NCBI GenBank assembly: GCA_903901045.1
Contig: CAIUPP010000099.1
Location: 1-41,885 of the forward strand
Direction: 5' to 3'
Source: an uncultured Planctomycetota bacterium
GTDB lineage: Bacteria > Planctomycetota > Brocadiia > CAIUPP01
Length of the DNA stretch: 41,885 bases
Part shown: piece after piece, positions 1 to 41,885 of the stretch
How the letters are laid out: each line of letters starts with the position of its first letter
Position numbering within the stretch: position 1 is the first letter of the stretch
Made by a program: the position numbers and the translations under genes
Notes under the pieces: model-generated
Seen by the model: only the letters and a program-made list of their open reading frames with translations
Told to the model about the DNA's origin: nothing
The model's database searches: none

Positions 1-16
1 GACTTGGGAGTGAAGA

Positions 17-77
17 GAGCCCCCGAAGGGGGCGACGGAACCTTGGCGGGAGGCTCCGTCGCCCCCTTCGGGGGCTC
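17..77. repeat. Perfect 23-bp inverted repeat with 15-base loop
   Basis: The arms at 17-39 and 55-77 are exact reverse complements. Each arm itself contains a CCCCCGAAGGGGG palindrome, so alternative folds are possible. A second short hairpin (CACGACTCGC/GCTCGCCGTG type, about 98-122) follows. No gene is visible between 1 and 316. The structure could be a terminator for a gene left of the window, although it has no T tract, or a dispersed hairpin element. Confidence 0.75.
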
Positions 78-303
78 AGGCATTAGCCACGACCTCCCCC
101 ACGACTCGCTTCGCTCGCCGTGGGCTAAGGTCCGACGGCCGCTTCGCGGCCTGACGAACGGAACAGGATGATTTCAACAGAGCAAGGCAGCTTCTGACGT
201 CTCACCGCGAAACGCGCCGGGGAACGATCTGACGCCGTCTGTTTCACAATGTGCCGGCCGTAATCCTGCCCGCGCCACCCCGTCCACGCATCATGTTGTT
301 GCG

Positions 304-345
304 TATTCTGCATTCTTCATTCTGCACTCTGCACTCTGCATTCAT
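304..345. repeat. Iterated CATTCTGCACTCTG-type repeat
   Basis: The words CATTCTGCA and CACTCTGCA are repeated head to tail. The left part of the array lies beyond the glycosyltransferase stop codon and the right part encodes its last residues (ECRVQSAE). The same family reappears at about 6935-6976 inside another gene. The function is unknown; this is a low-complexity word common between genes in this window. Confidence 0.8.
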
Positions 346-1414
346 ACAGCCGCTGGTTCGCCTCGACCATGGCGCAGAGCGAGTAGTGGAGATCCACGCG
401 TTCGAGCCCCGCGTCTCCCATCCGCTTCCGCAGCGCGGGGTCTCCCAGCAATTGCAGGATGCGGTCGGCCATCGCCTCCGGATCATCGCAGGGGACGAGG
501 AAGCCGGTCTCGCCGTCGAGCACCAGTTCCGCGCTCCCCCCCGCCTGCGTCGCAACGACCGGTTTGCGCGATGCCATCGCTTCGAGCACGGCATTGGGCA
601 TCCCCTCCCACCGGCTTGAGAGCGCCAGAAGGTCCATGCGCCCCAGCAGCGGGCGCACCTGCGGCGCCCAACCGAGCCAGCGGCAATTGCGCGCCACGCC
701 CAACTCTTCCGCCTCCACCTGGCAATGGCCCGCCAGCGGCCCTTTGCCGGCGAAGACAAAAAGCGCCTCCGGCTTCTCGCGCGCCACAATCGCCGCGGCG
801 CGCAGCATGAGCACGGGGTCCTTCTGACGGTCGAGCCGGCCGATGATCCCGATGATCGGAACGCCGTCGGGCAGGTTCCACTCCGGAGGAGGCGGGTCCG
901 CCGGGAGGCGGTAATCGTCGAGCGTTACTCCGTTCGGAACGGCCACCAGCTTATCGAGCGGCACGCGCGTGGTGCGATGGACGTACTCGCGCGTGGATTC
1001 GCTGACGCAGGTGACGATATCCACCCGGCCGCGCGTGAGCCGCTCTCCCCAGAGGTGCCAGCGGCGCGGCTCCTCCACGCGCACCGAGCTGATCACGCGC
1101 CCCGCGCGCCCGCGCCCGACGAGGCGTCCGGCGATGTTGGCATGGAACAGGAAGGTGTGCAGCACGTCCGGCTTGCGGCGCTCCAACTCCTTGCGCAGGC
1201 GAAGCCAGGCGGGCAGGTCCCAGAAGGAGCGCATGTCGAAGTACACCACCTCGATCCCGTTCTGGGTGAACCACTCCCCCATCGGACCGCGCCCGGTGAG
1301 GCAACCCACGGTCGGCTCGAAGCGCGTGCGGTCCAGGTTGGTGACGAGCCGGTGCAGCGCCTTCTCCGCGCCGCCGATGTCCAGCTCCGTGATGAGGTAG
1401 AATATCTTTCGCAT
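317..1414 (-). CDS. GT4-family glycosyltransferase
   Basis: This 365-residue protein is a retaining glycosyltransferase of the GT-B fold, family 4, which moves a sugar from an activated donor onto a lipid or polysaccharide acceptor in the cytoplasm. The N-terminus shows a GG motif (TELDIGGAEKAL). The C-terminal half has GRLDRQKDP, then the donor-site region EGMPNAVLEAMA, PVVAT, GG and DGETGFLVP, which is the classic GT4 E-x7-E signature. The ATG at 1414 is chosen because GGAG lies 6 bases upstream; the frame stays open further upstream but without a ribosome site. The last residues are encoded by an intergenic repeat, so the C-terminus may have been extended by it. The gene is divergent from tilS. 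Donor and acceptor cannot be told from sequence. Confidence 0.9.
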   Translation of the reverse strand: MRKIFYLITELDIGGAEKALHRLVTNLDRTRFEPTVGCLTGRGPMGEWFTQNGIEVVYFDMRSFWDLPAWLRLRKELERRKPDVLHTFLFHANIAGRLVGRGRAGRVISSVRVEEPRRWHLWGERLTRGRVDIVTCVSESTREYVHRTTRVPLDKLVAVPNGVTLDDYRLPADPPPPEWNLPDGVPIIGIIGRLDRQKDPVLMLRAAAIVAREKPEALFVFAGKGPLAGHCQVEAEELGVARNCRWLGWAPQVRPLLGRMDLLALSSRWEGMPNAVLEAMASRKPVVATQAGGSAELVLDGETGFLVPCDDPEAMADRILQLLGDPALRKRMGDAGLERVDLHYSLCAMVEANQRLYECRVQSAE

Positions 1415-1438
1415 GGTTAGCTCCGGTCTCTTGGAGCA

Positions 1439-1467
1439 ATTGTAACAGCGGAGGTTCACCGCAACAA
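1439..1467 (-). promoter_or_regulatory. Candidate sigma70-type promoter of the GT4 gene
   Basis: On the minus strand TTGTTG (1467-1462) is followed by a 17-base spacer and TACAAT (1444-1439), about 24 bases upstream of the glycosyltransferase start. Five of six -10 bases match consensus. Confidence 0.55.
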
Positions 1468-1481
1468 CCGCGGGATGAGCA

Positions 1482-1510
1482 ACGACAACGCGCCCGGCTT
1501 TCTCTATAAT
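1482..1510 (+). promoter_or_regulatory. Candidate promoter giving a leaderless tilS transcript
   Basis: A perfect TATAAT stands at 1505-1510, only 7 bases before the tilS ATG at 1518. A weak -35 (ACGACA, 1482-1487) sits 17 bases upstream. No Shine-Dalgarno sequence precedes the ATG. Transcription would start at or next to the start codon, so the mRNA would be leaderless. Confidence 0.55.
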
Positions 1511-1517
1511 GTGACGC

Positions 1518-2981
1518 ATGAGCACAGTCGCGGAAGAACTACTGGACAAGGTGCGCCGCACCGTCCGGCGGCACGCCATGCTGCCGGAGCGCGGCAGCCT
1601 GCTGCTGGCGGTCTCCGGCGGACCGGACTCCCTCGCATTGCTGCATCTGATGAAGCGGCTGCGGGATGCCGACTATCACGCCCTGTCGCTGCACGCGGCT
1701 CATCTGCACCACGGCATGCGCGGCGAGGAGGCGGAGGAGGACTGCCGTTTCGTCGCGAGCGAGGCGGCGCGGCTGGGGGTGGGATTTCTGACGCGCCGGA
1801 CCGACGTCCCCGAGCTGGCGCGCCTGCGAGGCATCGGCGTCGAGCAGGCGGGGCGCGATGCGCGCTACGAGTTCCTTCTGGAGAGCGCGCGGAGGCTGGG
1901 AGCGGAGCGCGTGGCGCTCGGCCACCAGGCGGACGACCAAGCTGAAACCGTCCTGATGCGCGCGCGGCGAGGGACGGGACCGCGCGGAGCCGTCGGCATT
2001 CCCTGCGTGAGGCGCGCCGGAGAATTGTTCATCGTCCGGCCGCTTCTGGACTGCACGCGAGCCGAAATCGAGGCGTTCCTCGCGGATTCGGGGCTGCGCG
2101 GCCGGCTGGACGCAACGAACCTTTCCGCCGATTACCTGCGCAACCGGATGCGAAGTCGGATTCTCCCGGCGCTGAAACGCGAATGGGGGGAATCGCTCCA
2201 GCCGCAGCTTTGCGCGCTGGCGGACGCGGCGCAGCGGCTGCGCGCGCAGGCGGAGCGCCTCTGCGCCCCCTGCCGGTCGATTGGGCGCCTGTCGGAAGCC
2301 GGGGTTGAGGCGGACGTGCGCGCATTGCTCCCCCTGCGTGACTCGCTCCTCCCTGACCTGATGCGCGCGTGGCTGGAGGAGGCGGGAATCTGGAGCAAGA
2401 CGCTCACTCGGAAGGACTACGCCCGCCTGGCGCAGTTGCTTGCGCCGGGGCTATCCGAAGGGGCCGTCGATTTACCGGGCGGTCTGACGGCGCGACGTTG
2501 CCGCGATACGCTCACGATTCAGCGCGCGAAGAAAGAGTCCATTGGCGGAGCGCGCTCTCCCCACCGCGCCCAGGAGGAATTCCCCGCAACGGCGCTCGCC
2601 GAGTCCGGGCCGACGGACCTTGGATGCCGGGGACGGATGGAGGCCGAACGGATCGCCGGGGGGCTGGAATTGCTCGCGCGGCGCGCGTCCCCGCTCGAGG
2701 AGTACGTGGACTTCGACCGGCTCACGGGGAAGTTGGAGGTGCGCGCGCCTCGTCCGGGTGACCGGATGCGCCCACTGGGCGCGCCGGGAAGGCGGAAGCT
2801 TCAGGACATCCTGACCGACCTGCACATCCCCCCGTGGCGGCGGAAGCGGCTGCCGGTGCTGACGGCGAACGGGGAGCCGGTCTGGATCGTCGGGGTGCGC
2901 ATCGCGGAGGAGGTCCGGCTGACGCAGCGCACAACGCGCGCGCTGCACATCAGGTTCATTCCCCCGGAGCCGGCGCGGTAG
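1518..2981 (+). CDS. tilS: tRNA(Ile)-lysidine synthase TilS
   Basis: TilS uses ATP to attach lysine to C34 of the CAU-anticodon tRNA(Ile), changing it to read AUA; it is essential in most bacteria. The 487-residue product has the N-type ATP pyrophosphatase PP-loop SGGPDS at residues 33-38, then HLHHGMRG and GHQADDQAETVLMR, both typical of TilS. A C-terminal substrate-binding domain follows (RPGDRMRPLG, KLQDILTDLHIPPWRR). It is somewhat longer than the usual 430 or so residues because of the middle region. The start has no ribosome site but a TATAAT 7 bases upstream. Its 3' end overlaps the convergent DUF3179 gene by 26 bases. Confidence 0.96.
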   Translation: MSTVAEELLDKVRRTVRRHAMLPERGSLLLAVSGGPDSLALLHLMKRLRDADYHALSLHAAHLHHGMRGEEAEEDCRFVASEAARLGVGFLTRRTDVPELARLRGIGVEQAGRDARYEFLLESARRLGAERVALGHQADDQAETVLMRARRGTGPRGAVGIPCVRRAGELFIVRPLLDCTRAEIEAFLADSGLRGRLDATNLSADYLRNRMRSRILPALKREWGESLQPQLCALADAAQRLRAQAERLCAPCRSIGRLSEAGVEADVRALLPLRDSLLPDLMRAWLEEAGIWSKTLTRKDYARLAQLLAPGLSEGAVDLPGGLTARRCRDTLTIQRAKKESIGGARSPHRAQEEFPATALAESGPTDLGCRGRMEAERIAGGLELLARRASPLEEYVDFDRLTGKLEVRAPRPGDRMRPLGAPGRRKLQDILTDLHIPPWRRKRLPVLTANGEPVWIVGVRIAEEVRLTQRTTRALHIRFIPPEPAR

Positions 2982-4389
2982 CCGGCGCTTTCTCCTCCGC
3001 GGGAGCCGGAGCGTTCGCCGCCGCATTCGCGGCGCGAAGAATCTCTTCCTCATCCCACAGCGGGATCCCGGGGTAACCGCCCGCGCAGGCGATCCAGTAC
3101 ATCCCGCGCGTCAACAGCGGCTTGCCTTCCTGCGTCTGCGCCTTGAGGACCATCGTCTCCTTGTCGAACTGCAGCGTCACCTTCTCGCCGCCGAGGGTGT
3201 CCTCGAGCGTCCCGGCGGCCGCCTTCTGCGCCAGGAGTTGCGCGACATACGCCTTGACGCTCTTGCCGTCCGAACCGGTCACGACAAAGACGTACGCCTT
3301 CGGGAAAATCCGGTTCTTCTCCACGTCGAACCCGTACACCGGGAAAGCAATGGAGTTGTTGCCGAAATAGTCCTGCGGGACGGCGGGGTTGAGCTCGTAG
3401 TTGAGCGGCAGCACCGGATCGGTCCCGGTCAGCACGAGGGTTTGCGGGGCGAGTTGCTTCCACGCCTTCCAACTGGTCACGGTCGCCGGCACCGGCTTCA
3501 GCGGCGCGTCGCCGGCGTGCGGCCCGGCCAGCGCCTGCCCGCGGGCGCTCCACCAGAGGGAGTTGGTGTCCTTGTCATACAGGACGATGCTGGACTGGTA
3601 CATGAGCCCCGCCGAGCCGAAGGCGGCGACGCTCCGGTCGGGCAGCGTGCGCTCCCACACCGCCGCACACTGCGCCAGCGCGCTCCAGGTCACGACAATG
3701 GGCACGCCCCCCACGGTGTCGTTGATCACTTCATGGTAGTTCATCATCTTGATCGGATAGGCGCGCGTCTCATCCCCGATGACGACGCCGATGACGCGCT
3801 GCTGGTCGGAGAGGACGTTGATCGTCGCGTCGGCGGCCGGCTTGAAGACCATCTTCGGATCGGGATCGAGCCCGAGGGGCGGAAAGAAGTCCATGAAGAC
3901 GGGGCGGTTGCCCGCGAACAGCGTGCGGCGGAAGAGCATCTCCGGGCGCACCCCTTCCGCGCGCCGGGTCACATCGAACAGGCGGCCCGGCTGTATCTCA
4001 ACGATCTTGCGCGGGTCCTTTTCGTCAACGATCGACCTCGGCGGCTGGGCAAACGCCAGGGTGCGGTCGTCCACATGGTATAGGCAATCCTTCGCTTCCA
4101 TCTCCCGGTTGCGGATCATCGCAGCGTACTGTTCGCCCAGGGAGAGCGGCGGCGTGGCGGGCTCGGCCTGAGACTGCTGGCTGCCCGGCTGGGTCGTCGG
4201 AGGGGTCGCAACGGCTTTCTTGCTGTAGAACTTCTTGTTGATAAAGACCGCGGCGAGAAAGATCACCGCCACCGCGACGATGGCGATCAGGCGCCAGTCG
4301 ATGGGGGCCGGCTTGGGACCGGACGGCACCAACTCGGGGAATTGCTCGGGCGCTTGATCGGGGGGCGGCGTCTCCGACTGATCGGTCAT
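2956..4389 (-). CDS. DUF3179 domain membrane-anchored protein
   Basis: This 477-residue protein has one N-terminal membrane segment (about residues 30-50, after a Pro-rich cytoplasmic start) and a large exported domain. That domain carries the DUF3179 hallmarks: RAYPIKMMNYHEVIND, GGVPIVVTW, FGSAGLMYQSS, LYDKDTNSLWW, and a later sW-x2-W segment. In many family members the VTW region is followed by a CxxC-like pair; here the segment reads SALAQCAA, with a single Cys. The family has no established biochemical role. The ATG at 4389 has AAGGA about 9 bases upstream. It sits 16 bases after hxlB and is probably co-transcribed with it. The C-terminus is Ala/Pro-rich. Confidence 0.85.
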   Translation of the reverse strand: MTDQSETPPPDQAPEQFPELVPSGPKPAPIDWRLIAIVAVAVIFLAAVFINKKFYSKKAVATPPTTQPGSQQSQAEPATPPLSLGEQYAAMIRNREMEAKDCLYHVDDRTLAFAQPPRSIVDEKDPRKIVEIQPGRLFDVTRRAEGVRPEMLFRRTLFAGNRPVFMDFFPPLGLDPDPKMVFKPAADATINVLSDQQRVIGVVIGDETRAYPIKMMNYHEVINDTVGGVPIVVTWSALAQCAAVWERTLPDRSVAAFGSAGLMYQSSIVLYDKDTNSLWWSARGQALAGPHAGDAPLKPVPATVTSWKAWKQLAPQTLVLTGTDPVLPLNYELNPAVPQDYFGNNSIAFPVYGFDVEKNRIFPKAYVFVVTGSDGKSVKAYVAQLLAQKAAAGTLEDTLGGEKVTLQFDKETMVLKAQTQEGKPLLTRGMYWIACAGGYPGIPLWDEEEILRAANAAANAPAPAEEKAPATAPAPGE

Positions 4390-4405
4390 GTGCGGTTCCT
4401 TTTCG

Positions 4406-4969
4406 CTATTCAATGTTGGCATGCCGGCGCGCCAGGGCGCGCGGCGTGATGTGCATGCGTTCCATCAGCACCAGCACCATGGCGTCCATCAGCAGCAGCG
4501 CGGCCTGCTCGAAGAGTGAGCCGGGCGGCTGGCGCGACGCGCGGTGCGGGCGCGCCTCCCCCTTGGTGGGGGCCGAGACGGTCACAACGATATTCGCCAT
4601 CTGGCCGATGCGCGCCTCCGGGTGCGCCGTGATCGTCGCCACTTTCGCGCCCGCCTCTTTGGCGACGGAGGCGACGTGATAGACGAAGCGCGTGGTGCCC
4701 GTGCCGGAGTTCACCAGGCAGAGGTCGCGCCGGCTGATGCGCGGGGTGGTGGTGTCGCCGACGAAGTGGACGTTCATCCCCAGGTGCATCAGGCGCGCGG
4801 CGAAGGCGCGGCTCATCTGGCCCGTGCGCCCCTGGCCGTAAATAAACACCTTCTCGGCGCGTTGGAGCGCCGTGATCAGGCGGTCCACTTCCTTCGGGTC
4901 CACGCGTTCGAGAATATCATGGAGTTCGTCGAGGATTGCGTGAAGCCGGTTGCGAAAAATGCGGGTCAC
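4406..4969 (-). CDS. hxlB: 6-phospho-3-hexuloisomerase-like SIS protein
   Basis: HxlB interconverts 3-hexulose-6-phosphate and fructose-6-phosphate, the second step of the ribulose monophosphate pathway, used for formaldehyde fixation or, in reverse, pentose supply. The 187-residue length matches the family. Visible family landmarks are YGQGRTGQMSRAFAARLMHLG, GDTTTPRI, NSGTGTT (the SIS phosphate loop), TAHPEARI, GSLFEQAALLLMDA and the C-terminal RRHANIE. The start is GTG with GGAGG four bases upstream. No HxlA (hexulose-phosphate synthase) lies in the window, so the pathway direction cannot be judged. A related SIS isomerase with another substrate remains possible. Confidence 0.85.
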   Translation of the reverse strand: MTRIFRNRLHAILDELHDILERVDPKEVDRLITALQRAEKVFIYGQGRTGQMSRAFAARLMHLGMNVHFVGDTTTPRISRRDLCLVNSGTGTTRFVYHVASVAKEAGAKVATITAHPEARIGQMANIVVTVSAPTKGEARPHRASRQPPGSLFEQAALLLMDAMVLVLMERMHITPRALARRHANIE

Positions 4970-5008
4970 GGGGCCTCCGGGATTATGGAACGTGGTCTAC
5001 GGGCGGTC

Positions 5009-5037
5009 ATCGTAACACGGCAGCATGGAAAGCTCAA
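5009..5037 (-). promoter_or_regulatory. Candidate promoter for the hxlB-DUF3179 pair
   Basis: On the minus strand TTGAGC (5037-5032), a 17-base spacer and TACGAT (5014-5009) stand about 40 bases upstream of the hxlB GTG. Both hexamers match consensus at four of six positions. Confidence 0.45.
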
Positions 5038-5062
5038 GGGATTGCGGCGGCGGAACGAAGGG

Positions 5063-5213
5063 AACCACGGATGGGCACCGATGCACACGGATACGGAAGG
5101 AGGAGAACAACGGCCTTAACCGCGGACAGAGGCGCGGACGTGTGAAGACGGCAGGGAGTGTGCGTTGTAATCGCTATCTTGCTTCGTATCCGTCGTGTAC
5201 ATCCGTGGTTTCC
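5063..5213. repeat. Inverted pair of ACCACGGATG-type repeats
   Basis: The left copy (about 5063-5096) has the form ACCACGGATGGGCACCGATG followed by CACACGGATA. The right copy (about 5187-5213) is its imperfect reverse complement (TATCCGTCGTGTACATCCG then TGGTTTCC). They fill the 250-base gap between hxlB and the first YfhO-like gene. No gene is seen in the gap. Confidence 0.7.
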
Positions 5214-5219
5214 CCGCCG

Positions 5220-7661
5220 TTAATTCCTCTTCCTCCTCCACTCCTCCACCCCCAGCCCACCGCATACAAGCAGCGCGATGAGGCTCAGCGCCAGGCCGAT
5301 CCGGAAGGAGGTGGGCTGGTAGGCGAGCTCGACAACATGGTTGCCCGCCGGAACTCGCACCGCGCGGAAGCTGAAGTTGGCGATCTCGATGGGGCTCTCC
5401 GCCCCATCCACCCTGGCAACCCAGCCGGGGAAATAGTTGTCCCGCAGCACCAGCCACCCCTCGCGCTCCGCGTCGCATTGGATGACGACGTGGTCGCAGT
5501 CGGCGGAGGTGATGGGGCAAGACTTGCCGGGGAGGCTCGACTCCATCGGCGCGAGCGCCGGGTTCTCGATTATTGCCACATTCGCCGGATCGGTGGCGGG
5601 CAGGAGCGAGAGCGACTCCGCAGCGTTTGCGGTGCTCATGGATTGGAAAAGAAGCATAGCGCGAGTGGAGCGCGGGGGTCGGGTGATGCCGGGGGGATTC
5701 ACCGAGTTGGCACAATTCATCAGGAGCCATTCAGGCGCTTGCTCGACAGTGTACACGCTCGGGGCAATGTCCAGAGGAAGTCCCAGGGCCGTACGGACCA
5801 GAATGTGGTACCGCACCGGCGGGTTCGGCTCAATCCCCCCTACAAAGGGCACCCGATAGACCATGCCCCCATTCTCCAACTTCTCCTTGTACATATCGGG
5901 GCAGGAAATCCTAGTTGCAGCCTGCGCGCCGTTGGTCGTACAAGCGTTCACGCCGGGCCGCTCGGCGAAGAAAGTCGCCCAATCTCCGGCGAACTGCTGA
6001 GTGAAGATGAACAAGTCAAGCGCCACAAGACCCAGGATGGCCGCCTGTCGGCCCGTGGAGCGCGCCTTGAACGCGGCCAGCGAGAGTAAGAGGAGGACTG
6101 TCAACATGAGCATAACGAAGGATTGATGCATTGTGCCCCAGAACAATTCAGCCATAGAAACAGTCGTGTGCGGTTGATTTGACGGGAGAATCTCGCCGCT
6201 GGAACCGACTGAGAGAATGAGCCCGTCAGGATGGTTCAGGAGGTTCAGCAATGAAGCCGCTAATGCAACATAGACGACGAGCGGGAGAAGCAATATCTTC
6301 CGCGGCCGGAGTTCCGCCTCTAGCACCGCCCGCGCGCCGAGTCCCGCCAATAGCGCCAGCATGAGCGAGAAGGGCATGAGGAACTTGGAGGCCCCCCGGA
6401 ACATCTCGCTGAACGGCAGCAGCGCGCCGACCAGCCCCATCAGCGGAGTATGTTTGCCCATCGCAAGCAGCAGAAGGATCAGCGCGGGGATGCCGAAAAC
6501 CATCGTCCTGCGCCGTGGCTTGATGAGGCAAAATGCGGCCACAACCAGCGCGAGCGCCACAACGCCGATATAGGCGTTCATTTCCCAGAAGTAGAAGCGT
6601 CCCCAGTACGGACTCCCCCCCGTTCCGCCGAAGAGGCCGGGGACGAGCATCGTCAGGAGGTTCTCCGGGGCGAGGGAGAAGAGTTCGGTCCATTCCTTGC
6701 GCATCGCCAGGCTGCGCGCACCGTAGCTCCCCGCCTCGAGGCCGGGGATCAGTTGCACCGCCGAGAGCGCCGCGCCGAGCAGATACATCGCGACGAACCC
6801 GGCCCATTCGACCCACGGCAGACTTCTTAGCAAAGAGGACACAGAGAAGGTCCGAATTCTGATTTCTGATTTCTGATTTCTGCTTCGCGATTCAACGACA
6901 ACAACGCCAAGCGCGCTGGGACAGCGCGCTCCACCATTCTGCATTCTGCACTCTGCATTCTGCACTCTGCATTCTATGACGCCCCGCACGAGCGCATACA
7001 GTCCCGCCGCGATGGCGCTGATGAAGACATATTGCGGAACCCCCGCGAGCACCTGCATTCCCACCGCGAGCCCGCCGACGATCACCGGCCAGCGCCCCGG
7101 ACGCTGGAATTGCCATTCGACGCAGAAGAGAATCAGCGGCAGCCAGGGGATCGCCGTCGAGACCCCCCAATGCCCCGCCGGTATCCGCAGCCATTGCGCT
7201 GCGCAGAAGGTGAACGTCATCGCCGCCACCGCCGACCCCACGCGCCCGCAGCGCAGCAGCCGCGCCAGCAGGTACGTGAACAGCAGCGAGAGCCAGAGGT
7301 GCAGCAGCAGGCTGTCGCGCGCCGCCCGCGCCACATCCGGCATGAGGAAGAGCAGGTTGGGCGGATAGAGCATCGCCGACTGGAAGTTGCCGAGGAAGGG
7401 CGTCCCGCAGAGGATGTACGGATTCCAGAGCGGCAGATGCCCCGCGCGGATCTGGTCGAACGCGAAGGCGCGCCAGGGATACCACTGCGTCTCGGCATCG
7501 TGGCCGGGTATGCCGGGGGCTGCCTCCGGCGGCGCAAAGAGCCATGGGCCGAATGCGAGGGTGGCCAGCAGGAACAGGGCAGCTATCAGAGCGGCGTCAC
7601 GCCGGTCCAGTCCGAGGAGCTTTGGCGGTTGATTCGTCATTCGGGTTTCGTCATTCGTCAT
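5220..7661 (-). CDS. YfhO-family polytopic membrane protein (paralogue 2)
   Basis: This 813-residue protein has a dozen or more hydrophobic segments and the YfhO-family layout: an N-terminal loop with ETQWYPWRAFAFDQ and GHLPLWNPYILCGTPFLG, a series of membrane helices, and a C-terminal extracytoplasmic beta domain ending in DNYFPGWVARVDG and VPAGNHVVELAYQPTSFRIG. YfhO proteins are GT-C-like and are linked to glycosylation of wall polymers or lipids; this one's substrate is unknown. It overlaps the upstream paralogue by ATGA (7661-7658), indicating translational coupling. The first residues (MTNDETRMTNQ) come from a dispersed repeat. Residues about 225-270 hold two more repeat families in frame, so this loop is an unusual insertion. 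Confidence 0.85.
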   Translation of the reverse strand: MTNDETRMTNQPPKLLGLDRRDAALIAALFLLATLAFGPWLFAPPEAAPGIPGHDAETQWYPWRAFAFDQIRAGHLPLWNPYILCGTPFLGNFQSAMLYPPNLLFLMPDVARAARDSLLLHLWLSLLFTYLLARLLRCGRVGSAVAAMTFTFCAAQWLRIPAGHWGVSTAIPWLPLILFCVEWQFQRPGRWPVIVGGLAVGMQVLAGVPQYVFISAIAAGLYALVRGVIECRVQNAECRMQNGGARCPSALGVVVVESRSRNQKSEIRIRTFSVSSLLRSLPWVEWAGFVAMYLLGAALSAVQLIPGLEAGSYGARSLAMRKEWTELFSLAPENLLTMLVPGLFGGTGGSPYWGRFYFWEMNAYIGVVALALVVAAFCLIKPRRRTMVFGIPALILLLLAMGKHTPLMGLVGALLPFSEMFRGASKFLMPFSLMLALLAGLGARAVLEAELRPRKILLLPLVVYVALAASLLNLLNHPDGLILSVGSSGEILPSNQPHTTVSMAELFWGTMHQSFVMLMLTVLLLLSLAAFKARSTGRQAAILGLVALDLFIFTQQFAGDWATFFAERPGVNACTTNGAQAATRISCPDMYKEKLENGGMVYRVPFVGGIEPNPPVRYHILVRTALGLPLDIAPSVYTVEQAPEWLLMNCANSVNPPGITRPPRSTRAMLLFQSMSTANAAESLSLLPATDPANVAIIENPALAPMESSLPGKSCPITSADCDHVVIQCDAEREGWLVLRDNYFPGWVARVDGAESPIEIANFSFRAVRVPAGNHVVELAYQPTSFRIGLALSLIALLVCGGLGVEEWRRKRN
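6854..6976. repeat. Two intergenic-type repeat families inside a coding sequence
   Basis: The TCTGATT repeat (6854-6885, four TTCTGATTT-like units) and the CATTCTGCA/CACTCTGCA repeat (about 6935-6976) lie in frame inside the YfhO-like gene. On the minus strand they encode ECRVQNAECRMQN and RNQKSEIRI. The reading frame is intact through both. Confidence 0.85.
7633..7661. repeat. TTCGTCATTCG repeat that supplies a start codon
   Basis: ATTCGTCATTCGG-type units occur twice. Read on the minus strand they give ATGACGAATGACGAA and hence the N-terminus MTNDETRMTN of the downstream YfhO-like protein. Close copies lie at 10240-10280 and 16814-16843. Confidence 0.8.
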
Positions 7662-10132
7662 TGTGCCCCGCGCGCCCCCCTTCTGCGCCAAAGCCCGAAT
7701 CCTGTCAATGCAAGGCAGAGGATCAGCCCGATGCCGCTGGCGATCAGTCCGTTCCTGAAACTGGCCGGACGGTAGCGGAACTCCACTTCATGCTCCCCAG
7801 CGGGGAGCGCGATGGCGCGCATGGCGTAGTTGGCGCGGAGAATCTCGACGGGCCGTCCGTCCACCGTCGCCTCCCAACCGGGGAAATGCAACTCGCTCAG
7901 CAGGAGGATCGCGTCGCTCCCGGCGCGCACCTTCAGCGCCAGCCGGTCCGCCTCATACGCGGTGAACTCGGGCGCAGGTTCGCGCACAGGCGGCTGGGAA
8001 AGCGCGAGATGAGGATCGCTCTCAAACAGCGCCTGGCGAGCATAGCTGAAGCTGAGCATGCGCTTCAGCACTTCGTCCGGGTCCGGCACCACCGCGTACG
8101 AATGCACCAGCCACGCCCGCGGGAACCAGACCGGCAGTTCGTCGATGCGAATGCGCTCGTCCTGGTAAACGCCAACCTTCAGCCCCTCTATTTGTCGCGT
8201 GACCGGGTTGTTCTTGTACTGGACAAAGTAGCGCACGTTGAGCATCAGCAGCGGGGGCACAACCGTTCGCACCGCGTACGCGGTGTTCTGCCGTCCCTTC
8301 TCCATCTCCTGAATGGTCCAGAACAGGTCGCGGAAGCGCGCGGGGACGTTCGGCTGCACCCCTTCGAGGCACCACAAATCATGGTCCATCCCCTCGCACG
8401 GCGGGAAGTCGTAGCAGCCGGCGCGGATGAAACGGAACGGCGCGCCGGGCTTCTCGCTCAAGTACTGGACGGCGCCGGGGGTCAAGCCATCGGCGGACGG
8501 GTCGAAGGAGACCATGTAGCGGTGGCCGAAGCTCCAGGCGTCCGCCGCCACGAGCAGCAGCGTCCCGAGGAGGAACCATTGGAGCCGTCTGTAGCGCAGA
8601 AGCCAGAGCACGATGGCGAAGCCGCCGAGCAGCAACCCCGTGCGCACAAGGTCCAGCCCGGCGAAAAGGCGCGCGCGTTCGACGAAGCCGGCGTTGACGA
8701 TCCCGTGCGGCAGATACAGCCGCTGCCCCGGCCCGATGTTCAGCATCCAGCGCATGAAGGAGAACCAAGTCTCTTTCACCGACTCCATCGGCGCGGCGAG
8801 CAACGCGCCGATCAGAACAAGCGCCACCGCGCCGAGGCCGATCACCCACGCGCAGGGACGCCACGCGGGTTTGGGCTTTTCCTCGCGCGCTTCGCGCATC
8901 AGCGCGTCCATTCCCATCCCGGCCAGCAGCGCCATGAAGAGGCTGAACGGATAGAGATACCGCCCCGGACTGCGGAACAGGTCGAACCCCGGCAGCGTTT
9001 CGTAGAAGATCCGCAGCAGCGGCGTCGCCTTGCCCAGCGCCATCAGCAGGAAGAAGAGCGCGATCAGCCCCGCCAGAATCCCAAGCTTCCTGCGCCCCCG
9101 CCAGAGGCCGATGAACGCCAGCGCGAAGACGATGACGCCGATGTACGCCGAGCTCTCCCACAGGTTCCAGCGCCCCCAGTAGCGCATGGGGATGTCGCCG
9201 CCGAAGAAGTCGGGGGAGAGCAGCGTCACGAGGTTCTCCGGCGGGATGGGGTACTGGGAAATCCAGTCGTAGGTGAGTTGCCCCTTGCGCGAGGAAAGCC
9301 CCAGCATCTCCACGGCGGGCAGGACTTGCGCTCCGGCCAGCAGCGTGCCCAGCAGATAGATCGCGCCGAATTCGACGAGGACCCGGTAGGCGAAGGTGCT
9401 GCCGCGCGCGCGTTCCATGACCAGCCGGCCGATGACGTACAGGAACGCCGCGATGCCGCCGTAGAAGAGGTACTGCGGGTTTCCCCCGAACCACTGCATG
9501 GCGACGGCCAGCGCGCCGCCGGCCACCGCCAGAGGACGCCAACCGCCGCGCAGCGCTTCCTCGATGCAGAGCAGAATCGCCGGGGTCCAGGCCATGGGGG
9601 CGAGGAAACTCCAATGCCCCTCGAACACTCGCAACACCTGCTGCGCGCAGAAGGCGTAGCCGACCATCGCGACGGCGGCCCCCTGCCAGCGCAGCCCCAG
9701 ACGCCGGCACCAGAGGTACGTGAACGCGCCGGAGCAGAAGAGATTCAGCAGGATGCCCAGGTTGATCCCCCGCCCCATGGGCATGACGGCGCAGAGCCAA
9801 TGGAAGGGATAGAACATGGCGGACTGGAGCGAGGCGACGAAGGGCATGCCGAGGAATTCGTACGGGTTCCAGAGCGGGAAGTGCCCCTGGCGCACCTGGT
9901 CGAAGCCGAAAACGCGCCATCCGTAGAACTGGCTGCGCGCGTCGCCGGCGGCGCGGCCAAGGACGCTTCCGCCGGGCTGCAGCAGGGCATGCGCAAAGAA
10001 GAGAAGCAGGAAGAGCAGGAACGCGCCGAGGACCATCAAGTCCCGGCGGTCGAGCGCGTCGTCAGATTGTTTGAGCAGCGGTTCTTCCACAGGTAGACCG
10101 CGTAATGTATGAACGGATTCAACGTTCAACAT
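7658..10132 (-). CDS. YfhO-family polytopic membrane protein (paralogue 1)
   Basis: This 824-residue protein has the same architecture as its downstream neighbour: GDARSQFYGWRVFGFDQ and GHFPLWNPYEFLGMPF near the N-terminus, many membrane helices, and a C-terminal domain with LHFPGWEATVDGRPVEI, LPAGEHEVEFRYRP and SFRNGL. Shared motifs at matching positions show the two arose by duplication, although identity outside the motifs looks moderate. The role is inferred to be GT-C-type transfer from a lipid-linked sugar outside the membrane; the substrate is unknown. The start is uncertain: the ATG at 10132 lies within a TTGAACGTTGAA repeat, gives the N-terminus MLNVESVHTL and has no clear ribosome site. 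A GTG near residue 15 is an alternative. Confidence 0.85.
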   Translation of the reverse strand: MLNVESVHTLRGLPVEEPLLKQSDDALDRRDLMVLGAFLLFLLLFFAHALLQPGGSVLGRAAGDARSQFYGWRVFGFDQVRQGHFPLWNPYEFLGMPFVASLQSAMFYPFHWLCAVMPMGRGINLGILLNLFCSGAFTYLWCRRLGLRWQGAAVAMVGYAFCAQQVLRVFEGHWSFLAPMAWTPAILLCIEEALRGGWRPLAVAGGALAVAMQWFGGNPQYLFYGGIAAFLYVIGRLVMERARGSTFAYRVLVEFGAIYLLGTLLAGAQVLPAVEMLGLSSRKGQLTYDWISQYPIPPENLVTLLSPDFFGGDIPMRYWGRWNLWESSAYIGVIVFALAFIGLWRGRRKLGILAGLIALFFLLMALGKATPLLRIFYETLPGFDLFRSPGRYLYPFSLFMALLAGMGMDALMREAREEKPKPAWRPCAWVIGLGAVALVLIGALLAAPMESVKETWFSFMRWMLNIGPGQRLYLPHGIVNAGFVERARLFAGLDLVRTGLLLGGFAIVLWLLRYRRLQWFLLGTLLLVAADAWSFGHRYMVSFDPSADGLTPGAVQYLSEKPGAPFRFIRAGCYDFPPCEGMDHDLWCLEGVQPNVPARFRDLFWTIQEMEKGRQNTAYAVRTVVPPLLMLNVRYFVQYKNNPVTRQIEGLKVGVYQDERIRIDELPVWFPRAWLVHSYAVVPDPDEVLKRMLSFSYARQALFESDPHLALSQPPVREPAPEFTAYEADRLALKVRAGSDAILLLSELHFPGWEATVDGRPVEILRANYAMRAIALPAGEHEVEFRYRPASFRNGLIASGIGLILCLALTGFGLWRRRGARGAQ

Positions 10133-10156
10133 CCAACGTTCAACGTCCGACGTTCA
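10114..10156. repeat. TTCAACGTTCAAC repeat
   Basis: Imperfect tandem units of CAACGTTCAA are separated by CATC or CGTC. The array overlaps the presumed start of the YfhO-like gene ending at 10132. A related copy lies at 15781-15835. Confidence 0.75.
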
Positions 10157-10239
10157 AGTTACGGCGAACGACGATACCCCCGTAAAGCTTTCTGCGCTGC
10201 GAACAAAGTCGACCGCGCAGCTTTCGAATTTGCCGTTTC

Positions 10240-10280
10240 GGTCATTCCTTCGTCATTCGGGCTTCGTCATTCGTCATTCC
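10240..10280. repeat. TTCGTCATTCGG repeat, free-standing copy
   Basis: This has the same word as at 7633-7661 and 16814-16843, here in the 211-base gap between the YfhO-like gene and the RmlC-like gene, with no gene start attached. Otherwise nothing recognisable is seen in the gap. Confidence 0.75.
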
Positions 10281-10344
10281 AGCCACGTCCCGCGTTCGCC
10301 TGCCCGCGTGCGAACAAGAAGGCATACCCGCATGGAACACGACG

Positions 10345-10803
10345 CTACCTGTCCTTCCGCGCCCAATCGTACGGCACTTCCGGCGCGTGGGCATCGAGCC
10401 GGTATTCGTCCGGCTTGGAGCGGTTGTACGGTTCCGTGGGGCAGTTGATCACGAGGGTCTCCTCGGCCCCGATCCCCTTGAAGCCGTGATAGACCATCGG
10501 GGGCACCTGCACAAGGAGGGGATTGTGCTCGCCGATGAAGAACTCCTGCACCTGGCCGCAACTGGCGGAGCCGGGGCGGGCATCGTACAGGACCAGTTTG
10601 AGCATTCCCTTGACGATGGCGAGGTTGTCGTATTGGAGCTTATGGTAATGCCACGCCTTGACCGCGCCGGGGTAAATGCTCGTCATGTAAATCTGCCCGA
10701 ACTGGCGGAACAGCGGATCGTCGGCGCGGAGGATCTCCATCAGGCGGCCACGCTCGTCGGGAATCACGCGGAGCGGCTTGGTCTGAACGCCGTCGATTGC
10801 CAT
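10345..10803 (-). CDS. RmlC-like dTDP-sugar 3,5-epimerase family protein
   Basis: This 152-residue cupin protein resembles the COG1898 branch of dTDP-4-dehydrorhamnose 3,5-epimerases. Supporting segments are KAWHYHKLQYDNLAIVKGM (residues 49-67, with His52 and His54), LVLYDAR, VPPMVYHGFKG, NCPTEPYN and PDEYRLDAH followed by VPYDW. Classic RmlC has about 180 residues and a somewhat different active-site pattern, so the substrate could be another nucleotide sugar. The start at 10803 is preceded by AGGAG with an 11-base gap. With the nearby glycosyltransferase and YfhO-like genes it suggests a surface-glycan region. Confidence 0.8.
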   Translation of the reverse strand: MAIDGVQTKPLRVIPDERGRLMEILRADDPLFRQFGQIYMTSIYPGAVKAWHYHKLQYDNLAIVKGMLKLVLYDARPGSASCGQVQEFFIGEHNPLLVQVPPMVYHGFKGIGAEETLVINCPTEPYNRSKPDEYRLDAHAPEVPYDWARKDR

Positions 10804-10890
10804 AGCGCAAGGTCTCCTGAATGCCTGAATGGGAACACGGAACTCTTGCCCGAGCAAGAGGCGTCGCCAAACCTGTTCTCCCCCCCGGAC

Positions 10891-10909
10891 GAAAGTATTG
10901 TGTCCCCAC
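10891..10909. repeat. Half-site of the GTGGGGACACAAT hairpin family
   Basis: GAAAGTATTGTGTCCCCAC matches the right arm of the full hairpin at 21274-21317. The left arm is missing, so this is a solitary or decayed copy. Confidence 0.7.
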
Positions 10910-10915
10910 TTCTCC

Positions 10916-13861
10916 TTAGTTTACGCCGCCGTAAAGCTTCTGCGTCGTCGGAGGCCAGACGATGTCCGGCGAGTCCCGCGGGCCGATCTCCTCGGCGGTC
11001 ACGCGGACGCGCGCGATCATCAATCCGTTGTTGTACGTCCAGATCGCCCAGTGGCCGCCGGGGAGCATATTCGCGTCGGTGGCCGTGAGCACCAGCTTGT
11101 CATCGATGCGCATTTCAAACTGATTTCCCTTGCGGGCGATGGCCACATGATACCATTTCCGGTGGAGATTGCGGCGGTCGATCACGATTTCGTGGCCCGC
11201 CGCCGGGAGAGCCCAGCGCTCCGCCTGCCGGTAGACCCCCGTGACGGTGTTGCCGAATCCGCCGAAGAGGAAGCTGTAGCCGCTGGTGAGATCCTTCCCG
11301 TCGGCGCAGACGCTGATGTCCATGTCCTGCGAGTACTCATAGCTGTTGCCCCGGTCGCGGTCCATTTTGTTGCCGACGAAGAACTCGATGGTGAAATCGC
11401 CGCGCAGCGGACGCTTGTTCCACAGGACCGCCAGGTCGGCGCTGCGCCCGCTGAAGAAGGACCAGCGCGGGTCGCACTGCCACTTGTTCGTGACTTCCCA
11501 GATGCCTCCGCCGGTCCGCCAGTCGGTGGGCGCGGTATTGAAACCGTAGTCCATCAGCTTGTCGCTGTAGATGTCGATGTCATTCAGTTCGATCGCCGCG
11601 ACGCGGCTGTACCAGCCGACGCGCCGGCCAGCCGGTGCGACCCCCTCCAAACAGGACAAGAGCGGCTTGCCGCCCGCAGCCACGATGATCGTCGCGCCGG
11701 TCCGCATCAGGCTCAGGGACATGGGGCCCTCTTTCCAGTCCAGGTCGGCCTGGCCCAGAAGAACCCCGCCGTTGAGCAGTTCGACGCTGCAGGGTTTGTC
11801 CGCTGCCGGACGCGAGAGGCGGGCCAGGTAACCTTCAGCCGGCCGGCTCTCGATCACCTCGCCGGCGGCGGGCTGCGCAGCCCCCTTGGACGATGCCACA
11901 CCGGGCGCCATCTCGCCGGGCAACAGTTCGCCATTGCCATTGAGCACGAGGCCAACCTCCGCCTTGACCGGCGGCAACTCCGTCATGCGGGCATCCACGC
12001 GCACATCCCCTTCAAACGGGGTGCGCCGCCACCAGAAATCGGTTTCTTTCTTGCCCGTCTCCTTGAGAGGCTTCTTCTCCCAGTCGCTCAGCGCGTCGGA
12101 CCAGATGGACATGCTCGTCTCGGCGGCGAACGCTTCGTGGGTATTCACGACCGGCGTGCGACCGGGGAGGAAGTCGTACATCACTTCGGAGAAAGCGCCC
12201 AGCCCAACCCCCTCCGCAAAGAGTCCCATGCGGCCGCGCGGGAAGTCGTAATCGGCCGTCGTAAGCACCGGGATGCGATCCACCGAGACCGTGATGTCCC
12301 ACCCATCGGTGCCGACGGCGAACCGGCGCTGTCCCTCTCCCGCCGGGGCGGGCGTTTCGGCCAGGAGCGTCTCCTTGCCATCCTCGCGACGCCAGATCTG
12401 GATGAGTTCCTTCTCCGCCTTCACCCATCGGGCGGTGCAGTAGTTCAATTCATCCTGGTAGCGCAAGACCAGCCCCATCGTCCCATTCTCCCAGGGGCCC
12501 AATTGGGCCTGCAACTGGTAATTGCGCCAGTCCGGCTCGCCCCACATCAGGCGGGATTGGGCCGGGGACTCGACCACAACGCCGCCCGGCCACGCTTCGG
12601 GGTCCCACGTTGCGCGAGCCAGCGGCATCCATTCCCCCCCGGAGGAGAGGCAGCGCCGGAGGTAGCTTTCGCTGAAATCGAGCATATCCGCGCGGCGGCT
12701 CTCCACCAGCACGTCGTCGAATGCGGCCTCGGCAGGCCCCTCGACATGCAGTCCCACCTGGCCGTACGTCAGACCGGAATCGCGCAGAGTGAAGACCGGC
12801 GTATCATCCAGGGAGAACTGCGCCCAGCCGCAGCCGGTCAGGGCGCTCAGGCTGACCCACTGGTCGGGCGTGTAGCCTCCGGGGGCTTCCGCCAGCACGC
12901 TTTCCTTTCCGGCGATCCGGCGAATCACCTGTTTGACCGGCTTCGGCGAGTCCGCGCTCGTCCAGCGGAAGAGGTAGTAATCCTCCGGCCCGCGATAGCA
13001 CAGGTAGAACCCGGCGGCCCCGGCAGCGGCGGGCCTGCAAGCGACGCTGAAACGAAGGTCGCTCCAGAACCAGTCCCCCACCAAGGCAGCGCCAACCGCA
13101 GGCGAGGCGGGCTGCACTGCGGCGGTCGGCGCAACCGGCTTCGCGGGCGGCGGCACAGCAGCCGGAGCAGCAGGCGGCGCACCGGCATCCGCCTTCGGCG
13201 CTGCGGGCTTCGTGGCGGTGGCTTTGTAGAAGAAGGCGTTAGCCGAGAGGAGCGGGTCGCGCATAACGCTCACCTGCCAGCTCCCGCTCAACTCCGTCCA
13301 ATTGGTGGGATCATCCGGCGTGCGCATGAAGGTATCAGTGAAGTAGATATCCGGCGCCGGCTGATAGCGCAGGTCGGAGACCTTGAGCGCCTCGCCGCGC
13401 GCGCCGAAAGCGACTTTATCCACCTGCCCCGAGAGATCGCCGCCCGCGAGGAGTTGCCCATCCGCGATCAGGCTCCATCGGTTCGGCCGCTTCTCGAGCA
13501 CCAGGGTCTTCCCGCTCAGCGCGGCGGCAGGGATCGCTTTCAACATCTGGCTTGCGGATTCGATGCCCGCGCGAATGCGGCCGGAACTGATTCCCTGGCG
13601 GCCCGCCTCGACGAAGAAGGCCTCCTTCGCGTCCTGCCCCAGCAGAAGCCGCATGGCCGGGGCGGCGCTTCCATCGAAGACGACCTTGAATCGCAAATCG
13701 AAGGAGGGTTGGAGCGCGTCGGGGAGGAATTCATACTGCCAGGCGGCCGGCGCGGGCGGCTGGGCCGCCGACCCACCCTGCGCATGGAGGAAACGGGTTG
13801 TGAAGGCGGTGCAAAGCAGTGCGACGAACATCAGGCAGGCGATTCGGGTGGAACGGCACAT
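10916..13861 (-). CDS. Large secreted protein with repeated beta-sandwich domains
   Basis: This 981-residue protein begins with a Sec signal peptide (about residues 1-28, ending near FLHAQG). The rest is soluble and built of several similar segments with motifs such as DDVLVESR, GTMGLVLRYQDELNY, RGRMGLFAEG and WAIWTYNNGLMIARVRV. These recall concanavalin-like/LamG or DUF1080-type folds found in Planctomycetes-like secretomes. An Ala/Pro-rich linker lies near residues 235-275. A carbohydrate-binding or hydrolytic role is plausible, but no catalytic residues are recognised. The ATG at 13861 has GGAG nine bases upstream. It has a strong promoter and may be co-transcribed with the RmlC-like gene 112 bases downstream. 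Confidence 0.8.
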   Translation of the reverse strand: MCRSTRIACLMFVALLCTAFTTRFLHAQGGSAAQPPAPAAWQYEFLPDALQPSFDLRFKVVFDGSAAPAMRLLLGQDAKEAFFVEAGRQGISSGRIRAGIESASQMLKAIPAAALSGKTLVLEKRPNRWSLIADGQLLAGGDLSGQVDKVAFGARGEALKVSDLRYQPAPDIYFTDTFMRTPDDPTNWTELSGSWQVSVMRDPLLSANAFFYKATATKPAAPKADAGAPPAAPAAVPPPAKPVAPTAAVQPASPAVGAALVGDWFWSDLRFSVACRPAAAGAAGFYLCYRGPEDYYLFRWTSADSPKPVKQVIRRIAGKESVLAEAPGGYTPDQWVSLSALTGCGWAQFSLDDTPVFTLRDSGLTYGQVGLHVEGPAEAAFDDVLVESRRADMLDFSESYLRRCLSSGGEWMPLARATWDPEAWPGGVVVESPAQSRLMWGEPDWRNYQLQAQLGPWENGTMGLVLRYQDELNYCTARWVKAEKELIQIWRREDGKETLLAETPAPAGEGQRRFAVGTDGWDITVSVDRIPVLTTADYDFPRGRMGLFAEGVGLGAFSEVMYDFLPGRTPVVNTHEAFAAETSMSIWSDALSDWEKKPLKETGKKETDFWWRRTPFEGDVRVDARMTELPPVKAEVGLVLNGNGELLPGEMAPGVASSKGAAQPAAGEVIESRPAEGYLARLSRPAADKPCSVELLNGGVLLGQADLDWKEGPMSLSLMRTGATIIVAAGGKPLLSCLEGVAPAGRRVGWYSRVAAIELNDIDIYSDKLMDYGFNTAPTDWRTGGGIWEVTNKWQCDPRWSFFSGRSADLAVLWNKRPLRGDFTIEFFVGNKMDRDRGNSYEYSQDMDISVCADGKDLTSGYSFLFGGFGNTVTGVYRQAERWALPAAGHEIVIDRRNLHRKWYHVAIARKGNQFEMRIDDKLVLTATDANMLPGGHWAIWTYNNGLMIARVRVTAEEIGPRDSPDIVWPPTTQKLYGGVN

Positions 13862-13912
13862 CAGCGTTTTCTCCACAGCCAGAGGCAGCGTCAACAGAAT
13901 CCCCTTCCCCCC

Positions 13913-13940
13913 ATTATAGCCCCGCGACAGGTTGCGTCAA
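13913..13940 (-). promoter_or_regulatory. Strong sigma70-type promoter of the secreted protein gene
   Basis: On the minus strand TTGACG (13940-13935), a 16-base spacer and a perfect TATAAT (13918-13913) precede the gene by about 50 bases. This is the best consensus match among the candidate promoters in the window. Confidence 0.7.
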
Positions 13941-13977
13941 GCAACGGCCTGCGGGGGCGAATGTTTCGATGCCCCCG

Positions 13978-14006
13978 TTGCGGCGGCGGCGGACCGCCGG
14001 TAGAAT
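13978..14006 (+). promoter_or_regulatory. Candidate promoter of the GAF/HD-GYP gene
   Basis: TTGCGG (13978-13983), a 17-base spacer and TAGAAT (14001-14006) lie 64 bases before the ATG at 14071. It is divergent from the promoter of the secreted protein. Confidence 0.5.
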
Positions 14007-14070
14007 GCACGAGGACCGGCGCGCATGGACTGGTGAGCGAACGAGTGGCTTGACTGCGGGGTAACCGCCA

Positions 14071-15231
14071 ATGACCAATGCCAGGATTGACGCGCAATCG
14101 GCGGACGACGATGTCTTCGACAGCGGAGTGCGGGATCCCAATGCCGCGCGACACGTCCTGGCGCGGCTGCTGCAAATGTCGCTGACGGGCGATTCTCTCG
14201 AAGACACCCTGGAGCGCGTCCTGGAGCAGGTTTTCTCCGTATCCTGGCTGGCGCTTCAGTCCAAAGGGGCCATCTTTCTGGTGGAAGAAACCCCCGAGGT
14301 GCTGGTGATGAAGGCGCAGCGCGGAATGCCCGCGGCCCTGCAGAAGGCCTGTGCGCGCGTGCCGTTTGGCCGCTGCATATGCGGCCGGGCGGCGGCGGCG
14401 CGCAGCCCGGCGCACACCGAGCACCTTGACGACCGGCACGACATAACATTCCCCGGAATGCTCCCGCACGGCCACTACTGCGTGCCGATCCTTATGGGCG
14501 GCACCACGCTGGGAGTCATCAACCTCTACCTCGAAGACGGACACGCCCTCAAGGAAAAGGATGTCGAGTTCCTCCAGGCCGTGGCCGCGGTGCTCGCAGG
14601 CATCATTCAGCACCGGCGCGTCGAAGAGCAGTTGAAGCACGCGCTCGGAAAGCTGGAGAAGGTGCTGGGAGGAACCATCGAGGTCGTGGCCTCCATCGTG
14701 GAACGCCGCGATCCCTACACCGCCGGCCACCAGCGGCGTGTGGCGAACATGGCGCATTTGATGGCCGCCGAGATGAACCTTGCGCAAGAGCGGACGGAAG
14801 CGGTGCGCCTGGCGGGACTGGTGCACGACGTCGGCAAAATCTCGGTGCCGTCGGAGATCCTGAGCAACCCCGGCAGACTGAGCGAGATGGAAATGGGGAT
14901 TATCAAGCAGCACTCCGAAGTCGGCTACGATATTCTGAAAGGGATTGAATTCCCCTGGCCCATCGCGCAGATCGTGCGCCAGCACCATGAGCGCATGAAC
15001 GGCACCGGCTACCCGCAGGGGCTCTCGGGGGGGCAGATCCTGGTGGAAGCGCGAATCATCGCCGTCGCCGATGTGGTCGAGGCCATGGCTTCGCACCGCC
15101 CCTATCGCGCCGCCCTGGGCATGGACAAGGCCATGGAGGAGGTGACGCGCAACCGTGGCACGCAGTTCGACCCGGCCTCAGTGGATAGCGCCCTGGCGAT
15201 CTACCGGCGAGGTGGATTCACGCTGGACTGA
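14071..15231 (+). CDS. GAF/HD-GYP cyclic-di-GMP phosphodiesterase
   Basis: This 386-residue cytoplasmic regulator has two domains. Residues about 40-185 form a GAF sensor with the variant motif GRCICGRAAA and later HYCVPI. Residues about 205-365 form an HD-GYP domain with TAGHQRRV, the metal-binding HDVGKI (His252-Asp253), HSEVGYDIL, and HHERMNGTGYP, which contains the GYP signature at 313-315. HD-GYP enzymes hydrolyse cyclic-di-GMP (some act on cGAMP), here presumably gated by the GAF ligand or redox state. No receiver domain is fused. The start ATG is preceded by GGGGT. It stands alone with its own promoter. Confidence 0.92.
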   Translation: MTNARIDAQSADDDVFDSGVRDPNAARHVLARLLQMSLTGDSLEDTLERVLEQVFSVSWLALQSKGAIFLVEETPEVLVMKAQRGMPAALQKACARVPFGRCICGRAAAARSPAHTEHLDDRHDITFPGMLPHGHYCVPILMGGTTLGVINLYLEDGHALKEKDVEFLQAVAAVLAGIIQHRRVEEQLKHALGKLEKVLGGTIEVVASIVERRDPYTAGHQRRVANMAHLMAAEMNLAQERTEAVRLAGLVHDVGKISVPSEILSNPGRLSEMEMGIIKQHSEVGYDILKGIEFPWPIAQIVRQHHERMNGTGYPQGLSGGQILVEARIIAVADVVEAMASHRPYRAALGMDKAMEEVTRNRGTQFDPASVDSALAIYRRGGFTLD

Positions 15232-15236
15232 GACCT

Positions 15237-15305
15237 GATAAATAGGGGCAGTCACACGACCTATATGATGGACCATCGGGAAACAGGTGACTGTCCCTAT
15301 TTATC
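15237..15305. repeat. REP-like hairpin, GATAAATAGGGGCAGTCAC family
   Basis: Arms of 19 bases (15237-15255 and 15287-15305) pair with one mismatch around a 31-base loop. It lies directly after the HD-GYP stop and before the next gene's ribosome site. A related copy is at 15711-15749. Confidence 0.85.
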
Positions 15306-15325
15306 TATTTATCTGGAGACAGCCT

Positions 15326-15688
15326 GTGCCCCACACTGATCCGCCCGTCAGGAAGACCGGCATTCCGATTCAGTACGTGATCGCGGTCATATCCATCGGA
15401 GCAGCGCTTGGGATGGCCATCAGCGCCGGCAAGCAGGCAGGGGCGCTGGGGGTGGGTGTCGGGTTGGGCGTAGGAGGAATCCTTGGAGTCGGCAATGCGT
15501 GGGGTGTCTTGTCGGCTTTCGCCGCATTCCAAGTCTGGTACCTGCGATGTGAAGAACAGAAGCGCTCCATGTCATGGCCCAACCGCCTCGGCGTCACCCT
15601 TGTTTTAGCCGCAATGATATGGGTGCTTCTCTCCTCTGTTCTGGCGACATTTCTCACGACATGGATTGTCGGGGAATTGATCGTATGA
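15326..15688 (+). CDS. Small membrane protein of unknown function
   Basis: This 120-residue protein has about three hydrophobic segments: one near residues 13-30 (YVIAVISIGAALGMAIS), a Gly-rich stretch (GVGVGLGVGGILGVG), and a C-terminal one (LVLAAMIWVLLSSVLATFL). The GTG start at 15326 is chosen because GGAG lies 7 bases upstream. An earlier in-frame GTG at 15287 falls inside the REP-like hairpin and has no ribosome site. No family is recognised. It stands between two repeat copies. Confidence 0.6.
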   Translation: MPHTDPPVRKTGIPIQYVIAVISIGAALGMAISAGKQAGALGVGVGLGVGGILGVGNAWGVLSAFAAFQVWYLRCEEQKRSMSWPNRLGVTLVLAAMIWVLLSSVLATFLTTWIVGELIV

Positions 15689-15710
15689 GACATAAGGAAT
15701 CGGGGTCATA

Positions 15711-15749
15711 GGATAAATGGAATAAATGGGGACAGTCACCTATTTATCC
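15711..15749. repeat. Partial REP-like hairpin, GGGGACAGTCACC family
   Basis: The outer arms GGATAAAT (15711-15718) and ATTTATCC (15742-15749) flank AATGGGGACAGTCACC, the core shared with 15237-15305. Confidence 0.7.
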
Positions 15750-15780
15750 GTAGTTCGTTGTGTTCTTCTTGTCGTTCATT

Positions 15781-15835
15781 GGACGTTGAAAGTTGAACGT
15801 CGAATCAGGTGCGCACCGCGTTGAACGTTGAATCC
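15781..15835. repeat. Second TTGAACGTTGAA repeat array
   Basis: Units of GACGTTGAA and GTTGAACGT occur here in the orientation opposite to the array at 10114-10156. They lie just beyond the stop of the PAP2-family gene. Confidence 0.7.
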
Positions 15836-15860
15836 GTACGCTGATTCCGGCGGCCCCCCT

Positions 15861-16841
15861 CTACTTGCCTCCCATGCTGCTTTTTCGGTACATCCACTCT
15901 CCCAGCGGTATGAGCGCCGCTGCCGTCAGCACCCCTCCAAACACGTCCACCAGGTAGTGATAGCGGCAATAGACCGTTGCGGCGCTGAGCAGGACCACCA
16001 GTACCAGGTGGAACCAGCGCACCTTCGGAATGAACCGCCAGGAGAAGTAAAGCGTGCACAAGGCAATCGCCACGTGGCTGCTGGGGAACGCGGCGCCGGG
16101 CGTTTCCATATGCGCGTAGATGAACTTCATGACGTTGAAGAACGGCCCGGCGTCCAGCCCTGCCGGGTAGGCCAGCGGAAAGGCCGGGAACTGCTGACGA
16201 TCGAAGCCCGGCACCTCGACGCAGAATACGCGCGCTCCGACCACCGGCAGGATGATGTAGATGAGGTAGCAGATGTAAAACACGAAGGAGATGATCGATA
16301 CGTAGCGCCAGAATAACAGCCTGTCCCGAAGGTAGAGAATCAGCCCCACCCCCACGATCATGGCGTAATAGGAGAAATAGCACATGTAGAATAGTTCGCT
16401 GACAGGGAGATAAGGGAGCTTCTGCATGAAGCAGATGCTGGGCTGGCAGCCGAACAGGCTCTGGTCGAGCCGCATGAAGAAGCCGTCCAGGTACCCCGTG
16501 ACGAACATCTGATTGATCTCCCCCACCTCCCGATAGAAGAAGGAATAGAGGAGGATGGGGTAGAAGTGGCGGAGGAAGTCCAGCGCGCGGTTGCCGGGAT
16601 GCCGCGCATGCGCCCGGATGAGCCACTGGACCAAGAGGATGCAGGCGCCGTGGGAGGCCAGGAAGAGCGCTTTTCGGGCCGGGTCGCCGTGGTAGAGGAA
16701 CAGCACCATCAACCCCACGAGCAGCACATACCCCTGCGTCGCGTAGTCCACGAACGTGTAACCGTCGAGGCGGCAGAAACCGGGCCGCGCGTCGGGCTCA
16801 TTGGCCGCTTGGTTCGTCATTCGGGCTTCGTCATTCGTCAT
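15861..16841 (-). CDS. PAP2-superfamily membrane enzyme, possible ceramide head-group transferase
   Basis: This 326-residue protein has several membrane helices and the PAP2 phosphatase/phosphotransferase signatures: PGAAFPSSHVA (SSH at 254-256) and YCRYHYLVDVFGG (Arg293, His295, Asp299). The HYLVDV arrangement resembles the PAP2_3/Aur1-like branch, which includes inositol-phosphoceramide synthases. Directly downstream of three ceramide-type genes, it is inferred to add or remove the polar head group of ceramide; a lipid phosphatase is equally possible. The N-terminal MTNDEARMTNQ comes from the TTCGTCATTCG repeat. A second ATG at residue 8 is an alternative start. It is 10 bases after the reductase gene stop, so probably the last gene of the operon. 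Confidence 0.8.
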   Translation of the reverse strand: MTNDEARMTNQAANEPDARPGFCRLDGYTFVDYATQGYVLLVGLMVLFLYHGDPARKALFLASHGACILLVQWLIRAHARHPGNRALDFLRHFYPILLYSFFYREVGEINQMFVTGYLDGFFMRLDQSLFGCQPSICFMQKLPYLPVSELFYMCYFSYYAMIVGVGLILYLRDRLLFWRYVSIISFVFYICYLIYIILPVVGARVFCVEVPGFDRQQFPAFPLAYPAGLDAGPFFNVMKFIYAHMETPGAAFPSSHVAIALCTLYFSWRFIPKVRWFHLVLVVLLSAATVYCRYHYLVDVFGGVLTAAALIPLGEWMYRKSSMGGK

Positions 16842-16843
16842 TC
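16814..16843. repeat. TTCGTCATTCGG repeat supplying the PAP2 gene start
   Basis: This is a near-identical copy of the units at 7633-7661 and likewise provides the start codon and first residues of a coding sequence on the minus strand. Confidence 0.8.
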
Positions 16844-16851
16844 ACCCCGGT

Positions 16852-17835
16852 TCATATCCACCCGTTTTGCTCATACCAGTCCACCGTTCGCGCGATCCCT
16901 TCCTGCAAGGGGGCGGCGGCGGCGAAGTGGAGATCGCGGCGAATCGCTTCCACGGAACAGACCCAGCCGCCTGCCTTCAATTCGACGAGTTTCTGGCGGG
17001 TGAGGATGCCCGGCTTGCCGGTGACGCGCGCCAGCAGTTCCTGGGCAAGGCACAGCGGGTAAAGCGCCGCCGCCGGCACCGGGATCGGCAGGGTGCGGAC
17101 ATTCATGGCGGCGGCCGCTTCGCGCATGAACTCGCGCGCGTTGCTCGGCTCGGGGGAGGCAAGATGGTACGTCTTTCCATACGCCACGGGGTTCTCGATG
17201 CAGGCGACGACCGCCTCGGCGACGTCTCCTGCGTAGATGAGGCTGAACGGCATGCGCCCCCCGCCGATGAGCGGCGCCACGTGCCAGCGCACGGACTGGA
17301 AGACGCTCAGAAAATCGGTGTCGCGCGGTCCGTACACCGCCGCAGGACGCAGGATGGTGAATGGCGCGCGGCAGGATTCGCGCACCGCCTCCTCCGCCCG
17401 CAGCTTGCTCTTGCCGTACTCGGAGACGGGCTGCGGCGTGTCGCTCTCCAGCGCGGGGGATGCGGGCCCGGCCGGGTGGTTCGCGGCAAGGCTGGAGATG
17501 TGGATGAAGTGCTTGACGCCCCCCTGGACCTTGCTGACGGCGCGCACGAGGTTGCGCGTCCCCGCCTCGTTCACCTCATAGTACTCGGGAGTATGAACGA
17601 CCTTCGTCTTCCCGGCGCAGTGGATCACGCAGTCCACCCCCTGCAAGGCGCGCTCCAGCGAATCCGGGTCGCTCAGCGATCCCTGGCGGACCTCGACGTG
17701 CGGCAGGTGCTCGGCGATGAAGTTCGTCCGGCTCGTTCCCCGGAGCAGCGCGCTGACGGCGCACCCCCCCGCGCAGAGCCGGTCCAGAATGTGGCTGCCC
17801 ACAAACCCGTTGGCGCCGGTCAATAGAACTCTCAT
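16852..17835 (-). CDS. Extended SDR reductase, candidate ceramide reductase CerR
   Basis: This 327-residue NAD(P)-dependent extended short-chain dehydrogenase has the Rossmann motif TGANGFVG (residues 6-13) and the active-site YGKSK (Tyr140, Lys144) with Ser114/115. Family resemblance alone would suggest a dihydroflavonol-reductase-like epimerase. Its place after an SPT-like and a GNAT gene matches the Caulobacter ceramide genes, where an NAD-dependent epimerase-like protein (CerR) reduces the 3-keto group of 3-oxo-ceramide. That assignment is inference from context. The start overlaps the GNAT stop by ATGA (17835-17832), indicating translational coupling. Confidence 0.75.
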   Translation of the reverse strand: MRVLLTGANGFVGSHILDRLCAGGCAVSALLRGTSRTNFIAEHLPHVEVRQGSLSDPDSLERALQGVDCVIHCAGKTKVVHTPEYYEVNEAGTRNLVRAVSKVQGGVKHFIHISSLAANHPAGPASPALESDTPQPVSEYGKSKLRAEEAVRESCRAPFTILRPAAVYGPRDTDFLSVFQSVRWHVAPLIGGGRMPFSLIYAGDVAEAVVACIENPVAYGKTYHLASPEPSNAREFMREAAAAMNVRTLPIPVPAAALYPLCLAQELLARVTGKPGILTRQKLVELKAGGWVCSVEAIRRDLHFAAAAPLQEGIARTVDWYEQNGWI

Positions 17836-18947
17836 AGTGGCTTCTCGAAAATGCGGTAACTCTTATACGGTTTCGCCCCGACGCGCTCGAACATCCGGCG
17901 CGCCATGTGGTTATCCTCCAGCACCCAGGACATCTCGCAACTGTCGTACCCTTTCGGCAGGCCGTTCTTGAAGGTGTGGTAGATCAGCAGCGTCTCCACG
18001 CCGGAGTGGCGGAACTCCTCGATCACGCCGAGGGTAATGATGCGCACGCGGCGGATGGAGCGCCGGCCCAGCAGGAAGCGCAGCAGGCCGAAGGGAAAGA
18101 GCCGGCCGTTCATCTTCTTGAAGATCGGGTTGAAGTCCGGCAGTCCCAGCGAAAAGCCGACGGCGCGCCCCTCCTTCTCCGCAACGACCGCAAGGTCCGG
18201 GTCGATGATCTGCCGCAGCCCCTTGGCGGTGAAGCGGAACTCCTCGGCGGTCATCGGGATGAATCCCCAGTTCTTCTCCCAGGCGTGGTTGTAGACATCG
18301 AAGATGCGCTCCACCTCCTCGTTGAAGCGGCGCATGTCCAGCGGCCGCACCGTCACCTGCGTCTTCTCCCGCGCGCGGTCCGCGAACCGGACCAGGTAGT
18401 CGGGGATGCGGCCGATGGAGGCGTAGTTGTATGCCAGAAGATCCTTGGCGCGGTGATAGCCAAGGGATTCCATGAAGTCGAGGTAGTAACGCGGGGTGTA
18501 GGGCATCATCAGCGCGGGCAGACTGTCGAACCCTTCCGCCAGGAAACCGCATTCCTCGTTGGTGGAGAAGTTGAAGGGCCCGCGGATGACCGACATGTGG
18601 CGCTCGCGGAGCCACACTTCGGCGGCGCTCATCAGCGCGGCGGCGACGGCGGGGTCCTCGACGCACTCGAAGAAGCCGAAGAACCCGGCGCGCTCCCCCG
18701 CAAAGTCGTTATGGCGGCGGTTGATGTGCGCCGTCACGCGCCCCACGGTCCGCCCTTGCTCCCCTTTGGCGAGAAAATAGGCGACCTCGGTGAACGTGAA
18801 GAGCGGGTTCTTCGGGCCGAAGAATTCTTTGCGCTCCACCAGGAGCGGCGGGACGAAGAAGGGGTCGTTGCGATAGAGGCGCATCGGCCACTTGATGAAT
18901 TCATCCATCTCGCGGCGCGACGCCACCGACTGAACGTGAATCTGCAT
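17832..18947 (-). CDS. GNAT-fold acyltransferase, candidate bacterial ceramide synthase bCerS
   Basis: The 371-residue protein has a C-terminal GNAT-like fold (IRRVRIITLGVIEEFRHSGVETLLI, then WVLEDNHMARRMFERVGAKPYKSYRIF) and an N-terminal half with RGPFNFSTNEECG, EGFDSLPALMMPYTPRYY and GYHRAKDLLAY. This layout matches the large GNAT-related proteins that Caulobacter work identified as bacterial ceramide synthase, which N-acylates the sphingoid base. The ATG at 18947 is preferred to the one at 18956 because AGGA then lies about 9 bases upstream. It is coupled to the downstream reductase. A different N-acyltransferase specificity is the main alternative. Confidence 0.7.
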   Translation of the reverse strand: MQIHVQSVASRREMDEFIKWPMRLYRNDPFFVPPLLVERKEFFGPKNPLFTFTEVAYFLAKGEQGRTVGRVTAHINRRHNDFAGERAGFFGFFECVEDPAVAAALMSAAEVWLRERHMSVIRGPFNFSTNEECGFLAEGFDSLPALMMPYTPRYYLDFMESLGYHRAKDLLAYNYASIGRIPDYLVRFADRAREKTQVTVRPLDMRRFNEEVERIFDVYNHAWEKNWGFIPMTAEEFRFTAKGLRQIIDPDLAVVAEKEGRAVGFSLGLPDFNPIFKKMNGRLFPFGLLRFLLGRRSIRRVRIITLGVIEEFRHSGVETLLIYHTFKNGLPKGYDSCEMSWVLEDNHMARRMFERVGAKPYKSYRIFEKPL

Positions 18948-18966
18948 GTCGCCCATTCCTGTCGGA

Positions 18967-19128
18967 GTAACGCCTCAGTTACGGTCAGGAGGGCCGGGGT
19001 CTGGCTGCTTTTCGCCGTTGCGAAAAGATGCCTGACCCCTTCATCCGGAAAAGGGTCAGGCACATTTTTTGCTCCGCAAAAATGAGCCAGACCCTGTCGC
19101 GTATCCCCGACCGCAACTGAGGCATTAC
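18967..19128. mobile_element. MITE-like element: 20-bp inverted ends around two REP hairpins
   Basis: The outer arms 18967-18986 and 19109-19128 pair with two mismatches (consensus GTAAYGCCTCAGTTRCGGTC). Inside are two adjacent hairpins: 18996-19039 (GGGGTCTGGCTGCTTTTCGC paired with GCGAAAAGATGCCTGACCCC) and 19053-19094 (GGGTCAGGCAC... paired with ...GAGCCAGACCC). The inner GGGTC(A/T)GGC words are the same in both hairpins, in opposed orientations, like a bipartite REP (BIME). No transposase is encoded. The element sits between the SPT-like gene and the GNAT gene and would be transcribed within the operon. Confidence 0.75.
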
Positions 19129-19147
19129 CTATCGAAAGCCCCCCGCC

Positions 19148-20353
19148 TCAGATGATGCCGAGTTCCTTCCCGACCTTCTGCAGCTTCTCCAGCGCAAAGG
19201 ATATCTGCGCTTCCGTGTGGCTGGCCATCAGGCTGACGCGGGTCAGCGCGCCGTTGGGGGGGACCGCCGGCGGGACGACCGGGTTGACGAACAGTCCCTC
19301 CTCCTGGAGGCGCATGGCCATTTTGAGAGTTCGCAGCGCGTCCCCGGTGTGGATGGGGATGATCGGGGTTTCCGACACGCCGGTGTCGAAGCCGAGCCCC
19401 TTCAGCCCATCCCGCATCATGCGGGTGTTGCGCCAGAGCGCCTCGCGCCGTTCCGGCTCGCGCGCCATGATCTTCAGCGCGGCCAGGACGGCGGCGGCGT
19501 TGCCGGGGGTCATGCTGGCGCTGAAGATCAGCGCCCGCGAGTTGTGCCGGAGGAACTCGATGGTGTCGGCATCGGAGGCGATGAAGCCGCCCAGGGAGGC
19601 GAGCGATTTGCTGAAGGTCCCCATGATCAGGTGCACCCGGTCGGTCATTCCGAAATGGCTGACCGTGCCGGTCCCATTCTCCCCCAGGACGCCCAGCCCA
19701 TGCGCGTCATCCACCATGACCACGGCGCGATACTTCTCGGCGATCTCGACGATCTTCGGCAATGGAGCGATGTCCCCCCCCATGCTGAAGACACCATCCA
19801 CAACGATCAGCTTCCCGATCGCCGGGTCCAGCGGCTCGATCCTCTTCTCCAGGCCGGCCATATCGTTGTGGGGGAAACGCAGGAATTCGCCGCCGGAGAG
19901 CATACAGCCATCCACGATGCTGGCATGGTCATCCTTGTCGGCAATGACGTATTCCTTGCGCCCCACCAGCGCGCTGATCACGCCCAGGTTGGTCTGAAAG
20001 CCGGTGGAGTAGAGCAGCACCGCCGGCTTGCGGGTCAGCTTCGCCAGCTCCTCCTCCAACTGGATGTGAATGTCCAGGGTGCCGTTGAGGAACCGGGAGC
20101 CCGCGCAGCCGGAGCCGTACTTGTCAACCGCTTTCTTGACGGCGGTTTTGATCTCCGGGTGGTTGGTCAGGCCCAGGTAGCTGTTCGACCCGAGCATGAG
20201 GACCTTCTTCCCGTTGACGATGACCTCAGTGTCCTGTGCCGAGGAAATAGGCCGGAAATAGGGATAAAGGCCCAGGGCGCGAACCCGCTTGCTGTCCTGG
20301 TAATTGCGCACCTTGGACAACAGCGGCAGACCCTCGTCTTGTGCGGCGGGCAT
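19148..20353 (-). CDS. spt: Serine palmitoyltransferase-like alpha-oxoamine synthase
   Basis: This 401-residue PLP enzyme of the alpha-oxoamine synthase family would condense L-serine with a fatty acyl-CoA or acyl-ACP to 3-ketosphinganine, the first step of sphingolipid synthesis. Visible residues are GSNSYLGLT (55-63), YSTGFQTN, the PLP-stacking His143 (DDHAS), [10 protein letters not shown] (Asp215/216, His218) and the Schiff-base Lys249 in [12 protein letters not shown]. The N-terminal GLYPYFRPI and [16 protein letters not shown] look more like bacterial SPTs than BioF or Kbl. The ATG at 20353 has GGAGGAG six bases upstream. With the GNAT and SDR genes it makes a ceramide-synthesis set. 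BioF (biotin) is the alternative, but no other bio gene is present. Confidence 0.82.
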
Positions 20354-20438
20354 AGGCAGCTCCTCCGGATAGGCCGATAGCCGATTCTTTCGCAAAGACT
20401 CTCGCAGCCGTCCAGGCTTGGAGTCGCGCAGCGATGGG

Positions 20439-20467
20439 ATTGTACCGGGCAGGCAGCGGTCATGCAA
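20439..20467 (-). promoter_or_regulatory. Candidate promoter of the ceramide locus
   Basis: On the minus strand TTGCAT (20467-20462), 17 bases, then TACAAT (20444-20439), about 85 bases upstream of the SPT-like start. The remaining 338-base gap (20354-20691) holds this promoter and the terminator at 20630-20658; no gene is seen. Confidence 0.55.
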
Positions 20468-20629
20468 ATCAGGTTCTTGCCAATCTTAGGCGGGCAGCGC
20501 CTTCTCCCCCGCCGCGCCTGCCGCGACAAGTCAGCCGGCGATGGCGCGCAAAGCCTCCCCGGTGGCTCTTGGGAGGGCATGGGCGAGGATTCCCGGCTTC
20601 GGAAACCCGCGGAGGATGGCAGGAATGAA

Positions 20630-20658
20630 ACGGGCGGCCTCGCGATGAGGCCGCCCGT
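20630..20658 (-). terminator. Intrinsic terminator of the small CxxC protein gene
   Basis: An 11-bp perfect stem (20631-20641 with 20647-20657) has a 5-base loop. On the minus strand the descending arm is followed by TTTCATTCC, a short T tract. It lies about 35 bases beyond the stop at 20692. Confidence 0.75.
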
Positions 20659-20691
20659 TCCGCTATTCCAGCGCGTGAGTCATTCTGCCGA

Positions 20692-21096
20692 TTACAACGC
20701 CCCGAATGGGCACTTGCCGCACTTCGGGCACTTGACCGTCTTTTCCCATTTCGCCCGGGCGCCCGGATCAGCGCCCTTCTCAAGATCGGCCGGCGGCATC
20801 GGGCTCGGGATCTTCGCCTTGCACGCGGCGCACGTCATGGGGCTGACCATGGTGTAGTCGCCCGAGGTGGGGCTCTTGTACGCGCCATCCTTCTGCCCCA
20901 GCTTCTCCCACTCCTGCAACTGCTTGGTGATGACCTCGCCGCTCTTCATGTCGATTCGCTCGACCGGCTGCTCGAGCACCCACTTCGGGGGCGTCGGCCC
21001 GCCGGTGGACAACCCTGCGCGCTTCGCCATGAAGATGATCGCGATCACGATCACAACGATCAGAACGGCCACCGCCGCAATCTTCTTAGCGCCCAT
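20692..21096 (-). CDS. Small membrane-anchored protein with zinc-ribbon-like CxxC pairs
   Basis: This 134-residue protein has one N-terminal membrane segment (about residues 5-23) followed by a soluble part with MTCAACKAKIP and, at the C-terminus, VKCPKCGKCPFG. The two CxxC pairs about 35 residues apart could bind one zinc ion. No family is recognised; similar single-span proteins occur in Planctomycetes-like genomes. The ATG has GGGAGG six bases upstream. It is a single-gene unit with its own promoter and terminator. Confidence 0.8.
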   Translation of the reverse strand: MGAKKIAAVAVLIVVIVIAIIFMAKRAGLSTGGPTPPKWVLEQPVERIDMKSGEVITKQLQEWEKLGQKDGAYKSPTSGDYTMVSPMTCAACKAKIPSPMPPADLEKGADPGARAKWEKTVKCPKCGKCPFGAL

Positions 21097-21143
21097 CCCA
21101 TACCTCCCGAAAAACCTGTAGATAGATGCCCGCTGACTTATAT

Positions 21144-21173
21144 ACTATAAGCACCTCGCCCCCCCACTTGCAA
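21144..21173 (-). promoter_or_regulatory. Candidate promoter of the small CxxC protein gene
   Basis: On the minus strand TTGCAA (21173-21168), an 18-base spacer with a run of Gs, and TATAGT (21149-21144). It is about 48 bases upstream of the start, in an AT-rich patch that stands out from its surroundings. Confidence 0.5.
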
Positions 21174-21273
21174 GAGCCCGCCCGCCCGGATGGCTTGACA
21201 AGAATGTGGGCCGCAGGACAGACTAGAACCTGTTTTGCTCTGTTGAAACCATGCCGGTTGGCAGGCCGAGCCG

Positions 21274-21317
21274 GTGGGGACACAAAACTTTCCTTTGGAA
21301 AGTTATTGTGTCCCCAC
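21274..21317. repeat. REP-like hairpin, GTGGGGACACAA family
   Basis: Arms 21274-21293 and 21297-21317 pair over 20 bases with a single-base bulge and a TTT loop. A half-site of the same family lies at 10891-10909. The 311-base gap 21097-21408 otherwise holds only the promoter at 21144-21173. Confidence 0.85.
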
Positions 21318-21408
21318 CTCGACCCGACAGGAACCGAGCGAACACGGGATGATTTTCGCATTCGCTGAACCACAGCGTTTTTTGCAGGTAAGCACCGAAA
21401 GGATTCAC

Positions 21409-23982
21409 ATGGACCACCCGCTTGCGGACCTCTTCGTTCAGCCCGACTACGACCGTTCCCGCGCCATCGTCAGCTTCACCGCCCCGGACGGATGCGAAGG
21501 GGTTGAATGGGAGGTTCTCGATGGGCGGAAGCGGGTGGATTCCGGGAGCGCAAAGACCGCCTCGAACAAGCCGGCGCGTTTCGAGGCCGCGCTGCCGGAC
21601 TTCAAACCCTGGAACGTCAACACGCCGCACCTCTACAAGCTGAGCCTGACCCTGAAGGTCAAGGGAAAGCGGGTGAAGGTGGCGCAGCCGTTCGGCATGC
21701 GCAGGATTCAAGCGACGCCGGAGGGGCTCTTCGTCAACAACGAGCGCTTCCTGGTCCGCGGCTTCATCCGCGGGCGCGAGGCGCACGACCACCCCAACCT
21801 GGAGAAGCTGCCGCTCAAGGAGTACTACGTCAAGAACATCCGCGCGGCCAAGGCGCACGGCTTCAATTTCATCCGCTTCCACTCCGTCATCCCGCCGACG
21901 GAATGCTTTGAGGCGGCGGACGAGCTGGGCATCTTCATCCACATCGAGATGCGCAAGTACTATGGCAAGTATCAGAAAGAGCGCAAGACGATGATGTTCG
22001 AGGGGGACTTGCTCAACGAGGCGGAATGGAGCGACATGGTGCGCCAACTGCGCAACCATCCGTCGCTGATGGTCTACTGCATGGGGAACGAGATCGACCA
22101 CCCCGGCCGCAACCCGCGCTGCGCACAAATCTACGAACTGACCAGGCAACTGGATCCCACGCGCCTGTTCATCGACACCTGCTCGCGCGGGGAATTCGAC
22201 CGCAAGGCGGTGGATTTCGACGTGCAGTTCATGAGCTACTTCTTCCCCTTCGGCAAAGATTACGGGATGTTCGAGAACACCCAGAACTGGCTGATCTACG
22301 GTTCCTGCACGGAGCTGCCGCTGATCGACCAGGACCGCGAGGACAATCCCACCTACCGCCTCACGCGCGTGATCCCCACGCCCCGTCCGGTGGTGGCGCA
22401 CGAGATCTGCCATTACATCGCGCTGCGCGACTTGGACGCGCTCGAAACGAAGTTCGCCAAGTTCAAGGCGGAGAAACCGTGGTGGATCGCGGAGTTGCGC
22501 AAATTGGTCGCGCTCAAGGGGTTGGAGAAAGACTACCCCCTGATGTTCGAAGCGAGCCGGCGGTTCCAACTCATCGGCTGGAAGCTGGGGATCGAGGGGG
22601 CGCGGCGCAGCCGGCTCTTGAGCGGTTTCCACTTCTTGCAGTTCTCCGATACGGACCGCTACGAGAATTCCAACGGCGTCGTAGACTGCTTCGACGACCC
22701 GCAGGGAATCGACCGAGAGAAATTCCTGCAGTTCAACGGCGACACCGTTCTGCTGGCCGACCTGCCGCGTCGCACCTTCTTCGAGGGGGAGAAGTTGGTG
22801 ATCCCCGTGCTCCTGTCGCACTTCTCGGCGGAGATCAAGGGAGAGGCGCAATTCCAGTTCAGCCTGAAGAGCAAGAGCGGGCCAGCGGTGGACATCACCG
22901 GCAAGCTCGGGCGCATGGACTTGAACGAGCGCGGCCGGCGAGAACTCTGCCGCATCACGATCAACCTGCCCCGGATCGAGCGCCCCGAGGCGCTGGAACT
23001 GACCTGCCGGCTGGAAGGAATGGCCGGCGCGGAGCGCATCGAGAACTGCTACGACCTCTGGCTCTACCCGGACCGGCCCGAATCGCTGCCGGCGATGAAA
23101 GCGACCGTGGCGCTGGACGAGGTGAACCTCCGTTCGCGCTACCCGCAGATCGAATCGCGCGGGAGCCTGGAGAAGCCGGAGCAGTTGCTCATCGCCAACC
23201 GCTTCAACGCGCAGGTGATCCGCCACCTCGCGGACGGAGGGGACGTGCTGATGCTCTACCGCGTGCCGGAGACGCGCGACCGGCGGGACCGCAACGCCCC
23301 CCGCGAGGAGTATTACCTCCCCGCCACGTGGGACCGGTTCAAGACGGTGATCTGGGATCGCGGCCACAACTGCGGGGCGTTCCTGCGCAAGAGCAAGGCG
23401 CTGGAGGGCTTCCCGCACGACGGCTTCATGGACCTGCAGTTCCAGGGGCTCGTGAACGATTGCGACAAGGTCTCTCTGGATGATTTCCCCATCGCGCTGG
23501 AGCCGATCATGCAGGGCGTGGACAAGCCGACGCGCGACCGGTTCGACGTTTACTCCTATGGTCTCCGGGAGTTGATGCCGGCGTACACGCTGCGTAAGTT
23601 CGCATATCTATGCGAGTTGCGCGTCGGCAAGGGGCGGCTGCTGGTCAGCGGCTTGAACTTCACCGGCGTGAGCAGCCGCCTCCCCGAAGCGTGCGCCCTC
23701 TTCGAATCGCTGCTTCGCTACGTCACCTCAGGCGACTTCAAACCGAAGACGAAGATATCCCCCGAAGCGCTGGAGAAGTACCTGCGGGAAAAGGGGAAAG
23801 CGCCGCGCATCCGGGAGCGCCGCATGACTCAGTACTGGCAGCTTGACGAGGAGCCGCTGGAGTCCAAGAAGTACTGGAAGGAGTCGCTCGAATACATCGG
23901 CGAGAAGGTCGTCATGGAAGACCAGGTCTGGCAGCACAGAGTCTCAACAAGCAAGACCGGCGGGAAGGAGAAGTCCGGCTGA
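21409..23982 (+). CDS. GH2-like glycoside hydrolase lacking the N-terminal jelly roll
   Basis: This 857-residue protein follows the glycoside hydrolase 2 plan. An Ig-like domain comes first (residues about 1-100, ending WNVNTPHLYKLSL and FGMRRI), then a TIM barrel beginning at LFVNNERFLVRGF. HPSLMVYCMGNEI carries the expected acid/base Glu228 after Asn227. Glu332 in PVVAHEICHY is the likely nucleophile. The beta-jelly-roll that usually precedes these domains is absent. The C-terminal part contains a class I amidotransferase-like or uncharacterised domain (LIANRFNAQVIRHLADGGDVLML). No signal peptide is seen. The ATG at 21409 has AAAGGA about 6 bases upstream; in-frame starts upstream run into the REP hairpin. 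Substrate unknown. Confidence 0.82.
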   Translation: MDHPLADLFVQPDYDRSRAIVSFTAPDGCEGVEWEVLDGRKRVDSGSAKTASNKPARFEAALPDFKPWNVNTPHLYKLSLTLKVKGKRVKVAQPFGMRRIQATPEGLFVNNERFLVRGFIRGREAHDHPNLEKLPLKEYYVKNIRAAKAHGFNFIRFHSVIPPTECFEAADELGIFIHIEMRKYYGKYQKERKTMMFEGDLLNEAEWSDMVRQLRNHPSLMVYCMGNEIDHPGRNPRCAQIYELTRQLDPTRLFIDTCSRGEFDRKAVDFDVQFMSYFFPFGKDYGMFENTQNWLIYGSCTELPLIDQDREDNPTYRLTRVIPTPRPVVAHEICHYIALRDLDALETKFAKFKAEKPWWIAELRKLVALKGLEKDYPLMFEASRRFQLIGWKLGIEGARRSRLLSGFHFLQFSDTDRYENSNGVVDCFDDPQGIDREKFLQFNGDTVLLADLPRRTFFEGEKLVIPVLLSHFSAEIKGEAQFQFSLKSKSGPAVDITGKLGRMDLNERGRRELCRITINLPRIERPEALELTCRLEGMAGAERIENCYDLWLYPDRPESLPAMKATVALDEVNLRSRYPQIESRGSLEKPEQLLIANRFNAQVIRHLADGGDVLMLYRVPETRDRRDRNAPREEYYLPATWDRFKTVIWDRGHNCGAFLRKSKALEGFPHDGFMDLQFQGLVNDCDKVSLDDFPIALEPIMQGVDKPTRDRFDVYSYGLRELMPAYTLRKFAYLCELRVGKGRLLVSGLNFTGVSSRLPEACALFESLLRYVTSGDFKPKTKISPEALEKYLREKGKAPRIRERRMTQYWQLDEEPLESKKYWKESLEYIGEKVVMEDQVWQHRVSTSKTGGKEKSG

Positions 23983-24008
23983 CGGAATCGCCCGACCGAT
24001 TCCGTCAG
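23979..24008. terminator. Bidirectional hairpin between convergent genes
   Basis: A perfect 12-bp stem (23979-23990 with 23997-24008) and a 6-base loop contain the stop codons of both the GH2-like gene and the SurA-like gene within the arms. There is no long T tract on either side, so it may act more as a transcript-end stabiliser. Confidence 0.65.
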
Positions 24009-25033
24009 TGTGGAGCGCCCGTCGCTGCGTCCTCTCTTTTCGCCGCGCCGGCCATCTCCATGATCTCGACGTAATTCTCCAAGTACAGGCGCTTCATCAG
24101 CGCGTCGTACCGCTCGGAGCGCTTCTGCGCCAGCAGCATCTTCTCGATGAGCGGCTGCACCTCCTCGTACGGACGCAGCCGCCCCGGCTTGCGCTCCTCC
24201 ACCTTGAGGAGAGTGAACCCCTTGTCGGACTCGATCGGATCACTCACTTTGCCCAGCTCCAGCGAGAAGAGCGCCTTGTCAATCGCCTCGGGACGCGCGC
24301 CCTGCTTCTGGAAATCCCACAGCCCCCCCTCCGCCTCGTGGCCGTCATTCGAATACTTCCTCGCCAACTCGGCGAAATCGTAATTTTTCGCCAGCTTGTC
24401 GACAATCTCCGCCACCTGCTTTGCCGCCTTGTCGTGGTCGCCGCCGAAGTTGGAGAAGGGGACGAAGATCTGCCGGTACTTTGCCTGCGCCGCTTCCCGG
24501 CAAGGCTCCGGGTTGGCGTGGTAGTATTCCAGAAGCTCCGCCGGGCCGGCGGTCAGATCGCGCATGACGAACTGGATCAACACCTGCCGGCGCAGGAGGT
24601 CTTCGCGGATTTTCTCGGCGTAGCCGACGCCGGTCTGCCCCATCGACTTGAGCTTGTCCTGGAACGCCAACTCCCCCCCGGCTTCGCGGCGGTCATCCTC
24701 AACGCGCTTCTCGACCTCCTTGTCGATGTACTTGTTGACCGCCGGGAACGCGTCCGTCAGCCGGCGGGCCTCGGCCAGCAACAGGCGCTCCTCGACAAGC
24801 TCGCGCACGCTGTCGCGGATGATGTTGCGGCGCACCTCATCGCGCTGCGCGGCGGGGATGGTGGCGCCGGATTCCTTCATCATCGCATCGGCGCGGTCGA
24901 GCACCTGCTTGCTGGTGATCACATCCTTGTTCACGATGGCCACGATGGCGCTGCCGACGTCATCCTGCGCGCGCGCGGCGCGGGGGATCAATGCCAGTGC
25001 GGACAAGAGGGCCACAACGATGAGTTTCTTCAT
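24005..25033 (-). CDS. SurA-like periplasmic peptidyl-prolyl isomerase
   Basis: This 342-residue exported chaperone/isomerase has a Sec signal peptide (MKKLIVVALLSALALIPRAARA, cleaved near residue 22). Its N-terminal SurA-type helical domain starts at VAIVNKDVITSKQVLDRAD. A parvulin (PpiC) domain follows at about 185-285 (AKYRQIFVPF, FAELARKYSNDGHEAEGGLWDF, ALFSLELGKVSDPIESDKGFTLLKVEER). SurA folds outer-membrane proteins, which suggests a diderm envelope. The start overlaps the mfd stop by ATGA (25033-25030), so the two are translationally coupled. It is shorter than E. coli SurA (428 residues), with one parvulin domain instead of two. Confidence 0.9.
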   Translation of the reverse strand: MKKLIVVALLSALALIPRAARAQDDVGSAIVAIVNKDVITSKQVLDRADAMMKESGATIPAAQRDEVRRNIIRDSVRELVEERLLLAEARRLTDAFPAVNKYIDKEVEKRVEDDRREAGGELAFQDKLKSMGQTGVGYAEKIREDLLRRQVLIQFVMRDLTAGPAELLEYYHANPEPCREAAQAKYRQIFVPFSNFGGDHDKAAKQVAEIVDKLAKNYDFAELARKYSNDGHEAEGGLWDFQKQGARPEAIDKALFSLELGKVSDPIESDKGFTLLKVEERKPGRLRPYEEVQPLIEKMLLAQKRSERYDALMKRLYLENYVEIMEMAGAAKREDAATGAPH

Positions 25034-28000
25034 TTGGGCGCGTCTACCTCCATGCCGCGGGCGGCCAGATTGGCCAACGCCCGCTCGATTGCCTGCACCA
25101 GGAAGGATAGCAGGTTCTCACCCGCTTTTCGAGTCCGGGGGAGGCGGACGTTGATGGTCGTGTCGTCAATCAACCGGCAGATCATTCCGGTGGCCGAAAG
25201 CACCTTCATCGCGCGCGGCGCGTCGGAGGCCTTGGCCACCAGCAGGTTCTCCTGCAGGTGCAGGCCCTCAACTCCCGCCTTCTGCGCGAGTTGGCGCAAG
25301 CGGACCTCGGTCAACAGGTGCGTCACCGGCTCGGGCCAGGGACCGTAGCGGTCGCGCAGGTCGCGCCGAAGCGCCTCGATATCGTTCGGGTCCTGCGCGC
25401 GGTAGAGCTTGCGATACATGTCGATCCGCTGTGCGGGGTCGGGCAGGTACTCCTCCGGAAGACGCGCCTCGACCCCGAGGGAGAGCGACACGTCGCGCCG
25501 CTCCTCGATCGGCTCGTTCTTCATCCGGCGGACCGTGCTCTCCAGAATGCGGCAGTACATGTCATACCCCACGGCGGCGATGTGCCCGCTCTGTTCCGGC
25601 CCGAGGATATTCCCCGCGCCGCGAATCTCCAGGTCGCGCATGGCGATGCGGAACCCGGCTCCCAGTTCCGAGAACTCCTCGATGGCCTTCAACCGCTTCT
25701 CCCCCACCGGGGTCAGCGGCCGGTCCGCCGGGAGCAGCATGTACGCGTAAGCGCGGTGCTTGTAGCGGCCCACGCGCCCGCGCAACTGGTGCAACTCCGC
25801 CAGGCCGAACATGTCCGCCTGGTCGATCAGAATGGTGTTGGCATTCGGGATGTCCAGCCCCGATTCGATGATCGTCGTGCAGACCAGCACGTCCGCCTTG
25901 TGGTCCACGAAATCGCGCATCACGTCGGCCAGTTCATGTTCCTTCATCTGGCCGTGCCCCATCAGGAAGCGCGCCTCCGGGAGAAGCTCCTTGAGCTGCT
26001 GCGTCCGGTGATCAATCGTCTCGACGCGGTTATGCACGAAGAAGGTCTGCCCGTCGCGCGCGAGTTCGTGGAGGATCGCCTGGCGGATTTTCTGCGGGTC
26101 GGCGCGCATCAGGCGGGTGTGGATCGCCAACCGGTCGCGCGGCGGGGTATCCAGCGAACTGATATCGCGCAGCCCCAGGATGGACATGTGCAGCGTGCGC
26201 GGGATGGGGGTGGCTGTCAGCGTCAGGACATCCACCGTCGCGCGCAATTGCTTGAGGCGCTCCTTGTGCTCCACGCCGAAACGCTGCTCTTCGTCAATGA
26301 TCACCAGCCCGAGGTTCTTGAACTTCACATCGGGCTGGACAAGCCGGTGCGTGCCGATGACGATGTCCACCTCGCCGTCGGCCAGCGCGGCCAGAACTTC
26401 TTCCTGCTCGCCGTGGGTCAGGAAGCGGCTGAGCATCTCCACGCGGATCGGGTAGTCCGCCATCCGCTCCTTGAACGTCCGGAGGTGCTGCGCGGCCAGG
26501 ACGGTCGTGGGCACCAGCACCGCCGCCTGCGCCCCGCCGAACACGACCTTCACCGCGGCCCGCATGGCGATTTCGGTCTTGCCGTATCCCACGTCGCCGC
26601 AGATCAGGCGGTCCATCGGGCGGGAGCGCTCCAGATCGCGCTTCACCTCGTCGGCCACGCGCAACTGGTCCTCCGTCTCCTCGTACGGGAAGGCATCCTC
26701 GAACTCGCGCTGCCATTCCGTATCCGGCGAATGTTGCAGCCCCTGCGTCGCCGCGCGGATCGCCTGAATGCGCAGCAACTCCGCCGCCATGTCGTGCGCC
26801 GCCGCCTCCGCCCGCTCCTTGCGCAACTGCCAGCTCTGCGTCCCCAGCTTGTTCACAGGAGGGCGATGTTCGGCGGGCCCCACGTACTTCTGCACCAACT
26901 CGATGTGCGTCGCCGGAACGTAAAGGAATGCCTTGTCCGCATACTCGATCTTCAGGCACTCCTCGCGCACGCCGCCTCGCTCGATCAACTCCATGCCGTG
27001 AAACATGCCGATCCCATGCGCGACGTGCACCACATAGTCGCCGGGCTGGAGGTCGTAGAAACTGTCGATGGCGCGCGTGTGCCGGTAGCGCGCCGGAGCG
27101 CGCCGCTCGGTGTACCGATGGAATATCTCATGATGCGTCAGCAGCGTCAGCGACAGATCCGTCCAGTCGAAGCCGGCATTCAAATGTCCGATGCGTATCT
27201 CGAAGCTCTTCGCATCGAGCAGCTTGGAATCGGCGAGCAGCTCCGTCAGCCGCTCCTTCTCCCCCGAATTGCCGCACAGCACAATCGTCCGTTCGCGCTC
27301 GGAGGCCGACAACTCCAGCTCGCGCACCGTCGTCTCTAAATCGCGTCCGAAACGCTCCACCGAATGCACGTGGAACGTCTCCGGCCGCCCGCTGAAGACG
27401 CCCGGCAGCGCCGCCATGTGAAGCCTCGGAAAACGCGCCTGGTGCGTGCCGAACAGCACCAGCCCGTCCGGCAGAAGCCCCCCCGGCGACTCTTGGGCGA
27501 ACCCCTTCCCGCGCTCCATGATCTCCGCCGGCTCCCTCAGCGCGATCCAGGAGTCCTTCGGCAAATGGTCCAGCAGCGAGGACCATCGCTCCGGCGAATC
27601 CCGCTGCGCCTCAGCCTGGCGAGGCACCGCCGTCACCGTCACCTGCGGCAACTCGCTCACCGAAGACTGCGTCCCCGGATCGAAAGAGCGGATCGACTCC
27701 ACCTCATCGCCGAACAATTCGATGCGCACCGGCGCGCCGCCCGCGTAGGGGTAGAGATCGAGAATTCCGCCGCGGCGGCTGAACTCCCCCGGCGCCTCCA
27801 CCATGCGGACCGATCTGAACCCGCGCTCCAGCAGCCACTCGAACACCTGCTCCAGCGGCATCGACGTGCCTTGCCGCAGCGTCAGCGTATTGCGCTCCAT
27901 CAACGCCGTCGAGGGGACCCGCTGAAGCAGCGCCTGAATCGGGGCAACGATCAACTTCCCGCCCGGCGCCGCGCCCGTCTCATCGCGGCGCGCCGCCAGG

Positions 28001-28317
28001 AACTTCAGCACCGCCAGGCGCTGGCCCAGCACCTCCGCCTCGGGCACATCCTCCTCCGCCAGCGTCTCCCAGGCGGGGAAGAGCATCGGCAGATTCGGGG
28101 AGAAGAGCGCCACATCCTCGGCGAACGCCTCCGCCTGCTCGATCTGCGGCAGCACACACAGCGCCACGCGCCCCAGACGCTCGGCCATCGTCGCCGTCAG
28201 CAACGCCGCCGAAGAGCCCCACAACCCCTCGACATACGCCCCGCCGCCCCCCTCCAACTGTTCCTGGAGACCGGCGGTGCGAGGCGAAGATTGGAGTATG
28301 GAAAGAAGATCCTGCAT
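25030..28317 (-). CDS. mfd: Transcription-repair coupling factor Mfd
   Basis: Mfd pushes stalled RNA polymerase off damaged DNA and recruits UvrA. The 1095-residue length matches the family. In order: a UvrB-like N-terminal module (residues 1-350, with GGILDLYPYAG), the RNA-polymerase-interacting CarD-like domain near 410-480 (LQPGDYVVHVAHGIGMF), the RecG-like helicase core with Walker A CGDVGYGKTE (about residue 573), DEEQRFGVEHKE (about 674), TATPIPRTLHMS, GRVGRYKHRAYAY, and the C-terminal TRCF domain. It is preceded by a candidate promoter and coupled to the SurA-like gene. The start ATG has only a weak GGGG upstream. Confidence 0.97.
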   Translation of the reverse strand: MQDLLSILQSSPRTAGLQEQLEGGGGAYVEGLWGSSAALLTATMAERLGRVALCVLPQIEQAEAFAEDVALFSPNLPMLFPAWETLAEEDVPEAEVLGQRLAVLKFLAARRDETGAAPGGKLIVAPIQALLQRVPSTALMERNTLTLRQGTSMPLEQVFEWLLERGFRSVRMVEAPGEFSRRGGILDLYPYAGGAPVRIELFGDEVESIRSFDPGTQSSVSELPQVTVTAVPRQAEAQRDSPERWSSLLDHLPKDSWIALREPAEIMERGKGFAQESPGGLLPDGLVLFGTHQARFPRLHMAALPGVFSGRPETFHVHSVERFGRDLETTVRELELSASERERTIVLCGNSGEKERLTELLADSKLLDAKSFEIRIGHLNAGFDWTDLSLTLLTHHEIFHRYTERRAPARYRHTRAIDSFYDLQPGDYVVHVAHGIGMFHGMELIERGGVREECLKIEYADKAFLYVPATHIELVQKYVGPAEHRPPVNKLGTQSWQLRKERAEAAAHDMAAELLRIQAIRAATQGLQHSPDTEWQREFEDAFPYEETEDQLRVADEVKRDLERSRPMDRLICGDVGYGKTEIAMRAAVKVVFGGAQAAVLVPTTVLAAQHLRTFKERMADYPIRVEMLSRFLTHGEQEEVLAALADGEVDIVIGTHRLVQPDVKFKNLGLVIIDEEQRFGVEHKERLKQLRATVDVLTLTATPIPRTLHMSILGLRDISSLDTPPRDRLAIHTRLMRADPQKIRQAILHELARDGQTFFVHNRVETIDHRTQQLKELLPEARFLMGHGQMKEHELADVMRDFVDHKADVLVCTTIIESGLDIPNANTILIDQADMFGLAELHQLRGRVGRYKHRAYAYMLLPADRPLTPVGEKRLKAIEEFSELGAGFRIAMRDLEIRGAGNILGPEQSGHIAAVGYDMYCRILESTVRRMKNEPIEERRDVSLSLGVEARLPEEYLPDPAQRIDMYRKLYRAQDPNDIEALRRDLRDRYGPWPEPVTHLLTEVRLRQLAQKAGVEGLHLQENLLVAKASDAPRAMKVLSATGMICRLIDDTTINVRLPRTRKAGENLLSFLVQAIERALANLAARGMEVDAPK

Positions 28318-28370
28318 CCCCGGGATGTCTCAATCAACCAACGCGGGTTCGAACAAACGTTCAAGTTGCC

Positions 28371-28399
28371 ATTATCCTAGAACCTGCTGCGCACCACAA
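28371..28399 (-). promoter_or_regulatory. Candidate mfd promoter
   Basis: On the minus strand TTGTGG (28399-28394), 17 bases, then GATAAT (28376-28371), 54 bases upstream of the mfd start. Confidence 0.55.
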
Positions 28400-28465
28400 G
28401 GGATTGATGAAGGGATTGGCGGAGAGGCGAGGCGAAAGGGGTGAAGCGTCGGCAGAGGCGATTGC

Positions 28466-28494
28466 TTGACAACTCCATCTTAGCGTGGTACAAA
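28466..28494 (+). promoter_or_regulatory. Promoter of the initiator tRNA
   Basis: A perfect TTGACA (28466-28471), a 17-base spacer and TACAAA (28489-28494). Initiation would fall near 28501, about 12 bases before the mature tRNA. Confidence 0.7.
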
Positions 28495-28512
28495 GGTTTC
28501 TGTAAAACATGA

Positions 28513-28589
<77 letters not shown>

Positions 28590-28602
28590 ATCGAACTCAC
28601 GT

Positions 28603-28628
28603 AGGGACAAGCACTTAGGCTTGTCCCT
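28603..28628 (+). terminator. Hairpin after the tRNA gene
   Basis: AGGGACAAGC (28603-28612) pairs perfectly with GCTTGTCCCT (28619-28628) around a 6-base loop, followed by CTGAGTTT. It is likely the tRNA terminator, or a structured part of the recombination region. Confidence 0.6.
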
Positions 28629-28637
28629 CTGAGTTTA

Positions 28638-28678
28638 AGCCCGAAGCACTGTAGTAAAAATGTAGTAATTTTCGGGCT
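28638..28678. repeat. Inverted repeat enclosing two TGTAGTAA direct repeats
   Basis: AGCCCGAA (28638-28645) and TTCGGGCT (28671-28678) flank TGTAGTAA at 28650-28657 and again at 28661-28668, 11 bases apart. Placed between the tRNA and the integrase gene, these are candidate recombinase or regulator binding sites. Confidence 0.55.
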
Positions 28679-28732
28679 GAACACGAGGGCAAGCCGTGGG
28701 AACCGCCGGTATGACCGGCAAGGAGATGTCCC

Positions 28733-29971
28733 ATGGCGAGCATGTACAAACGGGGCGACGTGTGGTGGATCCAGTACCGCATCGGGGGCAAGAACGTCCA
28801 GCGATCCCTCGACACCGAGAGCGAACAACTCGCAAAGCTGAAGATCAAACAAATGGAAGGGCTTCACGCCTCCGGACAACTCGGACTGCCGAGTCGCACG
28901 CCGATCGTGCCCTTCCTGGAAGTCTTCTGCCAACATCTTCAGCAACGACGTAGCAAGACCTCCTACCGCGCGGACATCTCGTACCTGCGGACGTTCTTCG
29001 GCCCGCTCTGCGATGCGCTGAAGACGAAGGCCGAACGAGAAGCGGAAAAGGAGAATGCCTCGGGCGCGAACGGAGACCTGTCTATTCCTGCATCCAGTGT
29101 TCCCGTGCGCTACCTCGAAGACGTGACGCCGGGCCTCGTTAACCACTTCATCTCCGGGCGGATCGAGACGGATGGCATTTCCCCAAAGACCGCCAATCGT
29201 ACGCGAGAGATACTTCACGTCGTGTTCAACTACGCGATCAAGCACCACGGCTTCGTGTCGCCCATTCGCGGCACCCGCAACCCGATCGAGAATGTGGAGA
29301 GGCTTTCCGAGCCAGCGCCGAATATCCGCTACCTGGAACTTGACGACATCGGTAAGCAACTCGAGGTGCTCGCCACGCGCCCGGTATTGCGGACGGCGGC
29401 GGCCATCTTGATCTATGCTGGACTGCGGCGTGAGGAATCTCTGTGGCTGACGAAGGAGGATGTTGACCTCAGCCAGCGCATTATCCGTGTCCGGGCGAAG
29501 ACGGAGGGCGGGGAGACCTGGCAACCGAAAACCAAGAGAAACCGAGCAGTACCGATCTCGAACGCGTTGATGGCCATCCTCAAGGAACACCAAATGGAGA
29601 AGGACTGCACTTGGTTCCTGCCTTCTCCGGAGGGTAAGCGTTGGCATCCCGATAACTTCTCGCACGCCCTTGCAGACGTCAACTCTAAGGCGGGTCTGCT
29701 CTGGGGTTGCCTCGACTTTCGTCACACCTTCGGCAGCCAACTGGCCATGAAGGGCGAGTCGCTGTACAAGATCAGCGAACTCATGGGGAACAGCCCGGAG
29801 ATTTGCCGCCGGCATTATGCCGCGCTGATCCCGGAGAAGATGCGTGATACAGTTGAATTCGATGTCCCTGCCGAAGTGAAAGCCGGTAAACTTCCTGCCA
29901 GCCGCGTCCGAGGTCGGAGAGGTCGCGAAGGCCAGAGTCGTCATGCTTTCGCTATAGTCCGGGTTGGATGA
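28733..29971 (+). CDS. Tyrosine recombinase / integrase
   Basis: This 412-residue site-specific recombinase presumably integrates and excises the island. The N-terminal SAM-like domain begins with YKRGDVWWIQYRIGGK. The catalytic domain shows Arg232 (AGLRREESLWL), candidate Lys266/268, Arg330-His331 in CLDFRHTFGSQLAM, and the nucleophile Tyr362 in MGNSPEICRRHYAAL. The usual His of the H-x-x-R box is Leu327, and the H/W position before the Tyr is Asn353. The same substitutions recur in some environmental integrases, so the enzyme may still be active. AAGGAG lies 7 bases before the ATG at 28733. An earlier frame extension is not supported. Confidence 0.93.
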   Translation: MASMYKRGDVWWIQYRIGGKNVQRSLDTESEQLAKLKIKQMEGLHASGQLGLPSRTPIVPFLEVFCQHLQQRRSKTSYRADISYLRTFFGPLCDALKTKAEREAEKENASGANGDLSIPASSVPVRYLEDVTPGLVNHFISGRIETDGISPKTANRTREILHVVFNYAIKHHGFVSPIRGTRNPIENVERLSEPAPNIRYLELDDIGKQLEVLATRPVLRTAAAILIYAGLRREESLWLTKEDVDLSQRIIRVRAKTEGGETWQPKTKRNRAVPISNALMAILKEHQMEKDCTWFLPSPEGKRWHPDNFSHALADVNSKAGLLWGCLDFRHTFGSQLAMKGESLYKISELMGNSPEICRRHYAALIPEKMRDTVEFDVPAEVKAGKLPASRVRGRRGREGQSRHAFAIVRVG

Positions 29972-29986
29972 GATACAGGTAAAAAT

Positions 29987-30057
29987 GGAAGGCCTGTCGC
30001 GCTGTCAAGTTGCGGCGCTCGGGGTGGAGCAGCAACTCACGCAGGGGCAGGCCTTCC
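29987..30057. repeat. Nested inverted repeat between integrase and HTH gene
   Basis: The outer arms GGAAGGCCTG (29987-29996) and CAGGCCTTCC (30048-30057) are perfect. An inner pair AGTTGC/GCAACT (about 30009-30014 and 30032-30037) lies within. The pair sits between the convergent integrase and HTH genes. It could be a bidirectional terminator or a structured recombination or REP-like element. Confidence 0.7.
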
Positions 30058-30071
30058 CAATTCTCAACTGA

Positions 30072-30275
30072 CTAAGGCGCTCGACGTCGCGCCATATATG
30101 TTTCGACTTCATCCAGGCGGTATCGCTTCATGCCGTTCTTTCCGGACCCCAGGAAGTACGGACGAATACCGGCTTTCTTGAGAAGCCGGGAGACGGTGGA
30201 CGGGTAGCACTGCCATCTCTCGGCCAGTTCATGAGCGCTGGCCAACTTCGCCTCCGCGTGTAGATAGTTCTTCAT
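30072..30275 (-). CDS. Small helix-turn-helix protein, excisionase-like
   Basis: This 67-residue protein has an HTH at about residues 10-35 (ASAHELAERWQCYPSTVSRLLKKAGI) followed by a winged segment ending KRYRLDEVETYMARR. This matches the MerR-type HTH_17/excisionase layout, in which the small protein bends DNA for excision or represses the operon. A second possible start (ATG at 30305) would add ten residues; neither has a good ribosome site. It is the last minus-strand gene before the integrase and could be the recombination directionality factor, or a regulator of the ubiquitin-like operon. Function not proven. Confidence 0.7.
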   Translation of the reverse strand: MKNYLHAEAKLASAHELAERWQCYPSTVSRLLKKAGIRPYFLGSGKNGMKRYRLDEVETYMARRRAP

Positions 30276-30322
30276 GCTAGTGCTACTTCTTTTCAAGGCC
30301 TGCATCACACAGCAAACCACTT

Positions 30323-30757
30323 CTAAGACTGTCCGATTAACCCCACGTCGCACACGGGACAGTACCAGGTCACAAAGCTCTTCCTGGCACAGTCGTGGTG
30401 CACAAACTGTTGACAACTCGGACACAAGCTGGAGTCGCGTGCGGTAGCTCCCTGGCCACATCCTGGGCAGGTAAAACGGTTCGCAGGAACAGCTCCTGAC
30501 CGCTCCTCTGGATGGGAGACGCACTTTCCTTCCGAGAAAGTGAACCCTTCGTTATCGCGAGCCCAGTTCTCCGAGCCTCGCGTGACGACATATCCCTTTT
30601 TGACCTGCGCGTTGCACCACAAATCACTGCAAGTGGGGCTGCAAAAGTGATGCTTGTAGCCGGTAGCACCGTCCACCAGCACATAGGCGGTCTTTCTGAA
30701 CGACATGAAACCGATCCGACAATTGCAGTTCTCGCATTTTACACTCGCCATTTTCAT
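30323..30757 (-). CDS. RING/PHD-like double-zinc protein, candidate E3 ligase
   Basis: This 144-residue Cys-rich protein has two metal-binding parts. The N-terminal part has Cys8, Cys11, Cys13, Cys39 and Cys43, with HHFCSPTCSDLWC resembling a treble-clef knuckle. The C-terminal part has Cys97-x2-Cys100, Cys112-x2-Cys115-x4-His120-x2-Cys123 and Cys133-x2-Cys136, a full C4HC3 cross-brace as in RING/PHD fingers. RING domains linked to E1, E2, JAB and ubiquitin-like genes have been described in prokaryotes and are predicted E3 ligases. This one lies 74 bases after the JAMM-E1 gene, on the same strand. AAAGGAG precedes the ATG at 30757 by four bases; the ATG at 30751 is equally possible. E3 activity is inference. 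Confidence 0.75.
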   Translation of the reverse strand: MKMASVKCENCNCRIGFMSFRKTAYVLVDGATGYKHHFCSPTCSDLWCNAQVKKGYVVTRGSENWARDNEGFTFSEGKCVSHPEERSGAVPANRFTCPGCGQGATARDSSLCPSCQQFVHHDCARKSFVTWYCPVCDVGLIGQS

Positions 30758-30831
30758 CCATCTCCTTTCAAGGGGCGGCCATGTGGTCAGCCTCACCTCT
30801 TCTCCCGGCGAACAAGTGGGATATTGTCAAG

Positions 30832-32412
30832 TCAGTTCAACTTTTGGATATGCGGTCTTCTCCCACACAGCCACGACCAAAAGGGCATGCGATGAGTTTC
30901 ACCGTCGGCCTTTGCCGTTCCAGAATCATGGTTCGACACCTGGGCGACCTCCATGTCTGTGACCTTGCCACCGTCCCCCCCTTCTGGACATTCGGTTGGG
31001 CCAACCTCCATCAACTCCGTTGAGCCCGATCCGGGGTTCTCCTCAATAGGGTCTCCAGCTCCGAGAATTCCGCCGGGACCGCACGCAGGACACTCCGGGT
31101 TCGGCTTGCAGGCCACGGCCATGATGGAATCGCGGTTGCGGCTGTAGTACAAGTGCTCGTGGCCGGAGAAATCCTCTCCCTGGATAAGCTTTGCCATGTG
31201 CGATAGAGCCAGGCCGGTGAGAATCGCGTTAAGATGAATGACTGCCGGCGTCGGCGTGATCTGAGTATTACGAACATACCCTGCCCGTTCTCGCTGAAGG
31301 CGCCATCGGCGAGGCATCCGCTCCGCTGCGACCTCCTGTGTATCAATACCACCACAACAAAAAAGGCACCCGGTCTTGCCGGGGAGGACCACACGGACTT
31401 GACCGACGGAGTCATACTTGCCGCCACCCACTGGAACGATCTCTGTGGCGACGTCCAAGTAAGGAATCAAGTAGCGTAGGGAGAGTTCCATCAAAGCGCT
31501 ACGAGCCGCTTCGGAGTCCACACAACCGACGAGCAGGTGCGCCGTCTTGAGTGCCTCCCGAGCCCAGAACGACTGCACCCCCAAACAGTAGGGACGGACT
31601 CGGACGCGCCGGTCACGCCGGTAATGAAAGAGCTTTGCGATGCGGACTTTGAAATGGCTAGCGTCCTTGGGGCCAGCATAAGGCAATCTCGGCAGGTTGG
31701 ACTTTTCCACGCGATCGGGGTCGCAAATGATGATACCGGCCTGCCTTCCCACGCCCATGCCCACGAGTCCCTGCAACATGAGGGCACCCGTTCCGCCGCA
31801 ACCTGCAAGGCCGACACGGACGGCGGCCAGGCGGGACTGGTTCCACCCGGAAATCAGGCTGTGTCGGGCGAAAAGCTCCTGATCGGAAGCGGTCAACTCA
31901 TCGGGCGCCGGCATACAGGAGATTGGCGACCCGAGGAGTTCGACTCGGTGGAGAATGTCGAAGCGCCTCGCCTCTGGATCGTATATTCTTCCTTCGAAGG
32001 CCGTGGCCTCCTGATTGAGAACTACCATTCCCATCCGGCACTTTGACGGGAAGTGTTCAGTGACATAGGCGGCGTTCATCTGGCCGTGGTGGTCATCAAT
32101 AGAACTGAAATGCGGCTGCCCGGCATGCGTATGCGTATGAAGATCAATGATGGACAAGTCCTCGTCGTGTGCCAACTGATAGGCCAGCCCTTGGAGTTTG
32201 CGGCCGGGTCGCGCATACCCGGCCGACTGTATTTCCATATCCTTTCTTTCCGCGAAGATCATCTTTTGGCCCAGGAAAATCTCTTCTCCCAATTGTGAAA
32301 CCGCTCGGCGGGCTAACAAGAAACCGAACTGTTCCACCTGGGGGGTGTTCCTGATGAAGTCGTGTATTTGCGCCCATTGGTTCTGGGTCAGGCGCAGGAC
32401 AGTTGTTTTCAT
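30832..32412 (-). CDS. JAMM deconjugase fused to E1/ThiF activating enzyme
   Basis: This 526-residue protein joins two ubiquitin-cycle activities. Residues 1-165 form a JAB/MPN domain with Glu27 (EQFGFLL) and the zinc motif His94-x-His96-x7-Ser104-x2-Asp107, all intact. Such enzymes cut isopeptide bonds or trim modifiers. Residues about 195-440 form an E1-like adenylation domain with GLAGCGGTGA (Gly204-x-Gly-Gly-x-Gly209), DPDRVEKSNLPRL (Asp231, Asp233, Asn239, Arg242) and a zinc site built from Cys349-x2-Cys352 and Cys441-x2-Cys444. A Gly/Glu-rich low-complexity tail (about 448-505) ends in FWSWLCGRR. AAGGAG lies 6 bases before the ATG at 32412, inside the end of the E2 gene. A ThiF/MoeB role in cofactor sulfur transfer is unlikely given the E2 neighbour. 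Confidence 0.92.
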   Translation of the reverse strand: MKTTVLRLTQNQWAQIHDFIRNTPQVEQFGFLLARRAVSQLGEEIFLGQKMIFAERKDMEIQSAGYARPGRKLQGLAYQLAHDEDLSIIDLHTHTHAGQPHFSSIDDHHGQMNAAYVTEHFPSKCRMGMVVLNQEATAFEGRIYDPEARRFDILHRVELLGSPISCMPAPDELTASDQELFARHSLISGWNQSRLAAVRVGLAGCGGTGALMLQGLVGMGVGRQAGIIICDPDRVEKSNLPRLPYAGPKDASHFKVRIAKLFHYRRDRRVRVRPYCLGVQSFWAREALKTAHLLVGCVDSEAARSALMELSLRYLIPYLDVATEIVPVGGGKYDSVGQVRVVLPGKTGCLFCCGGIDTQEVAAERMPRRWRLQRERAGYVRNTQITPTPAVIHLNAILTGLALSHMAKLIQGEDFSGHEHLYYSRNRDSIMAVACKPNPECPACGPGGILGAGDPIEENPGSGSTELMEVGPTECPEGGDGGKVTDMEVAQVSNHDSGTAKADGETHRMPFWSWLCGRRPHIQKLN

Positions 32413-32423
32413 AATCGTCTCCT

Positions 32424-32813
32424 TCAAAGCCGCGGATTCGTCAGGTCAGCGCGAACCCGCTCAAGCAGAGAGATAAGGTTGTCTCGGTTAGGCACCCAAT
32501 CAATGCTCTCGTAACAGAGCCACGCCCACTCCTTTCCCCCGACAGTGTGATCCTCGTGATAATCTCTGGGCACATGCCCGTGATACCGCAAGCCCGGCTC
32601 AAGAAAGATTGGGCTGGCGGGCGCCCCCGGAGGACTCAGTGGATAGTCCTCCGGGATTTGGATGCGCATCCGCGTGTGTGTGCGATTCCAGCCTGGAGGC
32701 AACCGTACATCTTGGACAATGACGGTGCCCAAGTCACGCGAGGCCAGCACCTTGCACACAATCGAGAGCGCCTTGAGATGACGCAGCAAGACGGTGACAT
32801 TACGCAGGCCCAT
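32424..32813 (-). CDS. E2-like ubiquitin-conjugating protein
   Basis: This 129-residue single-domain protein keeps the order of E2 landmarks. A beta-strand region is followed by IPEDYPLSPPGAP (the E2 YP-x-x-PP segment, residues 53-65), a His-containing RYHGHVP in place of HPN, and WAWLCYESIDW with the candidate catalytic Cys100. Then comes VPNRDNLISLLERVRADLTNP, matching the W-x-P...DP tail of E2s. It would take the activated modifier from the E1 as a thioester. The gene starts two bases after the ubiquitin-like stop, and its GAGGGG ribosome site lies within the last codons of that gene, so the two are coupled. Its sequence is distant from eukaryotic E2s; it fits the predicted bacterial E2 families. 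Confidence 0.85.
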   Translation of the reverse strand: MGLRNVTVLLRHLKALSIVCKVLASRDLGTVIVQDVRLPPGWNRTHTRMRIQIPEDYPLSPPGAPASPIFLEPGLRYHGHVPRDYHEDHTVGGKEWAWLCYESIDWVPNRDNLISLLERVRADLTNPRL

Positions 32814-32815
32814 GG

Positions 32816-33037
32816 CTATTCCCCTCGTTCGGCGCGTGGCGCGTCAACGAAGACGTCGCCTGGCCTAACCAAACTCTTTCCAGCTGGCGGAAGAATCTCA
32901 TTACTGCCGTCAGCGTGTTGTACGATCAGCGCACGTCCGGCCGATCCACTGTTACTGCGCATTTGACTGATATCCACGTATCCGTCAGCGTCTTCTTCCA
33001 CTTCGTGTACCTGGCCATTAGCACTAATGAGTCGCAT
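32816..33037 (-). CDS. Ubiquitin-like beta-grasp protein candidate
   Basis: This 73-residue protein starts at the ATG at 33037 (AAGGAG 8 bases upstream); a GTG three codons earlier overlaps that site and is rejected. It begins with a beta-hairpin-like stretch (MRLISANGQVHEVEED) and ends with LVRPGDVFVDAPRAERGE. The GD-x-F strand resembles the end of the bacterial multiubiquitin/Ubl fold. Size and position directly before an E2 and an E1 support a modifier role. The C-terminus is not Gly-Gly but Arg-Gly-Glu: removal of the final Glu by the fused JAMM domain would expose Gly72. Fold assignment is by pattern and context only. Its start lies six bases after the preceding stop. Confidence 0.68.
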   Translation of the reverse strand: MRLISANGQVHEVEEDADGYVDISQMRSNSGSAGRALIVQHADGSNEILPPAGKSLVRPGDVFVDAPRAERGE

Positions 33038-33042
33038 AGCTT

Positions 33043-33273
33043 TCACTCCTTACCAGAAAAGCGTTTTCCAGATGATTCGCCGGAGGCGCGCTGGCGCCCT
33101 CGCGTAAAGGACCAGTACATCTCCTCCTGACCGTTCGCAGTTCTCGGACTTCGACCGGCAGTACGCGTCCGAGACTCGGGCCCTGAACGCGGCCCTAACA
33201 ACCCATGGCGCCGCAAAATCCTCGGAGTCCAGACGAGGACTGTGACGAGGCCAACGAGTTCAAGTAACCCCAT
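33043..33273 (-). CDS. Small single-span membrane protein in the ubiquitin-like operon
   Basis: This 76-residue protein has one N-terminal hydrophobic segment (LLELVGLVTVLVW, about residues 3-15) and a long basic, Ser/Arg-rich tail. The consensus ribosome site AAAGGAGG lies five bases before the ATG at 33273, strong evidence that it is translated. No family is recognised. It sits directly upstream of the ubiquitin-like gene and downstream of another small gene. The basic tail could face the cytoplasm and anchor conjugation components, but that is speculation. Confidence 0.6.
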   Translation of the reverse strand: MGLLELVGLVTVLVWTPRILRRHGLLGPRSGPESRTRTAGRSPRTANGQEEMYWSFTRGRQRASGESSGKRFSGKE

Positions 33274-33285
33274 ACCCACCTCCTT

Positions 33286-33513
33286 TCATTTCAAACAGGG
33301 CCTTTGAGCCGTTCGAGTATGTTGAGAAACCCGTTCACTTAGCATGCACGGCCCGCATGCTCCATTTCGCAAAGTTCTCTTCGGCCACTTTCTGGCGGGC
33401 GCTCTTGACGACGGGCGTCTTTCTAGGGGGCGGCGCACACGCGAGTGGCGGAGACCATCGGGCGATGAGCCTATTCCCCACGGATCATTGATGTACGTTT
33501 TCTGGCGATTCAT
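33286..33513 (-). CDS. Small basic protein, translationally coupled
   Basis: This 75-residue, strongly basic protein has many Arg residues and one CGPC motif (near residue 53). Its ATG overlaps the stop of the upstream membrane protein as ATGA (33513-33510) and GGAGG lies five bases before it, which supports translation. No family and no membrane segment are recognised. The alternative, that this is a chance frame in the spacer, is not excluded. Confidence 0.5.
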   Translation of the reverse strand: MNRQKTYINDPWGIGSSPDGLRHSRVRRPLERRPSSRAPARKWPKRTLRNGACGPCMLSERVSQHTRTAQRPCLK

Positions 33514-33746
33514 CGCCGCCTCCGGTTCAAGACGAGGAAGTAGGCCGTAACGTAGAGCAGCGCCAAGACCATCACGACCAAGGTGAAGCGGCCAAACGAC
33601 GGCATGGCCCAGATGGTGTCGCAGAACTCCCGCCACATCTCCGCCAATTTGAGTGCTGCCAAGGCGCCGGCGATTGCGCGATGGTAGGCGAGAAGGATGA
33701 TGATTCCCACCACGACCAAGATTGCGCGCCAATTGATGCGGGCCAT
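33510..33746 (-). CDS. Small two-span membrane protein
   Basis: This 78-residue protein has two clear hydrophobic helices (about residues 8-31 and 53-73), a short loop (EMWREFCDTIW) and an Arg4 C-terminus. AGGAG lies seven bases before the ATG at 33746, nine bases after the ATPase stop. No family is recognised. It could be the membrane partner of the upstream ATPase. Confidence 0.7.
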   Translation of the reverse strand: MARINWRAILVVVGIIILLAYHRAIAGALAALKLAEMWREFCDTIWAMPSFGRFTLVVMVLALLYVTAYFLVLNRRRR

Positions 33747-33755
33747 GGCTCTCTC

Positions 33756-35894
33756 CTATTGCTCCCGGTTCTTCTTAGTAAGAGTGCTGAACAAAACCAA
33801 ACGCACGCGGTGCCTCAAATCCGGAGGAAGACCCGACCGATTGAGGCGTTTCATAACGGCTTGTCGAACGGCATGGTCGCGGCACAGGAAGACAATTCTC
33901 CGAAATCCCTCGCCACCACATTTGACGGCATTGCCAACGATGTTGGTAATATTGCTCGTAATTTCCCAGGCCTCAATGCTTCCGTCTTTCCGATGGACGC
34001 ACATGTCAACGGCAGATCCCTTAGTGTCCACCGGCACGTCCACCTCAATCCGGTCCACCGATGGTTCTTTCGCGATGAAATGTCTGGCCATCGCCTGCAG
34101 GAAGGCGTGTTCCAGCGACGGACCGAAGAGCCAGGTCGGCGGTTCCTGGTCAAGGATTCCGTATCCCTTCTTAGTTGCGATGAGATAGACCGCTTGGCCT
34201 ACCAGGACGGAGGGAGCGTAATCGGATTGTTCCAACACGCGGCGATCCGCTAGGCCGGCGCGCGCTGAGGACCCAAGCCGGATCAGCCGGTCGCTGTACA
34301 TGCTGAATGGATAGGAAATGAGGTCCCAAAGGAGGCGTGCTGCACCCGGCGGAAGATCCAATGGCGCCTCCGGCTTTCTGCCGAGTTCTCCGGCGGGCGG
34401 AGCCGGCGGCACGTCAGGCACCGAGACGGGCGGCCGGACCACCACCACTTCCCGGAAGTCCCACAAGGGTTTCCATGGGATGATATCGAGACCCTCCACG
34501 AACGCCTTCCCTTCCTCTTCGGCCCGGCGGATATCCCCAGTCGGGGCGGCCACGTCGGGGGTCCATCCATGAATCGGGTAGCGCCACTGACCGCTTGTGT
34601 ACTGCCCCACCACTTCGCGCGCGACCATGCGGCCCAGTTGCTGCTGTTGCTCGCTGTTCAAGCCCATCAACTTGGCCACGACCTCTCGGTCATCGCCGGC
34701 ATGAACTCCGCCGACCACCAGGCGCAAATTACACAAAGCGAGAATACCCTGATCCATCTCCGATGGCCGGTGTGTCACGTAGAGTACCCCGCATCCGCTA
34801 CTCCGAAGGACAGCGTGGAGATGTGTCAGGGGCGAGGTCAGGACGGCGCCGAGTTCGCGGGAGACAAACCGCGTGGCATCATCAATGATGAGCAGAAGTT
34901 CCAGTTTGTCGGTCGCTGGACGGCGCTGGGCTTCCTTATAGAGGTAGTACAGGAGCGTAAGGATGAACAGCCGACAGACCCATGCATCGGTGATGTGCCG
35001 GAAACGCAGGATCACGTTACGCTCCCCCACGAGGCGCCGGATAGAGGCGCCCTTCCGGCAGACGAAGAGGTTTCCGCTACCCAATTCGATCCGCTGAAAT
35101 GCCGTATCGGCGGCCTGAAGGTAACCGGCACGCCTGTACTCCTGCGCTCCCTCAACCATTGGCAGCGTCAAGCGATGGTCACGCAGGCTGAGCTCAAAGG
35201 GTTGGCCCGACACCCTGCGCGCCACTTCCAGTTGCGGGAGCAGAATTTCGCCGGTTTCCTGGATCGGGCCGATGCTCTGGATCAGGTTCGGGATGCCCCC
35301 CACTTGGGGCAAGAGTTCGTGGAGATAGCTCCGGCGATCCTCCCCCTCGGGCGGGCCGAAGTCGTGGGAAATATCCGTCTCATCTATGACTGCCGCATCC
35401 AATTCCTGTGCATACTCGGCCAATTCCCCTTTGGGGTCCACGATGAAAAAGCGCCGTCTCGTCTGACGGAGCTGTTTACCCAGATGCACAACCAACCGCG
35501 TCTTTCCAGACATTTGCGGCCCAATCAGGACGCCGCCTCGCAGGAGGATATCGGGTTGAAGGTACCACTCGACGTTGTCCACCTGGTTAATAATGTGCAG
35601 TTCGCCTTCATTGAGCATCTCTGCCGTGGCGTACGGCCGGTATGCGTCGGGATTGCGGATGGCGTCCTTCCCGCACGCGTCAATTGCCGCGAGAAGGCGC
35701 TCGCGCGCTTGCGCTCTCGTCCCTGGCCACCCAAGCGATGCGACGCGTAGCAATTCCTGAATCTCAGGCCGGTAGATCAGCCCCGTTTCGCGCAGGTCCT
35801 TCTCTATTTGATCAAGCTCAGGGTCGGCGTCCAGCCTCCTGAACCCGTCATCGCCAAGAAAGCCCGTGTTCAGTTTTCGGTCCAGCGGTTTCAT
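33756..35894 (-). CDS. HerA/VirD4-type ATPase with C-terminal nuclease-like domain
   Basis: This 712-residue P-loop ATPase belongs to the FtsK/HerA/VirD4 superfamily. Walker A is GPQMSGKT (residues 125-132), followed by FFIVDPKGEL, a phrase typical of type IV coupling proteins; Walker B is LLLIIDD (333-339), followed by a YVTHRP sensor segment. A Pro-rich linker (about 485-515) leads to a C-terminal domain (about 590-712). There SAVDMCVHRKDGSIEAWEIT (Asp630, Glu644) resembles the D...E-x-(K/T) core of PD-(D/E)xK nucleases; that reading is weak. Such ATPases pump DNA or protein through hexameric rings. Its ATG overlaps the upstream stop (ATGA, 35894-35891). Its role in a ubiquitin-like operon is unknown: substrate transfer, DNA processing, or a conjugation target. 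Confidence 0.85.
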   Translation of the reverse strand: MKPLDRKLNTGFLGDDGFRRLDADPELDQIEKDLRETGLIYRPEIQELLRVASLGWPGTRAQARERLLAAIDACGKDAIRNPDAYRPYATAEMLNEGELHIINQVDNVEWYLQPDILLRGGVLIGPQMSGKTRLVVHLGKQLRQTRRRFFIVDPKGELAEYAQELDAAVIDETDISHDFGPPEGEDRRSYLHELLPQVGGIPNLIQSIGPIQETGEILLPQLEVARRVSGQPFELSLRDHRLTLPMVEGAQEYRRAGYLQAADTAFQRIELGSGNLFVCRKGASIRRLVGERNVILRFRHITDAWVCRLFILTLLYYLYKEAQRRPATDKLELLLIIDDATRFVSRELGAVLTSPLTHLHAVLRSSGCGVLYVTHRPSEMDQGILALCNLRLVVGGVHAGDDREVVAKLMGLNSEQQQQLGRMVAREVVGQYTSGQWRYPIHGWTPDVAAPTGDIRRAEEEGKAFVEGLDIIPWKPLWDFREVVVVRPPVSVPDVPPAPPAGELGRKPEAPLDLPPGAARLLWDLISYPFSMYSDRLIRLGSSARAGLADRRVLEQSDYAPSVLVGQAVYLIATKKGYGILDQEPPTWLFGPSLEHAFLQAMARHFIAKEPSVDRIEVDVPVDTKGSAVDMCVHRKDGSIEAWEITSNITNIVGNAVKCGGEGFRRIVFLCRDHAVRQAVMKRLNRSGLPPDLRHRVRLVLFSTLTKKNREQ

Positions 35895-36484
35895 TGCAGC
35901 CGATCCTCCGGTGGCTTCACGAACGGGAAGGTGAGCGCGCGGACGATCTTGCCGAAGAATTGGGCGCGCTTGGATTCTTCAAGACATGCGGGGCAGAGAT
36001 AGACGGCAGGAGAGGTATCGTCTGGCTGGAAGGCAAGTGCATGTCGGTGACAGGTGGCACGGCGACAGGCGGCGCACTCCGTTCTGCACGCGGTGCAGAA
36101 CAGGCTGTGCTGCTCAGCCGCGACGGGGTCCATGACACCGGCGACCACCATCTCTTGGGCTTCGAGCATACAGAACGCGCAACGCCCGCCAAGTTGCTCG
36201 TAGCTTTCGATCAGGTGGCCGTCCCCACCGACCACGCCGCGCACGTCGCGGACTCTGTCCAGGGAACCATCGGGCCCGGCAGAGACAGCTTGTATCACAG
36301 AAAAAGAGACTCGCGTTCCGGGGATCGTCTGACGTTCAACAGTGCGCTCAATGGGCCGGCCGGGCGGGATCGGCAGTTCGTCGCTGGTCAAAGGTTGATT
36401 CGGCGCCGACGCCGGCGGGCGAGCCGCACCTTGCGACGAGCGGCCGAAAAGGTACCGGAGCCAGGTTCGTGGCGTTTCAAACAT
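35891..36484 (-). CDS. Cys-rich zinc-binding protein
   Basis: This 197-residue protein has a disordered Pro-rich N-terminus (about 20-50) and a metal-binding region: Cys102-x2-Cys105, Cys130-x2-Cys133, Cys137-x2-Cys140, Cys145 with His146/His148, and Cys164-x2-Cys167. That is enough for two or three zinc ions in a cross-brace or B-box-like arrangement. No catalytic residues are seen. AAAGGA lies five bases before the ATG at 36484. It is directly coupled to the ATPase gene. B-box/treble-clef proteins paired with membrane ATPases are known in prokaryotes; a binding platform for the modifier is a reasonable guess. Confidence 0.75.
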   Translation of the reverse strand: MFETPRTWLRYLFGRSSQGAARPPASAPNQPLTSDELPIPPGRPIERTVERQTIPGTRVSFSVIQAVSAGPDGSLDRVRDVRGVVGGDGHLIESYEQLGGRCAFCMLEAQEMVVAGVMDPVAAEQHSLFCTACRTECAACRRATCHRHALAFQPDDTSPAVYLCPACLEESKRAQFFGKIVRALTFPFVKPPEDRLQ

Positions 36485-36493
36485 ACGTTTCCT

Positions 36494-36664
36494 TTACCAG
36501 CTATGGCCGAAGACGAGACGATGGAGAAGCTGGCCGACCCGAGCGCATGTGGCCACTGCTATGTAGGCTCCCAACGTGGCGAGAGCTGTTCCGGCAATCA
36601 GGACACAAAGTACGATCGTTCCACGCATTCCTACTTCCAGTTTCTCGCCGAGTTCCTTCAACAT
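36494..36664 (-). CDS. First gene of the operon: small membrane protein
   Basis: This 56-residue protein has one strong hydrophobic helix (TIVLCVLIAGTALATLGAYIAVA). The ATG at 36664 has only a weak GGA seven bases upstream; a TTG 18 bases earlier (36682) and an internal ATG (MRGTIV) are alternatives. It precedes the zinc protein by nine bases. No family is recognised. Confidence 0.6.
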   Translation of the reverse strand: MLKELGEKLEVGMRGTIVLCVLIAGTALATLGAYIAVATCARVGQLLHRLVFGHSW

Positions 36665-36706
36665 GGCTAATCCGCCAACCAACTTTGTGGGGTACTTTCT
36701 AGCTGA

Positions 36707-36735
36707 AGGCTATTACGCGAAAAGCCACATGTCAA
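36707..36735 (-). promoter_or_regulatory. Candidate promoter of the ubiquitin-like operon
   Basis: On the minus strand a perfect TTGACA (36735-36730) is followed after 17 bases by TAGCCT (36712-36707). The -10 is poor; TAATAG lies closer but at only a 14-base spacing. It is the only good -35 in the 262-base divergent gap. Confidence 0.4.
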
Positions 36736-36829
36736 GTCCTATCATGCTGTCGAATAATGAGATACAGCGCTTACGATTTGCGGAAATACTGGCGGATATG
36801 TGTACCCACAGTAGTGCTTGGAACCATGC

Positions 36830-36858
36830 TTGTTGATATGAGGTCCGCGTGATATGCT
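36830..36858 (+). promoter_or_regulatory. Candidate promoter of the NACHT gene
   Basis: TTGTTG (36830-36835), 17 bases, and TATGCT (36853-36858) with a TG extension just upstream. Transcription would start near 36865, within the tandem 12-base repeat. Confidence 0.45.
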
Positions 36859-36862
36859 TCCA

Positions 36863-36886
36863 CTTGCGGAACCGCTTGCGGAACTG
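36863..36886 (+). repeat. Tandem 12-base repeat, candidate operator
   Basis: CTTGCGGAACCG is followed immediately by CTTGCGGAACTG. One mismatch in 12 bases and the location at the predicted transcription start make it a plausible binding site for a repressor. Confidence 0.55.
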
Positions 36887-36926
36887 CAATTGTTGACACA
36901 AGTTTTTTCTCGCCAGGCGGGGAGAA

Positions 36927-39900
36927 ATGCGTAAGCCAAGGCATGAAGGATCACCGTTGGCCGGCCTTGCCTTTCTGATAGAGTCAACGGCGCCGGCTGG
37001 CCGCATGATCCGTGAAGTATTCTTTCGAGTACGTCAGCGGGGCGCAAAGTGGCAACGCGCAGGTGTAGACCCGTCAAAGCATAAGAGCTATTGGTTCTAC
37101 GCCGCTCTCTTCTCCTTCGCAGTCCGAACGCTAGATCGTCTGAAGAGGTTACCGTCTGCCAACGTCATGGCCGGACAGGGTGACTCACAAATCATCCTCA
37201 CTATCCACGCCAGCGACCCTGTTTGCGGTGACTTGGTACAACATTTCTACCGTGTTCGGCATAGCAAGAGACACTCTCGACACCCCGCTCACACAGCTAT
37301 CTCGCCGGACTTGGCCGCAGGCGCTCAGGTCGTCTTCAAGGCACGTTCAGGAACTGGCAAAGCGGAGTGTGCACGTGTTGAGGTCCAATCGTCAGCGGGC
37401 AACATTGAAATCTACTTCTGGAAACCAGAGCGACTCCCTGAGTCTGCTGTCAATGCCGCAGGGGAGCTAGGATTCCCGTTCTTAAGAGGTGAGATGCCAC
37501 CGGATGACTTCGCGCTGGAAGAATTGCTGACAATAGCCAGACGGGAGCGGCCACCATTCCGCAGCCGAGACTGGATCGAACTGTATCGTAGAGCCGCTCT
37601 GTTTGAACCCTCGATGTTCGCTCTAATCCCGATGAAGGGGGATCACGTTGAAGAGCGGAGTCTAGGGCATGCATTATCTTCCCCAAACGCGTCAGGAAGC
37701 ACCACGGCCATTCCCTTTCATCCAGAGACGTTCTCGCTGGACGAAATGGTTCAACGTCACGGGCGCGTGGTACTCACAGCGCCAGCTGGGGGGGGCAAGA
37801 CGACGCTTCTGAATTCGCTGCTGCGCAAACACCTGAGCCGGATGAACGATGGTCGTGGTGACGGACATATCGTTTTTGCGATAAGATTAGGAAACGTTGG
37901 GCGCGTAAAGGCCGGGGCAAACGTCGCAAAATGGATAGCGGGGTCGGTTCGAGACTGCATCAGTCGCTTGGATATCCGCGACCTTGAGCAGGTTCAACTT
38001 CCGGCTGGGCGACGGGCGAGAAGACTCAACGTGCAAACACTGACAAAGGAAGAGGTCCTTGCCGAAATAGGAAAGCAGGTTGAAGTGTGGTTTGAGTCAG
38101 GGCAGTTACCACAAGACAAGATGCTACTTCTCCTCGATGGCTATAACGAGGCACCGTTGGACTCTCGTGCATCAATAGACCGCGGGATCGAGGTGCTGAC
38201 TGCGAAGGGGTTCCACTTCATTCTTGCATCTCGTGTCGCTGAACTCCCGTCGCTATCGGCCGCGGTTCAGGAGTTCAGGTTGCAGACATTGTCTGACCGG
38301 CAAATTGTCTACTACCTTAGACAGTGGTTTCCTGGAAAAGGAAGGGATCTATTTGATAGTTGCATCGCTTCTGACAGTGGCATTCTAGCCATGGCGCAAA
38401 ATCCGTTCTTCTTGAACCTTATCGCCAATTGGATTCACATGAATCCGACACGGCCCATCCCCGACACTCATGGCCATCTCATCAGGTGGTTCGTACGGGA
38501 ATGTGCTTATCGTAAGCGAAGGACTGACGAGGTGGGCATCCCGGATATTCCAGATCGTGTGAAGGACCGGGTTCTAGGGGAGATCGGTTACGTGATGTTG
38601 CGGAACGTAACTTTGGAGCCACACGAAGAGCCCATTCGGTATCCGATGAAGTCGAGCGACCAGTCTCTGGAAGGATGGCCACTTCATGAAGTCCTGGACG
38701 TTGCAGAAGCTGAGGGGCTGCTGCGAGTAACAGAGACTAACGTCATTCATGGTGGCAGAGATTACGAGTTTGGACACGACTATTTCCGGGACTACTTTGC
38801 TTCCTTGTACCTGCATGGCCTCAGGAGAGAAGTACTTGTGCGAGAGATGCGTGAGCTAAGCGAGTTCTTTGCGTGGGACAATAGCATTATAATGTTCTTC
38901 GAGCACGCAACCCAGAAGGAACAGGAGAATGTGGCTGCTGCTTTTGATTGCATTAGCAGACTTGCTCCCATCCTTGCCAGCCGATGCGCATATGCCTGGC
39001 GCTATGTGGACAGACAGAGGGTGGTAGCACTTCTTGGAGTTACCTGCAGCGACTACGCAACGGCGTTGCATCGCTGGTATTTCACCAAAGAGTCCGCTAG
39101 TGATGTCTCATTGCCCGCTCACTTCCCTGATAAATTGGTTGGTGCCGCAGCATATGTTCTCGGAAGACTCCCCAAAATGGAAGTCGCTAGGCTGGCGCGG
39201 TCCCAACCTGTGTCAAGCCTTCGTGAACAAGCTGCTATACTGGTGTCGCTATCCTGGAAAGAGGAGGAAAGACTGCCGCTGTTGTTGGATCTTGTTCGAC
39301 GCCCTTTCCCGAATTGCACATTGGCAATATGGGGCCTTTCTCTTTGTCAATCACCCAAGGCGTGGCAGGCCATGGTGGACCGTTTGTCGATTGAATCGAG
39401 TGCGCCCTCCAATGATGCTGAATGGGATATCTTCCACATCCTTTCCGCTTCGAATGCTGTCGTCCCAGTAGACCAGGCACTTCAGGCATATGAACGCGCC
39501 CCCTCGTGGTTTCCGCCTCGGTGCAAAGGGGCTCTTCTTAAGGCCCTTGCCAATGCGCCGCAGGAGCAGGTTGGGCTGGTACTTAAGCTCTTAGACGATC
39601 CCCGGGAACTGGTGCGAATATACGCTTGCGCGGCAGTTCGCGACGCAAAATGGAGGCCGCCCGACGAAGCTATTACTTCGCGGCTACGCGATGCGTCCGT
39701 CGATTTGTTGTGTTCAAGTTTCTATCATATCATGCTCCAGGTCGTGGTAAAATGCGTTACACCAACTTACGAACCGGTATTGCTTGCGCTGCTTGAGCGG
39801 ATTGTTGCTCAGGATTCTGACGCTGCGATGGGGGAGTATTCTTTAAACAAAGTTACGGCCTTGCGGGAGACTGTGGGACGCATTTGCAGTGCTTTGTCGA

Positions 39901-40664
39901 GAATACCGGGGCAGAGGTCATTTGATCTACGGCTCAAAGTGGCATCTAACCCCTACAGTTGGTTCAGGAGGGAGGTAACATCTGGTCTCATCGAGCATGA
40001 TAGTACAGTCATGAATGCACTTACGTGCAATCCCGGCAAAGGTCAAGGACCGGTTGAAGAGGCCGCAGTCCTACTGCTGGCCTGGCGATATAGTGCCGCT
40101 AGCTCGAAGGGCACCTACTCAGACGAAGGGATGAAGGTCATGGTTTTGGCCCTGCGGGAGCTTTGTCAGTCGAGCGTCTGGACTAAACCTGCGCACCCGC
40201 CCCCCCTCGATGCTAAGGGCGACATTTCTATACTCGATAGCCATGGCCCAGTCGGAACGATGGTTGCAGACATATATCATTGGTTCTACTTCTCCAAACG
40301 CGCTCACGAGTGCCGCGAGTTGATAGACTTGATGCACAGCAGGTCGGTTCCGCTGGTAATCCGTCGGGCATTCAAGCAGGTACTTCGCAGAAACCAGGAT
40401 GAACCATTGCCGCCGATGCCGGAGCTTTCCGTCGCCGCTACGGAAGAGAGTATTGGCCGTTGGCGCCTTTGTGTGGACCACAGCGTCAAGGAACGCAGAA
40501 TTAAGGAAGCCATAGAGGACTTTGATATAATTAATGAATTATGTGCCTATGGGGGCCGGCGATATCTGCGAGCACTGAAAGGGTTTCCGTGTTCCCCCAG
40601 CAGACGAGAAGCAAAGGGGGCTGAACTCGGGAGAAGATCCGCTGGACCTCCAGCGGTCTCGTAA
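36927..40664 (+). CDS. NACHT/STAND-type NTPase with C-terminal repeats
   Basis: This 1245-residue protein has three parts. Residues 1-270 are an N-terminal domain that I do not recognise, possibly the effector. Residues about 270-600 are a NACHT NTPase with Walker A APAGGGKTT (285-293), Walker B LLLLDGYNEAP (400-410, acidic Asp404 and Glu408) and the sensor FILASR. The C-terminal 600 residues contain degenerate helical repeats of HEAT/ARM type (LLDDPRELVRIYACAAVRDAKW) fit for sensing. Bacterial NACHT proteins of this size act in anti-phage immunity. The ATG at 36927 is preceded closely by GGGGAG; an ATG 26 codons later is an alternative. It is divergent from the ubiquitin-like operon and has the lowest GC in the window. 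Confidence 0.85.
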   Translation: MRKPRHEGSPLAGLAFLIESTAPAGRMIREVFFRVRQRGAKWQRAGVDPSKHKSYWFYAALFSFAVRTLDRLKRLPSANVMAGQGDSQIILTIHASDPVCGDLVQHFYRVRHSKRHSRHPAHTAISPDLAAGAQVVFKARSGTGKAECARVEVQSSAGNIEIYFWKPERLPESAVNAAGELGFPFLRGEMPPDDFALEELLTIARRERPPFRSRDWIELYRRAALFEPSMFALIPMKGDHVEERSLGHALSSPNASGSTTAIPFHPETFSLDEMVQRHGRVVLTAPAGGGKTTLLNSLLRKHLSRMNDGRGDGHIVFAIRLGNVGRVKAGANVAKWIAGSVRDCISRLDIRDLEQVQLPAGRRARRLNVQTLTKEEVLAEIGKQVEVWFESGQLPQDKMLLLLDGYNEAPLDSRASIDRGIEVLTAKGFHFILASRVAELPSLSAAVQEFRLQTLSDRQIVYYLRQWFPGKGRDLFDSCIASDSGILAMAQNPFFLNLIANWIHMNPTRPIPDTHGHLIRWFVRECAYRKRRTDEVGIPDIPDRVKDRVLGEIGYVMLRNVTLEPHEEPIRYPMKSSDQSLEGWPLHEVLDVAEAEGLLRVTETNVIHGGRDYEFGHDYFRDYFASLYLHGLRREVLVREMRELSEFFAWDNSIIMFFEHATQKEQENVAAAFDCISRLAPILASRCAYAWRYVDRQRVVALLGVTCSDYATALHRWYFTKESASDVSLPAHFPDKLVGAAAYVLGRLPKMEVARLARSQPVSSLREQAAILVSLSWKEEERLPLLLDLVRRPFPNCTLAIWGLSLCQSPKAWQAMVDRLSIESSAPSNDAEWDIFHILSASNAVVPVDQALQAYERAPSWFPPRCKGALLKALANAPQEQVGLVLKLLDDPRELVRIYACAAVRDAKWRPPDEAITSRLRDASVDLLCSSFYHIMLQVVVKCVTPTYEPVLLALLERIVAQDSDAAMGEYSLNKVTALRETVGRICSALSRIPGQRSFDLRLKVASNPYSWFRREVTSGLIEHDSTVMNALTCNPGKGQGPVEEAAVLLLAWRYSAASSKGTYSDEGMKVMVLALRELCQSSVWTKPAHPPPLDAKGDISILDSHGPVGTMVADIYHWFYFSKRAHECRELIDLMHSRSVPLVIRRAFKQVLRRNQDEPLPPMPELSVAATEESIGRWRLCVDHSVKERRIKEAIEDFDIINELCAYGGRRYLRALKGFPCSPSRREAKGAELGRRSAGPPAVS

Positions 40665-40689
40665 GATGCAACGGGTCATACTAATGGTG

Positions 40690-41745
40690 TCAGCTTTCGT
40701 AAAGAAAGCGCTCGCCTGTGCTTGTGAGTTTGATCTTTCTGATTCTGCCTGTCTGTGTGAATTCTGCATGGTCTTCAATCATCCCTGCCTCCAGAAGTCT
40801 GAGCTTCAACTTCTGCCCTTGCCTGACGCTGATCTTGAGCCGCTTGTACCTTTCTGCGATGCCGCATTCGGGATGAGCGACCACGTCATTGAGAAACGCC
40901 GCCACGAAATCGTCCGTCTCTGGCTTGGCCAGTGCAATTGATGGCAGAGAAGGCACTGGCGGCGCCGGCAGCTTGTGCTCCTGGTTTGAGATTCCTTGCA
41001 GTTCGTGCTCCCCTTCCATTCCCATTCGCGCTCGTACCATCTCATCCGTGACTGCGCCCTTAACGATCTGGAACTGGGGAATACGAATCAGGAACGGGGC
41101 TTGGACTCTTCCCTGCAACTTGACTACGGCCTGACCGACTTCCAGGCTGCCGAGAATATCTTTTTCCTCATTTTCAAGAAGCATGCACTGGGCCATGGCG
41201 CTCACGTCTTTTGACGTTTTGAGATTAAGCGATATAGTCGCGAATGTGTTACCAAGAGCCGACAGGGAGATTTGACTCGGGTGTTGATCGAGAATTACGA
41301 CCGACTCCCCAAACTCTCTGATCTCCCTAAATGTGATGTCCATAACACTTTGCCCACCCACCAGGCTCTTTCGTTCGTCGGCTAGGAGATGATGCGCCTC
41401 CTCGATTACGATAGCGTGCTTGAACTGCTCCCGTGTCGGTTCGATCATCCTGCGATGATGAATCCACAACAAGAGCGCCGAGGCTACGAACACCTTGTCA
41501 GATTGCGAGAGGGCGTCCAATTCGAGAATGACGGTCTGATCGAGAAGTCCTTCGGGGCTGCCGGCTGAGGGATGATTCACCAGGTCGCCCATGTCGCCGA
41601 AGCAGATGCTAGCCAGAGCCCTCAGGGTCGAAGACAGCCACCCGGCTTCTCTTCCTCGTACATCGAGCTTTCTTGCCTTGTCCAGGACATCCTGAAAGGT
41701 CGGCCACCGCTGCACGGTGCCATCGTAGACACCAAATTCGTGGTA
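40690..41745 (-). pseudogene. 5'-truncated HerA-like ATPase
   Basis: The frame encodes the C-terminal part of a HerA/DUF87-type ATPase. It has the Walker B-like AIVIEEAHHLL, then REFGESVVILDQHPSQIS and ISLNLKTSKDVSAMA, and a C-terminal winged-helix-like segment (GIAERYKRLKISVRQGQKLKLRLLEAGM). No Walker A is present. Upstream in frame the protein-like sequence YHEFGVYDGTVQRW runs back to a TAA at 41748-41746, exactly where the GTTATGTGGAG-type repeats begin, so the N-terminal half has been lost. A GTG at 41715 could start a 341-residue product without a P-loop. The gene is convergent with the NACHT gene, 25 bases apart, so the two may once have been neighbours by insertion rather than by design. 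Confidence 0.75.
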
Positions 41746-41845
41746 TTATGTTGAGGCAGAAGTTATGTGGAGTGGAGCCTGATTTCGTCCGTATTCCTAC
41801 CGGTCAAGCCCTTTCCGCTCCACATAACGCGGCATAATGTGCTCA
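41746..41845. repeat. TTATGTGGAG-type repeats at the HerA breakpoint
   Basis: TTATGTTGAG (41746-41755) is repeated 17 bases on as TTATGTGGAG (41763-41772). An inverted copy CTCCACATAAC lies at 41818-41828, and a weaker GCATAATGTGCTC follows (about 41832-41844). Paired direct and inverted short words of this kind are typical of recombinase binding at the end of an integrated element, which would lie to the right of the window. Confidence 0.6.
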
Positions 41846-41885
41846 TGCGCGGCCATGGTGGTCGTGGGAATGCATGGAAGGAGCA

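Follow-up and report, generated by a model that had tools for sequence, protein, structure and literature searches.

Intragenic REPs with a GTAG or CGTC tag have been reported to lie in frame, as single elements or dimers, within diverse genes, many of them of DNA repair, being commonest in Opitutus terrae and Rickettsia conorii, with clusters that can encode 43-82 residues (PMC3733652, 2013). The Rickettsia palindromic elements of about 150 bp, as summarized in later accounts (Ogata et al. 2000, via PMC10969869 and PMC3733652), are inserted with the frame kept into numerous unrelated genes within a single genome. The REPs of Pseudomonas, which are known together with RAYTs, are GTGG-tagged and have the form TGTGGGAGCGGGC..GCCCGCGAA (PMC2817692). 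In Beggiatoaceae, short intergenic arrays of the 7-mer TAACTGA have been described (MacGregor 2015, PMC4679880), often located at gene starts, a few of which extend into reading frames.

The locus considered here belongs to a window of 41,885 nucleotides (the whole stretch of DNA that was analysed) from an uncultured Planctomycetota bacterium, and shares some features with each of these systems. As in the case of the intragenic REPs of PMC3733652, palindromes are found in frame inside diverse genes, but the tag is GTGG, two heptamer arrays accompany the palindrome in fixed order, and two polytopic membrane proteins are among the hosts. With the Rickettsia palindromic elements, it has in common the in-frame insertion into unrelated genes (five here) and an insert of 126 nt, comparable to about 150 bp; unlike them, as far as the summarized accounts go, the copies here are mostly extragenic and form a block with tandem heptamers, and the two are likened by description and not by sequence. 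The Pseudomonas REPs (PMC2817692) are resembled in the GTGG foot preceding a G+C-rich hairpin, in the inverted pairs and in the presence of RAYT genes in the genome, whereas the stem is another one and no RAYT gene flanked by the REP family of the host gene was found in the loci examined in this draft genome. Short 7-mer arrays that are intergenic, stand at gene starts and in some cases enter reading frames recall those of the Beggiatoaceae; however, the unit differs, and in the accessible part of that report the cases within reading frames are mostly at protein ends and no REP between arrays is reported. With REPs inside genes and the Rickettsia elements both on record, it is the composite of a REP with heptamers entering proteins that appears to be new, no report of such an insertion having been found in the literature searched.

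The carrier of the insert is the gene of a YfhO-like polytopic membrane protein (PF09586; Pfam YfhO, 9.2e-10) at 5220..7691 of the minus strand, whose translation gives a frame of 823 residues without interruption, the repeats included. The earlier note had claimed that two intergenic repeat families invade this gene with the frame kept, and both arrays were indeed recovered by Tandem Repeats Finder: TTCTGAT x3.7 with 100% matches at 6857-6882 (array A, minus strand, (ATCAGAA)n on the gene strand, encoding RNQKSEIRI) and CATTCTG x5.9 with 88% matches at 6935-6975 (array B, minus strand, (GCAGAAT)n on the gene strand, encoding ECRVQNAECRMQN), the latter also showing a higher-order period of 14 nt at 100%. 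With at most three mismatches allowed, the assembly to which the window belongs, one draft of 4.77 Mb in 154 contigs, contained 77 matches to (CATTCTG)3 and 42 to (TTCTGAT)3, as opposed to 0 and 1 for the respective reversed patterns, counts in which adjacent phases of an array are scored separately, so that the loci are fewer than the matches. The arrays are therefore not a product of chance, as the genome-wide matches far exceed the reversed controls. What had been overlooked was a third and central family, the REP-type palindrome GGTGGAGCGCGCTGTCCCAGCGCGCTTG of 28 nt (gene strand; 6908..6935, minus strand), which has a 9-bp perfect stem, encodes GGARCPSALG and is followed towards array A by a spacer at 6883..6907 (minus strand) that is weakly shared with other copies. 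At about 6831..6850 of the minus strand lies a fragment like a further dispersed repeat (CCTTCTCTGTGTCCTCTTTG on the gene strand, CAAAGAGGACACAGAGAAGG on the plus strand), of uncertain membership in the insert, with the relatives CTCTGTGTCTC/CCGTGGTGAA at several other loci; beside the host gene, ACCACGGATGGGCACCGATGCACACGGATACGGA at 5060-5110 looks like another short dispersed repeat. The extra in-frame sequence itself occupies 6846..6971 (minus strand), that is, about 126 nt or 42 codons corresponding to residues ~241-282, with edges uncertain by some codons. Very likely, (GCAGAAT)n, the REP palindrome, the short spacer and (ATCAGAA)n make up the extra loop as a mosaic, which came from a normally intergenic composite entering a loop codon.

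Heptamer arrays also lie over the start regions of both YfhO-like genes, the host gene (7632..7662, minus strand, unit ATTCGTC) and the paralogue that is the next gene after it (10118-10157), as well as over the start region of the PAP2 gene 15861-16841 (array 16813-16843) and the 3' end of the glycosyltransferase gene 317-1579 (array 305-343). Because the arrays overlap the gene ends, those protein ends are partly repeat-encoded. At another place of the window, 30832-41715, a ThiF (E1-like) protein, a HerA-like ATPase occurring twice and a NACHT protein are encoded close together, with weak PADLOC matches to E1-E2, mad8 and HerA, and this region is possibly a defence cluster.

In the alignment with the class homologues, the loop bounded by residues 236 and 297 comprises 60 residues in the host protein, 16 in the paralogue (7658..10132, minus strand) and 18 in the other class members covering the site, one of which has 17; the addition of 42 to 44 residues agrees with the figure of about 45 given before, and the paralogue lacks the insert as had been said. 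The same-family orthologue of the host protein (43% over 326-821, 58% over 160-236) is also without the insert, its loop length being uncounted owing to a run of N behind the loop, and in nearly all relatives spanning the site the homology ends near residue 240 and restarts at 292-305. That neither the paralogue nor the same-family orthologue nor the class relatives have the insert supports the repeat-driven in-frame growth of the loop that the earlier note had proposed. By hydropathy, the insert is flanked by the hydrophobic segments 221-239 and 294-315 and is thus placed between two predicted membrane helices; an AlphaFold model from a two-sequence alignment was set aside as too poor for loop placement (mean pLDDT 37), only hinting at helices on either side. 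Residues 241-282 contain 8 K/R versus 3 D/E, and this charge, taken with the hydropathy, suggests a cytoplasmic position of the enlarged loop. The same excess of positive charge could be read as the mark of a selected functional loop, a putative cytoplasmic segment binding a partner or the membrane, but this reading is improbable, as the REP in the insert is identical to the family consensus, so that no adaptation after the insertion is visible there, and nothing alike exists in any relative. The added loop is most likely near-neutral and cytoplasmic, with no specific function being claimed for it.

The unit of seven nucleotides, not divisible by three, brings in the question of a phase-variable gene, in which slippage in the arrays would work as a switch: the gain or loss of 7 or 14 bases would break the frame and silence the protein, and that of 21 would leave it on. 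YfhO-type glycosyltransferases serve in surface-polymer modification, a usual target of phase variation, which speaks for this view. In simulation, changes of -14, -7, +7 and +14 in either array truncated the product to 261-490 residues, and changes of +/-21 left it at full length. However, the arrays are short (3.7 and 5.9 units), the repeats of array B are imperfect, and arrays of both kinds are strewn between many unrelated genes, all of which makes a switch at this locus unlikely.

The palindrome between the arrays was found in 46 copies with up to two mismatches in this genome by the search with its 25-nt core, while the reversed control gave none; 57 further genomes from the class or family contained no copy of that core within the same limit. 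The GTGG tag is invariant at positions 0-3 in the 46 copies; GTGGAGC served also as the alignment seed, and the unseeded two-mismatch search likewise gave GTGG in 46/46. The aligned copies are conserved only from -2 to +26 around the 25-mer, with sharp edges, and the stem variants are compensatory (GCGGGC..GCCCGC, GCGCGCC..GGCGCGC and GCGCGCTC..GAGCGCGC), including a subfamily with the paired stem change GCCGGC..GCCGGC. For nine copies an inverted partner is located within 125 nt, forming inverted doublets. On account of the copy number, the paired stem changes, the sharp boundaries and the inverted partners, and also of the size, which falls in the 20-40 nt typical of REPs, the 5' tetranucleotide and the mostly extragenic location, the hairpin family is one of REP-type palindromes.

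A search with the insert DNA returned, in contig C138, a match of 130 bp with 81% identity, and portions of the insert elsewhere. Of 50 REP copies, 13 have array B, in a single orientation, on their GTGG side, and four have array A on the opposite side; the mirrored arrangement was seen in two copies for each of the arrays, and most REP copies are without adjoining heptamers. The order and orientation of heptamers and REP are nearly fixed at other loci, and for this reason the two-family invasion of the earlier description fits less well than the arrival of one composite; judging by these sequence comparisons, the insert is probably one mosaic block rather than the result of two separate invasions. 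A stepwise assembly is possible in view of the many REP copies without arrays. The corresponding alternative, according to which a hot spot received the REP and each of the arrays independently and the composite look only reflects the clustering of intergenic repeats, draws on that lack of heptamers beside most copies, on the limited association on the B side and the mirrored cases, and on other dispersed repeats clustering at these sites too. It is a possible, though doubtful, reading, against which stand the nearly fixed order and orientation wherever REP and arrays co-occur and the copy of the whole block in C138. The heptamers as a trait of the whole class were considered and rejected, the exact combined pattern being present in only seven of 75 genomes, at 1-4 places in each.

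The insert is not a single case, since at least four other genes contain in-frame inserts of REP or heptamers. About seven of 49 REP copies, in five genes, are in frame within the coding sequence, with the same open frame and coding signal on both flanks, as determined by a codon score trained on the window genes and applied to the REP flanks, a census that depends on the threshold and misses copies at protein ends. The genes are those of the YfhO-like protein, PrmC, a membrane TPR protein, a molybdopterin/Fe-S protein and RecQ. In PrmC, 26 residues precede the NPPY motif where E. coli PrmC (PDB 1t43) has four, which amounts to an insert of 22 residues. The membrane TPR protein has, relative to its same-family orthologue, about 11 extra residues from a REP and about 26 from a separate heptamer stretch, both inserts being between hydrophobic segments; behind the heptamer stretch (L203, 4058-4150) a CTCTGT..CCGCGGTGAAC-type repeat is found, as in the window gene, which suggests a longer shared mosaic. 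In the ActB-like molybdopterin/Fe-S protein, a REP pair coincides with an alignment gap relative to 6lod_B, and in the RecQ helicase three REPs are in the C-terminal region beyond the first RQC match, a weaker comparison as the E. coli RecQ match ends there. In the cases seen, as aligned, the inserts sit in predicted loops or linkers. A strict heptamer scan gave a further weak in-gene candidate at L007:1171-1198. Short-read assemblers fail at repeats and the genome is in 154 contigs, which lends something to the view that an intergenic repeat was misjoined into the gene by assembly or binning; such an artefact is nevertheless very improbable, because the block keeps the frame exactly, the codon signal of the gene is in the same frame on both flanks (0.42 and 0.38), and the four other genes have the same kind of insert.

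How such DNA may be translated without interruption is partly seen in its composition. The REP core has zero stop codons in six frames; array B is stop-free in six frames, and array A is stop-free on the strand used in the host gene. Seven being coprime to three, a strand is read as one and the same seven-codon cycle whichever frame is used, and owing to this, array B is open in every case and array A in the orientation present here. The idea that the block is open in every frame was rejected, since the whole block of 127 nt is open from end to end in only one of six frames; among shuffled versions of the block, 8% are open in any given frame. The remaining composite copies that were tested have at most one open frame across the block, and the openness of the insert is therefore a matter of the selection of survivors and not of design.

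The following course may be proposed for the origin of the inserts. A REP-associated tyrosine transposase, working on single-stranded DNA, would probably copy a REP or a REP-heptamer composite to another site; replication slippage would then lengthen or shorten the heptamer arrays; and the survivors would be those inserts which keep the frame, contain no stop in the frame that is read and are situated in a loop or linker, a last step for which the observed cases speak. Six Y1 transposase genes are present in the genome, and two of them, C7 and C139, are above the curated cut-off of the REP-associated tyrosine transposase model NF047646. The C7 gene has on both sides, in one orientation, hairpins of a second GTGG-tagged REP family, GTGGCGCGGGTTATCCAACCCGCG, present in 29 copies in the genome (L193 3289 and 4101; G000:C7:5288-5315 and 6100-6127), and C7 was accordingly rejected as the owner of the host-gene REP family, the flanking hairpins being of another family. 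The C139 gene is preceded by GTAG hairpins (GTAGCGCGGGCTTTAGCCCGCG): just upstream of it (L196 3925-4030, G000:C139) stand three near-tandem CGCGGGCTTTAGCCCGCG hairpins, two of the three GTAG-tagged, which constitute a third REP family. The hairpins beside the C7 and C139 genes are thus of two families other than the host-gene REP, which counts against a transposase link.

A broader view can be offered only tentatively, namely that the REP-heptamer composite moves as a single unit, with components for the most part devoid of stops on the coding strand, and repeatedly provides host proteins, including a translation-termination enzyme and membrane proteins, with ready-made loops or linkers. The REP open in six frames and the 7-mer arrays with one seven-codon cycle per strand suggest a reason for the survival of such inserts, and REPs and heptamer arrays, which are usually studied apart, are linked here. 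For the annotation of predicted proteins, caution is needed, as peptides like AECRMQN or IRNQKSE can be translated repeat DNA. The passage of intergenic DNA into protein by in-frame inserts is a little-studied route, and the present genome offers several cases in which non-coding mobile repeats turned into protein sequence, the conserved loop length of the relatives giving a clean state before the insertion.

What the first reader, a model, noticed from the sequence alone, without database searches (positions are those of the whole stretch)
30323..36664. Bacterial ubiquitin-type operon with modifier, E2, JAMM-E1 fusion and RING-like protein
Four adjacent minus-strand genes encode a 73-residue ubiquitin-like candidate, an E2-like protein (Cys100), a JAMM peptidase fused to an E1 domain with all signature residues, and a C4HC3 zinc protein. 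Complete sets of this kind are rare. Known relatives are the Bil anti-phage operons, the Caldiarchaeum ubiquitin operon, and the RING-associated operons predicted by Burroughs, Iyer and Aravind. The distinctive features here are the JAMM-E1 fusion together with a RING-like gene, and the six upstream genes. Those are a membrane peptide, a zinc protein, a HerA/VirD4-like ATPase and three small proteins, joined to the core by overlaps and short spacers. It may be a membrane-linked protein-conjugation defence system not yet characterised.
Basis: partly seen in the sequence, partly recalled or inferred. Interest (0 to 1): 0.96.

Follow-up and report, generated by a model that had tools for sequence, protein, structure and literature searches.

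The report
Ubiquitin-like switch on mobile ATPase platform
A planctomycete chromosome carries a mobile element with a complete bacterial ubiquitin-like tagging set joined to a DNA-motor ATPase, and in related elements the tagging set is replaced by a kinase/phosphatase set or a chaperone set, which suggests that the tag works as an exchangeable control switch for that ATPase.

Summary
Minus-strand genes at 30323-36664 encode a beta-grasp modifier (C-terminal ...RG-E), an E2-like protein with Cys100, a JAMM-E1 fusion, and upstream a HerA/VirD4-type ATPase, a zinc protein and small membrane peptides.
The closest characterised relative is Bub, not Bil: JAMM-E1 matches Citrobacter BubCD (E 3e-66) and E2 matches BubB (E 3e-10). 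The JAMM-E1 fusion is therefore not new.
The new part is the setting. Zinc protein-ATPase-TM peptide-Ubl-E2-JAMM/E1 is conserved in other Planctomycetota and in a second copy in this genome. It lies next to a tyrosine integrase at a tRNA gene in 10 of 10 elements checked. In close relatives the same platform carries TerY-P (vWA, PP2C, kinase) or GrpE-Hsp70-vWA in the Ubl cassette's place. The ATPase of the TerY-P element is 58% identical to one from a Ubl element. Between the two copies here the cassette has dS about 0.3, while ATPase and zinc genes are saturated, so parts are exchanged separately.
The RING-like gene is lineage-specific and looks as much PHD as RING.
Best reading: reversible Ubl conjugation controls a membrane-linked DNA-pumping ATPase, probably in defence. 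Composition is shown; function is inferred.

The parts
28513..28589 (+). tRNA-Met (CAT), integration target of the element
   Evidence: ARAGORN; integrase 144 bp away; 10/10 related elements have a tRNA at the integrase
28733..29971 (+). tyrosine integrase, 412 aa
   Evidence: homologous integrases at the same end of G160 and G702 elements
30072..30278 (-). small HTH (excisionase-like) protein; start approximate
   Evidence: HTH gene in the same place in related elements; sequence inspection
30323..30751 (-). two-part zinc protein: N-terminal CxxC/TRASH-like part, C-terminal C4HC3 PHD/RING/C1-like treble clef
   Evidence: weak matches only; first 38 aa of the GTG-started ORF 94.7% identical in copy 2, then cut off; absent from other elements
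30832..32412 (-). JAMM peptidase-E1 fusion, 526 aa (BubCD type); alternative TTG start 32427
32424..32813 (-). E2-like protein, 129 aa, Cys100 in WAWLCYES
   Evidence: Prok-E2_E; BubB; Cys in 6 of 7 relatives, Ser in the seventh
32816..33037 (-). ubiquitin-like modifier, 73 aa, ending APRAERG-E
   Evidence: AF2; C-terminal Arg-Gly invariant in 8 relatives, followed by a 1- to 3-residue tail
33043..33279 (-). small protein, 78 aa (GTG start), one predicted TM
   Evidence: 70% identical in copy 2, dN/dS 0.37; not found in G160 or G702
33510..33746 (-). two-TM peptide, 78 aa
   Evidence: homologue directly after the ATPase in relatives with Ubl, TerY-P or Hsp70 cassettes; dN/dS 0.25
33756..35894 (-). 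HerA/VirD4-type ATPase, 712 aa: RecA-like core ~82-464, wHTH-like ~516-571, C-terminal alpha/beta domain ~594-702
35891..36484 (-). zinc protein, 197 aa (CxxC, CxxC, CxxH, CxxC), constant partner of the ATPase
36494..36664 (-). single-TM peptide, 56 aa
   Evidence: homologues in copy 2, L059 and L058 at the same place
36927..40664 (+). divergent STAND (NACHT) NTPase, 1245 aa; possible sensor or companion
   Evidence: NACHT E 9e-6, just under Pfam's cut-off; STAND genes beside G160, G735 and G517 platforms; no clear homology between their N-termini and this one
40690..41715 (-). second HerA-like ATPase (C-terminal part; ORF as called)
   Evidence: 86% identical beside copy 2; 33% beside the G160 element

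Best explanation
A Bub-type ubiquitin-like conjugation cassette acting as the exchangeable control switch of a membrane-linked DNA-motor ATPase, carried by a tRNA-targeting integrative element. Proposed working: (1) the JAMM domain trims the Ubl precursor after ...ArgGly; (2) the E1 domain adenylates the Gly; it has no conserved catalytic Cys, so the Ubl passes straight from the adenylate to E2 Cys100; (3) E2 attaches the Ubl to a platform protein (ATPase, zinc protein or TM peptide), changing assembly or activity of the ATPase; (4) JAMM removes it. In sister elements kinase/PP2C or Hsp70/GrpE does the same job on the same platform. Output: a gated DNA pump at the membrane, most likely used against invading phage or conjugative DNA. 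Shown: gene content, conservation, residues, exchange of cassettes, link to integrase and tRNA. Inferred: order of catalysis, target of conjugation, membrane location, defence role.
For: Bub-type enzymes: BubCD E 3e-66, BubB E 3e-10, Ubl fold. Invariant C-terminal RG plus a variable tail in 8 diverged Ubls, beside an intact JAMM motif. The only invariant cysteines of the JAMM-E1 are the two zinc CxxC pairs in 6- and 10-sequence alignments. E2 Cys100 kept in 6 of 7. Same order Zn-ATPase-TM-Ubl-E2-JAMM/E1 in this window, C108, G160, G702, G735 (Ubl gene not recognised) and G741, and in part in G507 and G685. Platform with other cassettes: TerY-P in G723 (vWA PADLOC TerY E 3e-18; Pkinase E 8e-10; PP2C E 4e-5), GrpE-Hsp70-vWA in G517 and similar Hsp70 cassettes in G577 and distant relatives. 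Exchange: the TerY-P ATPase is 58% identical to G702's Ubl-type ATPase and groups 100/100 with two Ubl-type ATPases; starred branches force at least 3 changes of the Ubl label. Within this genome the cassette has dS 0.30-0.34 against 1.8, 2.8 and saturated for TM62, zinc and ATPase genes. tRNA at the integrase in 10/10.
Against: No experiment; no substrate known. The ATPase could be the sensor and the Ubl the effector acting on something else. One relative (G735) has Ser in place of the E2 Cys and no recognisable Ubl. The ATPase model is middling (pLDDT 74.6, pTM 0.53). Bub operons have not been shown to protect against phage (PMC13373217).
Confidence: 0.5

Rival explanations
1. Bil-like effector: the Ubl is conjugated to phage or invader proteins and disables them, and the ATPase, zinc and membrane proteins only detect infection or deliver the machinery.
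For: Bil (anti-phage) is built from the same kinds of enzyme; element-borne location beside STAND NTPases; HerA-type ATPases occur in known anti-phage complexes.
Against: Nearest enzymes are Bub, not Bil. Kinase/phosphatase or Hsp70 sets take the same place, which is hard to reconcile with one direct attack on a virion protein.
Confidence: 0.2
2. Element biology: the ATPase is the element's coupling or partition motor (VirD4/HerA-like), and the cassette regulates transfer, excision or stability of the element rather than defence.
For: Integrase, HTH gene and tRNA always present; the ATPase resembles TrwB and VirB4 as well as HerA; a second HerA-like ATPase lies on the same elements.
Against: No relaxase or mating-pair gene was noticed in the elements read; the ATPase has no match on 72,556 plasmids; the best fold match is DndH-C of a restriction system.
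Confidence: 0.2
3. General stress response: the cassette modifies host proteins on DNA or envelope damage, with no special link to invaders.
For: Bub operons are often DNA-damage regulated and not proven anti-phage (PMC13373217).
Against: No CapW, CapH/CapP or CapK/CapS-type regulator was recognised beside it; accessory, mobile distribution (5 of 392 genomes, 21 of 397, including distant ATPases).
Confidence: 0.1

Closest known systems
Bub (bacterial ubiquitination-like) operons; Iyer 2006 row 6e (polyUbl, E2-like, JAB-E1 fusion, metal-binding protein)
   Same: JAMM-E1 fusion homologous to BubCD, E2 homologous to BubB, Ubl fold like BubA, gene order Ubl-E2-JAMM/E1, no conserved E1 Cys outside the zinc pairs.
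   Different: Single 73-aa Ubl, not multi-ubiquitin; E2 keeps a true Cys where the BubB alignment has none; no recognised Cap regulators; joined to a zinc protein-ATPase-TM platform and a tRNA-targeting integrase.
Bil (BilABCD) anti-phage system
   Same: Ubl, E1, E2 and JAMM enzyme in one operon (family definition from own knowledge).
   Different: JAMM and E1 fused here; best matches are Bub; extra platform genes. Bil sequences were not compared directly.
TerY-P triads (vWA, PP2C, Ser/Thr kinase)
   Same: Occupy the cassette position in the sister element G723; known as add-on switches of other defence systems (PMC11090510).
   Different: The window carries a Ubl cassette instead.
MADS defence system, mad8 ATPase
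   Same: PADLOC mad8 is the best PADLOC hit of the ATPase (E 4e-12), and mad6 is a kinase related to G723's.
   Different: Other MADS genes were not recognised here.
HerA- or DndH-based defence (SIR2-HerA/Nezha, HerA-DUF4297, DndFGH)
   Same: ATPase core fold (Z 20-27).
   Different: No SIR2, DUF4297 or Dnd partner; the partner is a zinc protein plus an exchangeable cassette.
Ubl-E1-E2-RING-JAB of FtsH-ternary systems (Kaur 2020) and the Caldiarchaeum operon
   Same: Complete Ubl conjugation set linked to an ATPase (PMC7159879) or with a RING E3 (PMC5654768).
   Different: There the ATPases are MoxR/FtsH; a true RING is part of the set; JAB and E1 are separate in the FtsH-ternary type.

Membership tests
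Bub | JAMM-E1 fusion of BubCD type | tested here: met
   E 3e-66 over nearly the whole chain
Bub | E2-like BubB homologue | tested here: met
   (E 3e-10 with the wide profile, 8e-6 with the narrow one)
Bub | BubA-like Ubl, usually two or three Ubl domains in tandem | tested here: not met
   fold agrees but there is a single 73-aa domain and no multiubiquitin Pfam hit; Iyer 2006 notes one solo-Ubl case
Bub | CapW, CapH+CapP or CapK+CapS regulator beside the operon (common, not universal) | tested here: inconclusive
   none recognised among Pfam/NCBIfam/PADLOC hits of ten genes from 30323-40664; not every ORF was scanned
Bil | separate JAMM (BilC) and E1 (BilD) proteins | tested here: not met
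   fused in one 526-aa protein
Bil | conjugation to phage structural proteins | not testable with these tools
   needs experiment
RING-associated Ubl operons (Burroughs 2011) | RING E3 conserved in the operon | tested here: not met
   C4HC3 gene absent from G160, G702 and G507; truncated in C108; no significant RING match
CBASS type II (Cap2/Cap3) | E2-E1 fusion with CD-NTase | tested here: not met
   E2 is a separate gene; no CD-NTase hit among the genes scanned
PRTRC | PRTRC ThiF equivalog with PRTRC proteins A-F | tested here: not met
   PRTRC_ThiF scores 33.9 against a cut-off of 144.75
MADS | mad1-mad8 gene set | tested here: not met
   only mad8-like ATPase similarity
HerA/VirD4 superfamily ATPase | RecA-like core with Walker A GPQxxGK and Walker B acidic pair | tested here: met

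The most novel reading that the evidence does not exclude
An undescribed family of tRNA-integrating elements in Planctomycetota carries a constant zinc protein-DNA-motor-TM platform with a slot for interchangeable protein-state switches: Ubl conjugation, TerY-P phosphorylation or Hsp70/GrpE (a more distant platform in the same genome carries a vWA/ThiF set). In this setting the three chemistries are functionally equivalent ways to arm or release the same ATPase.
Probability: 0.55. Interest if true: 0.9.

Novelty: new variant of a known kind. Interest (0 to 1): 0.8.

Why it matters
What Bub operons do is unknown. Here a Bub-type cassette sits on a platform whose close relatives use kinase/phosphatase or chaperone cassettes in the same place, which gives a concrete, testable hypothesis: conjugation targets and controls the neighbouring ATPase. 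It would show ubiquitin-like tagging, phosphorylation and Hsp70 acting as alternative inputs of one bacterial machine. It also offers a compact Ubl with a single-Gly C-terminus and an E1 with no conserved catalytic Cys but an E2 that keeps its Cys, which may help to place Bub chemistry relative to the eukaryotic pathway.

Tried and rejected
RING E3 as part of the system: not conserved, no significant match. Bil membership: fused JAMM-E1, nearest relatives are Bub. Plasmid relatives of ATPase and RING-like protein: none. IMG/VR scans with ATPase and JAMM-E1: no relatives. First genome-contig scan with the single JAMM-E1: nothing; the alignment scan gave L029 and L030. The 148-aa frame at 33286-33732: rejected by dN/dS and stops in copy 2. 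A dN/dS for the RING-like fragment was attempted with a wrong frame and is not used. Other end of the element: no second copy of the tRNA-Met 3' end in the window, so the far boundary is unknown. Empty site in G001: the Mfd gene there has other tRNAs upstream, so no clean empty site. Contamination: the adjacent Mfd gene is 70% identical to the same-family genome, so the contig belongs to the host lineage. G297, G125 and G338 ATPases turned out to be the second HerA-like type without the platform. Ye 2026, Hor 2024, Burroughs 2011 and a MADS paper are not held and could not be read. The VIA search of the ATPase tests only residues 82-464; the C-terminal domain (conserved D630, E644-x-T646, order alpha-beta-beta-beta-alpha-beta) suggests a PD-(D/E)xK-like fold without the usual Lys, but this was not tested on its own.
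Full report
WHAT IS THERE. The window is contig C99 of a 4.77-Mb genome in Planctomycetota: its same-phylum search includes genomes of the class that holds G702, whose contig matches the Sedimentisphaerales MAG locus L029 (44,832 bases). At 28.5 kb GC falls from about 65% to 55-60%, at a tRNA-Met followed by a tyrosine integrase. From there the minus strand carries, in order of transcription: a 56-aa TM peptide (36664-36494), a 197-aa zinc protein, a 712-aa ATPase, a 78-aa two-TM peptide, a 78-aa small protein, the 73-aa modifier, a 129-aa E2-like protein, a 526-aa JAMM-E1 fusion and a 142-aa C4HC3 zinc protein. A STAND/NACHT gene runs divergently upstream and a second HerA-like ATPase follows it.

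THE CONJUGATION CASSETTE. The JAMM-E1 has a ThiF domain (E 3.7e-26), intact JAMM residues (E27, H92, H94, S103, D106) and two zinc CxxC pairs. Its best solved relative is Citrobacter BubCD (E 3e-66). The E2 is Prok-E2_E (E 4.9e-7), nearest to Citrobacter BubB (E 3e-10). The modifier has no family hit, but its model (pLDDT 77.5) matches ubiquitin, NEDD8 and BubA over 62-70 of 73 residues (Z 7.2-7.8). In several of these alignments Gly72 lies at the end of the range that ends at ubiquitin residue 76. Foldseek ranks bacterial multi-ubiquitin proteins first, with weak E-values. In eight diverged relatives the C-terminus is invariant ArgGly followed by one variable residue (E, R, C, W, G, V, A) or DKK: the pattern of a precursor trimmed by the neighbouring JAMM domain (inference). 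Cys100 of the E2 is present in 6 of 7 relatives and Ser in the seventh; in the alignment to Citrobacter BubB this Cys is absent. In the E1, no cysteine outside the zinc pairs is conserved in 6- and 10-sequence alignments, so transfer from the adenylate directly to the E2 Cys is the simplest chemistry (inference).

THE PLATFORM. The ATPase model has a RecA-like core nearest DndH-C, HerA, VirB4 and TrwB (Z 24-27), then a winged-helix-like part and an alpha/beta C-terminal domain. The zinc protein is its constant partner: in the genomes searched, each strong hit lies directly beside such an ATPase. A short TM peptide follows the ATPase in nearly every member.

CONSERVATION. A second copy lies in the same genome on C108. 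The order Zn-ATPase-TM-Ubl-E2-JAMM/E1 recurs in G160, G702 (= L029) and G741; G735 has the same order but no recognisable Ubl gene; G507 is cut by a contig end and G685 is partly resolved. Among Phycisphaerae JAMM-E1 hits above 400 bits, five of six are linked to the ATPase; in the sixth (G638) the contig starts just upstream. In the host's own class of 75 genomes only this genome has it, which points to horizontal gain. In all ten elements checked a tRNA gene (Met, Ser, Phe, Phe, Val, Met, Asp, Ser, Arg, Met) lies at the integrase.

EXCHANGE OF THE CASSETTE. In G723 the slot holds vWA, PP2C and a Ser/Thr kinase (TerY-P). In G517 it holds GrpE, Hsp70, vWA and a small DnaJ-like protein, and G577 and the more distant G437 and G541 carry Hsp70-type genes there (G548 is labelled by similarity and its middle genes were not cleanly called). 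A more distant platform in this same genome (C121) carries a vWA-type protein, a 982-aa protein and a lone ThiF. The G723 ATPase is 58% identical to that of the Ubl element G702 and groups with G702 and G160 at 100/100; Ubl elements are not one clade, with at least 3 label changes forced by starred branches. Between the two copies in this genome dS is 0.34, 0.33 and 0.30 for Ubl, E2 and JAMM-E1, but 1.8, 2.8 and saturated for TM62, zinc protein and ATPase: the cassette has moved between copies on its own. All coding dN/dS values that could be estimated are 0.10-0.37.

THE RING QUESTION. The C4HC3 gene is intact only in the window. In C108 it is cut after 38 aa, with a resolvase gene downstream; G160, G702 and G507 have a ~95-aa membrane protein in that place. 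Matches are weak and of C1 and PHD kind. It may be a lineage-specific adaptor or E3, but it does not define the system.

MECHANISM. Three different reversible protein-state systems (conjugation/deconjugation, phosphorylation/dephosphorylation, Hsp70/GrpE cycling) take the same place beside the same ATPase. The economical reading is that the cassette controls the platform rather than attacking an invader directly. Element-borne location, STAND neighbours and relatedness to defence ATPases make defence the likeliest purpose (about 0.5 for the whole statement), with transfer or maintenance of the element as the main rival.

KNOWN VERSUS NEW. The enzymes belong with Bub, predicted in 2006 as row 6e (PMC1779556). 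544 Bub operons have been catalogued and none was shown to stop phage (PMC13373217). TerY-P modules augment other defence systems (PMC11090510). I found no description of the zinc-ATPase-TM platform or of the swap in the papers that could be searched; the key Bub papers and Burroughs 2011 could not be read, so novelty is provisional.

Noticed in passing
L014 1-20000 (G000:C108:8000-27999): Second, diverged copy of the whole system in the same genome at a tRNA-Ser, with the RING-like gene truncated after 38 aa and a resolvase gene downstream.
   Followed up: yes
L027 8087-16416 (G000:C121): A third, distant platform in the same genome: zinc protein, mad8-like ATPase, TM peptide, then a vWA-type protein, a 982-aa protein without Pfam hit and a lone ThiF with CxxC pairs.
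   Followed up: partly
L027 16599-17879; L088 3911-5365; L089 12754-13752; L108 9900-10940: A radical-SAM-like gene (CGHGC/DCLYC(S/T) motif) recurs beside these elements and related ATPases; role unknown.
   Followed up: no
window 36927-40664; L025 12502-15750; L059 2993-6496; L060 11520-14097: STAND/NACHT genes beside the platform (divergent in the window, G160 and G735). G702 and G723 carry only a ~300-aa protein homologous to the N-terminal part of the G160 and G517 STAND proteins.
   Followed up: partly
window 40690-41715; L014 5080-6771; L025 17689-18993: A second HerA-like ATPase recurs on the same elements; in G160 its C-terminus carries a D/ExE-type alpha/beta domain.
   Followed up: no
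window 21235-21325: A ~45-90 bp repeat occurs in several copies on contig C108 (positions 30769-37739), on both strands.
   Followed up: no
L060 5370-7217 (G735): Platform with a BubCD-type JAMM-E1 but an E2 with Ser in place of Cys and no recognisable Ubl between TM peptide and E2; its ATPase is split into two overlapping ORFs.
   Followed up: partly
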